Shown here: in pieces, positions 1-64,000 of the stretch
How positions within the stretch are numbered: the stretch's first letter is position 1
Layout: every line of letters begins with the position of its first letter
NCBI GenBank assembly: GCA_019448385.1
Contig: JAGTXO010000059.1
Coordinates: 1-64,000 of the forward strand
Direction: 5' to 3'
DNA: 64,000 nt
DNA from: Diacronema lutheri
Lineage: Eukaryota; Haptophyta; Pavlovophyceae; Pavlovales; Pavlovaceae
Translations under genes and position numbers: made by a program
The notes under the pieces: generated by a model
The model's database searches: none
Told to the model about the DNA's origin: nothing
Seen by the model: only the letters and a program-made list of their open reading frames with translations

Positions 1-1790
1 CTGCGCGCCCTTGTGTTCGCGCAGCCCACTTGCCCACGCACACGAGCAGCCGGTCGCGCGTCACGCCGTCGACACAGTGCGCCGCGATGAGCGCCTCGGC
101 GACGCGCGCCGCGTTGGACCGCCCGCCGCTGTCGCGCCGCCAGCGCTCCTTCCGGCGCGCCGGCGCGTCGTACACGTGCTCGGCGGCGCGCTCGCGCACC
201 CGCGCGCTCCTCGCGGTGGAAGGCGATGTATTTGCCCGCGTCGAGCACCTTGGCGCTGTGCGCCTCGCCAAGCCGCGCCTCGTCCGCCTCCACGCTGAAC
301 TCCTCGCCGCGCCCGTCGGTGCGCACGCGCCGCCGCGCCGCGTTGGTCTTGGCCGTCTCGCGCGCAAAGCCCGCGGCGCGCGCGCGCGCGCGCTGCGTGA
401 ACTGCCGCCAGACTGCCGCCCGCCCGACGTGCGCAGAGTAGGTGGTGATGTTGCCCATGTTCGGGTCGGCCGCGACGACGACCGCCGCCTCGACGTCGAT
501 CGCCCGCCGCAGCTCGGAGCCGAGCGCGACGGCGATGCGCCCGTCCGGCCGGCGCCAGCGGTGCAGGACGCCCGAGCCGCCGGCCGGCGCCTGCGCCTTC
601 GGCACGAGGACGGTACCCGACGGCGTGCACGGCGACGCCATCTGTCACCACCGACGTGACGGGCTTGCCGGCCCGGGAGCGGCACGCGCGGCAGCGGCGC
701 GAGGCCCACCCACGAGCGCCGCGCGTGCCACGGCAGATCGGCCGGCGGCCGCTCGCGCCCGGCGTAGTCGAAGACGCGGTTGGAGATGTCGAAGCGCGTC
801 GCAAAGACCGCGTACCTGACGCGCACGTCCGACATCGGCGGGGTGTTGCCGTTTGTGCCTGTCCACTTGATCGGCTCGCCATCGTGGTCGCGCAGGTCCA
901 GCGCCTTGAGCCGCGCGCGCAGCTCCTTGCGCTCGTCATCCGAAAGCGTCACCCAGATGGCGTTCGCGGTGAGGCGCACGTTGCGCGGCACCTGCGCGCA
1001 GCGCGCGGCGCGCGAGCGCGCGGGCGCGTGACCAACCTGGCCGCGGGGCGGCGCGCACGGCGGCGGCGCGCGGCGCTTGGGCGCTCGGCGGCGGTAGCGG
1101 CAGCCGCGCCTCGCGCGCACATTGTGCGTGCGCAGCGGCGCCACATTGTACCGCGGCGGCCGTCCGGTCAGCCGCGTGTGGATGTGCGCGAGCCGGCAGA
1201 GCAGCGCCTGCCCCTCGGCCACGTGCTGCAGGGTGCGGATCTGCACGAGGAAGTAGCGCGTCGTGTGCCGGTCGTAGTTCCACCTTTTCGTGGGCGTGCA
1301 CTTGTAGTCGATCTTGTGGAGGACCATGTCGGGCAGGTGGCGGTCGAGCGCGGCGGGGCAGCCGACGCGCGCGCCCTCCACGTCGCCGCGCAGCAGCCGC
1401 TCGCACAGCTCGCGCACGCGCGCGTTTCGCTGCATCTCGGGCAGCGCGACGAGCGCCTCGTCGCGCTCGACTGCCGCGCGGACGACGTCGCGGAGCAGCC
1501 CGTTCACGACGCGCGATGGGTGCATCAGGCACGCGGTGGACACCTGCGTCGCCTCCGCCTCGAGGATCTCCGTGAGGCCCACCGCGCAGACGGGCTGGAC
1601 GCCCTCGGCCATCTCGCCGACGGCGCGCGCCGTCGCCGCCTTGGTCTGCGCGGCGGCTTGCTCGGCGGGCTTGCCTCGGGGCGCTGCACCGTACGTGCTC
1701 TCGTCCTTGTGCCAGCCGATGGCCGAGAAGATCGCACGGACGGATCCCTTGTCCATCGTGGTCGACGTGTGCACGCTGGTCGACGGGCCG
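1..1790 (-). other. Fanzor (eukaryotic TnpB)-like nuclease region, broken by frame changes and cut by the window edge
   Basis: The N-terminal part (1.75-1.2 kb) has the helical pattern of Fanzor proteins: EATQVSTACLMHPSRVVN, a Leu/Pro-rich helix, then HKIDYK and a Tyr-rich segment TTRYFLVQIRTL. Next comes a beta-rich part, then VTSVVTDGVAVHAV (about 695-640), resembling the TDG strand that precedes RuvC-I in Fanzors. AVVVAADPNMGNITTYSAHV follows, whose Asp codon (465-467) matches the RuvC-I aspartate. The sense sequence moves between all three minus frames (about 690, 600 and 205), so this part is disrupted or sequenced with errors. The RuvC-II Glu and the zinc finger would lie left of base 1. 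Fanzors are RNA-guided endonucleases carried by eukaryotic transposons and giant viruses. The family call is by eye. Confidence 0.5.
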
Positions 1791-4700
1791 CCCGACGCCG
1801 CGCCGACGGCCTGCGCGCTCGCCACCGCAGCCTCGTCGCGCACCACCTTGTTGATGACGCGGTACGCCTGTGTCGTGAGCCTGTGCACGGCCGCCGCGAT
1901 GCGCCGCAGCTCCTTCCGCGCACCGGGCTGCGCCGTCACCGCCTGCGGCCCCGCGTTGAGCGTCGAGCGCTTGACCACGAAGCCCGGGAGCACGCTGCCG
2001 CGCGTGCGCGCCGTCGCGCCGCCGGCGGCGCGCGCGCTCGGCGCAGCGGGCTCGTCCACGCGCGCGCGCTCGACGCCGCGCGCGCGGGGAACGCTCGGCG
2101 CGCGCGCGCCCGCGGCGTCGCGCGCGCTCGCGGCGGCACCCGCCGCGGCGCGCTTGCCCGCGGCGCCCGACTCGCCGTGCGCGCGAAGCGGCGCCGACGC
2201 CAATGCCGACGCCGCGCCCGCGCCGCCGCTGCCGCTGCCCGATCCGCCCGCGCGCCGCTTCTGCTCGTCGCGCGTCTTGCGGAACTGGGCGACGAGGTCG
2301 CTGCTCACGTTGGCCTCAGGCTCCCACGTGTCGGCGCTCTCGTCGTAGCCCCGCCACCTGATCCGGAACTGGAACGTCACCTTCTTGCCCGCCTTGCGGC
2401 GCTCGTCGACGACCGCCTCGACCTCGTACGTGCGCGCCTCCTCGTCGACGCTCGCGCCCGCCGCGCTCGCGCCCGTGTCCGGCCACCCAGCGACCGTGCC
2501 GCCCAGCCTCTCGGCGGCCGCGCGCAGCTGCCGCTCGCGCTGGGCGGCCGCGGCGCCTCGCGCGACCAGCGCGGGCAGCATGCCCGCGCCGCCCGCGAGG
2601 CCGTGCGCGCCGACGCTGGCGGTCATCAGCGCGTCGAGGCACGCGAACGTTGCGAGCGCACGCGCGCCATCGTCGCCGCCGCGCGGCTGCGAGCGCACGA
2701 CGGGCGATGGCCGCGGCTCCCCCTCGGCCGCGAGCAGCGGCCAGATCGCACTGGCCAGCGCGACGGCATGCGCGCCGACCGCGACGGCCACGTCCGCGTC
2801 GAGCGGCGCAAAGTCGTAGCGCACGAGCGCGGCCGGGCGCGAGTCGTCCGTCGGCCGGTCGGCGACGAGCAGCCCGACCGGGCGCGGCGGCTCGCCGGAC
2901 GGCGCGGCGACGGGCACGCAGAGGAGCACGACGAGCAGGCGCGGCGTGCCGCCGAGCAGCGCGCGCGCGGCATCCGCCCCGTCGGCTCCGCCGCGCGCGG
3001 CCGCGGCGAGCAGCTCGGCCGCGCGCGTCGGGCCCAGCGCCGTGCGCGCGTCCTTGCGCGCGCGTGCGCGGGCCGTGTACGCGGCGCAGGCGTCGTCGAG
3101 CACCGCCGCGCTGGGCGCGGTGCCAGTCGTCGCCCACGCGCGCAGCGCGTCGCGCACCCGCGTGACGATCGCCTGGTCGACCGCCGCCTCGCCGGCAGCG
3201 TGCGCCGGCGCGCACGCCGGCGGTGCGGCGGCAGGCGCGAGCGCGGGCGCGCCGTCGGCGCCGTCAACGCCGACGGCGCCGTCGGCGCGCCGCCACGCGA
3301 GCTTCGCCTCGATCTGCTGCCGGACGGCGTGGCAGTGCCGGTCGATGCCGCGCGCGTCGTCGAGCGCGGCCAGCGCGTCCTCAGCGGCGGGACGGCCGCT
3401 CGCGTCCGCGACGGCCTGCAGGCAGAGCAGCGCGGCCGCACGCGCGTTGCACGCGCTCTGCGGCTCGGGCGCGAGCGCGAGCTCGAGCTCGAGCGGCGAC
3501 GCGCCTCGCGCCGCGGCGATCGCGTCCATCAGCACGTCCAACCGCTGCACCAGCGCCCTGTGCGCGTCGCGCGGCGCGCCCGTCGACGGCGCGCGCGAGC
3601 GCGTCGCCACGAGCCCGAGCGCGCGCGCCGGCGCGCCCGCCGGCGTGTGCAGCACGAGCAGCGCCGCGCCCGCCAAGCTCGCGTTGCGCGTGACGAGCGC
3701 GAAGATGCGCGTCGCCTCGTGCGCGCCCACCGACGCCCAGATCGCAGCGCGATCGGCGTCCGTCTGCGCGTCGCACAGGTCGCGCACGTCGTCCGGCGCG
3801 AGCAGCGCGCCGCCGCCGGCGGAGCGCGCGACGATCGCCCGCGCCTCCGCCACGAAGACGGCCTGCGGCAGGTCGGCGTGGCGCGCGTCGACGATGGCGC
3901 GCGTCGCGTGCACGCCGAGCTCCACGCCGCGGTAGAAGGCGCGCGCGTTGGCCGCGCGCGCGTGCGCCGGCCGTCCGTCCGCGTTGCGCCTCGCGCGCGC
4001 CTGCTTGCTCGTGCGCGCGAGGCCGTCGCGTGGCGGTGGCGGCAGCGTGGCGAGGAAGCGCGCGGCGGGCGGCGGCGCGCGCACGCCGCGCTGCCGCCGT
4101 GCGATGGCCGCGAGCCGCCGGCCCGCCGCGCTGCCGCCCGCGCCGACGTGCTGCCGGCGGCCGAGCGCCGCCGGTGGCGGCGGCGGCGGCGGCGCGGCGG
4201 CGGGCGGCGGCGCGACGGCGGGCGGCGGCGCGGCGGCGGGCGGCGGCGCGGCGGCGGGCGGCGGCGCGGCGGCGGGCGGCGGCGCGGCGGCGGGCGGCAG
4301 CGGCGGCGGCGCGGCGGCGACGGCAGCACCAGTCGGCTTGTCCGCCCACGCACCCGAGACTCTGTCCCAGACCTTGCCCCATGGCGCGCGCCCACGCGGC
4401 CGCGCGAACTGCCCCGGCTCGAGCGCCTGGCCGCGCTTGGCGGCGGCGGCGGCGGCAGGGGGCGGGCGGCCGGCGCGCCAGTCGAAGACAGGTGCAACCG
4501 TGGCGGCAGGCGCCGAGTGCCGCGCGTCGGTCACAGAGCGCGTGGTGCGCGCGGCGACCGTGGCACGCCTGGCGGGCGGGCGGTGAGCAGCGCCCGCCGG
4601 CGCGCCGGCGGGCGCGGCCGCCTCGAGCCCGGCGGAGGCGCCGCGCTTGCGCTTGCGCGTGCCGCCGCGCGTGCGCCTGCGCGCGCGCCCGCCGCGCGCC

Positions 4701-7700
4701 CGTTCGGCCTGCGCGTCGCCAGCCGCGTCGCCGGCCGCGTCGCCGCGCCGCACGTAGACGACCGCGAACGCCTCCTCGCCGGTCCCGTCGACGCCGCCGC
4801 GCGCGCGGCGCAGGACCGACCGCCACTGCAGCCGCCGCGCGCGGCCGGGCTCGCACGCAAACCAGCGCCCACCGCGCCTGACGACGGCCACAAAGTCGTC
4901 GTCGCGCCGCCCGCGCCGGCGCGTGCGCAGCAGCACGCACTGCACGTCGAGCCAGCCCTCGTGCCAGTCGGCCGTGCTGGGGGCGACGCGAATCGACTGC
5001 GGGAGCTCGACGCCAAAGCCGGCGAGCCGCACGATGTGCGCGACGATGACGCTCGAAATGGCGGGGGCGCTCGACGGGTCGCCCGCTGCAGCGAGCACCG
5101 CCCCGCCCCAGTGCTCACGCGTGACGCAATCCGCGTCCTCGACGTGCACGTGCGCCACGCTCGCGCCGAGCTGGTGCAGCAACGCGCAGATGTCGGCGTC
5201 GACCGTCCTCTCCTCCTCGGCCGCCTCGGCCGTGCCGCGGGCGGCGGCGTCGCCTGCCGGCTGCCCGAGGTACGCGATCGCCCGCTCGACGGCCGCGCGC
5301 TCCGCACGCGCTGCGCTGTCGATCGCCGCATTGCCGACGGGCGCGCGCAGCGCCGCGATCGCGTCTTGCAACGCCGTCGCGTCGCCCGTCGCCGCCGTCG
5401 CCGCCACCGCCGCCGCGCTCGCGGTGCCGTGCGCGACGGCGTGCAGCGCGGCGGCGCGCGCGGCGGGGATGCGCCCGTCCAGCGCGAGCACGAGCGGCGG
5501 CCCGGCCGGCGTCTGCTGCCGCCGGTGCCGCCGGCTCGCAGCCGGGTGGTCGGCGCGCGCGCGCTCGAGCCGCGCGCGCCGCTCGACGACGCGCGCCCAG
5601 AAGGCCTGCACCCTCGGCTGCGCGAATGCAAGCCAGCCGGCGCCGCGCGTCACGACGTGCACGACGATCCGGTCCTCGTGCCTGAGGTACTGCACGTAGA
5701 GCGCTTTGCGCACGCCGAGGACGTGCATGCCGAGCTGCAGCTGATCGCGGTGCGGCTGCGGCGGCCCGTCCTCGTGCGCCTTGGCGTCCGCCTTGGTGAG
5801 CGTCTTCACCTCGACGAGGACCTGCTCGTTGTCTTCGGGGAGGATGGCGAGCCCGTCCGGCGAGAAGGCGAACGGCGCGCTCTTGTCGTGCGGGTCCGCA
5901 CGCACCATCGGCAGGTTGCACACGACGGTGATGCCGTACGCGGCCGCCAGCTTGCGCAGCGCGACGGCCTCGCCGAGGATGCCCGCGGTCGTCGCCTTGG
6001 TCCGCACCTCGCGCCGCCGCCGGTGCACGTACTCGTCGGTGAGCGTCTCGTGCGCGACGCCGGCGTTGTCGTTCACGACGTCGCCAACCTTGCTGCCCGT
6101 GACCTCCTCCCATCGCTCGTCGTGCCAGCGCGGGCTGCGCTGCGCGGGCGCGCCCGCGCCGACGGCGTCGAGCACGCGGCGCAGCGCTGTGCCGTCGGGC
6201 GCAGCAGGCACGCGCGCGCGGTCCTGGGCCTCGCGAGCGTCGAGGACGCAGCCCGTAGTGGAATCTTGGGGTGGGTCGAGCTTGCTCGCCTCGCCGTAGC
6301 GGCTCTCCAGCTGGCGCGGTGCGTCGGCAGGGCCGCCGTCCGTGCGCGCACCCGACGCGCCCGCCAGTGCACGGGGCGCAGCGTCCGAGGCGCCCGCCGC
6401 GCCCGCGCCGCCGCCAATCGCGCCAGCGCACGCGCGCGCCGCGACCTGCGGACGGCCAGCCGCAGGGACCTCGTCCGCTCGGCCGGCCGCTGCGTCGGCC
6501 GTCCGCTTGGCCACCTCGCGCGCGTCTCCGAGCGCGAGCGTGGCTGGCGCCGTCGAGCTCCCGTGGCGTTTGTTCCAAAACTCGAGCAGCCCGCCAAGGA
6601 AGGGCGTGCCCGTCGGGCGGTCCTCGGGCACCTCCGCCAGGATCGCGTCGACGCGCAGCGCGGCCGCCACATCGCAAAACGCGCGCGCGGCGCGCGCCAT
6701 CCGCTCGGCGCGCGCGCCGCCGTCGTCCGCCGCGCGGCGGATGGCGTGGCTCACGTGCGCGACGCGGAGCGAGACGACGGCGTGCGCCGGCGCGTCGGCG
6801 CCCGTGCCGAGCGTGTGCCGCCGGATGGCCAGCTGCCCATCGCCCATGCGCGGCGGGAGCGACGCGCACGCCGCGACGGTCGTCTTGCCGGCCGCGCTGT
6901 CGCACAGCCAGCTCGCCTCGCCGCCGCCCGCAAACTCAAAGGTCGCGAAGCCCTCGCGGCCGAAAAGCGCGACGAAGTGGTCGAGCACCGCCTTGTTGAT
7001 CGCGCGCGCCGCCGGCCGCGTCGATGCGCCGCGGGCAGCGCCACCCGCCGCGCCGCGCGCATCGCTGCACGTCGCAGGGCAGGTGCAGCCGGACGCGCGC
7101 ACGCCGTCCGACCGCGTCCGCGGCAGCTCGAGCTCGCGCACCTTGGGGCAGAACCAGAGCGGGTTGGACGCCTCGAGGCACAGCACGACGAGCCGCCCGT
7201 CCGTGCCGGCCAGCGCGCGCGCGTCGCGCAGCAGCTCGACGGCGAGCTCGGACGTCGCCGCGTGCACCGCCGGCTCGCCCGTCGCGCGGTCGGGCGGGAA
7301 GAGGCCGCCGCCGACGAGCGGGCTGGGGCAGCGGCCGAGCATCACGAGCAGCGGCGGCGGCGGCGTCTGCGGCGCCTGCTGCCCGACCGCAGCCGCCGTC
7401 AGCCCGGCCAGGTCGGAGCTCGTGCGGAGGGCCTTGAGCGCGACGCGCGAGCCGGTGCCCGCCTGCTCGGAAAACGTGGCGAGCATGGCGCACGTGCTCG
7501 CCCTCGCGCCGCACTGCCAGCTGACGCGCGCGAGGAGGCCTTCCAGCGTGTCGTTTTCGCGCGGCCGCGTGACCGCGTCGAGCGCCGCCGAGTCGAGCTG
7601 GAGGCTGCCGGGCGTGACGCACAGCACCGCCTCGTGGTAGGCGCGCAGCAGCTCCCTCGGCAGCTGCTCGGCGGGCGTCGCCGCCTGCCCGCCCACCCAC

Positions 7701-9836
7701 CGTGCACCGTGGCCGCCGTCGCCCGCGCCCGCGAGCCGCACCGCCGGCCCGCCCGTGATCGCCGAGGTCGGTGGCGTGCCGAGCGCGTCGACGAGCGCGC
7801 GCACGGGCGCGACACGCCTGCGCGCAGCGTCCGCGCCGACGGCGAGCGCGGCGATCCGAGCGCCCTCCCATGCGCGCTCCCTCGCGTCGTCCCGCGCGGC
7901 CGCCGGCGCGGCGCCCGGCCGCGCGCCGGGCGGCACCGCGCACGCCGCCGCGACGACCTCCGCGCGCGCGCCGGCGGCGTCGGGCGCGTGCAGCTGCGCG
8001 AGCGCGCCAGAGAGCGCGGCGGCCGAGCGGTAGCGGCCGTGCGCCGCGACGAGCGCGTAGAGCACGCGCAGCGCGGCCACGCCCGCCTGGTCGGGCGCGT
8101 CGTCAGCGATGCGCTCGACCTCCCACGTGCGCGTGGGCGGCGGGCTGCCGTCGGCCGGGTCCGGACGCAGCGCCCACGCGCGCTCGACGATCGCGTTGAA
8201 CACGCCGTGCGCGGCGCCCTCGTCAAACTCGGCGGCGCCCGCCGCGTGCGCGCACCACCCGTGCACGCGCGACGTGGGCGCGTCCACGGCGCGCTGCACG
8301 ACGAGCACCGCCGGCCGGTCGACGCAGCCGAGGCTCACCGCCGCGTGCTTGCCCTCGAGCAGCGCCGCCGCCGCAGCCTCGACCAAGGCGTCACCAGGCG
8401 CGTCGCCGACGACGACGGCACAGCCGTCGCCGTACTCGGCCTGCATCGCGGCGACGCACGACGCGACAAAGTCGCCGCCCGCGGCCGCCGCGTGTCGCGC
8501 CGCCAGCATCCGGCGCGCGATGGCAAGCCAGACGTACTCGGCCGGCGCGCGCGCGGCGCGCGCGCGAGGCGCGCCGGCCGCGCCGCGTGCGCCAGCGCGT
8601 GCGCCTCCAGCGGCCGCAACGGCCGAGGCGGCTGGAGCGGCGGTGAGCGTGCGCCGCGCGCGCTTCGCCGGCCGCGTGATGGGCGATGCACCCGCCGTCG
8701 CCCCGCCCGCAGCAGCCGGTGCGGCCGCCACAGCGCCCGCCGCAACGCCACTCGTCACGACGCCCGTGGCGGGCGGCGCGGCGGCGGACGCGGCCGCCTC
8801 GACGGGCGTCGCGCAACTACCGCCAGCGGTCGCGGACGCGCCCGGCGACGCGTCGGCGAGGAGGTGGCGCAGCACGCCGCGCGCGAGCGCGACTCGCACG
8901 GCGAGCGTCAGCGCGCGCAGGCGGTCGGAAGGCGAGGCGTCGCGCTCGGCGTCGGCGGACGTGGCGGCAGCAGGCGAGGCGGCGGGCGGCGCGGCGGCGG
9001 GCTGGGCGGCCGCCGGCGCAACCTCGTCGGCCTTGGCCAGCCAGACGAGCCCGGCGACTGCGAGCACGACGCTGTACGCGCCGACATCGTCACCCGCAAC
9101 GCGCGCCAGCCGGGCGTGGGCGTCGGCCTCGGACACGGCGACGTGGAAGAGCACGTCGTCGCGGGCAGCTTGCTCGGCAAACTGACGCAGCTGCTTGGCC
9201 ATCGTCACGCCGGCGACGCACGCCTCGCCCGCCTCTGCCTCGACCTGCTCGTCCTGGCCGATGGCGGACGCGCCGGCCTCGGCGCCAGCGTCGAGTGTCC
9301 GGCGGCGCTCGAGGGCGAAGCCACGCACACAGACGCTCTGGAGGCCGCCGAGCGCGCCCGCCTTCTCGTGCAGCGCGCACGACAGCTCGACCACCGAGTC
9401 CACGCGCCTCGCGGCGGCGCCCCCCCGCTCGCCGCGCGTGGCCGCGCGCACGACGAACACCGTGAATTGCGCGCGCTTCGCCGCGCGCGCCGACGCGCAC
9501 GCGTGCTTCAGGAGCCGGCAAAGCGCGGGCCTTTGCGCCGCTGCGCCCCGCGTGCACAGCAGCAGTTGGCCGCGCTCGTCGCCCAGCTCCTGCTCGATGG
9601 CGGCCTCGAGCGCGTCGTCCGTCAAATCGCCGTGCTCCGTCGAGGCGAGCGCGCGCGCAGCCGCGAGCGCCAGCTCGCCTGCGCCCGCGCGCCGCCGGCG
9701 GCGCGCACCGGCGGGCGCGTGCGGCGCCGACGCGTGTGACGACGCCGCCGCGTCCGCGCGCGCACACGCGGCGCGCAACGCCTCACGCGCCGAGGCGGCC
9801 GCGCGCGCCCTGGGCGCGAGCTTCAAGAACGTGCGC

Positions 9837-9884
<48 letters not shown>

Positions 9885-12800
9885 TCGCCCTCGTCGCCGG
9901 CCGGCGGCGGCGGTGGCGGCGGTGGCGGCGCGGCCACGGCGGCGGCAGCAGCGGCGGCGGCGGCGGTGGCGGCGGCGGCGGCGCCCAGCGCGGGCGGCGG
10001 CGGCGTGGCGGCGGCGGTGGCGGCGGCGGTGACGCCAGCGGCGGCCTTGGCGCCGCGCGTCTGCGGCGGCGTTTCGGCGCGATCGGGGCTGCCCCCGCCA
10101 CGCACCGCGCTCGTGACCGCGCAGACGCCGCCCGGCGCACGATCGCTGGCCGCGCCGGTCAGCGCGACGCGGAGGCGCTCGCCGACAGCGTACATGTCCG
10201 CCACGCTGAACGTGCGCGGCGCGGACGAGCAGCCCGCCGCGGCGAGCGCGTCGTTGAGCGCGCCCACTATCGCGAGGCCGCACGTCGCGCCACGCTGCGC
10301 CGCCTCGTTGAGCAGCAGCGCGCGGCGCACGCGCGAAATGTCGAGACCCGCCGCGTGCAGCGTGGCAGTTATCGCCTTGGCGAGCATGAGCGCCTGCCTG
10401 CAGGGCGACGCGAGCGTGTCGATGAGCACCGCGTCGTAGCGATGCTCGCCCGCGCGCGCGACGCGCACAAGGCGCAACGCGGTGAAATGGCCGGAGGCGA
10501 GCTGCGCGCCGTCGTCACCGCCCGCGCCGCCGCGCTCGTCCGACGGGCTCCACACGCCGATGACAGCCTGCGTTGTCGCCTCGCTGCGCAGGCGGTGCAG
10601 CAGCGCGGCGCGCTCGGCGCCGTCCTGGAACACCGCGGGTTGCGCGGCGAGCGGCACGTGGCAGACAGGCCCGCCGCCGGCCTGCCCGTGCACGCGCAGC
10701 ACGACCTCGCAGCACGCGTCGACGGTTGAGGCGAGCATGTCGCCGCTGGCGATGCGCTCCACCTCTGCCTGCGGGAGGCCGGCGCTCGCGGCGGCGGAGG
10801 CCAGCCGGCGCGCAGCCGCGTCGCCCGCCCACGCCAGCAGCGCCGAGTTGGCGGGTTGGAGGGGAAGCTCAAGGGCGGCTGGTTCGGTGGCGGTAGCCTC
10901 GTTGGCAACGGGCACGTTGGCGGTGCGCACGTTGGCGGCGGGCGCGGCGGCGATGGCTGGTGGGGCGGAAGACACGCCCGCGGCGGCAGGCGCGGACGCG
11001 ACAGCGGCAGCGACTAGTGGGGCGGGGAAAACGCCGTCGGTGGCTGGCGCGGAGGCGAGTGCAGGAGCAACTAGTGGGGCGGGAAAATCGGCGGCAGGCG
11101 CGAAGGCGGATGCAGCAGCGGCTAGTGCGGCGGGGAAAACACCGTCGGCGGCAGGCGCGAAGGCGGATGCAGGAGCGCCCAGCGGGGCGCAGAAAACACC
11201 GTCGGCGGCAGGCGCGAAGGCGACAGCAGCAGTGGCCAGTGGAGCGGAGGCGCAGGGCCACGCGCGCGCCAGCCGTGCAAGCCCAAGCCGCGCGCGAGCG
11301 ACGCACGCGCCGATGGCCGAGGCGGCGGCGCAGGCCACGACGTGGCCTGGCACCGGTGTGGCCAGCCGCTCGCGGGTGTGCACGTCGAGCCGCGCCCCAC
11401 GCCAAGAGCGGCGGCGCGCTGAACGGAGGCGCGCGACCCCGATCGATCCGCCCGCGCACGCGCGCGCCGGCTCAGTGTGGCCCACGCGCGCCGCTATGCA
11501 AGGCGCGCGCGCGATAACGGCGGCTGTCGGCCGTGGCGTGCGCGTGGCGGCGCCGCGGCGACGGGCGCGGCACACGAGCCGCTCGGGCGCGCCGCCGCCG
11601 CGCGGCACGATGTCGAGCAGCACGGTCACGCCGCGCGCGCGCGCGACCGCCGTGCACGCGAGCCGCACGGGCAGCGGCGGCCCGTCCGGGCGCGCGAGCG
11701 CCGCCACCTCGGCGTCGGTGAGGCTGTGCAGCTCGCGGCGCGCGCGCGCGAACGCGGCGATGTCCGCGCGCAGCTCCGCGTCCGTGCCGAGCGCGGCACG
11801 CGCGTGCACGGGGAGCGACGCGCGCAGCGCGTGGAGCACGCCGCCGCGCGCGCCGCGCGGCGCCGGCGCGCGATCGCGCTCAGCGCGCGCGGCGCGCGTG
11901 AGCTCGCGCACCGCGCGCGCGAGATTGCGCCGCGCGGCCGCGACGGGAGGGCTAGGTGCGCGCGCGCGCCGGTTGTAGCGCGGCCGCGCCGAGTCGAGGG
12001 GCGGCGGACGCGGTGCGTACGCCGCGGCGCGGCCCGCGCGCCAAAAGGCCGGCGGCGGGCGCAGCTCCGTCGCGTCGACCGCGGCCGCGAGCGCGCCGAG
12101 CGCGGCGTCGCTGTCGCCCGCCGCGTCGGCCGCGTCGACGAGCACGAAGAGCGCGCCGAGCGCGCGCGACGCGGCCGCCTGCGCGGCGGTGGGGCGGGCG
12201 CAGGCAGCGACGCATGCGGCCGCCATGCCGCGCGCCGCGGCGAACGCCGGTGACGTGACGGCCGCGCCGATGGCAACGGCGGCGGCGGCGACGGTCGAGG
12301 CGGCAGCGCCGGCGATGGAGGTGGCAGCGGCGGCGGCGCTTGCCATCGCGCGGCGCGCGAGACGCGAGGCGCCACCGACCGCCGCCGCCGCAGCGCGCGC
12401 TGCGCGCGCGCCGGTGGCGCGCATCGTCGCCGCGCCAGGCGCCGCCGCGCCGACGCCGCCGGCGCCCGCGCCGTCGCCGCTCTCGGCCGTGCAGGGCTCC
12501 GATGGCGAACCCGGCGTGCGCTGGCGCGTGATGCGCGCGCCGAGGCGCGCGCTCCGCGCCGCGCGGCCGGCGACGTCGAGGAAGCGCCGTGCGCGCGCCG
12601 CGCGTAGGCCACGCGCGCGCGGCGGCGCACCGACAGGCGCCGAGCGCCGCGGCGCGCACGCCGGCGCGTCGCTGTCGGGTTGCGCAGCGCGCGCGCGGGA
12701 ACTCGGCGCGGCGTGTGCGGGCGGCGGGCGCGCGCCCGCGCGGCGCAGAGGCGCGAGGCGCCGGCCGCAGACGAGGCGTGTGCGCAACCAGGACGGCGAG

Positions 12801-15800
12801 GGCCGCAGGGCGCCGTCGACGTCGCGCATCGGCGGGCCGCGAGCCCGCCGCGCAGCCGTGCGGCGCGCGCGAGGCGCTCGGCGGCGCGCGCGCCGCACGG
12901 CGCGCGCGGCGGCGCGCACGCCAGCGACGGCTGCGGCCACGCCGCGCGCCAACACGGCCGCGGCGTGCGCCATCGCACCGAGCACGGCGCGTGGCGCGCC
13001 GAGCAAGCGCAGCAAGCGCGACGCCGTCGCGCGCGCCGGCGCACCGTGTGCAGGGGCCTCGCCAGCGCCAGCACCGACGCCGCCATCGCCGCAGCCGCAG
13101 GTGGCGTCGCCGCCGCCGCAGGCGTCGCGACGGACGCCGCCGCCGCCGAAACAATCGCCGCACACGTCGCCGCCGACGTTGCCACCCCAGCCGCCGTTGC
13201 GTGCGCAGGTGGCTGCGGCGCGTGCGTGCGGGAGGCGTGCCGTGCGGCGCGCATCACACGGGCTGCGCGACGCGAGCGACGCCGCCGGGGTCCCCGCTGC
13301 GCCAGGCGCGCCGTGCGCGCCAGCCTCGCCGGCCTCGCCGGCGCGCGGTCGCGCGCTCGCCTCGACGTGGCCGCCTCCGCCGCCATCGCCGCCGTCGAAC
13401 CGGGCGGCGGAGAGCTGCCGCTCGAACCGCTCGTCGGCGTCGGCCGCCACCGCCGCCTCGCGCTCCGCCGCCGCGGCGGCCGCACGGCGCGCGTGGCGGA
13501 GCGCGCGGCCGCCGTCCGCTGCGCGGCGTGGCGGCGCGGGCGCGGGCTTCGGCGCGCGCGGCCCCTCGGCGCGCTCGCGGAGCACGGCGAGCGGCGTGCC
13601 CGTGGCGACGCTCGTGCAGACGCGCCGCAAGGCGGCGCTTACGCACGCGTGGACGACGCGCGCCGTCCGCTTGTCGGCGGCGCGCGCGGCGCGGCGCGCG
13701 GCCTTGGCGGCGGCCTTTTTGGCGCGCCTCTGCTCCGCCTGCTCCGACAGCGCGCGCGCCTGGCGCTCGGCTGCGAGCGCGTCCTCGGGCGAAACGGTCG
13801 GCCTCGGCGGCCGCGCGCGCGCGCTGCGACGCTGCGCGCTGCGGCGGTCGGACGGCGGCTGCCGCGGCGGCGAGGACGGCGAGCGCGAGCTCGGCGTGGG
13901 CGACCAATCGCCGCTGACGGTTGCGAGCGGCGCAAACGGGTTGTCGTCCCCGCGACCCGCGGCGTGCGACAGTGCACGCGGCGTCGGGCGCCGGCCGACC
14001 GCTGGCGGGCCCCACTCGGACGGCGGCTCCGAGGGCGAGCGCGCCGTCGGCGCCGCGCGTTGCGCGGCCGGCGGCGCCTCCCGGTCCAGCGCCGCCTGCT
14101 CTCTCGCCGCGGCCTGCTCGTCACCCTCCGGCACGCCACGCGGCGCGAGCACCGCGGTGGCGCAGCGCGTCGCGTTGAGCAACGCCGCCTCCATCTGCCG
14201 CACGCTGGCCTTGGCGCACGCCACACCCTGTCTCGCCCGGCGCAGCGCCTCGTGCGCGCGGCGCACATCCGCGTCGGCATCTTCGCGCATGCCAAAGTGC
14301 GCCTGTTGCAGCCGCAGGTCCGCAGGGCGCCCCTGCGCGCGAGGGGCACGGGCGCGGCGGCGCGCAGGTGACGGAGCTGGCGCGCCGTTCTGCGCTGCGC
14401 GCACGCCAATCGACGGGCGCGCGCGCGGCGGGGCGCGCGCGCGCGCGCGCGCGCGCGCTGCCTACCCAGCCGCCGGCCGGCTCGCGCGAGCGCGCCAGCT
14501 GCTCCGCCGCCTCGGCGTCGAGCACGCGCTGCTGCGCCTCCTCCTCGCCCAGTGCAGCGAGGTGCAGCCGGCGGGCTGCCTTGCGGCAGTTGCCCTCCGC
14601 CTTGCCCACGGCCTTGCGCGCCGCGTCGACGGGGTCGTCGTTGGCTCTGGCGCGCCTGCGCTTGCCCTTGTCGGCGGGCGGCGGCTCGGCGCGCTGCAGC
14701 GTGCCGAGCGCGTCGTCGGCTCCGCGCGCGGCCGCCCGCGGGCGGCGGGCCCCAAAAAGCGCACCGGTCGCCGTGCGCGCCGCGCAAGCAACGACCAGCG
14801 CTGACATGCCGGCGAAGACCGCACCGCCCAGCGCCACGGTTGCCACGATGCGCAGCGTCCCGTGCGCAAGCTGCGCTGCCTCCGCCGCTTTGGCGGCCTC
14901 GCGCGCGCGCGCATCGGCGGCTCTCATCTCGTGCAGCAGCCCGGCCGCGCCGCTCGCGCCGTCGCGGCCGCGCGCGAGCTCGCACAGCACCGCCGCCGCG
15001 CGCCGCGTGGGCTCGCGCGCGAGCAGCTGCGCGCCGCCGTCGGGGCGCAGCTTCTCAACGAACTCGACAAACGTCGCGTCGCGCCAGAGGGACATGCGGA
15101 AGGCCCTGTGCACCGCCCCCTCCTGCTCGCGCATCCGCCGTGCCGCCCGCCTGCCGTCGCGCGCGTGCGCGTGCGCGGCCGCGTCGACTCCCGCGACGCC
15201 GCGCTGCGCGTCGCGCGCGGCCGACGACGGCGCCGCCGCGCTGCCCGCCAAGGGCGCCGCAGCGGCGACGCGCGCGTGCGGAGCGACGGGATCGCCGGCG
15301 GCCGGCGGCTCGGCGCGCTGCGGCGTGCCGTTTGCTCCGCGCGCGGCCGTCCCGGGGGAGGTGGCCGCGATGGCGCCGCCAGCCGCGCCGCGCGCCAGCC
15401 ACGCGCATAGGCTGCCGACGAGCTCGCCGAGACCCCCGACGGTCGCCGCGGCGGCGAGTGCGCCGGGCTTGCCGGCCGACAGCGGCTCGCGAGCGTCGTC
15501 GTCGCAGCCGCCGGCACCCGTCTTGGCGAGGGCGTCGCGCTCGCCCTCGACGCCCGCCACGACCGCCGCCCCTCCGTCGTCCGCCGCGCCGGCCGCGCGC
15601 GCGGCCGGGCGCAGAGGAGGCGTGCCGGTGCAGCCGTCGCCGCTCGTCTTCGCCGTTTCCTCCACTTTGGTCACTTCGTCGCCACCTGCGCCATCTCCGA
15701 CGCCGGGGCCCTTGGTCACGCTTGCCGCCATGCGCGCCGTGCCCGCCGGCCAGCCCGCCGACTGCTCGAGCGCGGCGGCGAGCGGCGCGACGCGCGTCGA

Positions 15801-18140
15801 CTCGGGCGCGCTCTCGTCATCGGGCTCGAGCGCGTTGTGCAGGCGCGCGAGCGCGCGCTCGACGGCCGCGGCGCCACTGCCGGGGGCGCGGCTCGCCGCG
15901 CGCACCGCGCGCCGCCAGGCCGGCGCGAACATGAGCGCCGGCTCGAGCGCCGCGAGCGCGCGCGCCTCGCGCGCGTCGCTCGCGCCGAGGCGCGGCGGCA
16001 CGCGCGCGGCTCCGCGCGGCGCGGTGCCTCGGAAGCGTGGGCTCAGCGTGTAGGCGAGGTGCTGCGGCACGCCGCGCGCCTCCGCGCGCGCGCGTCCGTC
16101 CTCGACCTCGCGCCGCGCCTTCGCGATCGCCGGCGTGGCGCGCGCGAGCCAGTCGGGGTCGGCGGGCAGGTGGATCACGACGAGAATCGGCGCCCAGTCC
16201 AGCCGCGGGTTCTTGTGACGGTCGGGCACGACCCACACGAGCAGCACCGTGCCGTCCGCGCCGCACGCCGCCTCGTAGATCCTGGGCTGCGAGCGCCAAT
16301 CGGGCCTGACGCGCAGCGCCCGCGCGTGGTCGATGGCGGCGGCGCGGTCGCCATTGAAGTGAACCGTCGTCACCTCGCCGATGACGGACCGGCCGGACCG
16401 CCAGCAGAACACCGCGTCCGCCGACCCGCCGGCGATGGCCGCGAGCGATTCGGGCGCGGCGAGCCGCGGCAAGCCCTCGAAGGCGGCAAAGTCCTCGTGC
16501 GCATTGTACACGCCGCCCCAGCCGTCGTGCGCGTACGCGCGCGCGGCCGCTCGTACCGCGCGCGGCTGGTTCTCCACGCCCGACGTCATGTGCCATGTCG
16601 TCCCCGCGAAGCCGGGCTCGCCCAGCTCGGCCCGCACGACGGTACCGTACCCCGCGCCCTGCGTCGGGGCGGCGAGGTGGTGCATGCCCGCGCCGGTCAC
16701 GCCCTCCGTGCGCTGCCGCGTGACGATCGTGCCCGTCGCGTGCGCGAAAAGCGTGTCGACCACGGCGGGCGCGCGCCCGCTGTTCGCCCGTAGCCGCGCC
16801 CTGCCCGCTTTTAGCTGCTCGGGGTCCTTGGCGTCGTACACGCGCGCGTCCGCGTCGCCCTCATCAGGCGCAGTGTAGACGCAGCGGCGTTCGAGCGGCG
16901 CCGAGCCACCGCCGTCCGCCGCCGCCGGCGAGGTTGGCGCCGCGCCCGCCGCCACCGCGCTCGTCGCCGCCGTGCCCGTCGCCACCGCCGCAGCCGCCGC
17001 GCCCGCGGGGTCGTCGTCCCCGTCCTCCGCGCCCTCCCCGTCGTCAGCGGTGGTGGCGTCGCCATCGTCCCCGTCGCCCTCGCCCCCGCCGAGGCTGCTG
17101 AATGGTCGGGGCCCCCACGCCGAGGCGGCGCGCCGCTGCGGCGCACGCGGCGGTGGCGCTCGCGACGGCGGCCTTGGCGCCGCCGCGCCGCGCGGCCTGG
17201 CCGCCGTCGACAGCGCGCGGCCTGCAGCGCCCGTGAGCGCGTCGAGCGCGGCCGTGCGTGCGATGCGGTCGTCGGGCGCGCGCAGCGCCGCCTCGACGGC
17301 CTGCAGCAGCCCGTCGGGCGCGGATCCGCCGACACTGGCATCGCACGCCTCGGCGAGCCGCGCGGCCTCGGCGAGCCGCGCGGCCTCGCGGGTGAACGGG
17401 CCGAAGCGCCTGGCGCGGTCGCCGAGCAGAGCGCCGATGGCGGCGCGGAGCGTGCGCGCGCGGGTCTCCTCGTACGCGGCCGTCGTGAGGCGCGCGAGGC
17501 GCGCGTCCAAAGCCTTCTTGATGTCGACAAGGACACTCGCGCGGCGGCCGTAGAGCGTCGATGCGCTCGCCACGACCTCGGCCGCGACTGTTGCCGCGGC
17601 GAAGCAACACGCGGCCCCACTCTGCGGGGGCGCCTTGAAGGCATCGATGGGCGGCGCTGTTCTGCCGATGCGCTGCGCAAGCTTCTTGATGAGCACGCCG
17701 GCCGCCGTGGCGTACGCCGATTCGCCGTTGCCCAAGGTGCGCGAATCGGCGAGCAGGGCGAGCGCGGCGCCGGGCGGCGCGCCGCGCTGCGCGGGCGGCG
17801 CGAGGAGCAGGTACGCCGCCGTCCAGTGCACGAGGCCGCTGGACGCGCGGAGGCAGAGCGGTAGCACGACCACGAGCACCTGCCCAAACCGGTCCGCATC
17901 CGCGCATGCTTTGCGCAGGTTGCGCAGCGCCACCTTGAGCGCATGCTGCGAGCACCCCGTGTCGCCCACCCTAACCCTGCTCGTGCCGAAATCCGCGTAA
18001 CGCAGCAGGGCGATGAGGCAAGTGGATGGGACCACGTGGGGGTGGGTATCTCCCGGCGACAGAATGGTGCTGAGGGCCAGCGAGAAACTGTCCGAGCCGC
18101 CCCGCCCGCCGGGCAAAGCGTCCTTCACGGAGTCCTCCAT
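1..18140 (-). CDS. Giant multidomain polyprotein, C-terminus beyond the left edge (mobile-element-like)
   Basis: The frame starts with ATG at 18140 (MEDSVKDALPGG) and reads sensibly to about 14440, where a (GC)n run changes frame. The next frame has no stop from 14461 to base 1, about 4,820 codons. A one-dinucleotide length difference in the run would join both into one protein of at least 6,000 residues. Seen domains in order: C48-like protease triad (17.85-17.60 kb), an unrecognised globular region (16.8-15.9 kb), a hydrophobic segment (14.85-14.77 kb), a Lys/Arg/Ala coiled region (13.9-13.6 kb), a second C48-like triad (10.7-10.2 kb), a YqaJ-like nuclease (6.15-5.64 kb), a chromodomain (2.43-2.26 kb) and a Fanzor-like region (1.8 kb to the edge). 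Poly-Ala and Pro-Ala linkers separate them. Protease, nuclease and chromodomain together are typical of large eukaryotic transposons or virus-like elements; that reading is inference. Three frame changes below 0.7 kb suggest the C-terminus is decaying. Housekeeping genes in the same window are intact, so widespread sequencing error is unlikely. Confidence 0.75.
2255..2430 (-). other. Chromodomain
   Basis: The sequence YEVEAVVDERR, then FRIRWRGYDESADTWEPE, then SDLVAQFRK shows the chromodomain pattern: the aromatic Y, W and Y of the methyl-lysine cage, the WxGY core, DTWEPE and a C-terminal helix. It has about 55 residues, the usual length. Chromodomains in retroelement integrases and some transposases steer insertion to marked chromatin. 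Here it lies directly before the Fanzor-like region, so a targeting role is a reasonable inference. Confidence 0.75.
5630..6150 (-). other. YqaJ/lambda-exonuclease-like nuclease domain (PD-(D/E)XK fold)
   Basis: The domain begins with QRSPRWHDERWEEVTGSK, closely matching the N-terminal QxSxxW...R...VT/GxS signature of the YqaJ viral recombinase family. It continues through TAGILGEAVALRKLAAAY (the helix with the early acidic residue), FAFSPDGLAI and LVEVKTLTK, giving the D...ExK metal-binding motif. It ends with HRDQLQLGMHVLGVRKALYV, the Gln-rich helix of this family. Known members resect double-stranded DNA during recombination or replication of phages and viruses and occur in eukaryotic mobile elements. 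All key acidic and lysine residues are visible. I infer a role in processing the element's DNA. Confidence 0.7.
9836..10030 (-). repeat. Poly-alanine and Pro/Ala low-complexity linker (GGC trinucleotide repeat)
   Basis: GGC/GCC triplets dominate. In the polyprotein frame they encode a run of about 15 alanines and a proline run between the second C48-like domain and the next globular region. A similar proline-alanine linker lies at 4170-4320. Both behave as interdomain spacers. Confidence 0.8.
10180..10720 (-). other. C48 (Ulp1/adenain)-like cysteine protease domain 2 of the giant polyprotein
   Basis: In the polyprotein frame the sequence shows SGHFTALRLV (His codon near 10489), then AVLIDTLAS (Asp near 10420), then LLLNEAAQRGATCGLA (Gln, and Cys near 10282). 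This is the His-Asp-Gln-Cys order of clan CE proteases, with the Cys followed by Gly as in the DCG signature. A segment just upstream, ATTQAVIGVW, looks like the strand before the His. The triad is intact, so an active protease is plausible. An alternative is a diverged papain-like fold protein of unknown role. Confidence 0.55.
14405..14461. repeat. (GC)n run coinciding with the polyprotein frame change
   Basis: Alternating G and C fills about 14428-14459, just right of a stop (14462-14464) in the downstream frame. Upstream and downstream protein sense lie in frames differing by what one GC unit more or less would repair. This could be a polymorphic slip, an assembly error or a true disruption. 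Confidence 0.7.
14765..14860 (-). other. Predicted transmembrane segment in the giant polyprotein
   Basis: A stretch rich in V, A, G, L and F, with VATVALGGAVFAG followed by MSALVVACAA, is bounded by polar and basic residues. It is long enough to cross a membrane once. It is the clearest hydrophobic segment of the first 1,200 residues, and it lies just before the (GC)n frame slip. Confidence 0.45.
17590..17860 (-). other. C48 (Ulp1/adenain)-like cysteine protease domain 1 of the giant polyprotein
   Basis: Counting from the start at 18140, the order H105 (in GLVHWTAAY), D132 (in LLADSRT), Q173 and C178/C179 (in PPQSGAACCF) matches the His-Asp-Gln-Cys order of clan CE proteases. Spacing and the HW and DS doublets fit the family. 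It lies within the first 190 residues. Such domains process polyproteins or remove SUMO-like modifiers. Overall similarity beyond the triad cannot be judged by eye. Confidence 0.5.
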
Positions 18141-20046
18141 CTGCAGACTGTGGGCACGTCAGTGTCCGGATGGCGGCCCGGATGATACTTGGGAGAATTT
18201 ACATGATGCCCTAGAGAATGCCCCGCTCTCCCACAACCAGGACCCGCCAGCGCGCCGAGCCTACTCGTTTGCCCGCGCCGCCTCTCTTTGCGCGCCCGAG
18301 CGCGGCCTCCGAGCGCGGCCAACGTCCTCCGGGGGCGTGCATCGTGGCTGCTCGGAGGGGCTGCGACGCGGCGAAAGCTCGCTGCGCGGCCGCAACGTGA
18401 GCGCGCGCGCGCGGCCGCGCGCCGGCCTGCGCTGCTCTGCACGGCCGCGCGCCGGCCTGCGCAGCCTCGTCGCGCAGCGTGAGCGCGAGCGCGCGCGAGG
18501 CGAGCTCGGCGGATGGGTGCGCGGCGGCGTTGGCGGCGGGTGCGGCGGCAGGCTGGGCGGCGGGTTTGGACGGAGAGTGTCGGGGAAGAACGGGGCGCAT
18601 CCTGGCTGGGAGTTGGACGGCGCCCACCACGCGCTGGCGGATCCTGGTTGCCACCACCACCCCCCCCCCCCCCCCCCCGGAGACGAGGACCAGGGGCATG
18701 GCCGACTCGCTGCGCCGCACAGCGCGCGGCGCGCGGCATGCTGCGCGACCTCAAGCACATCCAGCCGCGCTCCGCCCACGCAACGCGCGCAATGCCGCGT
18801 TGCACTGCAGGTGTGCACGTGCGGCTCTCACGCGCACTGTGTTGCACGAACGGCATCACGCCACCGAGCTGCGTCCGGACCACGCGCCGCGCGCAGGCGA
18901 CCACACAGGGGCGCGCCGCGCCGCGCGTGCGCGCCCTCGCAACCGTTGCAGCACGCTCTGCCTTGCACTGCGCCGAGCCGCCGCGCGCTGTGCGCGTGCA
19001 TGCAGGGCGCACGCGTGCGACGAAGCGCGCGCGCGGCGAGGCGCGCGGGCGGCTCGCTGCGCGGGCGGCAACGCGCCCAGCTGCGCCCAGGCCAGGCGCG
19101 CGCCCGCGAGTGCCACCGGGACGCACTGCCCCCGCCGGGGTCGCCGCGCGCTCTGTGTGTGCGCTCGCGCGCTGCGAGCGCGGCGGAACGTTCGTGCATG
19201 GCGCGAAGAGCGCGGCACCCGAAGACGGCTGCCCCGAGCCCGCGCCGGGTGGCAGCGAGCGGCGGCACCTCCTCGGCGAGCCCGCCCCGCGCCTTCCCCT
19301 CCACGTGGCGTTTTGAGGCAGACGGACACGCGCCCACACTGCGACTGGGCACGCTGCTCGAGGCAGACACGCACCCAACGCGCGCGCACCACGCGCCCGC
19401 GTCGGCGGGCCGGTGTGAACGAGCGAGAGCTCGGTGTCGCCAACGGGGGCACGGGCGCGACTTCGGTCCGCCTCTCGACGGACGCAGGCGACGCTGCCGG
19501 GAACTTCCCCGACGCCTGCACATCCAGGGCTTCGAGGTACAGAGCTGGGCAACAGTGCCGCTCGTCACCGATGAGGCGGCCAAGCTCGCTATCCTTGCTG
19601 CCCTCGGCTCCACCAAACAGCCGGGCGACCCAACGGTTCGTGATCGCCTGGCCGCCAGGTGCGAACCGCGCCCGTGCAAGCGCTTCACCCGCATTCTCCG
19701 CCCCGCTGCGGACGTCCGCCTGCCGGCCGCGAACACGGCCGGTGCGCGTTGCCGCCTGGCCCAACACGAAAACCCGCCCGCCCCCGAGGCCGCAGGTCCT
19801 ACCTGCCCAAGCGCAGCCCAACGGCACGCAGACAGCCCGCCTTGGCAACCGACTCGTGCGCGAGCGCTCCGCCCTCCACAAGAGCCTGCCCCACGCCACC
19901 GCCGACGCGGAGCCAGCGCAGCCGACGCCCCTCCGCGACGCTCGCGCCGCAAGGCGCAAGGGCCCCGGCGAGACGGCGTCAACCAAGCCCGCCGCTGGCA
20001 CAGCGCCGGCACCCGGAGCCCACCCCAAGCCCCCGCGCACGCCTCG

Positions 20047-20088
<42 letters not shown>

Positions 20089-20490
20089 ATCGGCGGACCG
20101 ATTGCGTTTTGGTGCGTCAGGCTCAATGCGCCATCGCAGTGGCGGGCCCGCAGACGCAGACGCTGACATGCCCAACGCTGGGCACTGAGGCCGCAGGCCG
20201 GCCCTCCTGGACCTGGCGGGCGAGCTGCCCGCGCAGCGGCCACGCGAGCCTCGCACTGACCGTGGCGGTCGCTGCCACCGTGATAGCTGCGGGTGCGGCG
20301 GCCTTGGCCCCAACCCCATCATCCGTCTTCATCCCCGCCCTGCTCGCGCTCGCGGCCTACGTCGGCAATCCCTGCACCGGGATCCGCCCCGCGAAGTCCA
20401 CACAAGACTTATCCGTGCTGCACGCCAGCCGCGCGCGCCGACGCGCGCCGCTCCCACACGCTCACCTCCGTTTCCGCGGGCGGCCCAACG

Positions 20491-20528
<38 letters not shown>

Positions 20529-21097
20529 CCCCCCCCCCCCCCGGCAGGCGGCCATCGAGCCGCATTAGCACACCCGCCCGGGGCCTCCCGCCGCACCCGC
20601 AGCGGCTCGGCGCCTTGAATCCTCCCGTCCCCCGGGGTGAGGCCTTCAACCCGGGCCCAGCGCGCTCCGACTGCCTCACGCGCGCCAGCGCCAACCTCGG
20701 CGGCATGGTAGACCCCGAGCGAAAAGCCGCACTTCTCGCCGTCCTCGTCAGGCGCAAGTACGTTATCCTGCTCCTACTGCCGACGCGGCTCCCGCGCGCG
20801 CGGACTACTACGCCGGGCAGATCGCCGCAGACGCACGTGAGTGCACACGTGCGGACAAGGCGCACACGCTCGACGTCCAGTTAGCGCACGTGCACGTGCG
20901 CGCCACTGGTCACATTTGAGCGTCCGTGCTCGCCCACAGCGTCGCCATCCACAAGATGCGCGCTGGAGCCATCCAAGCAGGGCTCTGCCTGCTCGGCTTC
21001 CGCAAGGCAATTTGGGCCGCGGACAGCGGACAGCGGACGGCGTGCGCGTGCGAGGTGCGAAAGGAGGAAGAAGGTAGGGAGAGTTGTGTGTGTGTGT

Positions 21098-21145
<48 letters not shown>

Positions 21146-21546
21146 CGGCCGCCGGAGACGAGGACGCACTCACCGCTGTTGGCAATGCGCGCGTCACGGA
21201 GACAACTTGGCGGGCCTCGCACGCAGCTGGGCCGATCGCCGCCGTAGAGATGTCTGCAGCCGTCTCCGCGATGCCGATCGTCGCATCTGTTGGCACCGCT
21301 GCCATCTGCCGCACCCGCGGCCAGGCTGCCGGCAAGGTCGGCGCGTCGGGCTCCGAGCTCGGCCACGCAGGCGATGCGGCCGACGGCGGTGACGCTGAGC
21401 CCAGCGCCGGGTCCAACGGCTCCACGTCGAGCCGGCTGTGAACGAGCATGCTCGCACCACTTGCCCACGCCAGCGCGTCGGACTCAGGCACGTTGTAGAT
21501 CTGCGCGGGCAACGCGCGTGCGTGCGGCAGGCGCGCGCGCGAGCTT
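18141..21546. other. Region without a confident gene between the giant polyprotein and the USP gene
   Basis: The stretch holds C homopolymers at about 18659-18678, 20047-20087 and 20491-20542, a TG repeat plus G43 tract at 21085-21140, and Arg/Pro/Ala-rich open frames on both strands with no domain I recognise. The 18150-18220 part is relatively AT-rich and may hold the promoter of the leftward polyprotein gene. A short plus-strand stretch near 20.7 kb may be a retroelement remnant, listed separately. The minus-strand frame at about 21500-21430 looks like the tail of the USP protein. Confidence 0.6.
20615..20800 (+). pseudogene. Possible remnant of a non-LTR retrotransposon endonuclease
   Basis: The peptide SANLGGMVDPERKAALLAVL followed by VRRKYVILLL resembles the first strand and helix of LINE-type AP endonucleases (N-x-x-G, KR, then an aliphatic strand that normally ends in LQET). 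The catalytic QET is missing, replaced by LPTR, and no downstream reverse transcriptase is visible. A plausible peptide (QGFEVQSWATVPLVTDEAAK) about 1 kb upstream on the same strand might belong to the same decayed unit. This is a weak call resting on one short match. Confidence 0.2.
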
Positions 21547-22569
21547 TCAGGCCACGCGCGCGTGCCGCGCGGGAGGACGGGGCGGTCGCGGCTGCGCTCG
21601 ACCGCCGGTCGCGGCACCGAGCGACCGTGCGCGCCGCCGCACGTTGTAGTCGTCGCACGGAAACCAAGCCTCGTTGCGGAGCACGATGGCGACAAGGTGC
21701 CCGCTCATCGGCCCCTCGCCCACGTGCACCACGCCGGCGACGGGGAGGTGGTCGCGCCCGCCGAGCAGCAGCCGCGGCGCGCACACGAGCGCGCGGTTGT
21801 TCTTGCACTGCGAGCCATTGCCGCGCGTCGTGCGCGGCGCCTCGACAGCAATGCTGGCTGGCGTGAGCACGCCCGAGTGGCCCGCGTTCGTGTGGCGATC
21901 CCGCGGCGGCCCAGCGGCGCCCCCCAGAGCGTGTGCAAGCGCGCGCGCCGCATCGCCGCCGACGCTGACGAGTACGGCGATGCCCTCGCCGGCCTCTGAA
22001 GGCACGGCGATCTGCTCGAGCACTGGCCCGACGCGTGTGTCGGCTTCAAAGGCCGCAGCGAGCCCGGGCACTCGGCCGAGCAGCAACCGGAAGAACTCAG
22101 CGGCATCCTGCGGCGTCCTTCGCGCGCCACGGCCCGAGATGACGTCGATGACGGACACAAGACACAGCCGTGTCGGCGCCCTGGTGTCCTCGATCAGCGT
22201 GCCAAAGTCCCGAAAACGCGCCCTCTCGACGCTGTTGGCACGGCGCGAAGCGGAGCGAAGCATCGCACGGAGCATGTTCAGGGCGAAGAGCGATTGCATA
22301 AGGACGGTCGTGTAGCACGCGCTGCCCTCGTTTTTCGCGCCTGCGCCGCGCCGCGCAGCGCCGGGTGTGCGGGGTGCGCACGCACGGTTTGCGGCGGGAT
22401 GGAGGGAGGCTGGCTGGGCGCGCGCCGAGCCCGGCAAGCCGTGCAGGCGCTCACCACGCGGCACGCCGGGCACTCTCACCGGCCACATCGGGCCGTCAAA
22501 CGCGTCTTCCACAGGCTGCCGACCGACGACGTAAAACTTGCTCAAGGCGCCGCGCCGTGCACGCGCCAT
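21547..22569 (-). CDS. USP-type ubiquitin carboxyl-terminal hydrolase (C19 peptidase), C-terminus frameshifted
   Basis: I chose the ATG at 22569 (MARARRGALSKFYVVG) because sequence sense begins there; upstream is low complexity. The Cys box NEGSACYTTVLMQSLFAL (C85) matches NxGNTCYxNxxLQ. The QDxxEF motif is present as PQDAAEFFRLLL, and the His box reads GHLVAIVLRNEAW (H291) followed by DDYNV. All catalytic positions are therefore intact in one frame, in about 340 residues, short for a USP. After DDYNV the frame loses sense; the other frame gives VPESDALAWASGASML, resembling the usual final strand, so a frameshift near 21.6 kb probably truncates the end. It cleaves ubiquitin or a ubiquitin-like tag from substrates. 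Its setting between the helicase and the giant polyprotein, all leftward, suggests it is cargo of the same element (inference). Confidence 0.75.
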   Translation of the reverse strand: MARARRGALSKFYVVGRQPVEDAFDGPMWPVRVPGVPRGERLHGLPGSARAQPASLHPAANRACAPRTPGAARRGAGAKNEGSACYTTVLMQSLFALNMLRAMLRSASRRANSVERARFRDFGTLIEDTRAPTRLCLVSVIDVISGRGARRTPQDAAEFFRLLLGRVPGLAAAFEADTRVGPVLEQIAVPSEAGEGIAVLVSVGGDAARALAHALGGAAGPPRDRHTNAGHSGVLTPASIAVEAPRTTRGNGSQCKNNRALVCAPRLLLGGRDHLPVAGVVHVGEGPMSGHLVAIVLRNEAWFPCDDYNVRRRARSLGAATGGRAQPRPPRPPARHARVA

Positions 22570-24084
22570 GCGCGCGCTGTTGCGGGCTGCGCAGCAGGGA
22601 CGACGGGGGAATTGGCGAGCGAGGGTTGGGCGCAGATCAGCGTGGTGGCGCGGCAAGACGAGCGCGCGCCGGGCGCCTGGCGCGGAGGCGCCCCGCGCGA
22701 GGACGCGAGCCGCTTCTCGCACCGGACGGGCGCCCACGCGCAAGCCGGCTTTCGAGGGCTGGTGGATGGTGGCAGATGCCGAAACGGACACATGGAATGA
22801 TGCGTCGGCGGCGCGAGCGCGGGACGATCTTGCCCGGGCAATTTTGCGCACGCTGCCAGCGCGCGTATGCGTGCGCATGCAGCGGGCGGCGCGCACGTTG
22901 CGCGTGACGGGGCGCCGAGCGGCACACCGGCGGGGACGCGCTCGCCGCTGCCGTGGCATCGTACGCTGCCTGCGTGCTGGCCCGCACGCACGTTGCCGGC
23001 GCGAGGGGACGGCGAGTGCGCCTCGGCCGAACAGGCGCGAACGTTACGCCCGAGCGCGTGGCCGGGCCCCGCCGACTGCACGCAGCGCCGGCCCAGGCGC
23101 GCATCCGCCCGACGCGGATTTGGACGACGCATCGACCGGCACGCCGAGCGTCTGCGCCCGCCTCGCGGCCGGTCGCGCCGGCCCCTCTTCGGCCCGAGGC
23201 CGCACGTCCGCCGCGCGCCGCTTTGGCGCGCGGCGCGGCGCTCCCGGAACGCGCATGGCACACGCGCGGTGCGCGGGCACGCCCGCAACGCGCCATTCCA
23301 GCGCGAGCAGTTCGGCAAGCTTGCAGCGCGCGAGCAGCCGGGCATGTGCCGCGGAAACACAGTTCGCTGTGTGCGCCGGCCGCGACGACACGGCGTAGCG
23401 GCGCGAGGCTGGCCGCCGGGGCCACGGGCGTACTGCCGTGGCGCGACGCCATGGTATGAGCATTAAATTCATCGGGGGGTGGGGTGGGGGGGGGGGGGGG
23501 GGCGCGTTGTGCGCACTTGGCGCGCGAGTAGTGCGAGTGGCGGGCGAGCCTCGTCGCCCACGGAGCCCGCCCCCGGCTCGGCGGCGCGCCGCCTGCTCGC
23601 CGGGTCGCGCACCGCCGTCGCCGCCGCTGCGCACTTGCCCAGCTTGCCGGCAGGCGGCAGGCGGCGGCGACGGCGGCGGCGGCGGCTGCGGCTGCGGCGC
23701 GAGCGCGACGCCGGGCGGCGGCAGCGCCGACGGCACGCGCGCAGCGGCGACCCACGCGGCGGCGGGCAGCGCGCCAGCGTGAGGCCCCTGCGCGCCGGCC
23801 GCATTGGCGCCGCCCTGCGCGCCCTAGAAGGGCGCGCAGGTACGCGGGCCGGTCGCGCGGCGCGCGGTGCTGGCGAGCACCCGACGGCTGCGCGTCGGCG
23901 CGAGCGGCGCGGCGGGCGTCGCGCCGGCGGGTGCTGGCCAGCACCGCGCGCCGGCGGCGCGCCCGCCGCCAGCGCGCCGCCCGCCGCCGGCGCCGCGCGC
24001 GCCGTCCGCGCCCGCCGCCACCGCGCGCCGCCGCCGCGCATTCGCGCGCGGCGGCGACGGCGGCCGCGGCGAGCGCCGCCGCCG
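22570..24084. other. Low-complexity region between the USP and helicase genes
   Basis: The stretch is Ala/Arg/Pro-rich in every frame and contains a G tract near 23480-23502 and GGC-repeat tracts at 23650-24090. I see no domain and no RNA gene. The right end (23900-24090) may encode an alanine-rich tail of the helicase. The AT-richer bases at 23455-23475 could be a 3-prime end of the helicase transcript, but no clear signal stands out. Confidence 0.5.
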
Positions 24085-26473
24085 CCGCCTCGCCACCGCT
24101 GACCGCGCGGAGCACCTCTTTGAAGACGACGCTGCGCGTCACGAGGTCCGCGCCGAGCGCAAAGCGGACGCGCGACGTGTGCCCGACGCGCGAAGCGGCC
24201 ACGTGGAGCTGGCCGTGCGTGAAGCACGGCTCGGCGAGCCACACGCCCGCGCACCCGAGCGCTTGCCCCTGCGCCTCGTTACGCCGGCCGCACCGGGGAA
24301 CTGGCGGCGCATCCATGCAAACGCGAACGTGCGCCCTCGTCGGGCGAGTGGTGGTCGACACGCGCGATGAGCGCGGTGCTGTCGCGCCCGGCGGCCGCGC
24401 CGGGGCGTGCGCACTCGAGCAGCCGGCCGCCGGCGCGCACGCCGCGCACGATCAGCCGCGTGCCGCCGCACAGCCCCTCGCCGGGCGAGAGGTTGCGCAG
24501 CAGCATCACCACCATCCCGGGCTTCAGGTCGAGGACGCGGTGCGGCATCTGCGCGTGCTCGAGCGAGTCGAGGAATTCGACCGACGCCAGCGCAATCTGC
24601 CCGCCCGCCACGTCGTCGCGCCAGCTCGTCCGCCGACTCGCACCTCGCCGCCGCGCCCGGGAAGCGGCCGATCACCAGCCAGTTGATCCGCGCCACGTCC
24701 GTCTGCTTGGCGCAGAGCACCGCGCGGTCGCACAGCGAGCCGTCGTCGGTCCAACACGCCGAGCCGTGGACAAAGTCGTCACGAGCTCCGTCGGGAAGGC
24801 CGAGCCCTCGCGGATGGGGACGCCGCCGACGGCCTCGGGCAGCTGCACGGCATCGAGCGGGAATGCGCCGGGCATGGCCCCGGCAGCCGGCACCGCCGCG
24901 GGAAAGGCGCCGTCGCCGGGGCTGCGCAGCAGCTTCGCCCACTCGCCCGCGCCGAGCGCGTCGCCCGTGTCGCGCGCCGCGCTCGAGGCGCGAAAGTTCT
25001 CGACCAAGGCGTGCTGCCGATCGTGCTGCCACGGCGCCGAGTACTTGAGGCAGGAGCGCACGATCTGCGCGCGCGAGCCGCGCCGCACCACCAGCAAGAA
25101 CTGGCGAAAGTCGCCGGCGAGCAGCAACGTCTCGCCGCCAAAGCGCTCGTCGACGCCCGTCACGTCGCGCCAACACCGATCAGGCGAGTCGAGGTGGCAC
25201 CGCGTCTGCATCGGCGCCTCGTCCCACACGACCAGCCGCCGCGGCGGCCAGGGAGCGCCCGCGCTCGGAGCGCGGCACGCCATTGAACGGCTTGCCCGTC
25301 TGAGTCGGCACCGCCGGGCACCTTGAAGGTCGAGTGGAAGGTGCGGCCGTCGGGCAGCAGCGTGGCGGCGACGCCCGAGGACGCGCCCACGACGACCGCG
25401 TGCCCATCCGCGCGCACGGCGGCGATGATGGCGCGCTCGACAAACGTCTTGCCCGTTCCGCCCGGCGCGTCGCAAAGATGCAGCCGGTTGCCCACGCCGC
25501 GCAGCGCCGATTTGACGACCGCGCCGTGGAGCGCGCACTGCTGGCCGCCCTCGGCCATCGCCGCGCGCGCCGCCGCCGCGCTCGCAGCCCGCTCGGCGCG
25601 ATGGTAGCCCTGCGCGCGCGCGAGCTCGCGCCCGCCCGGCCCGGCCGGCGCGCGCGCCGTGCGCAGACCGGCCACCGCCGCGAGCGCCGCCGCGCGCTCG
25701 CGCTCGTCGGGCACGTACAGCCCCGTGGAGTCGAACGTGTCGGCCCAGGCGGGCACGCCGTACGAGGCGAAGGCGTCCGAGCCGGGCTGCGGCCGCTGCT
25801 CGGCGCGCTTCAGGAGCATGACCCCGCACACGTTCCACTTGGTGCCAAACATCGAGCCCGTGAGCCCCGTGTAGACGCAGTCGAGCTGCGTGGCGATGGC
25901 GCAGACGTCCTCGTGCCGGATCTCGTCGACCGGTTCGCGCCGCGCGTCGACGAGCGGCACGACGCGCTCGGAGCCCGCCCACGTGAACGTGCGCGTCGAC
26001 ATGTTCAGCCGCGTGTGCGCGAGCGTGTCGTCCTCGTACTTGGGCTTGACGGCGGGCGAGAGCTTGCCGCGCACCTCCTCCTTCGAGAGGCCGCGCGTGT
26101 TGAGCAGCTCCTTCTGGCGCGCGTGCACCGTCTCGACGCGCTGATCGTCGATGGCGCGCAGGGCGCCAAAGTAGGCGTCCATCTGCGCGAGCGGCGCGCC
26201 TTCAATCGGCAGCTCCTTGTCGGTCACGCCGGCCGTGTACGCCGCCTTGTCGACGTCCGTCGGCCCGTACATGGTGCCAAAGTTGCCGTCGCCCGTGAGC
26301 TCGGGCCAGTCGACGACGCAGGGCGGCGAGACGAAGGCGAGCGCGCGGCGCGACGGCCCGTAGCTCAGCTTGTCGACCGTGCGCGCCTGCTCGCTCGGCT
26401 TGACCGGCCGCGTGCTCACGATCTCGCAGTTGACGAGCGCCGCGTCGAAGGCGCGCAGGTCGATGGCGGCCAT
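24085..26473 (-). pseudogene. SSB-like domain fused to a PIF1/Helitron-type helicase, broken by frameshifts
   Basis: ATG at 26473 (MAAIDLRAFDAALVNC) begins a domain of about 250 residues, with LDCVYTGLTGSMFGTKWNVC, resembling virus-type single-strand-DNA-binding proteins. It runs in frame into a helicase: Walker A DAPGGTGKTF (near 25.46 kb) and HSTFKVPGG. Later motifs sit in other frames: LVVWDEAPMQ (DEAP Walker B), LLLAGDFRQ, AVLCAKQTDVARIN, LKPGMVVMLLRNLSPGEGLC and CFTHGQLHVAASRVGH. Reading the whole helicase needs at least six frame changes between 25.3 and 24.2 kb. The conserved motif order is complete, so the gene was once functional. Neighbouring conserved genes are intact, so I take the breaks as real decay. 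PIF1-type helicases unwind DNA during replication of Helitrons, large DNA viruses and some transposons; the SSB-helicase fusion is unusual. Confidence 0.75.
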
Positions 26474-26948
26474 GGTCGTTGTGCGCGGGAGATCACGCTG
26501 CAGGCGGCTCCACAGTAGGTTCGAGAAAAAAAAAAGCTGGGCCAACGGTCAGTCGAGCGCCACAAGCAATCCTCGGGAGCCGGTGGCCCAACCCAACCCA
26601 ACGATCTTCGTCGCCACCCTTCGCGCGTTTTCCGTTCGCGCCCAAGCAGACAATGAGACCACAATCTCGGTGCTGCTCGGCGCGATGATGGGCCTCAGCG
26701 GCTCGGTGGCGATCGTGCTCTACGTGCGCGCGCGACGTCGCGAGGTGCAGCACGGGCGCGTGGCGACGCCGCGCATCATCCAGCGCCAGCTCGAGCTGCA
26801 GCTGCCGTGGGGCCGGCCGGACGAGGCATCCGTCGCCTCGCGTGCCGAAACGCCGGGCGTCGAGGCCGCGTCGCGCTCGGTGCGCGACGCGGCGCCCGAG
26901 CCGGACCCGGACGAGGGCTACGTGCGCGTGGCGAGCGCGGCGTTCTGA
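26472..26948 (+). CDS. Small predicted membrane protein, divergent from the SSB-helicase gene
   Basis: The frame ends at TGA 26948 and encodes NETTISVLLGAMMGLSGSVA followed by IVLYVRARRRE, one clear membrane segment with a basic stop-transfer flank, then an acidic C-terminal tail of about 75 residues rich in E, D, R and P. The start is uncertain. Candidate ATGs at 26463 and 26472 overlap the opposite-strand start codon at CCATGG; the next in-frame Met (26685) falls inside the membrane segment. A poly-A run (26526-26535) lies in the shared leader. I recognise no family. It is the last open frame before the palindromic element at 27030 and could be element-encoded. Confidence 0.4.
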   Translation: MVVVRGRSRCRRLHSRFEKKKSWANGQSSATSNPREPVAQPNPTIFVATLRAFSVRAQADNETTISVLLGAMMGLSGSVAIVLYVRARRREVQHGRVATPRIIQRQLELQLPWGRPDEASVASRAETPGVEAASRSVRDAAPEPDPDEGYVRVASAAF

Positions 26949-27029
26949 GGCGCGCACGACGTCGCCCAGCCAGAGCAGCCCGGGGCGGGGCGAGTCCGGC
27001 TGCGCGGAGGTCCGGCTCGAGCGGGCGGG

Positions 27030-27380
27030 CGCCATGCTCTGAGGCGCCGCCGCTTTCTAAAAGGGTGTAGGGTGTAGGGTGTAGGATGCAAAACAAGCCC
27101 TCCCCACATTTGGGCCCGACGTCATTCCTTCTTCGAAGCCGTGACGTTACTCACATACGAGTACTTTTACTTAGTGTAGGATGTATCTATTCTCTAAGTA
27201 TTTGCATAGTGTAGGGTGTAGGATAAGTACGGTTACGAAAGTCCTACAGGGAGTGAAGGAATGACGCTGTGACGAAAGAAGGAATGACGTCGGGCCCAGA
27301 TGTGGGGAGGGCTTGTTTTGCATCCTACACCCTACACCCTACACCCTTTTGAAAAGCGGCGGCGCCTCAGAGCATGGCGG
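27030..27380. mobile_element. Inverted-repeat element, copy A (MITE-like, telomere-like arms)
   Basis: Left arm 27030-27133 and right arm 27281-27380 are near-perfect inverted repeats of about 100 bases. From outside in, each arm holds GGCGCCGCCGCTTT, three telomere-like GGGTGTA units, a GATGCAAAACAAGCCC block and a GACGTCATTCCTTC block. The inner 150 bases are AT-rich and also contain shorter GTGTAGGAT units in opposite orientations. No coding frame is present. Long inverted arms around a short non-coding centre fit a foldback or MITE-type non-autonomous element. Confidence 0.75.
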
Positions 27381-27579
27381 CTCGACAGCATGGCGCCTAT
27401 ACAGCATGGCGTCGTCCAGCGTCACGCCGCGTCGTGGTCCTGCCGCTCCTCCGTGGCGCACGGATGGCGCTCCTCCGTGACGCAGCCGAACGACGTCGCG
27501 GCGTCACGGCCCGGGCGCAGTCGCCATCCTGGACGCCACGCTGGACGACGCCATGCTGTCGAGGCGCCATGCTGTCGAG
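27381..27579. repeat. Spacer of the large palindrome, itself partly palindromic
   Basis: The spacer starts with CATGGCGGCTCGACAGCATG and ends with the complement of the same sequence. Related CAGCATGGCG units repeat inward (CAGCATGGCGTCGTCCAGCG near the left, its complement near the right). Dyad symmetry therefore continues from both elements almost to a centre near 27.48 kb. Confidence 0.65.
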
Positions 27580-27917
27580 CCGCCATGCTCCGAGGCGCCG
27601 CCGCTTTCTAAAAGGGTGTAGGGTGTAGGGTGTAGGATGCAAAACAAGCCCTCCCCACATTTGGGCCCGACGTCATTCCTTCTTTCGTCACAGCGTCATT
27701 CCTTCTCCCCCCTATGGGACTTTCATAACCGTACTTATCCTACACCCTACACTATGCAAATACCTAGAGAATAGATACATCCTACACTAAGTAAAGGTAC
27801 TCGTATGTGAGTAACGTCACGGCTTCGAAGAAGGAATGACGTCGGGCCCAAATGTGGGGAGGGCTTGTTTTGCATCCTACACCCTACACCCTACACCCTT
27901 TTAGAAAGCGGCGCCGA
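27580..27917. mobile_element. Inverted-repeat element, copy B, opposite orientation to copy A
   Basis: Arms lie at about 27580-27685 and 27830-27917 and match those of copy A. The centre (27686-27829) is the reverse complement of the copy A centre with small differences, for example an extra CCCCCTATGGG. The right arm ends at GCGGCGCC, a little shorter than its partner. Two head-to-head copies make the whole 27030-27917 interval a long imperfect palindrome. Confidence 0.75.
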
Positions 27918-28330
27918 AGGTGGGAGGATGCCACCCGTATGCGCGCGTTTGAACGTGCGCGGACGGCCGTTGGCTTCGCGCCCTTTCGCCCACGGTTTGC
28001 GCGCCAACGGACCAGTCCTCCGCGGGCGCCGCGCATCGTCTCAGGGGCGGTCGGTGTGGTACGCCGCGCGCATCGTCAGCGCCGCGGCGTCGAGCTCGGC
28101 GAGCGAGGGCGCGTACGTGACGCCGCTCAGCACCTCGTCCGCGCCCGCCCTCGTCGCGCTCGCCGCCTCCGCAGTGCGCGCAGGCGGCTTCGTGACGGCA
28201 CGCGAGGCCACGCCGCGCGCCGCAGGTGCCTTCGCGCGCTGCATCGTCTGTCTGCCGGTCCGACGCGCTCTGCTCTGAACGAACGGACGGCACGCCCGAC
28301 GAGATCTCGTCGCGTGCACGCTCGCACAGC

Positions 28331-29163
28331 ATGTACCCCCAGAACGTCTCCGAGCTGCTGCCCGACGAGATCTTCGGCGACGAGCTGCTCGTCGACCGGC
28401 ACTACCGCGTGCGCATCCTTCAGCGTGTCGCCCGCCGCCGCGATGCGGCCGAGGCCAACTTTTGGCTCGACGGCGGGCCCGCCGACTCGGTCGTCGGCGC
28501 GTGCATGTGCGGCCGAATCTACGCGCTCAAGTGCATGGGCCGGCTCGTCCGCGGCGCCCGGATCCTCGCGCTGCTGCGCAAAAATGTGGCGCTCGCCACG
28601 TGCCGCGCACACCTCATGGGCCACATGCTCCAGCGCATCGTCGGCGACAGCGGCGTCGCGCGGCTGCTGCAGCTGGTTGCAGCTCGTTCGCGAGGATCAC
28701 GACACGCTCAACGCCGAGCACCAGGCCTTGGAAGCACAGCATGACACCGGCCAAGTCATGCGACGGCATGTGCGCGCGCGCCGACGCGCTCTCCAAGGAC
28801 CTCGCACGGGCGCACGAGCACGCTCACAAGCTCGATGGCTATCTGGTGTGGTGCAGCGAGCGCCTCGGTGAGAGTGACTCTTTCAACGGAGCGCTCGAGA
28901 ACCTGAACACGCGGTGCAGCATGAGATGTGCTGGCTCCACGCCGAGATGTCGTCGCTCGTTGCGAGTTCGCCCGAGGCTTACGCGAACGACAGCGAGGCC
29001 ACCGACTTCAAGGACCACGGCGTGTGCGTCGAGTTCGATGTCTTCAACCGCGACGGGGTCGAGGGCGCGCCCGTGCCCGCGACCGCGCCCACGAAGGCAG
29101 AGCCGGGCATCGAGTCCGAGTGCATCGCGCCCGCACAGGCAGAGCCGGGCAGCGAGTCCGAAG

Positions 29164-29196
<33 letters not shown>

Positions 29197-29470
29197 GGCA
29201 GAGCCGCGCACCGAGCCCAAGTGAGCCAACGTGCCGCCGAACTCGCCCAAGCTCTCGTCGGTCGACAGTCAGGCCACCGAGTACAAGACCTCCTACGCGA
29301 ACTCACGTGCTCGCCACCTGCAACGCCTCGAGTTTACGCACGCGTTCGAGTCTGTGCAGGCCGAGGTCGCTTAGCCAAAGCGCGCCAAGGTTCCGGCCAC
29401 CGGCGCATCCAGCCGCTGGCTGCGCAACACGGCGGTGCGCAACACCCGCAGCTCGGCCAACGGCAAGTAG
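28331..29470 (+). pseudogene. Broken gene for a coiled-coil protein of unknown function
   Basis: Sense begins at ATG 28331 (MYPQNVSELLPDEIFGDELL) and runs about 110 residues, with a cysteine-containing stretch GACMCGRIYALKCMGRL. It then shifts frame near 28675 (QLVREDHDTLNAEHQALEA, coiled coil), again near 28740 (RADALSKDLARAHEHAHKLD) and again near 28910 (MCWLHAEMSSLVASSPEAY). An acidic E/S/P-rich tail with two similar AEPG...SE units follows. An in-frame TAG occurs near 29373, after which sense resumes to about 29470. At least three frameshifts and one stop mark it as decayed. No family is recognised; the middle looks like a parallel coiled coil. Confidence 0.45.
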
Positions 29471-30500
29471 CGCGCCGGCGCAGCGCACGGTATGCCGCGG
29501 CGAGCTCAGTCGCGAAGAGTGTCCGACTGGCCGCGCCCTCCACGGGGTGCACGCGCACTCGGCGCGGTCCGGTCAGTCAGGGGGCCTCAGCTTGCGCGAT
29601 GCCAGTTGCGAGCCCCCCCGGAATCCGCCATTCTATTCTACTAGGCGTAAATCACCCAAGCCCTTCCGGTCGCCCGCATTCCGGGGTCGGACCCGCCGTC
29701 GGCCCGGCTCGGGCCCTCCGTCCGCCGCGCCCGCTCGACCCCGAATTCTACTCCAAATCGGCCGGTCAGGAGGGTGTCTCGGTCCTAGGCTCGTCATAAG
29801 CCTCGCCCCGACCCCTCGAGCGCTCATTGGCTGGCTTTTACCCCTTGATTGTACGACCCGGGTCGTACTCTCAGCCTTACACTGGCCGGACCAGCCCGGA
29901 CCGCGCCGTATATAGACCGGACGCGCAAAGCCGGCGCCGGCCAGACCCCGCGGACGGCGTGCGGTCCACAGCGTCGCCGCGCCACGCCGACACGGGGGCG
30001 CGGCGACCAGGCGCCGCCAAGCGCCCTGGCGAATGCAGCTGCCGCCAACGGCCGCGCTCGCGGCGCACGCGCCTCCGACCCATCGCACGCGCGCGCGGCC
30101 AACGGCGCGTGTGCGCACGCGCGCCATGCGAGGCCCCGCCGTGCCGTCATCGCCGCCGCCAGCGGCCGCCGTGCCGAGACAGCCGCCGTCGGGCAGCGCC
30201 CGTCGCATCTGCGCGTGACGCTGAGGTGGCCTAGGTCGGCGCGGCACGCGATCGGCCGATTACTCCCCCCCCATATTTAGATGCGCGGGAATCGACGACA
30301 TTGGTGGCTACTCGATTCCCCCGCAGCTGGTGCTGACCCCGCGCGCCGTTAGTATATCTATATTTCGAGGAACGTTGTGAGTTCCACTCTGATTCGTGAG
30401 GCGTTCGTACATCTAATTTCGTCAATGTTTACAACGAAGCGCTCGTTGGATAGCGACGCTGCCCGACGAGGAAAGAGGTAACGATATGTTTAAGATACGA
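29471..30500. other. Intergenic region with promoter-like elements
   Basis: No gene is supported. The stretch carries an ATTGG box, an 18-base palindrome and a TATATA element (listed separately), a short inverted repeat GCGGGAATCGA / TCGATTCCCCCGC at about 30288-30326, and AT-rich sequence with TATATCTATATTT near 30353 that may belong to the promoter of the TIR-like gene at 30601. Confidence 0.5.
29824..29915 (+). promoter_or_regulatory. Promoter-like cluster: ATTGG box, 18-bp palindrome, TATA box
   Basis: ATTGG (29826-29830) is followed by the perfect palindrome GTACGACCCGGGTCGTAC (29851-29868) and TATATA (29910-29915), about 43 bases after the palindrome. The order and spacing are those of a core promoter with a factor site. 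No good reading frame follows closely, so it may drive a non-coding or lost transcript. Confidence 0.3.
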
Positions 30501-30578
30501 ACGACGCTTACAGGCGGGTCAGCAGGAGGGGCGCGCACGGGGCCGAGGCTGGACAAACGGAGCGAGCGAAAGGGCGCA
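30501..30578 (+). repeat. Dispersed leader repeat, copy 1, directly upstream of the TIR-like gene
   Basis: It begins ACGACGCTTACAGGCGGGTC and ends at AGCGAGCGAAAGGGCGCA, 22 bases before the ATG at 30601. The same sequence occurs at 51565-51681 (minus), 55089-55195 (minus), 55231-55327 (plus) and in part at 55341-55371 (plus). The start resembles a 3-prime splice site (a CTAAC-type branch point in other copies, then TTACAG). Confidence 0.8.
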
Positions 30579-30600
30579 AGATCGGAGGCTGGTCGCAGTG

Positions 30601-32481
30601 ATGGATGCGCTCGCGCTCGCGACGCGCGACCTGCTCGATCGTTCGCGCGCCGAGGGCCGGCGCCGCGTCAACGCGGTGCGCAGGCCTCTGATCGTGATCG
30701 CGGTGGCGCTCCTCCTCCCTGCCTTTGCGAGCGTCGGCGCGTTCGCCGTGCTTGGCGACGGGCCGTTCGACGACATGCCGCTCATCGGGATGGTGCTCGG
30801 GCTGACAGGCTTCGCGTGCCTGCTGAGCGCGTCGCTGCCCGAGGACCGGACAATGCCGTACGCGCTCTGCGCGATTGCCATGGCCATTAGCTCGCTCCTC
30901 GTGGCGCTTGACACGTCCACGTCGCCCACCGAATGGGCGCACGCGCGCGCCGAGTGCGCGCGCGCGCGCGGCGGCGGCGCGTGCGCGCTCGCGACCGCGT
31001 ACGCAGTGACGGTCGCGCAAGACGCGGCGTGCGGGCTGCTCATCATCGCGCGGCTCTCGCTCCTCGTCTACGGCCGTGTGCGCGTCGGCCCGACGCCGCG
31101 CCGCGCGTGGCTCGTGACGCTCTCGACCGTGCGCGCAGGCTGCACCTCGTACGTGGCGATGGTGCTCGCGCGCGGCATCATCGACGCGGTGCACGCGGGC
31201 GAGGTCGGCGCGATCGTCATCATGCGCGTGTGTGTGGCGTGCTGGCTCTTCTTTATCGCCGCCGTCCTCCTCGCGCCGTCGACAATTCGCCGCATCCACG
31301 CGTGGCTCGAGCGGCGCGGCGAGGCGGCAAACTCGGCCGCGGCGATCGCGACGCTCATCGGCGGCTCGCGCACGCCGGCGGAGACGTTGGACGAGGGCGT
31401 GCGCACGTTGCGCGGCGTGCCGGCCGACCGCCTCCGCCCCGAGCACTTCCAGCCCCCACGCGCGTCGTCGTCGACGCTGCTCGCCCGGCTGAGCCGCGCG
31501 AGCGCGCGCACGACGAGCACCTCCACGCGCGCCGACGTGCGGCGCGAGGGTGCGGCGCGAACCGGGTGGGCGACGGCCGCGCGGCCGCCCGCCGCCGCGG
31601 CGTGCACGTGGCGCGCCCTCGCCGCGCTCGCCAAGCTGCCGTTCGCCCGCTCGCCGCGCGAGCGGGCGCGCGCCGCGGGCTGCGCCATCGCGCCCCTGCC
31701 GACGCCGGGCGTCGGCGGCAGTCCGCGCGCGTCGACGTGGCCGGCGTTTGCGCGCGCGCGCCACGCGGGCACCGAGCTCGACGCGCCGCCGCGCGCGCTC
31801 GAGCGCGCGGACGAGCGCGTGGCGCGCGGGTCGTTTCTGCCGCTTTTCAAGCTTCGGCGCGCGTCGGTCGAGCCAGCGACCGCCGATCGGGCGAGCGCGC
31901 TGGCGGAGCCGCCCGTGTGGGTGCACGCGCGCTACGGCGAGGTGGACTGCTTCATCTCGCACTCGTGGTCCGACTCGGCCGAGCGCAAGTGGGAGGCCGT
32001 GCAGGCGTGGCGCGCGCACTTTAAGGCGGCGCACGGGCGCGAGCCGATTCTCTGGCTCGATCGGCTGTGCATCGACCAATCAGCGATCGCCACCTCGATC
32101 CAGCTGCTCCCTATCTACCTCTCCGCGTGCTCGCGCATGCTCTGCCTGGCCGGCGAGACGTACCTCTCGCGGCTGTGGTGCCTGATCGAGCTCTTCGTCT
32201 TCGTCGAGACGGGCGGCAGCGCCGAGCGCATCGACGTGCGGTTTGTCACCGCCGACGGCGGCGCGGAGGCGATCGGCGCGGTGGACGTGCGCACCGCCCT
32301 CTGCTCGAACGCCGCCGACGCCGACCGGCTGCGCGCGACGATCGAGGCGTCGTTCGCGGGCGCGGGCGCGTTCAACGCGCGCATGACCGAGCTCATCGGC
32401 GCGGGGCTCGCGCGGCCGTCCGCGCGCACGCGCGCGGACGATCGGACGAAGACGGACGAGGCGGGCCCGCGTGTGCTCTAA
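30601..32481 (+). CDS. Six-pass membrane protein with C-terminal TIR-like domain
   Basis: The ATG at 30601 (MDALALATRDLLDR) is preferred over the GTG just before it. Six hydrophobic segments lie within residues 27-225 (for example LIVIAVALLLPAFA, IGMVLGLTGFACLL, VCVACWLFFIAAVLLAP). A basic, low-complexity cytoplasmic stretch follows to about 430. The C-terminal domain (about 440-560) holds DCFISHSWSDSAERKW, ILWLDRLCIDQ and SRLWCLIELFVF, the FISHSW/WxDxxCIDQ/RLWCxxEL pattern of TIR-like domains common in protists. TIR domains either assemble signalling complexes or hydrolyse NAD. The Glu of RLWCLIE could be the catalytic acid, but I cannot settle enzyme versus scaffold. It is a single exon ending at TAA 32481. 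The leader repeat lies immediately upstream. Confidence 0.85.
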   Translation: MDALALATRDLLDRSRAEGRRRVNAVRRPLIVIAVALLLPAFASVGAFAVLGDGPFDDMPLIGMVLGLTGFACLLSASLPEDRTMPYALCAIAMAISSLLVALDTSTSPTEWAHARAECARARGGGACALATAYAVTVAQDAACGLLIIARLSLLVYGRVRVGPTPRRAWLVTLSTVRAGCTSYVAMVLARGIIDAVHAGEVGAIVIMRVCVACWLFFIAAVLLAPSTIRRIHAWLERRGEAANSAAAIATLIGGSRTPAETLDEGVRTLRGVPADRLRPEHFQPPRASSSTLLARLSRASARTTSTSTRADVRREGAARTGWATAARPPAAAACTWRALAALAKLPFARSPRERARAAGCAIAPLPTPGVGGSPRASTWPAFARARHAGTELDAPPRALERADERVARGSFLPLFKLRRASVEPATADRASALAEPPVWVHARYGEVDCFISHSWSDSAERKWEAVQAWRAHFKAAHGREPILWLDRLCIDQSAIATSIQLLPIYLSACSRMLCLAGETYLSRLWCLIELFVFVETGGSAERIDVRFVTADGGAEAIGAVDVRTALCSNAADADRLRATIEASFAGAGAFNARMTELIGAGLARPSARTRADDRTKTDEAGPRVL

Positions 32482-33094
32482 GCGTGCGCCCAACACGAAT
32501 GCTCGTTGGGCCTGCCTCCTGAGTCCTGATGACCGCATCGTCGTGGAACGGCGGCTGGAAGATTGGCGCGTGCAGCCGCCCTGGGAGTGCCGGAGTGGAC
32601 CACTCTGGGGGTGCCGTGGAATGGCAGCGGCGCAGCGCGCTCACACTTTGTCACGCCGCGTGACGCCAGTCAGCCCGGCGCCCTTTCAACGGGCGGCGCT
32701 TTCCGAACCGCCGCGTCGGGCGTCGCGCCGGGCCCACGCAGCAAGCCCGGGTCGAAAGGGAGGCGCAGGAAGCACACGCTCGCACAAAAGAGACAGAGAG
32801 AGTGAGAGAGAGACAAGAGAAAAATAGGCGGGAAACCGGGCACGGCCGGAGGAGGCATCCCTTCGCCGAGATGTGCGCACGGCCGCGCTGCCGGCTCGAA
32901 GACCGCGCGTCATTGGGCACCCGTGACCGTTTCGAACCACACGCGCGGCGCTGCCGGCTCGAAAACCGGCGCGTCATTGGGCACCCGTGACCGTTTCAAA
33001 CCGGCGCGTCATTGGGCAGCACCGGCGCGGCGCGTCATTGGGCAGCTGTGACCGTTTCGAAGCGCACGCGCGGCCCTCGCCAAGCGCCGGCGCG
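32482..33094. other. Intergenic region between convergent TIR-like and histidine-kinase genes
   Basis: Both flanking genes end here, so the interval holds two 3-prime ends. A purine-rich patch (GAGAGAGTGAGAGAGAGAC near 32795) and the tandem repeats at 32880-33075 are the only structure seen; no gene. Confidence 0.6.
32880..33075 (+). repeat. Short tandem repeats with GCGCGTCATTGGGCA core
   Basis: The core GCGCGTCATTGGGCA followed by CCGTGACCGTTTC or a variant occurs four times, with GCTGCCGGCTCGAA units between the first copies. Each core contains an ATTGG (inverted CCAAT) box. It sits just beyond the stop of the histidine-kinase gene. Confidence 0.7.
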
Positions 33095-35625
33095 CTACGC
33101 GGCGGCCGTCGGCGACTCGTGCGCGCTCGACTCGGCGGGCGGCGCGGTCTTGGTCGCGCCGTTGCGCGCGGCCTGCGGCAGGCTCGACGGCAGGTCGACG
33201 CCCGTGTGCGCGCACAGCGCCGCGCGCAGCCGCTCGGTGGAGAGGGGCTTGGGCTCAAAGCCGTCGAAGCGGCTGATGTCGACGCCCTCCTCCGCGGAGA
33301 CGGCGACGATCGGCATCGTCGCGCCGAGCTCGGTGCGCGCGATCCGCGTCGCCTCGTACCCGTCCATCACGGGCATGCGCAGGTCCATCAGCACGAGCGC
33401 GTACCCGCCGGGCGGCGGGTCGCGCAGCGCCTCAACGGCCTTTGAGCCGTCCTCCGCCGTGTCGTAGGTGAAGCCGAACCGCTTGAGGCGCGTGCACACC
33501 ATCTTGAGGCAGAAGGGCGAGTCGTCCACCACGAGCACGCGCATCGGCGCGCGCGCGTCGAAGATGCCGCGCTCGGCGACCGCCGCCGCCTTGGGCTCGG
33601 CGCGCGCGAGCGTCGCGGGCTCCCACGTCGCCGACGAGCCGGCGGTCGGCGCCTCGAGCGGCGTGTCGACCTCGGGCGCGTTGTAGACGAGCTCGGGCGC
33701 CGCGCCCGACGCGTCCGCCTCGGCGCGCGTGCGCGGCAGCTCAAACCAGAAGCGCGTCGCGCCCGGGCGTGACGCGTACCGCAGCTCGGCGCCGAGGGCG
33801 TTACACAGCGAGTAACAGAGTGACAGGCCAATGCCGATGCCCTCATGGCCGCTGTCAAGGGACAAGTCCTTGGCGAGGCTCGCGCGGTGCTGGTCGAGCG
33901 TCGCGCCGTCCGCTTCGGCGAGCGCCGCGTGCGCCGGCTGGCGGTAGCGCTGGAAGATGTTGACGTCGTCCGACTCGAGGCCCTTGCCCGTGTCCACGAC
34001 GGCGAACGTGACGCCGTCCGGGCCGTGCGTCACGCGCAGCGTCACGCGGCCTGCCGACGTCGCGTGCGCGGCGTTGCGCAGCAGGTGGCGGAGGACGCGG
34101 CCGAGCACCGCCGAGTCCGTCTTGACGCTCGCGCCGCCCGCATCGACGTGTGCGCTGAGCGCGACGCCCTGCCGGCAGAGGCCGAGCCGTGCCGCGTCGT
34201 CGATCGCCGCGCGCGCGAGCTGGCGCACGTCGTGCGGTGCGGTGTGCAGGACGAGCGTCGCGCACTCGTCGAAGCGGAGCGAGTCGGTGAAGTCGCGCGT
34301 CATCTCGACGATCCTCGTGACAAGCCGTGTCGAACTGCTCAGCAGCGCGCCCACCGTCGGCGTGCCGCCCTCGCCGCCCTCGCCGCCGCCGGCCGCGCGC
34401 TCGCGCGAGCGCTCGCCCAGCTCCTCGAGGTTGTGCAGGAGCAGGTGGCATGGCGTCCGGATGAGGTGCAGAGTCCGGCTGACGAACTGGTCGAAAAGCT
34501 GCGCAGTCCGGCGCGCCTCGCTCAGCTGCATCTCGACCTGCGCCTCACGCACGCGCCGGCCCGTGTCGTCGCGGATGAAGCAGCGCGTGTGGTTGAAGTC
34601 GCCCGCGTCGGTGTAGTTGACGTTCGAGTCGATGAGCAGCGGCACGATCCGCCCGTCCTTGGCGCGGAAGCGCACGGGCACGTCCTTGATCGCGTTGCCC
34701 GAGCCGAGCTGCGCGCGCGGGCGGGCGGGCGGGCGGGCGGTCGGGCGCATTTGAGCGGGCGCGGATCGGATGGTTCGCGGCGAGCGCGTCGCACGGGCGG
34801 GCGCACCGCCGCTCGAGGCGCCCGAGCGCGAGCCGCGCGCGCGGGCGAGGGGGCGCACACGGGGCCAACGCGGCGCGCGGCCGCCGCGCGCGCCCGACGG
34901 CCGCAGGCGCGCGCGCACCTGCTTAAAGATTTCTAGGACAATCTCCTCCTCGTCGGGGCAGAAGTTCATGATCGGCTTGCCAATGTACTCCTCCCGGCTG
35001 TACCCGAGGATCCGCAGCTCCGTGTCGTTGGCCCAGAGCACGTGCCCCGTGCCACTCAGCCAGTGCATCGCGATGGGCGCCCTCTGCAAAAAGTCTTGGA
35101 ACCTGCAGCGAGGCCGCGCGCAAGTACGCAAGCGCGCGCGCAGAGCATGAGTGCATGCGCCGATGGCGCGGCGGCGTGCCGCAGTCGGGCGTGCGCGCAC
35201 GCGCCGCCACCCACGCGCGCTTGCGCGCGTTTGCGCGCGCACTCGGCGTCCTTGGCGCGCTGCTCTTCGTCCGCCTCGGTCACCGCCTCGGCGACGAGCA
35301 CGATGCCGCCGTCGGGCGCGCGCGAGAGCGTGAGGTCAAAGTGGCGCGCGACCGGGAAGCCGTCGGCGCCGCGCATCGTCAGCAGGTTGGCGTCCTTCAC
35401 CTTGATACGCTTTGGCGCGGCCGCGCAGCGCGCGGCGTGCAGCGCGTCGCGCAGCGCGTTCGTCGCGCCCGTGTCGGCGGCGGTGTCGAGGAAGGGCATG
35501 CTGCGCAGCTTGAAAAGCGGGGAGACCTCCTCCTCGAAGCATCGGTTGGCGCGCACAACCTTGTCCTCCGCATCGAGCACCGCCGCAGGGACCGGCAGGG
35601 CGTCGAACGCGTCGACCTCGCCCAT
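33095..35625 (-). CDS. Hybrid histidine kinase with two PAS domains and a receiver domain
   Basis: Three exons fit: 35625-35243, 35102-34919 and 34708-33095, giving 726 residues. Both introns (140 and 210 bases) start GTGCGC and end CAG. ATG at 35625 (MGEVDAFDALPVPAAV) opens PAS 1 (about 5-125). PAS 2 (about 129-240) spans all three exons and contains LSGTGHVLWANDTELRILGY. The phospho-acceptor box is LHLIRTP (near 270). The ATPase domain has LLRNAAHA (N box), DTGKGLE (G1) and GHEGIGIGLSL (G2). The receiver (about 575-700) shows VLVVDDS, the phospho-Asp in LMDLRMPVMDG, VAVSA and EPKP. All catalytic positions are present, so it is likely an active soluble sensor kinase; no membrane segment is visible. 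The ligand of the PAS domains is unknown. Confidence 0.9.
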
Positions 35626-35636
35626 AATGTGGATAA

Positions 35637-35681
<45 letters not shown>

Positions 35682-36128
35682 CCCGCTGGGACGACGTCGT
35701 CGCGATTACCGAAATAGGACGGGGACGAGTCGTTGGGTTTAAGCGCGCATATGTTTCATCCGCTTCTGCCTTCCCGCCAGCGAATGCCGGTGCTGAAGCC
35801 CGACGCCGAAGCGGCGCCGGCGAATCGGCAAGGTGAGTAGCAGGTGCGTGAGTGTCCGACACCCACGCTGAGTGCCAAATGGGGCCCAACACGAGGTGGA
35901 TGCGCCCGCCGGCGGGCGCGAGATCGGTCAGGCGACAAGAGGCAAGGGCACCGTGAGACGGTCCCAGGGAAATGAGACCGTGAGACACGAGCACTGCGAG
36001 CGCACGACTGGCATGGCCAACGGCCAACTGACAACACGCAAAAACTCGCGGTCGGACACGGACACCGGCACGGCGACGAGAAGCGCCAGTGCCCCCAGCG
36101 TGTGGCGCACACGCGGCTATGTGGCCGC
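35626..36128. other. Intergenic region between HSP70-like 3-prime end and histidine-kinase promoter
   Basis: It contains a 43-base G tract (35638-35680), only 13 bases upstream of the kinase start codon. On the transcribed strand this is poly-C in the 5-prime leader or core promoter. The rest shows no gene; several GGGAAATGAGACCG-like purine patches lie near 35960. Confidence 0.6.
35638..35680. repeat. G43 homopolymer upstream of the histidine-kinase gene
   Basis: Forty-three uninterrupted G on the plus strand, C on the coding strand of the kinase. The length is likely unstable. Confidence 0.95.
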
Positions 36129-37496
36129 TCAACGCGCCGCGCGCACCGACAGCAGCAGCCGCTCCGCCTCGCGCACGCCGCCGCCGTTGGTCGCCGCCGC
36201 GCCCGCGCCACCGCCCTCCCCGCCGTTCGCGCGCTCCACGCCCGCCGCGCCCGCCGCGCCGTGCACCGAGCGCTGCGTGACAGTCAGCGTCCCGTCGCGT
36301 GACAGAGTGACGTGCAACTCGTGCGGGCCACTCCAGTCCGGCGCGATGCGCGCGCATCCGACGAGGCGCGCGCCACCACCGCCGCCACCGCCGCCACCGG
36401 ACAGGTCCGGCTCCTCGTACAGCGCGACGCGCAAGCCGCCGTCCCCGCCGTCCTCGCCGTCCCCGCCGGACGCACCGGACGCACCGGACGCACCGGACGC
36501 ACCGGACGTGGGCTGCGGGTGCGGCTGCGGCTGCGGCGCGGCCAACCGCAGCCGGCGGCTCGCCGGGAGCGGCGTGCCCCGCGGCAGCACGACGACGCGC
36601 GCACCGCCCGCCACCTCGCACGAGATGGCGCGCGGCGAGAGCGGCGCGCGCAGCACGCGCGCGCCGCGCGCGCCGCCGTCCGCCGCGCCGTGCGCCGTCC
36701 GCGCGCGCGACGCAAGCCGCGCGCATCCGAGCACGGCCGTTTCATCCGGCTGCGGCGCGCAATGGAGGGGGAGTCCGGGCAGAGCCGTCCGGAGCAGCGC
36801 GTGCAGGCGCGGCATCGCGCAACCGCCGCCCGCGAGGACGAGCGCGCCGACGCCGGTCGCCGCCGCCGCGTCCGCCGCGTCCGACGGCGCGCCCGCGCGC
36901 CGCGCGACGGCGGCAGCGAGCGCGACGATGCGCGCGGTGATCGGATTTAAAAGCTCGTCGAGTTTGGGCCTGTGGCGATGGCGGCGATGGTAACGGCGGG
37001 GGTGACGGCGGGGGTGACGGCGGGGGTAACGGTGGCGTCACGGTGGCGTCACGGTGGCGTCACGGCGTCACGGCGGGGCACGCGCGTCGGTGGCGGTGCC
37101 GCGCGTGTCGCGCGCGCGGGCGCGCGGGCGGTCGGGCGGAAAGACGGGCGGGGAGACGGGCGGAAAGACGGGCGGGGAGACGGGCGGGGAGACGGGCGGG
37201 GAGACGGGCGGGGAGACGGGCGGGGCGCACCTCGAGATCTGCACCGTGTAATCGCGCTCGTCCGCAAGCGCCTCGAGCGTCAGCGTGGCGAGCTGCGCCT
37301 TGCCCAGCTGCACGCGCGCCTCCTCCGCCGCGGCGCGCAGCCGCGCGAGCGAGCGCGCGTGCTCGCCGTCGTCGAGGCGCACGCGCGTCCTGCCGCCGCC
37401 GTTTCACGCGGCGTGACGCGTGACGCGTGACGCGTGACGCGGGGGGCGTGACGCGTGACGCGGGGGGCGTGACGCGTGACGCGGGGGAGGGGGGAG

Positions 37497-37530
<34 letters not shown>

Positions 37531-38091
37531 AGGCGGGCGGGGGGCCGAAGGGGGGGGGGGGGGGGGGGCGGGGCCCTCGGAAAGCGCGGCGCGGCGCGGC
37601 GCGGCACCTGCGCTGTACGTCCGCGAGGAGGTGCTTGACAACCACCAAGTCGGCGACGCGCGTGGACAAGCCCTCGTCGTCCTCCGACGCGACGAGGGCG
37701 AGACCTGCGCGCGCGCGCCGGTGGGGCGCGTGGCGGTGGGGTGCGCGCCGGTGGGGTGCGTGGCGGTGGGGCGCGTGGCGGTGGGGTGCGTGGCGGTGGG
37801 GCGCGTGGCGGTGGGGTGCGTGGCGGTGGGGGCGTGGCGGTGGGGGCGCGTGGCGGTGGGGCGCGTGGCGGTGGGGTGCGTGGCGGAGATGGCGGAGGGG
37901 TGGAAGGCGCGGCGCGCGGCATGGCGGCGCTGTGCGCGCGCGCCGTCGCGCGCCGCGCGTGCGTCGTCCGCCGGCCCGCCATCGCCCGCCATCGCCCGCC
38001 ATCGCCCCCCCTCCCCCCATCCACCCCATCCCCATCCCCCCCATCCCCGCCCGCGCAGCACGCACGGTTCGCCCCCCCCCCCCCTCCCCCA

Positions 38092-38123
<32 letters not shown>

Positions 38124-39203
38124 ATCCCCTCCCGCGCAGCGCGCACGGTTAGAGGTGGCGTCGAGCGCAACGAGCGACGCCGCGGCGCCGCTCGCCCCCC
38201 ACTCGACGACGAGCACGCACATGCCGCCGGCGGAGGCGCCACTCGGATCGCCGCCATCGCCCACCGCCTGCGCGACCTCGCCCCCGGCCGCGGCCGGCGC
38301 GGCCGCAGCCCCGCCGCCGCCTCCGCCGCCTCCGCCGCCACTGCCGCCGCCACCGGCGGCGAGGCCAAAGGGCGGCGGCAGGCCGTCCGTGCCGAGCGCG
38401 ACGGCGAGCGGCGACGGCACGAGCGTCGCGCGCACGCCCGCAGCGAGCGCCGCGCGCTTGAGCGCGGCCGCGCGGCGTGCGGGCGTGCCGGGTGGCAACG
38501 GCACGAAGGCCTCGCGCACGGGCGCGTTGACGAAGGCCTCCGCATCGGCGCGCAGCCGTCGGAGGAGCAAGGACGCGACAAACTCGGCCGAGTACGACTT
38601 GGCCGCCCCGCGGATGCTCAGAGCGACGCGTGCCGAAGCGGCCGGCGCGCGCGCGCCGGCGGCGTTGCCGTCGTCAGCGTCGTCGTTGTCGTTGTCGTCG
38701 TCGTCGGCGGCGGCGGCGTCAGACGGCGCGGCGCGGGCCACGCCAGCGCCCTCAGCACCGCCACCACTGCCACCCACCTCAACGCCACCGCCGCCACCGC
38801 CGCTGCTGCCACCGCCGCCCGCGTCGGCGTCCGCGGGCGCGAGCGCAAAAAGCCACTCGCCGCCCCACCGCGCGTGCTCGTCCGAGCCGTGCGCGAGGCC
38901 GAGGAGTCGACGGAGGTCGATGATGGTGGCGCGCGGGTTGCGCAGCCGCTGCGACAGCGCCGCCTCGCCGAGCAGCTGCTCCTCGTCCGTGAACGCTACG
39001 CACGCGGGCGTCGCGCGGTTGCCCTGTTCGTTCGCGACGACCTCGCACGCACCGTCGCGCACGCACGCGATGCGGCCGTAGGCGAGGCCGAGCTCGAGGC
39101 CGACAATGACGGGCGCGCCCTGCGCCTCGGGCGTGCTCGGCTGCTCCGAGCCCGCCACGTCGCCGCCCTTGGCCTGCTGCTGCTTGCGGCCCTGCTTCCC
39201 CAT
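36129..39203 (-). CDS. Divergent HSP70-family protein (HSP110/SSZ1-like class)
   Basis: Exons 39203-38147, 37704-37608, 37389-37231 and 36969-36129 join in frame to 717 residues; introns are 442, 218 and 261 bases with GTGCGC, GTGCCG and GTGCGC donors. The N-terminus has VIVGLELGLAYGRIACV, then EVVANEQGNRATPACVAF and IIDLRRLLG, the HSP70 nucleotide-domain pattern. VLVVEWGASGAA is the phosphate-2 region. RLDDGEHARSLARLR and AAAEEARVQLGKAQLATLTL are the typical helix after it, and ALVLAGGGCAMPRLHALLR with QPDETAVLGCA is the adenosine motif. The invariant DLGTT phosphate loop reads ELGLAY, so ATP hydrolysis is probably lost or altered. Such diverged members act as nucleotide-exchange factors or ribosome-associated partners of true HSP70. 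Gly/Ala/Asp-rich insertions enlarge exon 1. The substrate-binding part after about residue 520 is short and weakly conserved. Confidence 0.8.
37130..37225. repeat. Tandem GGGCGGGGAGAC repeat in HSP70-like intron 3
   Basis: Units of GGGCGGGGAGAC or GGGCGGAAAGAC, 12 bases each, repeat about seven to eight times inside the third intron (36970-37230), close to its donor. They are non-coding. Confidence 0.85.
37415..37570. repeat. GACGCGTGACGC repeats and G tracts in HSP70-like intron 2
   Basis: GCGTGACGCGTGACGCGGGG units at about 37415-37485 are followed by G tracts to 37570 (a G30 run at 37500-37529). On the transcribed strand the tracts are poly-C, lying near the donor at 37607. Confidence 0.85.
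37715..37890. repeat. Tandem GGCGGTGGGGYGCGT repeat in HSP70-like intron 1
   Basis: A unit of about 15 bases, GGCGGTGGGGCGCGT or GGCGGTGGGGTGCGT, repeats about ten times inside intron 1 (37705-38146), next to its acceptor. A poly-C stretch (about 38072-38124) lies next to the donor. Confidence 0.85.
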
Positions 39204-39496
39204 CGCGCCGCGGCGGGTGGATACGGGGCCGAAAAAGGCAACCACGTACTACTCAGTACTTAGTTGGCAAGTATGTGCGTGCGGGGCGATGGCGGCCAGC
39301 CGGCGCGATGGGGTTCGAGATGGTTGGGACCGGGCCACGACGCTGACGGGCACGGGGACCTGACCTTCTCGGCAGGTGGCGCTTGCCGCGGACGGACGGC
39401 TGACGGCGCGTGCAGCCCGCGCGCGCCAGCCGGCCTCACCACGCCGACACACACGATTGCGGGCCAACCACGCCTTCACCATCGACGCGCCGCGGC

Positions 39497-42400
39497 TCAC
39501 GCGTCCGTGGCATCGCCCACGTCCGCGTCGCGCGCCGCGACCTCGGGCTCCACGCCGCGCATGCGCACGTGCAGCTCCTCGGGCGCCACTGCGCACGCCT
39601 TGTCGACGCTCAGCCGGTGTGCGCGGAGCGCGGCGCGCCAGCGGCTCGCCGCGCCCGGCCGGCCGACCGGCACGGCGCCCGCCTCGGCGGCTCGCGCGCA
39701 CGCGTCCGGGCGGCGCGCGTCGGCGAGTGGCGCAGCCGGAGCCGGGTGCACGGAGCCGCCATCGCCGCCATCGTCCGTCCGGCACGTGGCGAGCTGCGCC
39801 GGCTCCCACGCCGCCGCCAGCTCGCCGACGCGCGACGCGGACGCGGCCGAGCCGCGCGCACGCCGCAGGTTGGCGCGCTCGCGCCGCGCGCTCGCCGACG
39901 GGCGCGAGGCAGCCGCCGACGTGGCCGAGCGCGACGACCCAGGCGGCGACGGCGCACGCGCGTCCGTCCGGCTGCGCGCGCTCGGCGGCTCGCCCGCGCC
40001 CGCCGCGCCCGCCGCGCCCGCCGACGCGCGCTCACTCGGCGGGGTCCGGTCGGTCCGGCCGGTCCGGTCGAATACCGGAACGGCGCGCGCGTAGAAGAGG
40101 CGCACCATCGTGCGCACAAAGTGGGGCACGCCGGTGCGCGCGCTCTCGCGCGGCTCCCACTCGGCCGGCGGCTCGGGTCGCATCGGTAGCGCAAGGGGCG
40201 GCAGTGCGCGCCCGCGGCAGCCGGGCGGGGCGTGGGGTCCGGGCGGGGCGTGGGGTCCGGGCGGGGCGTGGGGTCCGGGCGAGGGCGGGCGTACGCTGGG
40301 CGGCCTCGGCGCGGCGCGTTGCAGCGCGCCCGGACTCCCCGCCCCGCCCGGACCCCACGCCCCGCTCGGCGGCGCGCGCGCCGCGTCGTCGCCCGCGCAC
40401 CCGCCACCGCCGCCACCGCCGCCTCCTTCGCCGCCATCGCCAAGTGCGCTCGCGCGCCTCGACCGGCGGCGGACGGTCGACCCAACGGTAGCGGCGGCGG
40501 TGGCGGCGGCGGTGGCGGCGGTGGTGGTGGCGGCGGCGGCGGCGGCCCGAAAGTCCCACGAGCCGCCCACCTCGTCGCAGGCCGGCCGCGCGCGCGCCTC
40601 CGCGCCGCCATGCGCTGGTGGCGCGCAGGCGCAGGGTCGTTGCGGCCTCGCAGGGTCGGCGGCGCGTGCGCGCGCGCGCGCGAGGGCGCCGCCTCCGGCC
40701 GCGCCGCCTCGCGCCGTGTCGCCGCCGCCGGCCGCGCTGACGAGATCGGTGGCGGGCCACGCGTCGCCCGTGGGCGACCACGACGCGTCGGTCGTCGTCG
40801 TCAGGTGCGTGCACCGGTCGTCGTGGCTGCGCCAGCCGGACCAGCCGGACTGGGCGTCGCGGCTGCGCCAGCCGGACCAGCCGGACTGGGCGTCGCGGCT
40901 GCGCCAGCCGGACCAGCCGGACTGGGCGTCGCGGCTGCACGATGGCGACGTGCGCTCGCCCTCCACGTGGCTGGCGCCGTAGCACCGCCTCGTGCGCGCC
41001 ACGCCGCCGTCGCCGCCGCCAACGCCGCCAATGCCGCCGCCAAAGCCGCCGCCGTCTGCGCGCAGCGGCCGCCCGGGCGCGGCGCCGCGCGCCGCGCGCT
41101 CGTCGCGGCCCGCCGCCGCCGAGCCGTGCAACGGAGCACCAACGCCGCGCGGGCCCGCGGCCGCCCCCGCCTTGCGCCCGGCCGAGCGCGCGCCGCGCGC
41201 GCGCGCGCGCCACGTGCGCATGGCGAGCGCGCAGCCGCAGCAGAGCGCGCACAGCGACGCCGACGCGGCCACCACCGCCGAGCGCCCGGCCGAGCGCTCG
41301 GCGTCGCTGTCTGCCGGCGGCGCGCGCGCGAGGGACGCGCCAAGCTGCGGCGGCAGCGCCCCGCCGCCATCGTCCGCGCCACCGTCAACGTCATCGTCAC
41401 CATCACCACCGTCACCACCGTCACCGTCACCGTCACCGTCACCATCACCGCCGTCACCGTCACCGTCACTGTCCGGCTGCGGCGGCAGCGCGCACGAGCC
41501 GTCGTCCACCTCCGCGCGCGACTCGTAGTTGGACGCGCGCGCGTTGGTGCAGCCGCCGCGCATCTCAACGGGCGCGCGCGCCAGCTGCGCGCCCACCGCG
41601 CGCCCAATCGCGTCCGCGCGCGTACCGGCGATGGCGTGCCGCACGGCCGCTGCGCGCTCGGCGTCGGGCGCGCGCAACTCGACAATGACGGCGCAGCGCA
41701 CCACAACGTCGAAGCGCTTGATCCGCGCGGCCTCCGCCGGCACGCCGGCGGCCTCGGCGAGCGCGCGAGCGATGCGCGGCCGAAGCGCGCGCCACGCGGC
41801 CGGCGCGCCGCACGCTTCCGCCGCAAGTCGCCGCAGCGCGCCGTCGCGGACGCGACCGCCGTCGATTTCGTCAGCGCCAGCGCCCGCGCCCGCGTCGGCA
41901 TCCGCGTCGGCGTCGGCGTCGGCGTTGGCGTTGGCGTCCGTGCGAGCGTCCGAGCCGTCCGCGGTGGCGTTCGCCAAGTTGAAGGGGGCAGGCGCCGTAG
42001 CGCGCGCACTTTCGAATTCGGGCGCCGTCAGGTTGAACTCGAGTTCAAAAAAGAGCGCGAACGCGCCGCCTACGCGCGGAGGCGGCGGAGGAGGCGGCGG
42101 CGGCGGCGGCGGCGGCGGCCGTGGCGGCAGCGACGGCGACGGCGGCGGGCTCGGCGGCGGCGGCAAGGGTGGCGGCGGCGGCGGCGATGACGGGGGCGGT
42201 GGAGGCGGCGGCGGCGGCGGCGGCGGCGGGCGCGGCGGCAGCGAAGGCAACGGCGGCGGGATCGGCGGTGGTGATGGCGACGGGCTCGGCGGCGGGCTCG
42301 GCGGCGGGAGCATCGGGGGCGGCGGGCGTGGCGACGGCGGCGAGGGCGGCGGCGGTGGCGGCGGTGGCGGCGGCGGTGGCGGTGGCCGTGGCGGCAGTGA

Positions 42401-45400
42401 AGGCAGCGGCGGCGGCGGGCTTGGCGGCGGGAGCATCGGGGGCGGCGGGCGTGGCGACGGCGGCGAGGGCGGCGGCGGTGGCGGCGGTGGCGGCGGCGGT
42501 GGCGGTGGCCGTGGCGGCAGTGAAGGCAGCGGCGGCGGCGGGCTTGGCGGCGGGCTGGGCGGCAGGTGCGGCGGCGGCGACAAAGGCGGCGACGGCGGCG
42601 ACGGTGGTGGTGGCGGCGGCGGTGGCGGCGGCGGTGGTGGCGGGCGCGGCGGCAGCGAAGGCAGCGGCGGCGGCTGGCCGGGTGGTGGAGTGGGCGGCGG
42701 GCTCGGCGGCGGTGGCGACGGCGGCGGTGGCGACGGCGGCGGTGGCGACGGCGGCGGTGGCGACGGCGGCAGCCAAGGGCTCCGCGGCGGGCTGGGCGGC
42801 GGGCTGGGCGGCGGACGTGCCGGAGGCGGCGGGCGCGGCGAGGGTGGCGGCGGTGGCGGCGGTGGCGGCGGCGGCGGTGGCGGGCGCGGCGGCAGTGAAG
42901 GCAGCGGCGGCGGCGGGCGTGGCGGCGGGCTGGGCGGCAGGTGCGGCGGCGGCGACAAAGGTGGCGACGGCGGCGACGGTGGTGGTGGCGGCGGCGGTGG
43001 CGGCGGCGGTGGTGGCGGGCGCGGCGGCAGCGAAGGCAGCGGCGGCGGCTGGCCGGGTGGTGGAGTGGGCAGCGGGCTCGGCGGCGGTGGCGACGGCGGC
43101 GGTGGCGACGGCGGCGGTGGCGACGGCGGCGGTGGCGACGGCGGCAGCCAAGGGCTCGGCGGCGGGCTGGGCGGCGGACTTGGCGACGGGCTCGGCGGCG
43201 GGCTGGGCGGCGGACTTGGCGACGGGCTCGGCGGCGGGCTGGGCGGCGGACTTGGCGACGGGCTCGGCGGCGGGCTGGGCGGCGGACTTGGCGACGGGCT
43301 CGGCGGCGGGCTGGGCGGCGGACTTGGCGACGGGCTCGGCGGCGGGCTGGGCGGCGGGAGCATCGGGGGCGGCGGGCGTGGCGACGGCGGCGAGGGCGGC
43401 GGCGGTGGCGGCGGTGGCGGCGGCGGTGGCGGTGGCTGTGGCGGCAGCGAAGGCAGCGGCGGCGGCGGCTGCCTGGGCCGCGGGCTTGGCGGCGGGCTGG
43501 GCGGAGCACTTGGCGGCGGCAGCGACGGTGGCGGTGGGCTCGGCGGCGGCGGGCTGGGCGGAGCACTCGGCGGCGGCAGCGACGGTGGCGGTGGGCTCGG
43601 CGGCGGCGGGCTGGGCGGAGCACTTGGCGGCGGCAGCGACGGTGGCGGTGGGCTCGGCGGCGGCGGGCTGGGCGGAGCACTTGGCGGCGGCAGCGACGGT
43701 GGCGGTGGGCTCGGCGGCGGCGGGCTGGGCGGAGCACTTGGCGGCGGTGGCGACGGTGGCGGTGAACTGGGTGGCGGCGGGCTGGGCGGAGCACTTGGCG
43801 GCGGTGGCGACGGTGGCGGTGGGCTCGGCGGCGGCGGGCTGGGCGGAGCACTTGGCGGCGGCAGCGACGGTGGCGGTGGGCTCGGCGGCGGCGGGCTGGG
43901 CGGAGCACTTGGCGGCGGCAGCGACGGTGGCGGTGGGCTCGGCGGCGGCGGGCTGGGCGGAGCACTCGGCGGCGGGGGCGACGGTGGCGGTGAACTGGGT
44001 GGCGGCGGGCTGGGCGGAGCACTTGGCGGCGGGGGCGACGGTGGCGGTGGGCTCGGCGGCGGCGGGCTGGGCGGAGCACTTGGCGGCGGGGGCGACGGTG
44101 GCGGTGGGCTCGGCGGCGGCGGGCTGGGCGGAGCACTTGGCGGCGGGGGCGACGGTGGCGGTGGGCTCGGCGGCGGCGGGCTGGGCGGCAACCGAACGCA
44201 AGGGATCAAATTGAAGACGATGTCGACCGAGCAGCCATGCTGAGGGCTTGTGCACTGCGCGGTGCGCGTCTGGACGTAGCCATCGTGCACGTCACCGCTT
44301 TCGTTCCCGCCGTCACCCTCGCGTACGGCTGCGCGCACGGTGAGCGGACAGAGCCCGCCGCCCGGCGCGCCAGCCTCGACCGCCATGCTCGCAACGAAAC
44401 GGAATCGCAGGCAGCCAAACCCCTCGGCAGTTGGCGGCGTCACGTAATCCTCGACGCGCGCGCCGCGCGCATCGCACGCGAAGAAGCCGTCGGCGTCGGG
44501 CGCGATGATGCCCGCGTCACCCGGCGGCGCGTAGCCGCAGTGGGGCGGGTACGGGCCGGGCGCGCCCACGCGCGCGCACGCGCTCAGCGCGCCGATGGGA
44601 GCCGCGCGGTCGAGCGCCCATTCGTCGGGCCCGGTCGGCGGGTAGTAAAACGTATCGACGTATTTGTACTCGCTGTTTAAGTCGCCCTGGACTTGGACGG
44701 TAAGCGTGAGCGCGCGCACGGCGGGGCACGCGTCGGGTGGGCGCGGGATCGGTGGACTGGGCGGAAGACTGGGCGGCGGGCTGGGCAGCGGGCTCGGCGG
44801 CGGGCTCGGTGGCGGGCTGGGCGGTGGCGGGCTGGGCGGCGGCGAACTGGGCGGCGGGCTCGGCGGCGGGCTTGGAGGAGGGCTTGGCGGCGGGCTCGGC
44901 GGGGGGCTCGGTGGCGGGCTCGGCGGCGGGCTCGGTGGCGGGCTGGGCGGTGGCGGGCCTGGCGGCGGCGGGCTCGGCGGCGGGCTCGGCGTCGGGCTCG
45001 GCGGCGGGCTCGGCGGCGGGCTCGGCGGCGGGCTCGGCGGCGGCGGGCTCGGCGGCGGCGGGCTCGGCGGCGGCGGGCTCGGCAGTGGCGGGCTGGGCGG
45101 CGGGCTCGGCGGCGAGCTCGGCGGCGGGCTGGGCGGTGGCGGGCTTGGCGGCGGCGGGCTCGGCGGCGGGCTGGGCGGTGGCGGGCGTGGCGGCGGCGGG
45201 CTCGGCGGCGGCGAACTCGGCGGCGGCGGGCTCGGCGGCGGCGGGCTCGGCGGTGGCGGGCTGGGCGGCGGGCTTGGCGGTGAGCTGGGCGGTGGCGGGC
45301 TCGGCGGCGGCGGGCTCGGCGGCGGGCTGGGCGACGGGCTGGGCGGCGGGCTGGGCGGCGGGCTCGGCGGCGGGCTCGGCGGCGGGGTTGGTGGCGGCGG

Positions 45401-48400
45401 GCTCGGCGGCGGCGGTGGCGGCGGGCTCGGCGGCGGGGTCGGCGGCGGGCTCGGCGGCGGCGGGCTCGGCGGCGGCGGGCTCGGCGGCGGGCTCGGCGGC
45501 GGCGGGCTCGGCGGCGGCGGGCTCGGCGGCGGCGGGCTCAGCGGCGGCGGGCTCGGCGGCGGCGGGCTCGGCGGCGGGCTGGGCGGCGGGCTGGGCGGCG
45601 GGCTGGGCGGCGGGCTCGGCGGCGGGCTCGGCGGCGGGCTCGGCGGCGGGCTCGGCGGAGGGCTCGGCGGCAGGCTCGGCGGCGGGTCCGGCGGCGGGCT
45701 CGGCGGCGAGCTCGGTGGCGAGCTAGGCGGCAGGCTCGGCGGAGTGCTTGGAGGAGGGCTGGGCGACGGGCTGGGCGGCGGGTTCGGCGGCGGGCTGGGC
45801 GGCAAGCTCGGCGGCGGGCTGGGCGGCGGGCTACGCGGCGGGCTCGGCGGTGGGCTGCGCGGTGGCTGGCTGGGTGGCGGCGTGCTCGGTGGCGGGCTCG
45901 GCGGTGAGCTGGGCGGCAACCTGGGCGGCGAGCCCGGTGGCGGCGGGCTCGGCGGCGGGCTGGGTGGATCGGGCACGCACGGGATCCTGGGAACGATCAG
46001 GTCAAAGCATTTGGGTTGCGCCGGACTGTCCTGCGATGCGCACGGCACGAAGAAGGACTCCGCGACCTGCAGTGGGCCAACCGTCGTCGAAAAGTCGGGC
46101 GGCTGCGAGACGCGCACCGTAGCCGAGAAGTCACACCGGTTGTAACCGCCGCACGTGCGCAGCTCAACGCCCGCGCTGGCGCACACGCGCAGCCGGAGCG
46201 AGCTGTTGCCCGTCGACGGGTCGGGCAGCGCGAGGAAACGCGAGACGAGCGGAGCGTCGGGGCACGCGTACCGCGCGGGGGCGGCGCACTGCGCCGCCGG
46301 GCTGGCCGCCTCTGCCGAGTTGCGCGCGCAGTTCGCGATCACCTGCTCGAGCTGCGCGCTGAAGCCGCCGGTTTCGTCGGGCACATAGGCGTGCACGTCC
46401 ACCCACTCCGCGAGCAGCAGCGCGCCGTCCACTGCGCCAAAGTCGCCCGCAATTCCGACAGTCAGTGTCAGGTTGCCGGACAGCGGACACACGTGCCGAG
46501 GCGGCGGGCTGGGCGGAGGGCTGGGTGGAGGGCTTGGCGGAAGACTGGGCGGCGGCGGGCTCGGCGGCGGCGGGCTGGGCGGCGGGCTGGGCGAAGGGCT
46601 TGGCGGCGGGCCAGGCGGCGGGCTTGGCGGCGGGCTTGGCGGCGGCGACGAGGGCGGCGGCGCGCTGGGCGGCGCGCTGGGCGGCGGGCGCGGCGGGCTC
46701 GGCGGCGGCGGTGGCCTCGGCGGCGGCGGCACGCATGGAATGTTCGTCAGAAACGCGTTGAAGCAAGCGGTCACGCTCGGGTTTGCCGTCGAGACCACGG
46801 GGTTGCACGCCGGCTCGGCACACTGCCCGCCAGTGACGCGCGTGTACTCAAACCCGCCGCCGCCGCCGCCGTCACCACCGTCACCACCGTCACCGCCATC
46901 ATCGTCACCGCCGTCACCGTCACCGGCGCGCACGGACTCGATCGCAAAGACCGCCGAAAGCGCGCAGCCACGCTCGGCGCCACCGGGCGGGTCGGTTCGC
47001 GTCTCGACCGCGCCGCTGCCGCACACGCGCAGCGCGAGCGCCGACAGGCCGCGCGCGTCCGGCGGCGCAAGAAAGGCCTGCACGCCCGGCGCGCGAGCGC
47101 ATTCAAAAGGCGGCGCCGAGTCGGCCGTGCACTTGTCGACGGTGCCGTTCGCTGCGCAGCCGCCAATGAGCAGCGCCGGCGCGGAGAAGTCGAAGCCGCC
47201 GGACGCGCCGCCGGACATGTCGCGCGCTGGTGGGTATGCGAATATGTCCACCCACTCGCCAGCGCCATCCAAGTCGCCACGGACGCGCGCCCGTAGGGCG
47301 AGGTCCCCTGCAAAAGGGCAGAGTGGTGCGTACGGAGGGCCTGGCGGCGGCGGGCTGGGTGGCGGCGGGCTCGGCGGCGAAATGCGCGGCGGCGGGCTCG
47401 GTGGCGGACTCGGCGGCGGCGGGCTCGGCGGCGGCACGGGCGGCGGCGAGCTCGGCGGCGGCACGGGCGGCGGCGAACTCGGCGGCGGGCTCGGCGGCTG
47501 TGGGCTCGGCGGTGGGGTTGGTGGCGGCGGGCTCGGCGGCGAACTGGGCGGCGGCGGGCTCGGTGGCGGGCTCGGCGGTGGCGGGCTCGGCGGCGGGGTT
47601 GGTGGCGGCGGGCTCGGCGGCGGCACGGGCGGCGGCGGGCTCGGTGGCGGGCTCGGCGGTGGCGGGCTCGGCGGCGGGCTAGGCGGGGGCGGGCTCGGCG
47701 GCGGCACGGGCGGCGGCGGGCTCGGCGGCGGGCTCGGCGGCGGCGGGCTCGGCGGTGGGGTTGGTGGCGGCGGGCTCGGCGGCGTACTGGGCGGCGGCGG
47801 GCTCGGCGGCGGGCTCGGCGGCGGCGGGCTCGGCGGCGGGGTTGGTGGCGGCGGGCTCGGCGGCGAACTGGGCGGCGGCGGGCTCGGCGGCGGGCTTGGC
47901 GGCGGCGGGCTCGGCGGCGGGGTTGGTGGCGGCGGGCTCGGCGGCAAACTGGGCGGCGACGGGCTCGGCGGCGGGCTCGGCGGTGGCGGGCTTGGCGGCG
48001 GGCTCGGCGGCGGCGGGCTCGGCGGCGGCACGGGCGGCGGCGGACGCGGTGGCGGGCTCGGCGGCGGCGGGCTCGGCGGCGGGCTCGGCGGCGGGGTTGG
48101 TGGCGGCGGGCTCGGCGGCGAACTGGGCGGCGGCGGGCTCGGCGGCGGGCTCGGCGGCGGCGGGCTCGGCGGTGGGGTTGGTGGCGGCGGGCTCGGCGGC
48201 AAACTGGGCGGCGGCGGGCTGGGTGGCGGCGGGCTCGGCGGCGGCACGGGCGGCGGCGGGCTCGGTGGCGGGGTTGGTGGCGGCGGGCTCGGCGGCGAAC
48301 TGGGCGGCGGCGGGCTCGGCGGCGGGCTCGGCGGCGGCGGGCTCGGCGGTGGGGTTGGTGGCGGCGGGCTCGGCGGCGTACTGGGCGGCGGCGGGCTCGG

Positions 48401-51400
48401 CGGCGGGCTCGGCGGCGGCGGGCTCGGTGGCGGGGTTGGTGGCGGCGGGCTCGGCGGCGAACTGGGCGGCGGCGGGCTCGGCGGCGGGCTCGGCGGCGGT
48501 GGGCTCGGCGGTGGGGTTGGTGGCGGCGGGCTCGGCGGCAAACTGGGCGGCGGCGGGCTGGGTGGCGGCGGGCTCGGCGGCGGCACGGGCGGCGGCGGGC
48601 TCGGTGGCGGGCTCGGCGGTGGCGGGCTCGGCGGCGGCATGGGCGGCGGCGGGCTCGGCGGCGGCACGGGCGGCGGCGGGCTCGGCGGCGGGCTCGGCGG
48701 CGGCGGGCTCGGCGGTGGGGTTGGTGGCGGCGGGCTCGGCGGCGAACTGGGCGGCGGCGGGCTCGGCGGCGGGCTCGGCGGTGGCGGGCTCGGCGGCGGG
48801 GTTGGTGGCGGCGGGCTCGGCGGCGAACTGGGCGGCGGCGGGCTCGGCGGCGGGCTCGGCGGTGGCGGGCTTGGCGGCAGGGTTGGTGGCGGCGGGCTCG
48901 GCGGCAAACTGGGCGGCGGCGGGCTCGGCGGCGAGCTCGGCGGCGGGCTCGGCGGTGGCGGGCTCGGCGGTGGGCTTGGTGGCGGCGGGCTCGGCGGCGA
49001 ACTGGGCGGCGGCGGGCTCGGTGGCGGGCTCGGCGGTGGCGGGCTCGGCGGCGGGATTGGTGGCGGCGGGCTCGGCGGCGAACTGGGCGGCGGCGGGCTC
49101 GGTGGCGGGGTTGGTGGCGGCGGGCTCGGCGGCGGGGTTGGTGGCGGCGGGCATGGCGGCGAACTGGGCGGCGGCGGGCTTGGCGGCGGGCTAGGCGGCG
49201 GCGGGCTCGGCGGCGGCACGGGCGGCGGCGGGCTCGGCGGCGGGCTCGGCGGCGGCGGGCTCGGCGGTGGGCTTGGTGGCGGCGGGCTCGGCGGCGTACT
49301 GCACGGCGGCGGGCTCGGTGGCGGGGTTGGTGGCGGCGGGCTCGGCGGCAAACTGGGCGGCGGCGGGCTCGGCGGCGGGCTCGGCGGCGGTGGGCTCGGC
49401 GGTGGGGTTGGTGGCGGCTGGCTCGGCGGCAAACTGGGCGGCGGCGGGCTGGGTGGCGGGCTCGGCGGTGGCGGGCTCGGCGGCGGGGTTGGTGGCGGCG
49501 GGCTCGGCGGCGTACTGGGCGGCGGCGGGCTCGGTGGCGGGCTCGGCGGCGGCGGGCTCGGCGGTGGGGTTGGTGGCGGCGGGCTCGGCGGCGGCACGGG
49601 CGGCGGCGAGCCCGGCGGCGGGCTCGGCGGTGGCGTGCTCGGCGGCGGGGTTGGTGGCGGCGGGCTCGGCGGCGGGCTAGGCGGTGGCGGGCTCGGCGGC
49701 GAGCTAGGCGGCGGGGGGCTTGGCGGCGGGCTAGGCGGCGGCGGGCTCGGCGGCGGCACGGGCGGCGGCGGGCTCGGCGGCGGGCTCGGCGGCGGCGGGC
49801 TCGGCGGCGGGCTCGGCGGCGGCACGGGCGACGGCGGGCTCGGTGGCGGGCTCGGCGGTGGCGGGCTCGGCGGTGGGGTTGGTGGCGGCGGGCTCGGCGG
49901 CGTACTGGGCGGCGGCGGGCTCGGCGGCGGGCTCGGCGGCGGCGGGCTCGGCGGCGGGCTAGGCGGCGGGGGGCTTGGCGGCGGGCTAGGCGGCGGCGGG
50001 CTCGGCGGCGGCACGGGCGGCGGCGGGCTCGGCGGCGGGCTCGGCGGCGGCGGGCTCGGCGGCGGGCTCGGCGGCGGCACGGGCGGCGGCGGGCTCGGCG
50101 GCGAACTCGGCGGCGGTGGGCTCGGCGGCGGGGCTGGTGGCGGCGGGCTCGGCGGCGAACTGGGCGGCGGCGGGCTCGGCGGCGGGCTCGGCGGTGGCGG
50201 GCTCGGCGGCGTACTGGGCGGCGGCGGGCTCGGCGGCGAACTGGGCGGCGGCGGGCTCGGCGGCGGGCTCGGCGGCGGCGGGCTCGGCGGCGGGCTAGGC
50301 TGCGGGGGGCTTGGCGGCGGGCTAGGCGGCGGCGGGCTCGGCGGCGGGGTTGGTGGCGGCGGGCTCGGCGGCGTACTGGGCGGCGGCGGGCTCGGCGGCA
50401 AACTGGGCGGCGGCGGGCTCGGCGGCGGGCTAGGCGGCGGTGAGCTCGGCGGCGGGGTTGGTGGCGGCGGGCTCGGCGGCGTACTGGGCGGCGGCGGGCT
50501 CGGCGGCGAACTGGGCGGCGGCGGGCTCGGCGGCGGGCTCGGCGGCGGCGGGCTCGGCGGCGGGCTAGGCTGCGGGGGGCTTGGCGGCGGGCTAGGCGGC
50601 GGCGGGCTCGGCGGCGGGGTTGGTGGCGGCGGGCTCGGCGGCGTACTGGGCGGCGGCGGGCTCGGCGGCAAACTGGGCGGCGGCGGGCTCGGCGGCGGGC
50701 TAGGCGGCGGTGAGCTCGGCGGCGGGGTTGGTGGCGGCGGGCTCGGCGGCGTACCGGGCGGCGGCGGGCTCGGCGGCGTACTGGGCGGCGGCGGGCTCGG
50801 CGGCGTACTGGGTGGCGGCGGCCTCGGCGGTGGCGGGCTCGGCGGCGGGATAGGTGGTGGCGGGCTCGGCGGCGGCGGCGGCGGCGGGCTCGTTGGCGGC
50901 GGCGGTGGCGGGCTCGGCGGAGGGCGGGGCGGCGGCGGGCTCGGCGGAGGGCCGGGCGGTGGCGGGATCGGCGGAGGGCCGGGCGGCGGCGGGCTGGGCG
51001 GCGGGCTAGGCGGCGGCGGGCTGGGCGGTGGTTTTGGCGGTTGCGGGCTGGGTGGCGGACTAGGCGGCGGACCGGGCGGAGGCGGAGGTGGCGGGCTGGG
51101 CGGCGGCGGCGGCTCGCGGCACGTCAGGTCTTCTGTCACGCGGTTGTCATACGTCGTGGCGTACGAGTAGCCACCGACGCTCCGTTTGAAACGGATGAAC
51201 GCCTTGTGCGTCACAGGGATGTCACCAAGCCCGCAGCTGTGCTGCTGGCAGAGGACGCGCACGCGCCAGCTCGTCGAGCTGTCGCTGCTCTCGCCGAGCC
51301 AGTGCCAGTACCCGTGCACGTAGAGGTAATAGCCGATGTAACGCACGTTGCTCGCGTCCGTCCGAAGCGCGGCGAGCGTCGCCGCTGCGGGGAAAGAAAA

Positions 51401-51565
51401 CGCGAGGCGCGTGCAGCTGCCGTCCCATGTCGCGCGCGAGTAGGGCAGGGCCGGGTCCGCCGGCATTGGGCTTGGCGTCCCGCCCGCGCCGTGCAGACCA
51501 GCGGCGAGGAGCGCGAGCGCGAGGCGCCACCCGGGTGCCATGGCGCTTCCGTCACCCCCCTTCAT
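39497..51565 (-). CDS. Giant pherophorin-like proline-rich cell-surface protein, type I membrane protein
   Basis: A single open frame of about 4,020 codons. ATG at 51541 (MAPGWRLALALLAAGLHGAG) gives a clean signal peptide; an upstream in-frame ATG at 51565 would add eight residues. An N-terminal globular domain of about 135 residues precedes a PPSPPPP block of about 1,260 residues. Three cysteine-containing pherophorin-like domains follow (47.33-46.85, 46.50-45.98 and 44.74-44.20 kb), each starting CP-x-(5)-LTL/ALR with a GDL or GDF motif and ending in IPCV, separated by further Pro-Ser blocks. After the last block come acidic stretches, a GCTN...DDGSC motif (about 41.55-41.49 kb), an Asp-Gly tract, a membrane segment (VVAASASLCALCCGCALAM, about 41.29-41.22 kb) and a cytoplasmic tail of about 570 residues. 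Proline blocks of this type are hydroxylated and glycosylated in algal walls. The membrane anchor and long tail are unlike secreted pherophorins. Confidence 0.85.
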   Translation of the reverse strand: MKGGDGSAMAPGWRLALALLAAGLHGAGGTPSPMPADPALPYSRATWDGSCTRLAFSFPAAATLAALRTDASNVRYIGYYLYVHGYWHWLGESSDSSTSWRVRVLCQQHSCGLGDIPVTHKAFIRFKRSVGGYSYATTYDNRVTEDLTCREPPPPPSPPPPPPPGPPPSPPPSPQPPKPPPSPPPPSPPPSPPPPGPPPIPPPPGPPPSPPPPRPPPSPPPPPPTSPPPPPPPSPPPPIPPPSPPPPRPPPPSTPPSPPPPSTPPSPPPPGTPPSPPPPTPPPSSPPPSPPPSPPPPSLPPSPPPPSTPPSPPPPTPPPSPPPPSPPPSPPQPSPPPSPPPPSPPPSPPPPSSPPSPPPPSTPPSPPPPTPPPSSPPPSPPPSPPPPSLPPSPPPPSTPPSPPPPTPPPSPPPPSPPPSPPQPSPPPSPPPPSPPPSPPPPSSPPSPPPPSTPPSPPPPSPPPSPPPPSSPPSPPPPAPPPSPPPPSSPPSPPPPVPPPSPPPSPPPPSPPPSPPPPVPPPSPPPPSPPPSPPPPSPPPSPPPPSPPPSPPPPSTPPSPPPPTPPPSPPPPSPPPSPPSPVPPPSPPPSPPPPSPPPSPPPPVPPPSPPPPSPPPSPPPPSSPPSPPPPSPPPSPPPPTPPPSTPPPSPPPGSPPPVPPPSPPPPTPPPSPPPPSPPPSPPPPSTPPSPPPPTPPPSPPPPSPPPSPPPPSLPPSQPPPTPPPSPPPPSPPPSPPPPSLPPSPPPPTPPPSPPPCSTPPSPPPPSPPPSPPPPSPPPSPPPPVPPPSPPPPSPPPSPPPPSSPPCPPPPTPPPSPPPPTPPPSPPPPSSPPSPPPPIPPPSPPPPSPPPSPPPPSSPPSPPPPSPPPSPPPPSPPPSSPPSPPPPSLPPSPPPPTLPPSPPPPSPPPSPPPPSSPPSPPPPTPPPSPPPPSPPPSPPPPSSPPSPPPPTPPPSPPPPSPPPSPPPPVPPPSPPPPMPPPSPPPPSPPPSPPPPVPPPSPPPPSPPPPSLPPSPPPPTPPPSPPPPSPPPSPPPPSSPPSPPPPTPPPSPPPPSPPPSPPPPSTPPSPPPPTPPPSPPPPSPPPSPPPPSSPPSPPPPTPPPSPPPPVPPPSPPPPSPPPPSLPPSPPPPTPPPSPPPPSPPPSPPPPSSPPSPPPPTPPPSPPPSPPPPSPPPRPPPPVPPPSPPPPSPPPSPPPPSPPPSPSPPSLPPSPPPPTPPPSPPPPSPPPSPPPPSSPPSPPPPTPPPSPPPPSPPPSPPPPSTPPSPPPPTPPPSPPPPSPPPSPPPPVPPPSPPPPSPPPSPPPPSPPPSPPPPVPPPSPPPPTPPPSPPPPSPPPSPPPPSSPPSPPPPTPPPSPQPPSPPPSSPPPVPPPSSPPPVPPPSPPPPSPPPSPPPRISPPSPPPPSPPPPGPPYAPLCPFAGDLALRARVRGDLDGAGEWVDIFAYPPARDMSGGASGGFDFSAPALLIGGCAANGTVDKCTADSAPPFECARAPGVQAFLAPPDARGLSALALRVCGSGAVETRTDPPGGAERGCALSAVFAIESVRAGDGDGGDDDGGDGGDGGDGGGGGGFEYTRVTGGQCAEPACNPVVSTANPSVTACFNAFLTNIPCVPPPPRPPPPPSPPRPPPSAPPSAPPPSSPPPSPPPSPPPGPPPSPSPSPPPSPPPPSPPPPSLPPSPPPSPPPSPPPRHVCPLSGNLTLTVGIAGDFGAVDGALLLAEWVDVHAYVPDETGGFSAQLEQVIANCARNSAEAASPAAQCAAPARYACPDAPLVSRFLALPDPSTGNSSLRLRVCASAGVELRTCGGYNRCDFSATVRVSQPPDFSTTVGPLQVAESFFVPCASQDSPAQPKCFDLIVPRIPCVPDPPSPPPSPPPPGSPPRLPPSSPPSPPPSTPPPSQPPRSPPPSPPRSPPPSPPPSLPPSPPPNPPPSPSPSPPPSTPPSLPPSSPPSSPPSPPPDPPPSLPPSPPPSPPPSPPPSPPPSPPPSPPPSPPPSPPPSPPPPSPPPLSPPPPSPPPPSPPPPSPPPSPPPPSPPPPSPPPTPPPSPPPPPPPSPPPPTPPPSPPPSPPPSPPPSPSPSPPPSPPPPSPPPPSSPPSPPPSPPPPSPPPPSPPPPSSPPPSPPPPRPPPPSPPPSPPPPSPPPPSPPPSSPPSPPPSPPLPSPPPPSPPPPSPPPPSPPPSPPPSPPPSPTPSPPPSPPPPGPPPPSPPPSPPPSPPPSPPPSPPPSPPPSPPPSPPPSSPPPSPPPPSPPPSPPPSPLPSPPPSLPPSPPIPRPPDACPAVRALTLTVQVQGDLNSEYKYVDTFYYPPTGPDEWALDRAAPIGALSACARVGAPGPYPPHCGYAPPGDAGIIAPDADGFFACDARGARVEDYVTPPTAEGFGCLRFRFVASMAVEAGAPGGGLCPLTVRAAVREGDGGNESGDVHDGYVQTRTAQCTSPQHGCSVDIVFNLIPCVRLPPSPPPPSPPPPSPPPPSAPPSPPPPSPPPPSPPPPSAPPSPPPPSPPPPSPPPPSAPPSPPPPSSPPPSPPPPSAPPSPPPPSPPPPSLPPPSAPPSPPPPSPPPPSLPPPSAPPSPPPPSPPPPSPPPPSAPPSPPPPSSPPPSPPPPSAPPSPPPPSPPPPSLPPPSAPPSPPPPSPPPPSLPPPSAPPSPPPPSPPPPSLPPPSAPPSPPPPSPPPPSLPPPSAPPSPPPSPRPRQPPPPLPSLPPQPPPPPPPPPPPPPPSPPSPRPPPPMLPPPSPPPSPSPSPPPSPPPSPSPSPPPSPPPSPSPSPPPSPPPSPSPSPPPSPPPSPSPSPPPSPPPSPWLPPSPPPPSPPPPSPPPPSPPPPSPLPTPPPGQPPPLPSLPPRPPPPPPPPPPPPPPSPPSPPLSPPPHLPPSPPPRPPPPLPSLPPRPPPPPPPPPPPPPPSPRPPPPARPPPSPPPSPPRSPWLPPSPPPPSPPPPSPPPPSPPPPSPPPTPPPGQPPPLPSLPPRPPPPPPPPPPPPPPSPPSPPLSPPPHLPPSPPPSPPPPLPSLPPRPPPPPPPPPPPPPPSPPSPRPPPPMLPPPSPPPPLPSLPPRPPPPPPPPPPPPPPSPPSPRPPPPMLPPPSPPPSPSPSPPPIPPPLPSLPPRPPPPPPPPPPPPPSSPPPPPPLPPPPSPPPSPSLPPRPPPPPPPPPPPPPPRVGGAFALFFELEFNLTAPEFESARATAPAPFNLANATADGSDARTDANANADADADADADAGAGAGADEIDGGRVRDGALRRLAAEACGAPAAWRALRPRIARALAEAAGVPAEAARIKRFDVVVRCAVIVELRAPDAERAAAVRHAIAGTRADAIGRAVGAQLARAPVEMRGGCTNARASNYESRAEVDDGSCALPPQPDSDGDGDGGDGDGDGDGDGGDGGDGDDDVDGGADDGGGALPPQLGASLARAPPADSDAERSAGRSAVVAASASLCALCCGCALAMRTWRARARGARSAGRKAGAAAGPRGVGAPLHGSAAAGRDERAARGAAPGRPLRADGGGFGGGIGGVGGGDGGVARTRRCYGASHVEGERTSPSCSRDAQSGWSGWRSRDAQSGWSGWRSRDAQSGWSGWRSHDDRCTHLTTTTDASWSPTGDAWPATDLVSAAGGGDTARGGAAGGGALARARARAADPARPQRPCACAPPAHGGAEARARPACDEVGGSWDFRAAAAAATTTAATAAATAAATVGSTVRRRSRRASALGDGGEGGGGGGGGGCAGDDAARAPPSGAWGPGGAGSPGALQRAAPRPPSVRPPSPGPHAPPGPHAPPGPHAPPGCRGRALPPLALPMRPEPPAEWEPRESARTGVPHFVRTMVRLFYARAVPVFDRTGRTDRTPPSERASAGAAGAAGAGEPPSARSRTDARAPSPPGSSRSATSAAASRPSASARRERANLRRARGSAASASRVGELAAAWEPAQLATCRTDDGGDGGSVHPAPAAPLADARRPDACARAAEAGAVPVGRPGAASRWRAALRAHRLSVDKACAVAPEELHVRMRGVEPEVAARDADVGDATDA
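40820..40945 (-). repeat. Three 33-bp coding repeats in the cytoplasmic tail of the pherophorin-like protein
   Basis: The peptide DAQSGWSGWRSR is repeated three times with near-identical DNA (GCGCCAGCCGGACCAGCCGG on the plus strand). The Trp spacing is regular, so the copies may form a short linear binding motif array. It is the only ordered repeat in the predicted cytoplasmic part. Confidence 0.8.
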
Positions 51566-51681
51566 GCACAGGGTCGACGCCCTGATTTCGGCCTGATGTT
51601 GCGTGCGCCCTTTCGCTCGCTCCGCTTGTCCAGCCTCGGCCCCGTGCGCGCCCCTCCTGCTGCCCCGCCTGTAAGCGTCGT
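51565..51681 (-). repeat. Dispersed leader repeat, copy 2, abutting the pherophorin start codon
   Basis: On the minus strand it reads from ACGACGCTTACAGGCGGGGC to CAGGGCGTCGACCCTGTGCA and ends exactly at the upstream ATG (51565). It is the longest copy. The orientation relative to the gene is the same as for copy 1 at the TIR-like gene, so both genes share a leader sequence. Confidence 0.85.
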
Positions 51682-51734
51682 TCGTATTATTAAAGGACGT
51701 TGGTAGCTACGAGTAATGTCGTCGGCCTCCTCCA

Positions 51735-51757
51735 CCCGTATTTAAAAAAAATCTATT
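51735..51757 (+). promoter_or_regulatory. TATA-like element before the small mitochondrial-type gene
   Basis: TATTTAAAAAAAATC lies about 30-40 bases before the ATG at 51779. Such AT-rich motifs are rare in this window, and the position suits a core promoter with a very short leader. Confidence 0.4.
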
Positions 51758-51778
51758 CTCGGGCTGCCAGCGGCCGCC

Positions 51779-52024
51779 ATGCTGCGCGCGGCCGTGCGTC
51801 GCGCGTGCTCGTCCGCGTCCGGCCCGTCGAAGCAGCTGTACCTGCACGTCGCGCCCGACGGCGACCATTGGTCCGGCCCCGGCATCTTTGCGGCGAAGCA
51901 CCTTTCCACAGACTTCATCGTCTCCGTGCCGATCCGCGCTGACTTTCCGATCGAAATGTTGACCGAGCAGGACCTCACCGACATCTACGACACAAAGCGC
52001 CTGCCGCCGCGCCTCGTGAGCTAA
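51779..52024 (+). CDS. Small conserved-looking protein, probably mitochondrial
   Basis: 81 residues from ATG 51779 to TAA 52024. The N-terminus MLRAAVRRACSSASG is Arg/Ser/Ala-rich without acids, as in mitochondrial presequences. The rest has ordinary composition, with LYLHVAPDGDHWSGPGIFAA, KHLSTDFIVSVPI and LTDIYDTKRLPPRLV, quite unlike the low-complexity shadows around it, so I regard it as real. I do not recognise the family with certainty. Size and targeting would suit an accessory subunit of a respiratory complex (inference only). A TATA-like element precedes it; there is no intron. Confidence 0.65.
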   Translation: MLRAAVRRACSSASGPSKQLYLHVAPDGDHWSGPGIFAAKHLSTDFIVSVPIRADFPIEMLTEQDLTDIYDTKRLPPRLVS

Positions 52025-52657
52025 GCGTCGTGGCTGCATATGACGCCGCGTCGCCTACCGCAGCTGAGAAGGGCCCTAAATACGACGGCATGCGCCTGCT
52101 GCGCACGCGGCGCGCTCGCCTTTGCCTGACGCCGAGCAGGCGCACGCGCGCCTGCGCATCGGCGTGCACCGCGCCGAGTGCACGCACGCGAACCCGCTGG
52201 CACGCATGCCTGGCACGGACACGGCTCGGCGGCGGGCTGCGCAGAGGCAGGTGGCGCGGGCGCGCTCGTCATAGCAACGCGCTGGCGACGAACAACCAGT
52301 GAAGACGCGCGTAATGCGCGGCGTGCGTTAGCCCCGTGTCCAGCTACGGCCGCGCCTCCCACAGTGGGCTCCGATGCTACGCGCGTAATGCGCGGCGTGC
52401 GTTAGCCCCGTGTCCAGTACTGTGATATACTAACGACGGGTCTGCCGTCGGAGCCCACAGTACTGTGATATATACTAACTACGGCCGCTCCCACAGTACT
52501 GTGATATATCACAGTACTGTGATATATCACAGTACTGTGATATACTAACGACGCTTATGGGCCGTGCTGTGGTATACTAACGACGCTTTCCGACGGGTCA
52601 ACAGATGGGGTCAGGAAGTGCGCAGCGAGTATGAGGGGTGGGCAATCGAAATCGCCC
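52025..52657. other. Intergenic region with direct and palindromic repeats
   Basis: No gene is supported. The 5-prime half is GC-rich. The 3-prime half (52305-52590) carries the repeat cluster listed next and an AT-rich patch directly before the coiled-coil membrane protein gene. Confidence 0.6.
52305..52590. repeat. Cluster of CACAGTACTGTG palindromes, TACTAAC motifs and a 39-bp direct repeat
   Basis: A direct repeat beginning ACGCGCGTAATGCGCGGCGT occurs at about 52305-52343 and 52378-52416. The palindrome CACAGTACTGTG followed by GATATA recurs at least four times between 52414 and 52540. GATATACTAAC or GGTATACTAACGACG follows several of them. The same CTAACGACGCTT sequence starts the dispersed leader repeat, so the two repeat families share an edge. 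Confidence 0.8.
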
Positions 52658-53368
52658 ATGGCCGCCTGTCCCATTCTCCAGGGCGCGCAGCGGTTGCTAC
52701 TCGCCGCGCTCCTCGTCGGCGGCGGTGCGGCGTTCGCGCATTCCAGCGCCACGTGCTGCCGCGTTGGTCGTGGCTTTGCTGGCACAGCGCTTCGCCGCGC
52801 CCCTGCCCAGGCCACCATCGTCGGCCGCACGACGCCGCCGCTTTACGCGGCGCGCACGCGGCCGCCGCGACTCGGCGCGCGCGCGCGACACGGCGCGCGC
52901 GCGCGGCCGCGCATGCTCTTCGACGCGCCGTCGCGGTTTTGCACAGACGTTGCGACAGCGATTGCCAAATGGTGGAGTCCCAACATCGCGTCTTGTTCGC
53001 TCGCCGACGCGATAATCTTGGTGACCAGACGGTTCATTGTGGTACACATCGTCGTGACGGCGGTCTCCATATATTTCAACCTCGCGCCAAGTTTCCACAC
53101 GTGGCTGCATGAGCGGCCGACGCGCCAGAAGACGGCAACGAATGGGAAGCACAGCGAGGACGAACGCATGCGTGAGCTGGAGCTCGAGGAGCGCCGGCTT
53201 GCGTTCGAGGAGCGCCGGCTTGCTTTAGAGGAGCGCCGGCTGGCGTTCGACGAGGAGATGCGCACGCGTGAGCGGGCGCTCGAGGAGCGCCGGCTGGCGC
53301 TCGACGAGGAGTTGCGCACGCGCGAGCGGGCGCTCAATTTCCCCGGACCGCGCTGGCCGTTCACATGA
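52658..53368 (+). CDS. Coiled-coil membrane protein with plastid-type signal, copy 1
   Basis: ATG at 52658 (MAACPILQGAQRLLLAALLV) starts a signal peptide ending GGGAAFAHSS, similar to the AFA-type cleavage motif of plastid-directed proteins in algae with secondary plastids. The mature part holds an Arg-rich stretch, a hydrophobic segment (LVTRRFIVVHIVVTAVSIYF, about residue 125) and a C-terminal heptad-like array of EERRLAF/EERRLAL units that should form a charged coiled coil. About 236 residues. It has a tandem partner directly downstream. No function is recognised; membrane-anchored scaffolding is a guess. Confidence 0.6.
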   Translation: MAACPILQGAQRLLLAALLVGGGAAFAHSSATCCRVGRGFAGTALRRAPAQATIVGRTTPPLYAARTRPPRLGARARHGARARPRMLFDAPSRFCTDVATAIAKWWSPNIASCSLADAIILVTRRFIVVHIVVTAVSIYFNLAPSFHTWLHERPTRQKTATNGKHSEDERMRELELEERRLAFEERRLALEERRLAFDEEMRTRERALEERRLALDEELRTRERALNFPGPRWPFT

Positions 53369-54027
53369 AGGTAGGAACGAGCAGGCGCGCGAGGTGTATG
53401 CGCCGACGCACACGTCCGTTCCGATGCCGCGCAGGCAGACCCGTCGGCCCAGTCAGACTTGCCGCTCTTCCGTGCTGTGAGTGTCATGAAGGCGGTGCGG
53501 CGTTCGCGCATTCCAGCGCCACGTGCTGCCGCGTTGGTCGTGGCTTTGCTGGCGCAGCGCTTCGCCGCGCCCCAGCCCAGGCCACCATCGTCGGCCGCAC
53601 GACGCCGCCGCTTCACGCGACGCGCACGCGGCCGCCGCGACTCGGCGCGCGCGCGCGACACGGCGCGCGCGCGCGGCCGCGCATGCTCTTCGACGCGCCG
53701 TCGCGGCTTTGCACAGACGTTGCGACAACGATTGCCAAATGGCTCAGCCGCCAGTGGACGACCATCATCGCGCCCCACGCGCTCGCTGCCATCACCGTTG
53801 CATGCATGTACCTCTGGCTGGCTGACAAGCCGGCGCACGAGAAATCAGCGACGAATGGGGCGCGCAAGGAGGACGAGCGCACGCGTGAGCTTGAGCTCGA
53901 GGAGCGCCGGCTTGCGTTCGAGGAGCGCCAGCTTGCGCTCGAGGAGCGCCGGCTGGCGTTCGATGGGAAGATGCGCACGCGTGAGCGGGCGCTCGAGGAG
54001 CGCCGGCAGGCACTCGATGAGCGCTAG
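53365..54027 (+). CDS. Coiled-coil membrane protein, tandem copy 2, different N-terminus
   Basis: From GGAAFAHSSATCC (about 53493) to the end it parallels copy 1: the same Arg-rich region, a different hydrophobic segment (IIAPHALAAITVACMYLWLA) and the same EERRLAF/EERQLAL coiled-coil units, ending at TAG 54027. The signal-peptide start of copy 1 is missing. The nearest in-frame ATG (53365) overlaps the stop of copy 1 as ATGA and gives a basic, Cys-containing leader with no signal peptide. Either the copy lost its first exon or splicing joins another 5-prime exon; ATGAAG occurs at both 53365 and 53486. It may be a partial tandem duplicate. Confidence 0.45.
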   Translation: MKVGTSRRARCMRRRTRPFRCRAGRPVGPVRLAALPCCECHEGGAAFAHSSATCCRVGRGFAGAALRRAPAQATIVGRTTPPLHATRTRPPRLGARARHGARARPRMLFDAPSRLCTDVATTIAKWLSRQWTTIIAPHALAAITVACMYLWLADKPAHEKSATNGARKEDERTRELELEERRLAFEERQLALEERRLAFDGKMRTRERALEERRQALDER

Positions 54028-54096
54028 GACAGGCTGGAGAAGGCACCGACGTTTCACATTCTGACAAAGGCTAGGCCGGCCCGCGCCGCGCGCGCT

Positions 54097-54786
54097 TCAG
54101 CCGCGCAGTGCGGCGAGCACGCTCGGCGCGTACGTGTTCTCCGACTTCTTCTCGCCGCCGGGCATCGCGGCGGGCAGCCACGCGGAGATCACACCGTCCT
54201 TGGCGATGAGCGCGTACCGCTCCGAGCGCACCATCACGTCCGACTCGGTCGCGACGCCGAGCGCGCGGCACAGCTTGGCCTCCTTGTCCGAGAGCATCAG
54301 GATCGTGCCGCGCGCCACACCGCTCGCGCGGCCCCACGCTTCCATCACGTAGCTGTGCGCGCGCGGGCGTGGCGCGCGCGGTGGGTGACATCGGGCCGGG
54401 GGCGCGCGCCGCGCCGCGCGCGGCGCGCGCGCGCACGGGTCGTTCGTTGCGGTGCAGATGACCATGTCGACGCCCGCGTTCTTGAGATCGTCGTAGCGCT
54501 CGATGAACGAGGGCAGGTGCGAGACCGAGCAGCCCGGCGTGAATGCGCCCGGCACGGCGAAAATGACGGCGGTCTTGCCGCGCGTGAGCTCGGCGAGGCT
54601 GCGCTCGGCCGCCTTTGCAAACTCGGGCTGGCCCTCGAAGAGGGTCACGTCGGGCAGCTTGGCGCCGACGGAAGCGCTGCTCGACGGCGCTGCGCGGCTG
54701 CAGCGCACGCTCGCCGCCACGCCCCACCTCACCACCGGCCGGCCGAAGCCGAGTGCGGCCGTGAGCAGCAGCGGGCCGAGGGACAT
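54097..54786 (-). CDS. Peroxiredoxin-5-like (redoxin family) thiol peroxidase
   Basis: Two exons, 54786-54437 and 54352-54097, give 201 residues. The 84-base intron has a GTGCGC donor and CAG acceptor; removing it restores ATNDPYVMEAWG, the conserved NDPFVMxAW motif. The catalytic site is VPGAFTPGCSVSHLP, with the peroxidatic Cys at residue 86, followed by FIERYDDL and GVDMVICTATND. The end has LMLSDKEAKLCRALGV and YALIAKDGVI as in this family. The first 40 residues (MSLGPLLLTAALGFGRPVVR) form an organellar targeting peptide. It reduces peroxides with thioredoxin or glutaredoxin. The only extra cysteines in the mature part are C98-type positions in the core, so a 1-Cys mechanism is possible. 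Confidence 0.92.
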   Translation of the reverse strand: MSLGPLLLTAALGFGRPVVRWGVAASVRCSRAAPSSSASVGAKLPDVTLFEGQPEFAKAAERSLAELTRGKTAVIFAVPGAFTPGCSVSHLPSFIERYDDLKNAGVDMVICTATNDPCARAPRAARRAPPARCHPPRAPRPRAHSYVMEAWGRASGVARGTILMLSDKEAKLCRALGVATESDVMVRSERYALIAKDGVISAWLPAAMPGGEKKSENTYAPSVLAALRG

Positions 54787-55088
54787 GGCGTACTGCGACA
54801 GCGCCGCGGGCGCGCCTTTCTATATTCTATTATCTCCTTTCTCGGGTCTTTTTGCTTGCTCGCGCGCGCGCAGATGGCGCGCGGACAGGCGCCGCCGCAC
54901 CGCCACGCGGCTCACGGCGTCCAGGCGGATGTGGACGCCTGCGGCGGTGTGGACGGCCTCTGCTTCCGGCGCGGCGACGGCGGCGGCGGCCGGCGGGGGC
55001 CGGCGAGGGGTGGCTAGGCGTGTGTGGGTGTCCGCCCATGACGCGTCCTGCCACGTCCTTGCCGTCCCGGCCGTTCCCGCTGCCGGCG

Positions 55089-55195
55089 TGCACAGGGTCG
55101 ACGCCCTGATTTCGGCCTGATGTTGCGTGCGCCCTTTCGCTCGCTCCGTTTGTCCAGCCTCGGCCCCGTGCGCGCCCCTCCTGCTGACCCGCCTA
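55089..55195 (-). repeat. Dispersed leader repeat, copy 3 (minus), arm of an inverted pair
   Basis: It starts at TGCACAGGGTCGACGCCCTG and matches copy 2 almost base for base, ending at CTGACCCGCCTATTAG. No convincing gene start follows it on the minus strand. Confidence 0.85.
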
Positions 55196-55230
55196 TTAGT
55201 GGCGGGGCATGGGCGATAATGAAAATACTA

Positions 55231-55327
55231 ACGACGCTTACAGGCGGGTCAGCAGGAGGGGCGCGCACGGGGCCGAGGCTGGACAAACGGAGCGAGCGAA
55301 AGGGCGCACGCAACATCAGGCCGAAAT
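55231..55327 (+). repeat. Dispersed leader repeat, copy 4 (plus), with partial copy 5 at 55341-55371
   Basis: It reads ACGACGCTTACAGGCGGGTC to AACATCAGGCCGAAAT. It forms an inverted pair with copy 3 across a 35-base spacer. A further truncated copy (55341-55371) begins with the same AATGAAAATACTAACGACGC, so the left end, including the TACTAAC motif, is part of the repeated unit. Confidence 0.85.
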
Positions 55328-55388
55328 AATGAAAATACTAACGACGCTTACAGGCGGGTCAGCAGGAGGGGCAAAATGATCCGTTCCA

Positions 55389-56904
55389 TCAGGCGCTCGC
55401 CCAGAGCTGAATCGTGCCGTGCGTGTTGCCCACGTACAGCTCGCCCGCGTCCTCGTTGTACCACAGCGCCGTCACGTCCTGCAGCTCGCCGCGCGCGGCA
55501 ATGCGCGCCAGGTTGCCGCCCGTCCCGATTGACGAAACGTTGATGCACCCGTGACGCGCGCCGCGGCCGCCGCCTGCGCCGCCTGCCACGGCGGCGGCGG
55601 GGGCGACGGCGGGCGCGGCGGCGGGCGCGCACGGCGCGGCGGGCGGCGGCACGCTGCTCGCTCCGCTGCCGCCGCCGCCGCCGCTGGAGGGACCGCCATC
55701 ATCGGTTGGGGATCTGCCGTTCTCATCGGTTGGGGATCTGCCGCTTTCATCGGTTGGGGATCTGCAGTGCGAGATGAGGAGCTGCTGGCCGCTCGAGATG
55801 AAGATGTTGTTCGTCGAGCAGTCCTGAGGACACGGCGATCGCCAGCGTCGGCGGCTGCGGGTCGGCGCGCCGCGCGCGCCGCGCGCGCCGCGCGCGGCAC
55901 GCGCGGGCAGCGGGCGGCCGGCGCGGCGCGGCGCGCGATGCGCGCGCGGCGTGCGCACCGCGTGCCACAAGGTGTGGTCCTCAAAGTGCGTGACGAGACG
56001 GCCGTCAAAGTCCCACGCGTGCACCTGCCCGTGCCCGAAGGTGAGAAAGCGCTCCATCTGCCGTGGCGGGCAAGAAGGGGAAAGGGGATGAGGGGATGAG
56101 GGGATGAGGGGGGGGGGGGGGGGGGGGGGGGGGGGAAGGGGACGGCGGCGGCAAGGGCGGCGGCGGGCGGCGGTGAGCTCACGTGGGCACCGCGACAGCG
56201 CGCAGCGCGCCTCACCTCCACGCCCAACCGATGCGCGACCCAGCCCAACCGATGCGCGACCCAGCCCAACCGATGCGCGACCCAGCCCAACCGATGCGCG
56301 ACCCAGCCCAACCGATGCGCGACCCAGCCCAACCGATGCGCGACCCAGCCCAACCGATGCGCGACCCAGCCCAACCGATGCGCGACCCAGCCCAACCGAT
56401 GCGCGACCCAGCCCAACCGATGCGCGACCCAGCCCAACCGATGCGCGACCCAGCCCAACCGATGCGCGACCCAGCCCAACCGATGCGCGACCCAGCCCAA
56501 CCGATGCGCGACCCACCCCAACCGATGCGCGACCCAGCCCAACCGATGCGCGACCCAGCCCAACCGATGCGCGACCCAGCCCAACCGATGCGCGACCCAC
56601 CCCAACCGATGCGCGACCCAGCCCAACCGATGCGCGACCCAGCCCAACCGATGCGCGACCCACCCCAACCGATGCGCACGCCGCCGCGCGGCACGCGGGC
56701 GCCCGCCCTGCCACGCAGCGCTGCACCTCGAAGAGGTAGATGAACCCGGACGGCGCGCCGAGCGCGTCCGCCGCGATCGCGCGCTGCTCGCCCGTCCGCA
56801 CGTCCGTGATGCGTAACGGCTCGCCCGCCTGCTTGACGAGAAGCTTTGAGCCAAAGAATTCGACCAGCTCGACGGGCACGTCTGTGAGAAGGAAGGGAGG
56901 GGGG

Positions 56905-56939
<35 letters not shown>

Positions 56940-58871
56940 CTGCACGCGCGGCGACGGTTGCTCCGATGGGTGGCGGCTAATTGCAACACATCCATCCACC
57001 GGACCCGCAGCCGGACCCGTACCTGCACCCGCACCCGGACCCGCAGCCGGACTGCGCACATGACCGCGCGTACCGGGGAGCAGCGGCTGCGTGAGCTCGA
57101 GCAATGGCCGCCCGTCCTCAATGCACAGCACCTGCGCCAAAGGCAGGGCCGCGGCGGCGGGGCGGGGCGGCACGGCCGCGGCGGCGGCGGCTCGGCGGCG
57201 CGCGCGCCCCACGGCGCGCGCGCGCGCGCGCGCGCGCGCTCGGCGCGGCCGGCGGCGGCTGCGGCAGCGGCGGCGGCCTCGCCTTGAGCGGCAGCTCGGT
57301 GGTCGTGCGCGTGAAGACGAGGAAAAGCACATTTGGCGCCACTTTGAGTTCGTGCAGCTGCGGCTCGAGCACTGAATAGAGCAGGTCGTAATTCGCCATC
57401 GTCCACAGCTTGTATACCTGCGGGGAGGAGGGGAGGAGGAGGGAGGGGGGAGGTTGATGATTGCTGGTGGCGGTTGGGAACAAGTAAGAGGATTGGTTTG
57501 ACGGCTACTGGCTGGGTTGGGGATGGGGGATTGAAGGTCCGCATTGGCTGCGCGTCGGCTTGGATGCGGATTGGGCGGCGGCAATCGGGAAGCTGAGCGC
57601 CCCGAGCGGTGCGGTGCGCGGCGGTGCGCGAACGTGCCTTGTCCGCCGCGCAGTGGGTGATCACCTTGCCGTTCACATCGTCAAACTCGACGAAGCCGGG
57701 CCACCTGCCGCTCGCGCCAGGCCGCAAGCGCAGGCGCACAGTCAGCGGACACACAGTCAGCAGACGCACAGTCAGCAGGCGCACAGTCAGCAGGCGCACA
57801 GTCAGCAGGCGCACAGTCAGCAGGCGCACCATCAGCAGGCGCACAGTCAGCAGGCGCACAGTCAGCAGGCGCACAGTCAGCAGGCGCACAGTCAGCAGGC
57901 GCACAGTCAGCAGGCGCACAGTCAGCAGGCGCAGCAGCAGGCGCACAGTCAGCAAACGCACGGCCAGCAGACGCACAGTCAGCAGGCTGGTGACAAGCGT
58001 CGAGCAGAGGCCAGCGGCATGCACACAGCAAGGTGCGCCACACACACACACACACACACACACCCTTTCCCCCTTTCGCGTCTCACTTGAGGCACTCGTT
58101 TTCAAACAGCGAGACGCCACGAGCGGGCTCGCGCGCTCGGATGCAATCAAGGGGCGTCGTGCGGCACTTGAGCGACGAGAAGTTGTCGGCGCGGAAGACC
58201 GAGACGGAGATGAGGGACTCGTTCGCCTCGTTGTAAAAGAGCGAGCGAACCACCTGCGCCGCGCGGCGCGGCGCGGCGCGGCGCGCGTGAGGCGCGCCGC
58301 CGGCCGCGCGTGGCGCGCGGGCGGGCGCGGCGCGCACCTCGTCGGGGCTCGTGTTCACAAAGCAGAGGCTGCGTGCGTCGGACCGCGAGGCGCGCCGGTG
58401 GACGCGCGCCTGAGAGCGCGCGGCGCGCGCGGCGCGCGCGCGCGCGCGCCGCGGCGCGCACCGCCGGCGCGTCGCGCGGTCAAAGACGGCGCAGACGCCG
58501 GAGAGGGTGAGGCCGAAGAGGAGATCCTTGGCGCCGACGATCTCAACGATCTTGGACCGCTTGCGCAAAAAGGAGAGCTTCGCCACGCTCGCGTCCGGGT
58601 CGTGCGTGTCGAGCTCGGCGCGCGGCGCAAAGCCGGCGAACCGCTCGCGAGCGCCGCCGCGGCGGAACACGAGGGCGGCGCCGGCGGGACGCTCGCGCCG
58701 GCCGTACGCACGCGCGCCACCGCCACACAACCCAGGCGCGTCGCGCGCGCCGCCGCGCGGCGCCGCGCACCGCGCCGGCGCCATCCGTCCGCGCCGCGCG
58801 CCGCCACGAGCGCGCCCGATCAATGGGCGCGGCCGGCCGCGCCCTTTTTTTGAAACCGGCGAGGCGGCCAT
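55389..58871 (-). CDS. WD40-repeat protein of the plant/protist transducin-like family
   Basis: Nine exons rebuild a 521-residue protein: 58871-58462, 58368-58338, 58253-58087, 57704-57638, 57417-57283, 57131-57065, 56881-56727, 56057-55959 and 55823-55389. Joined exons give continuous motifs such as FDRATRRRLCFVNTSPDEVV, ECLKWPGFVEFDDVNGKV, ADKVYKLWTMANYDLLYSVL, LPLKVLCIEDGRPLLEL and FEDHTLWHADCSTNNIF, which follow a conserved plant and protist WD40 protein from memory. WD-like endings (VYKLW, VHAWDF, IQLWAS) mark propeller blades. Introns 4 and 5 have GC donors. Exon 9 contains three RSPTDE/DG units. The molecular role of this family is not known to me. The start codon lies 24 bases from that of the divergent CK2-beta gene. 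Confidence 0.8.
56108..56136. repeat. G29 homopolymer in WD40 intron 7
   Basis: Poly-C on the transcribed strand, about 50 bases upstream of the exon 8 acceptor (56058). A second tract (56906-56938, G33) lies 25 bases upstream of the exon 7 acceptor. Both sit where polypyrimidine tracts belong. Confidence 0.9.
56221..56672. repeat. 21-bp minisatellite in WD40 intron 7
   Basis: The unit CGATGCGCGACCCAGCCCAAC (20 of its 21 bases invariant; a CACC variant occurs four times) repeats about 21 times. The period is a multiple of three and stop-free on the minus strand, so the intron looks like a coding frame (ASVGLGR units). The exon joins on both sides argue it is spliced out. Confidence 0.9.
57720..57990. 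repeat. 15-bp minisatellite in WD40 intron 3
   Basis: CACAGTCAGCAGGCG, 15 bases, repeats about 16 times with few variants (GGACACACAGTCAGC at one end, CAGCAG interruptions). It lies near the acceptor side of intron 3 (57705-58086). A CA dinucleotide run is at 58037-58062. Confidence 0.9.
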
Positions 58872-58895
58872 CGTCCCGGTGCGCTCGAGGGGGCC
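58872..58895. promoter_or_regulatory. 24-base divergent spacer between the WD40 and CK2-beta start codons
   Basis: The two ATGs (58871 minus and 58896 plus) are separated by only 24 bases, so each gene's leader and core promoter must overlap the other's coding region, unless downstream Mets are used (58914 plus, 58784 minus). A shared bidirectional promoter is implied. The spacer itself holds no TATA motif. Confidence 0.55.
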
Positions 58896-60986
58896 ATGGC
58901 GCGGGAGGCGGGGATGGAGGTGGAGCGGTACGACGCGCTCGACTCGTCGTCGGAGGACGGCTCGTCGCTGGACGAGCCGTCGTGGATCTCGTGGTTCTGC
59001 CTCCTCCGCCACCACGAGCTCTTCTGCGAGGTCGACCCGGCGTACATCCAGGCGCGCGCGCGCGCCGCGCGCGCGCTCGCCGTGTGTGCGTGCGTGTGTG
59101 TCGCGCGCGCGCGGCTCGGCGCGCGGCTCGACGTGGCGCGCAGACCCGCTCCCTCGGCGCGCGCGATGTGCTGCTGCCGCGCCTGCGCGCTCGCGCACGC
59201 CACGGAGCGCCCCGCGCTCGGCGGCGGGCGCGCGCGCGCCTCGCCCTGCGTCGCACGCTCACCCGGCCGGCCTGCCGCGCGCCGCCGCCTCGCGCACCGC
59301 ACCGCGCGCCCGCGCCGCGCCGCGCGCCTACGCCGCCCGCGCCCTGTCCGCCGCCTCCCGCCGCCCCGCCCGCGCCGCCGCGCAGGACCGCTTCAACCTG
59401 AACGGTTTGAAAGAGGAGATCGGGCCCCTCTACGGCGAGGCCATGGCGATGATCCTCGGCACGGCGCCCACGGAGCGGCAGCTCGCCGACCCGTCGCAGC
59501 GCATCCACAAGGCGCGCCGCCGCGCGCGCGCGGCAGCACGCGCGCAGCCGCCGCCGTCGCGCGCGCGCGCACGCTCACCGCCGCGCACGCGCGCGCGCCC
59601 CCTGCCCCTCCCCCGCCATTGCGCGCCCTACCCCTCCCCCACCTCCCCCCGCCCCTGCCCGTCGGACGTGCGTCAGGTGCTCAACACGGCGCGCGTGCTT
59701 TATGGTCTTATCCATGCGCGATACATACTCACCGCGCAGGTGAAGCCCCTTTTCCCCCTTCCCCCTTTCCCCTTTTCCCCCTTTCCTTTGTCTCGCGTCC
59801 GCCCGTGCGCGTGCCCTCCGCGTGCGCCGCCCTCCCATTCACCCGCCCCCCCTGCCCCTTGCCCCCTCCCCCCTCTCTCTCTCTCTGCAGGGCCTGCAAG
59901 ACATGAAGGCCAAATACCACGCGCGCGAGTTTGGGCAGTGCCCTCGCACCTTCTGCCACAAGCACCCGCTACTACCTGTCGGCCTTGGCGACCAGTGCGC
60001 CGCGCGTGGGCGCGGCCGCGCGCCATGTGCCGCCGCCCGCTGAGCGCGCACGTGCCTTCCTTCCCCTTTTCCCTCCCCTTCCCCTTCCCCTTCCGGTTCC
60101 CCCCCCCCCCCCCCCTCCCGTAATCCGTTAGGTACTCGCCTGTGTCCGATAATCCGGTGCAGCGCTTCTGCCAGCTGTGCGAGGAGGTGTACGAGGCGGA
60201 GACGGGCAACACGTGCGCGCTGCCCCCTGCGCTCGCCCGTGCCCATCCTCGCCCCAGCCACCCGCTGCCTGCCCTTCCCATCCCCTGACCCTCCTTCTGA
60301 CCCCCTCCCCCCCCCCCCCCCCCCCCCCCCCCCCGTTCCCCTAATTGATGGCGGCAGGTATATTGACGGCGCCTTCTTTGGCACCACCTTCCCCCACCTC
60401 TTCACGCAGGCACGCGGCTGCACACCGCCGCGATCCCAGCCCGCGCCCTGCCAGAGGCTGCCCGCCCCCTTTTAAAACCGCCCGCCTCCTTTCAAAGACG
60501 TCTCCTCTCCCCCTGCCCTCTGTCGCCGCCCCTCGCGTGCGCAGTCCTTCCCCGACACGGCTCCCGCCAAGAACTCGTTCAAATACGTGCCGCGCCTTTT
60601 CGGCTTCAAGCTGCACGCCGTGCGTTGCCCCGCTCCCGCCCGCCCCCCCCCCCCCCCCTCCTTCCACCGCCCTTCCCCCCCGCTGTCCCTCCCTGCCCCC
60701 CTCGGAACCCCCCCCCCCCCCCCCCCCCCCCCGCCCCGCCCCCTCTGCGGCGGCAGCGATGGCGGCGCGCGTGCACTGCGGCGCTGGCGTGCGCCCGCCC
60801 GCTCGGCCGCGCGCCGCCGCGGCGCGTCGCCTCACGCGCGTCGTGCGATGCTCGCGCGGCCGCCCCGCCGCTGCCGCCGCCACCGCCGCCGCCGCGCAGT
60901 CGGCGAGCGCGCGCGCGCCGTCGCCCGTCGAGTGGCCGAAGCGGCAGAAGAACGACCCGGACTCTGAGTTTGATTCGCCCGGCTGA
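58896..60986 (+). CDS. CSNK2B: Casein kinase 2 regulatory (beta) subunit
   Basis: Eight exons: 58896-59051, 59386-59511, 59677-59739, 59891-59994, 60132-60212, 60358-60409, 60545-60619 and 60900-60986; 247 residues. The protein reads SWISWFCLLRHHELFCEVD, AYIQDRFNLNGLKEEI, VLYGLIHARYILTAQGLQDM, FGQCPRTFCHKHPLLPVGL, RFCQLCEEVYEA, YIDGAFFGTTFPHLF and FKYVPRLFGFKLH. These are the conserved segments of CK2-beta, including the two Cys pairs (CPRTFC and CQLC) of its zinc-binding dimer interface and an N-terminal acidic Ser cluster. It tetramerises with CK2-alpha and directs substrate choice in nucleus and cytoplasm. Introns 1, 2 and 6 use GC donors. The acidic C-terminus (DPDSEFDSPG) is followed by tandem copies of its own coding end. 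Confidence 0.95.
60304..60334 (+). repeat. Poly-C tract in CK2-beta intron 5
   Basis: A C28 run (60307-60334) ends 23 bases before the exon 6 acceptor AG (60356-60357). It would serve as the polypyrimidine tract. Similar tracts precede exons 5 (near 60100-60116) and lie in intron 7 (60645-60660, 60709-60732). Confidence 0.9.
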
Positions 60987-61115
60987 GCCTCCGGACTCTG
61001 AGTTTGATTCGCCCGGCTGAGCCCCGGACTCTGAGTTTGATTCGCCCGGCTGAGCCCCGGACTCTGAGTTTGATTCGCCCGGCTGAGCCCCGGACTCTCA
61101 GTTTGATCCGCCCGG
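60955..61115 (+). repeat. 31-bp tandem repeat spanning the CK2-beta stop codon
   Basis: The unit CCGGACTCTGAGTTTGATTC plus GCCCGGCTGAG repeats five times; unit 1 encodes the last residues PDSEFDSPG and TGA, and units 2-5 lie in the 3-prime region. The last copy carries small changes (CTCAGTTTGATCCG). Each unit also restates the stop. Confidence 0.9.
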
Positions 61116-61628
61116 CTGAGGGCGGGGGGAGGGGGAAAAGGGAAACTTCGGCCTTGTCGCCGGGCGGCTGGCAAGCGCCGGGCGCGGCGGCAAATGAAAC
61201 TGCAGGTTCGTTTTGCACACAAACTGTGCCTTGTCAGTCTGATCAACTAGCAAAGTCTGCGCGCCGTGCAGCGCCTTTGGCCAGTCTCGGCCCGGCTCTA
61301 CACGCAGTGCCCTTGGCCACTCTCGGGCCCGGCAAATCTCCGCGTGCGCTGCCGAGCGGCCATTTGCCCGTCCGACCGCGGCAGATCGCCCGCCCTGCGT
61401 TGGCAGCGGCATCCGAGTGCACGTCGCGCCGCGCGCAGCGAGCACCGAGCAGCGCGCTTCCGATTCCCAAGGCCTCGTGACGGAAGCTCGGACTGCTTCG
61501 CGCCTTTTTCCCGCCCGTTCCCCGCCCCTTTCCCGCCCCCTCCCCGCCTCAACGCTCGACCGGTCGGTCAGCGTGTACGCCCACCCCCACGCCGCGCTGA
61601 GGAGGGCGCGGCGGCCGCCTCGCGCGGC
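60987..61628. other. Intergenic region between convergent CK2-beta and BCAT genes
   Basis: Beyond the 31-bp repeats (to 61115) I see only two CAG-GCCT-TTGGCCA-like duplicated pieces (GCCTTTGGCCAGTCTCGGCC and CCCTTGGCCACTCTCGGGCC near 61272-61332) and a pyrimidine-rich CCCGCCCC stretch near 61510-61550. No gene. Confidence 0.6.
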
Positions 61629-62538
61629 TCACAGCGCGACGACGTGCCTGTAGCCGTGCGGGTCGGGCGCGTCGCCCGCCTGCAGCGCCGAGATGTGCGC
61701 GAAGAGGCGTTGCACCGTCTCGAAGCCGTGGAACCTGCCATGGCGGCAAAGGCGGCACAGGCGATGAGCGGAGGGCGGAACGGGGGTGAGAAAAAGGGCG
61801 GGAAAATAGGGGCGGGCACAGGGCGCGAAGGGGCGAGAGAGGAGACGTGCGCGGAAGGAGCGCGCGGCGCCGACAGAGGCCACAAGGCGCGCGACGCCCA
61901 GCGCGCGCGCGCGGCGCCAAGATCTGGCGCACGGCGCACCTGACCACCTCCGAGCCGCGCGTGATCGATCGCATCGGCGTGAGCACGACGGCCGTGCCGC
62001 ACGCCGCGGCCTCCGCCAGGTCGCGCACCTGCGCCGGCGACGCGCGCATCGGCGGCATGGACAGGGAGAGGGGAGGGGGCGGGTGGGGCAGGGGGGGGGG
62101 GGTGGGATGGTGTGAGGCGAGCAGGTGGGGTGGGGTTGGGAAGGGGTGAGGGGGAAGGGGAGGGGAAGGGGGAAGGGGAGGGGATGGGGGTGCAGTCCGG
62201 TGCGCGCGCGCACGTGCGAGCGAGCGGTCCGGACGGCTGCGCGCCTACCTCGTCCCATCGCACAGGCCGGTGCTCCGCTTTGAGGCCCAGGTCGCGCGCG
62301 GCCTGCGAGCGGCGGTCGCGGCGCGGGACGGCGGCGGCGCCGCGCGGCGCGGCCGGCGCAGCGGATGCACCACCGTCAGCGTCACTGCCGCCGTCACCGT
62401 CACTGCGCGTCACTGCCGCCGTCACCGTCACTGCGCGTCACTGCCGCCGTCACCGTCACCGTCAGCGTCACTGCCGCCGTCAGCGCGCGGCACCGCTCGC
62501 GGCTGGCGGCGCGCGGCCGTGCGCGCCATCGCCGCCAG

Positions 62539-62584
<46 letters not shown>

Positions 62585-63823
62585 CAGCTACCTGCAGGAC
62601 GACCTCGCGCGTGCACGAGGGCAGAATCGACGGCGAGGCGGGCGTCACCACGGTGCCGTCCTTGGTGACGCCGATGAAGTTGGACGTGGAGAACTCCTCG
62701 ACGTGCGTGTTGGTGCGAGCGTCGAGGTAGAGGCATACCGAGTAGCCCGCCGCCTTGGCGCGCCGGCTCGGCAGCACGTCGGGCGCGTAGTTGCCCGCGG
62801 CCTTGACCGCGCCGACGCCGCGCGGCGCCGCGCGGTCGTAGTCCTCGACGACGATCGCGTCGACGCCGTGCAGCCCGCCAGAGTAGTACGCTCCGACCTT
62901 TTTTGAAAACAAGCACCCACCACAATGGGGGAGGGCGGGGTTGGGGGGGGCGGGGTTGGGGCGGGGGTTGGGGGGGGGGGGGGGTTGACCAGGTGAGCGG
63001 CGGTGCCATGCGCACGCGCGCGCGGCGCGCGGGAGCCGCGGCGGCGATGGTGGCAGCGGCGGCGGCGGCAAAGGCGGCGACGGCGGCGGCAGCAAAGGCG
63101 GCGGCGGCGAGCGGCGCGCGCGGCGAGCGGCGCGGCGCGCACGGGGTTGGGCGCGATCATCAGGCAATACTCGGGCGCCGCGCCAAGGCCGAGCTGTGCG
63201 CCGTGGCCGAAGAGCAGCGGCCGCAGGTAGAGCGCGCCGCCCGTGCCGTACGGCGGCACGTACGCCGCGTTGGCCGCGACCGCGCGCTCGAGACCTTTCA
63301 GGAAGAGCTCAGCGGGGGGTGCGGGCATTTGAAGCCGCGCGCATCCGGCGGTGAGGCGCGCGAGGTTGGCGCGCGGATTGAAGAGCGCGACGGAGCCGTC
63401 CTTGCACTGCAGCGCCTTCAGCCCCTCGAAGACCGCCTGGCCGTAGTTGAGCGCGTTGGAGAGCGCGTGGATCGTCACGTTGCCGTCGGGCTGGAGCGCG
63501 CCGTCATCCCACGCGCCGCCCTTCCAGTTGTAGCTGTGCCGCGCGCGCGCGCGCGCGGCGCGCACGGCGTGAGGCGCGCGCCAGCCGGCGGCGCCCGCCC
63601 TGTCCGCGGCGGCGGCCGCCGCCCGCCATCCCGCAGCCCACGGCGCGCCGCCGCGCGCGGCGGGCCGTTACCGGACGTACGCCGCGACCGGCCGCGCCTC
63701 AAAACCAAGGTTGGTCCAATCGAGCGGCGCGGAGCCCGGCCGCGCGCCAAGCAAGCGCGCGCCCGCGCCGCGCCGCGCCAAGGCCGCGGCGAGCGGTAGG
63801 CTGCGGGTGCAGGCCGCGGACAT
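61629..63823 (-). CDS. Branched-chain amino acid aminotransferase
   Basis: Six exons, 63823-63672, 63533-63143, 62897-62592, 62302-62249, 62028-61940 and 61734-61629, give 365 residues, the usual length. Key stretches are VRYNWKGGAWDDG, ALNYGQAVFEGLKAL, LFNPRANLARLTAGCARLQM, GALYLRPLLFGHGAQLGL, NPVGAYYSGG across intron 2, VKAAGNYAPDV with the PLP-binding Lys near residue 216, VEEFSTSNFIGV and CGTAVVLTPMRSI. It is a fold-type IV PLP enzyme that interconverts Leu/Ile/Val with their 2-oxo acids using glutamate. The N-terminus (MSAACTRSLPLAAALARRG) is a basic organellar targeting peptide, probably mitochondrial or plastid. Intron 3 has 44 consecutive G on the transcribed strand 10 bases after the donor. 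Confidence 0.95.
62539..62582. repeat. C44 homopolymer in BCAT intron 3
   Basis: 44 uninterrupted C on the plus strand, poly-G on the transcribed strand, beginning about 10 bases after the GTAGCT donor (62591). A poly-C tract on the transcribed strand (plus G, about 62970-62984) lies instead upstream of the exon 3 acceptor. Confidence 0.95.
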
Positions 63824-64000
63824 GGCGCTTGCTTGTGCAAGACACGCGGTGGGGTCCAAGTTTTGCGAGACGTCACACGATGGCGGTGGTGACGCCGAGG
63901 ACGCACGCTCGAACTGCTTGGGCAGCACAGCCAGTGGCCGACTCGGCGAGCGTCCGCGCAAGGCCCCACGGCTGCCACGGCCAAGGACCCGACCACACCG
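63824..64000 (-). other. Upstream region of the BCAT gene
   Basis: No gene is seen. The 177 bases before the start codon contain no TATA motif; an in-frame upstream Met exists (63961) but its peptide has no targeting character, so the ATG at 63823 is preferred. Confidence 0.5.

Follow-up and report, generated by a model that had tools for sequence, protein, structure and literature searches.

The window, by which we mean the whole 64,000-nucleotide stretch of Diacronema lutheri DNA analyzed here, coincides with the start of contig C99 and carries, on its minus strand, one copy of a dispersed repeat unit of about 31 kb. Alignment of copies places this unit between position 29914 and a point 1,144 bases past base 1 of the window, with its 3' end lying off the contig; the extent of 1-18140 given in an earlier, sequence-only reading of this DNA was therefore wrong. 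A split PIF1-like helicase frame and a frame for a USP-like cysteine protease both belong to the element and lie upstream of a giant gene, whose predicted exons and domains are listed together with the other features in Table 1. Elsewhere in the window, the minus strand encodes a hybrid histidine kinase with PAS and response-regulator domains (33098-35335) and a DUF7899 protein that extends over two frames, possibly with introns (55392-58354). In the minus-strand frame 51706-39497, the segment 49900-51703 combines a signal-peptide-like start with long (SPPPP)n repeats; it gave no Pfam match and presumably resembles an algal hydroxyproline-rich cell-wall glycoprotein.

Table 1. Coordinates within the window of the element, its left end, and its observed or predicted genes and domains.
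Feature	Position	Strand	Basis
Part of the element within the window	1..29914	-	Alignment to copies on C1, C5, C6, C10 and C9; 5' junctions from 11 copies
Left (5') end, TATATACGGCGCGGTCCGGGCTGG	29891..29914	-	Genome pattern search, up to 2 mismatches
PIF1-like helicase, split frame (26548-25163 + 26201-24675)	24675..26548	-	Pfam PIF1, 1.7e-15 and 3.7e-22
USP-like (ubiquitin C-terminal hydrolase) cysteine protease frame	21550..23043	-	Pfam UCH, 4.3e-8, 33.5 bits (cut-off 23.9)
Exon 1, from first ATG (1,225 codons)	14466..18140	-	Open frame and codon phase
First clan CE protease-like motif order	~17828-17600	-	Motif positions
Predicted intron 1, 163 nt, GTAGGC...CAACAG, phase 0 on both sides, holding the (GC)n run	14303..14465	-	
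Exon 2, 13,182 nt (4,394 codons)	1121..14302	-	No stop; codon-phase GC 0.81/0.66/0.91
Second clan CE protease-like motif order, H...D...Q...C	10280..10492	-	Sequence motif and positions only
YqaJ/RecE-like exonuclease domain, P0001 residues 2772-2962	5576..6148	-	PHROG 434, 5.5e-16
Chromodomain, P0001 residues 4012-4062	2276..2428	-	Pfam Chromo, 5.5e-12, profile positions 1-52 of 53
Predicted intron 2, 129 nt (128 in copy C1), GTGCGC...GCGCAG, phase 0	992..1120	-	
Exon 3, Fanzor C-terminal part, truncated by the contig end	1..991	-	Domain read in copy C1

The minus-strand frame without a stop that the sequence-only reading had described is confirmed, with 4,820 open codons between 14461 and 2, and an upstream minus-strand frame of 1,345 codons (18158..14121) overlaps it. 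Openness alone is weak evidence, since long frames are common in GC-rich DNA; a plus-strand frame of 3,096 codons is present in the same stretch. From base composition, 46 stops would be expected per 4,820 codons, and the longest open run in 200 simulated dinucleotide-Markov sequences had a median of 806 and never exceeded 1,606 codons. Third-position GC is mostly 0.85-0.98 along both minus-strand frames, over about 17 kb, with the second position usually the lowest; it falls to 0.72 in a single 500-nt block covering a tandem repeat at 11.0 kb, and the codon phase switches once, near 14.5 kb. A chance open frame was rejected on the strength of these simulations and of the way in which codon-phase GC tracks the frames, and the long frame is real and coding.

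The earlier suggestion was that the 3.7-kb upstream frame joins the longer one if a (GC)n run, at 14.45 kb, is one unit off. Such a slip was rejected as the whole story, because the run is equally long in seven of eight copies. The eighth, the unaltered copy C11:796038, forms a single frame of 6,136 codons because its run is 4 nt shorter. Given this constancy, the GT-AG borders, phase 0, and the lack of a codon-phase GC pattern across 14303..14465, a 163-nt intron is the likelier reading and a slipped unit the less likely one. Intron 2 is supported by a database protein, P0005, that begins at the predicted start of exon 3. Relative to copy C1, exon 3 of the window copy contains 1-nt insertions at 666, 615, 210 and 27, so that the last ~660 bases of the listed frame are out of frame; sequencing error at the contig end could possibly account for them. 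With exon 3 taken from copy C1, the predicted product amounts to about 6,193 residues (1,225 + 4,394 + 574 codons for exons 1, 2 and 3), which would be unusually large for a transposon protein. A gene of at least three predicted exons, perhaps with a further exon ahead of exon 1, best explains these frames, and we hold this jointly with the overall reading given below, at a confidence approaching but not reaching an even chance. In 102 of 146 element rows, the chromodomain still lies within an open frame of no fewer than 4,000 codons, these 146 being what remained of 150 scored candidates (from 260) after four higher-scoring rows were dropped as unrelated.

From its N- to its C-terminus, the predicted polypeptide would begin with a protease-like module and continue through long stretches rich in Ala and Arg to a second protease-like module, followed by a YqaJ/RecE-type exonuclease, a chromodomain and a Fanzor-type nuclease. 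The exonuclease call agrees with the RecE-like PHROG profile; TIGR03033 (8.6e-6) and Pfam YqaJ (0.019) also matched, both below their own cut-offs. The domain contains RWHDERWEEVTG, GILGE, SPDG, VEVK and QLQLGM, the motifs expected of YqaJ, with their acidic residues and E-x-K. A tblastn search of phages with this piece returned 49 records, the best at 28.6% identity over 77% (E 1e-5). Because the eight matches listed carry the names of structural proteins (tape measure, tail fiber and the like), this result has little weight for or against the call. The chromodomain also matches PDB chromodomains, from 6.3e-9, and its Y, W and Y presumably occupy the places of the aromatic cage. By eye, the giant protein further shows a degenerate second YqaJ-like region and a USP-like region (minus 15879-16841 and 4952-5494), for which there was no Pfam match.

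For the Fanzor part, the zinc-ribbon/RuvC-III profile PF07282 scored 27.4 bits (3.7e-6) in copy C1, just above its cut-off of 26.3, and P0003 contains AADPNMGN, VPEPYTSMHC and HRDYNAAR, with Asp in RuvC-I and RuvC-III. Fanzors are described as having a set order of acidic residues, a Glu six residues before the first zinc Cys, and DPG near-exclusively in RuvC-I (PMC10711439); here the catalytic Glu lies six residues ahead of the first zinc Cys, in agreement with that rule. RuvC-I reads DPN instead of DPG, which counts against our preferred reading and lowers, without ending, the claim to Fanzor membership, because the source says near exclusively. The database protein P0004, from a contig of 2,435 bases, is 98% identical to the Fanzor part, and P0005, 43-45% identical, has DPG and all three acidic residues; the Fanzor part thus occurs in other records. 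In the genome at large, 31 of 148 listed PF07282 rows (C11:803083 and C1:154701 among them) score above the 31.0-31.5 bits usual for element copies, so the genome probably has other Fanzor families. Taken together, the profile searches bear out the YqaJ-like nuclease, the chromodomain and the Fanzor-like region proposed in the sequence-only reading, the last with motifs largely as published; its clan CE proteases found no useful Pfam or PDB match.

Those protease calls concern one motif order near the N-terminus of exon 1, which is followed by uncharacterised regions, and another in exon 2, and in both the spacing of H...D...Q...C suits clan CE. When ten pieces of the giant protein were scanned with Pfam and two of these ten were searched against PDB sequences, nothing useful emerged for these modules. 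AlphaFold models of the two protease-like pieces, built without an alignment, were poor (pLDDT 44-45); in both, His, Asp and Cys lie near a strand, a strand end and a helix start, the placing expected of clan CE. Structure comparison of both models with VIA-align listed 50 matches each, mostly helical and unrelated, with no clan CE protease among them. Neither the clan CE assignment, suggested by motif order, nor the self-processing that the sequence-only reading considered possible is established. The same observations bear on the possibility that the gene yields one transcript and not one working protein, the product being cut by its own proteases into enzymes, or internal promoters serving separate genes. 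Two motif orders and the similar placing of the three residues would agree with such a division, as would a 21.6 kb class of copies in which PIF1 and chromodomain are spaced by ~15 kb instead of 23 kb, implying that much of what lies between them may be dispensable; set against the low model confidence, the unrelated structural matches and a giant protein in which no cleavage sites were identified, this makes a divided product unlikely in our judgment, though not negligible.

Upstream of the giant gene, the PIF1 frame change occurs at the same place in seven of seven copies and recurs in two copies from a second lineage that has diverged by 4.5%. As the split is common to all nine copies read there, the element has spread with it. 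In 148 of 150 listed rows (150 of 414 candidates were scored) the PIF1 profile match starts at position 69 or later, and it starts earlier only in C86 and C96. Splicing as the cause of the frame change was rejected, inspection by eye near the junction having turned up no GT-AG pair of suitable length. The helicase looks dead, and the split may also reflect recoding at a site common to the copies, or a systematic error of the assembly. PADLOC returned one weak RecD-like match, to the helicase. At L023:2429-3814, the first ~300 residues, before PIF1, resemble viral single-strand-binding proteins and gave no profile match.

Large DNA viruses carry YqaJ nucleases, PIF1-like helicases and cysteine proteases. 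This resemblance is what would recommend viewing the unit as what is left of an integrated DNA virus or plasmid-like element, stripped of its replication and capsid genes and now spreading as a repeat; the giant protein would then be a multi-domain protein of virion or conflict type. The frames scanned gave no Pfam match to the Polinton hallmarks (capsid protein, polymerase B, packaging ATPase), nor any capsid, polymerase or packaging match, and three scans with protein pieces found no relative in 2.9 million viral contigs; we therefore consider a viral origin of this kind very improbable.

That the window contains part of a giant mobile element, as had been proposed, is borne out by dispersed, sharply bounded and near-identical copies. 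Allowing up to two mismatches, the left-end pattern has 237 matches in the genome and the right-end pattern 219, with none for either reversed control. The main aligned pieces of the copies are 98.0-99.7% identical to the window, and one piece is 94.9% identical. At the right junction, 18 of 19 copies terminate in TATAC, with flanks diverging after it (the exception is C9:1155038). Left junctions were drawn from 19 fetched stretches, eight of which lacked an end; all 11 others start with TATATA followed by C (7) or G (4), and their flanks diverge outside. Comparison of the two terminal kilobases gave no convincing terminal inverted repeat, and no target duplication beyond TATA itself was seen by eye in seven matched junction pairs. 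When the first 100 listed left ends were compared with 98 of 100 listed right ends (the other two lie on contigs beyond the left-end list), 58 left ends could be paired, giving size classes of ~31 kb (25), 29 kb (7), 26.5 kb (8) and 21.6 kb (12), with four longer and two shorter. These 58 paired copies alone account for 1.62 Mb, or 3.7% of the 43.5 Mb genome. Contigs C1, C5, C6, C10 and C12 begin within a few bases of the right end of the element; the repeat thus interrupts the assembly, and chimeric copies may be among those counted.

A search for empty sites with 20 flanks found only the flank's own locus for 19. For the twentieth, two paralogues read GACGCGTCATAACG then CGTGACGTCATG, and the element copy reads CATCTATAC then CGTGACGTCATG, which would place the insertion at an AT-rich spot; target duplication is left unsettled by this comparison, because the left flank of the element copy is off the contig. 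The left flanks of L051 and L060 had been candidates for empty sites and were rejected, as both are ends of other repeats. A second repeat family is present at L051:1000-1288 and in at least 39 other places, with ends reading AAGCGTCGTTAG beside TAT/TATA-like sequence and with differing flanks; in L081, two of its ends face each other across TGTATATA.

The last 300 nt of the element are nearly constant, with no substitution from the majority in 18 of 23 copies and 1, 2, 1, 1 and 8 in the remaining five; indels within this stretch occur in five copies. The copy with eight substitutions, L012, counts against our preferred reading. In copy C46 the tail has one substitution and four indel columns, compared with 39 substitutions in 1,488 positions of exon 3. 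Such a constant 3' tail could reflect a guide scaffold or a transposition end, and plain youth or gene conversion could explain it equally well.

Comparisons between copies give mixed signs of constraint on the coding regions. Exon 3 of C46 and C9 differs by 14 synonymous and 25 nonsynonymous changes (expected nonsynonymous fraction 0.808), giving a dN/dS of 0.43 with p = 0.011, as one of five comparisons; this nonsynonymous deficit speaks for our preferred reading. Between size classes, exon 2 shows 23 synonymous and 83 nonsynonymous changes of 106 (expected 0.763) and, in a second comparison, 12 and 50 of 62 (expected 0.783); the resulting dN/dS of ~1.1 indicates no purifying selection and speaks against our preferred reading. 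Exon 2 does not stand out in this respect from the split helicase, whose PIF1 pieces have ratios of 0.93 and 1.20. Between the window and C9, exon 2 has 18 synonymous and 56 nonsynonymous changes of 74 (expected 0.70), likewise with no sign of purifying selection. No stops were seen in four comparisons, which is uninformative because only 0.5 to 1.3 were expected in each. Young copies mostly undergo neutral decay; an older constraint on exon 2 is possible yet unsupported.

No transposase was recognised by profiles in the element frames scanned, a result that also counts against our preferred reading. Serine recombinase (PF00239) and Y1 transposase (PF01797), the enzymes that would mark an IS607 or IS200-IS605 element, had no Pfam match anywhere in the genome. 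Helitron_like_N had a single genome match (C63), compared with hundreds of element copies, and PF00589 (phage integrase/tyrosine recombinase, the enzyme type of Cryptons) had 16; none of these matches lies inside the element spans derived by eye. A highly diverged Rep or tyrosine recombinase may be present within the element. The unit may instead be a non-autonomous passenger, moved in trans by a Helitron2-like rolling-circle element or a tyrosine-recombinase element of the same genome, with a giant protein that would only help persistence, for example by removing ubiquitin/SUMO-like marks or through Fanzor-driven copying. The Helitron and recombinase matches outside the element would supply candidates for such a mover, and the spread of copies with a split PIF1 frame fits movement in trans. 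The lack of a terminal inverted repeat and of a clear target duplication, together with a palindrome near each end, recalls Helitron2, which in Chlamydomonas is known to carry multi-exon Fanzor1 genes (PMC3627910). Against this stand ordinary hairpin energies (z -1.49 and -0.65), the lack, at the very ends, of any convincing inverted match when the two terminal kilobases were compared, and nearly equal numbers of left and right ends, unlike the described one-ended Fanzor elements. We regard passenger status as a real but doubtful possibility.

Our preferred reading, offered tentatively and with slightly less than even confidence, is that the copy in the window belongs to a so far unclassified family of giant DNA transposons that carry a Fanzor, and that the main product of this family would be a fusion of RNA-guided nuclease, resection-type exonuclease and chromatin reader. 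From the ends, copy number, frames and domain matches observed above, we infer splicing, a guide RNA, cutting, resection and chromatin binding as parts of one process. The guide-RNA scaffold is predicted to lie in the 406 bases that separate the Fanzor stop codon from the right end, and the bases immediately outside the right end would act as the guide. The Fanzor part would then cut an unoccupied copy of the site beside the TATA-like motif, the YqaJ part would resect the cut ends, repair would copy the element into the cut site, and the chromodomain would hold the giant protein on methylated histones. Insertion at new sites needs a strand-transfer enzyme, and none was recognised here; it would be either hidden in the unassigned parts of the giant protein or supplied in trans. 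Cut-and-copy spread by RNA-guided cutting is a published model (PMC10432273), and Fanzor-driven copying aided by the fused exonuclease is the mechanism we favor. A bolder version, in which a single polypeptide of ~6,190 residues mobilises a new superfamily through an RNA-guided cut, a fused exonuclease and chromodomain steering to silenced chromatin, with no conventional transposase, strikes us as improbable.

The question of what Fanzor nucleases do for eukaryotic transposons gives this young and abundant family its interest: its nuclease would be joined in one molecule to an exonuclease and a chromatin reader. This arrangement makes cut-and-copy spread directly testable, through the predicted guide scaffold, the predicted guide and the adjacent TATA-like motif. 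The sequence-only reading knew of no described element with this domain order, and within the literature and sequence collections searched this holds: no element with this domain set was found. A database search returned no homologues of P0001 residues 2300-4400 or of P0002 residues 1-720; eukaryotic genomes not being searchable as such, relatives may exist in other algae.

Individual parts of the element nevertheless have counterparts in known systems. The exonuclease resembles the YqaJ/RecE/lambda-exonuclease family in its profile match and motif order and differs from it in being embedded in a giant protein with a chromodomain and a Fanzor. LTR retrotransposons can carry a chromodomain. Like the chromodomain-bearing ones named in PMC6338049, the element fuses a chromodomain to a mobile-element protein; unlike in them, neither a reverse transcriptase nor a DDE integrase was recognised in its scanned frames. 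With Helitron2, as portrayed in PMC3627910, it shares the lack of an observed target duplication and of a plain terminal inverted repeat, palindromes near the ends, and a PIF1-like helicase. It departs from that description in having no recognised Rep/HUH, a helicase frame split in the copies read, no asymmetric terminal repeats found, and a TATA-like instead of a TTTT target. To the Fanzor1-bearing eukaryotic transposons covered in the same paper (Bao and Jurka 2013) it is linked by a TnpB-like gene in a high-copy DNA element and, as in the Chlamydomonas Fanzor1 families, by several (here predicted) exons and a constant right end. It is set apart from them by its length of ~31 kb with no recognised transposase family, and by a Fanzor placed at the C-terminus of a predicted ~6,190-residue protein that also contains an exonuclease and a chromodomain.
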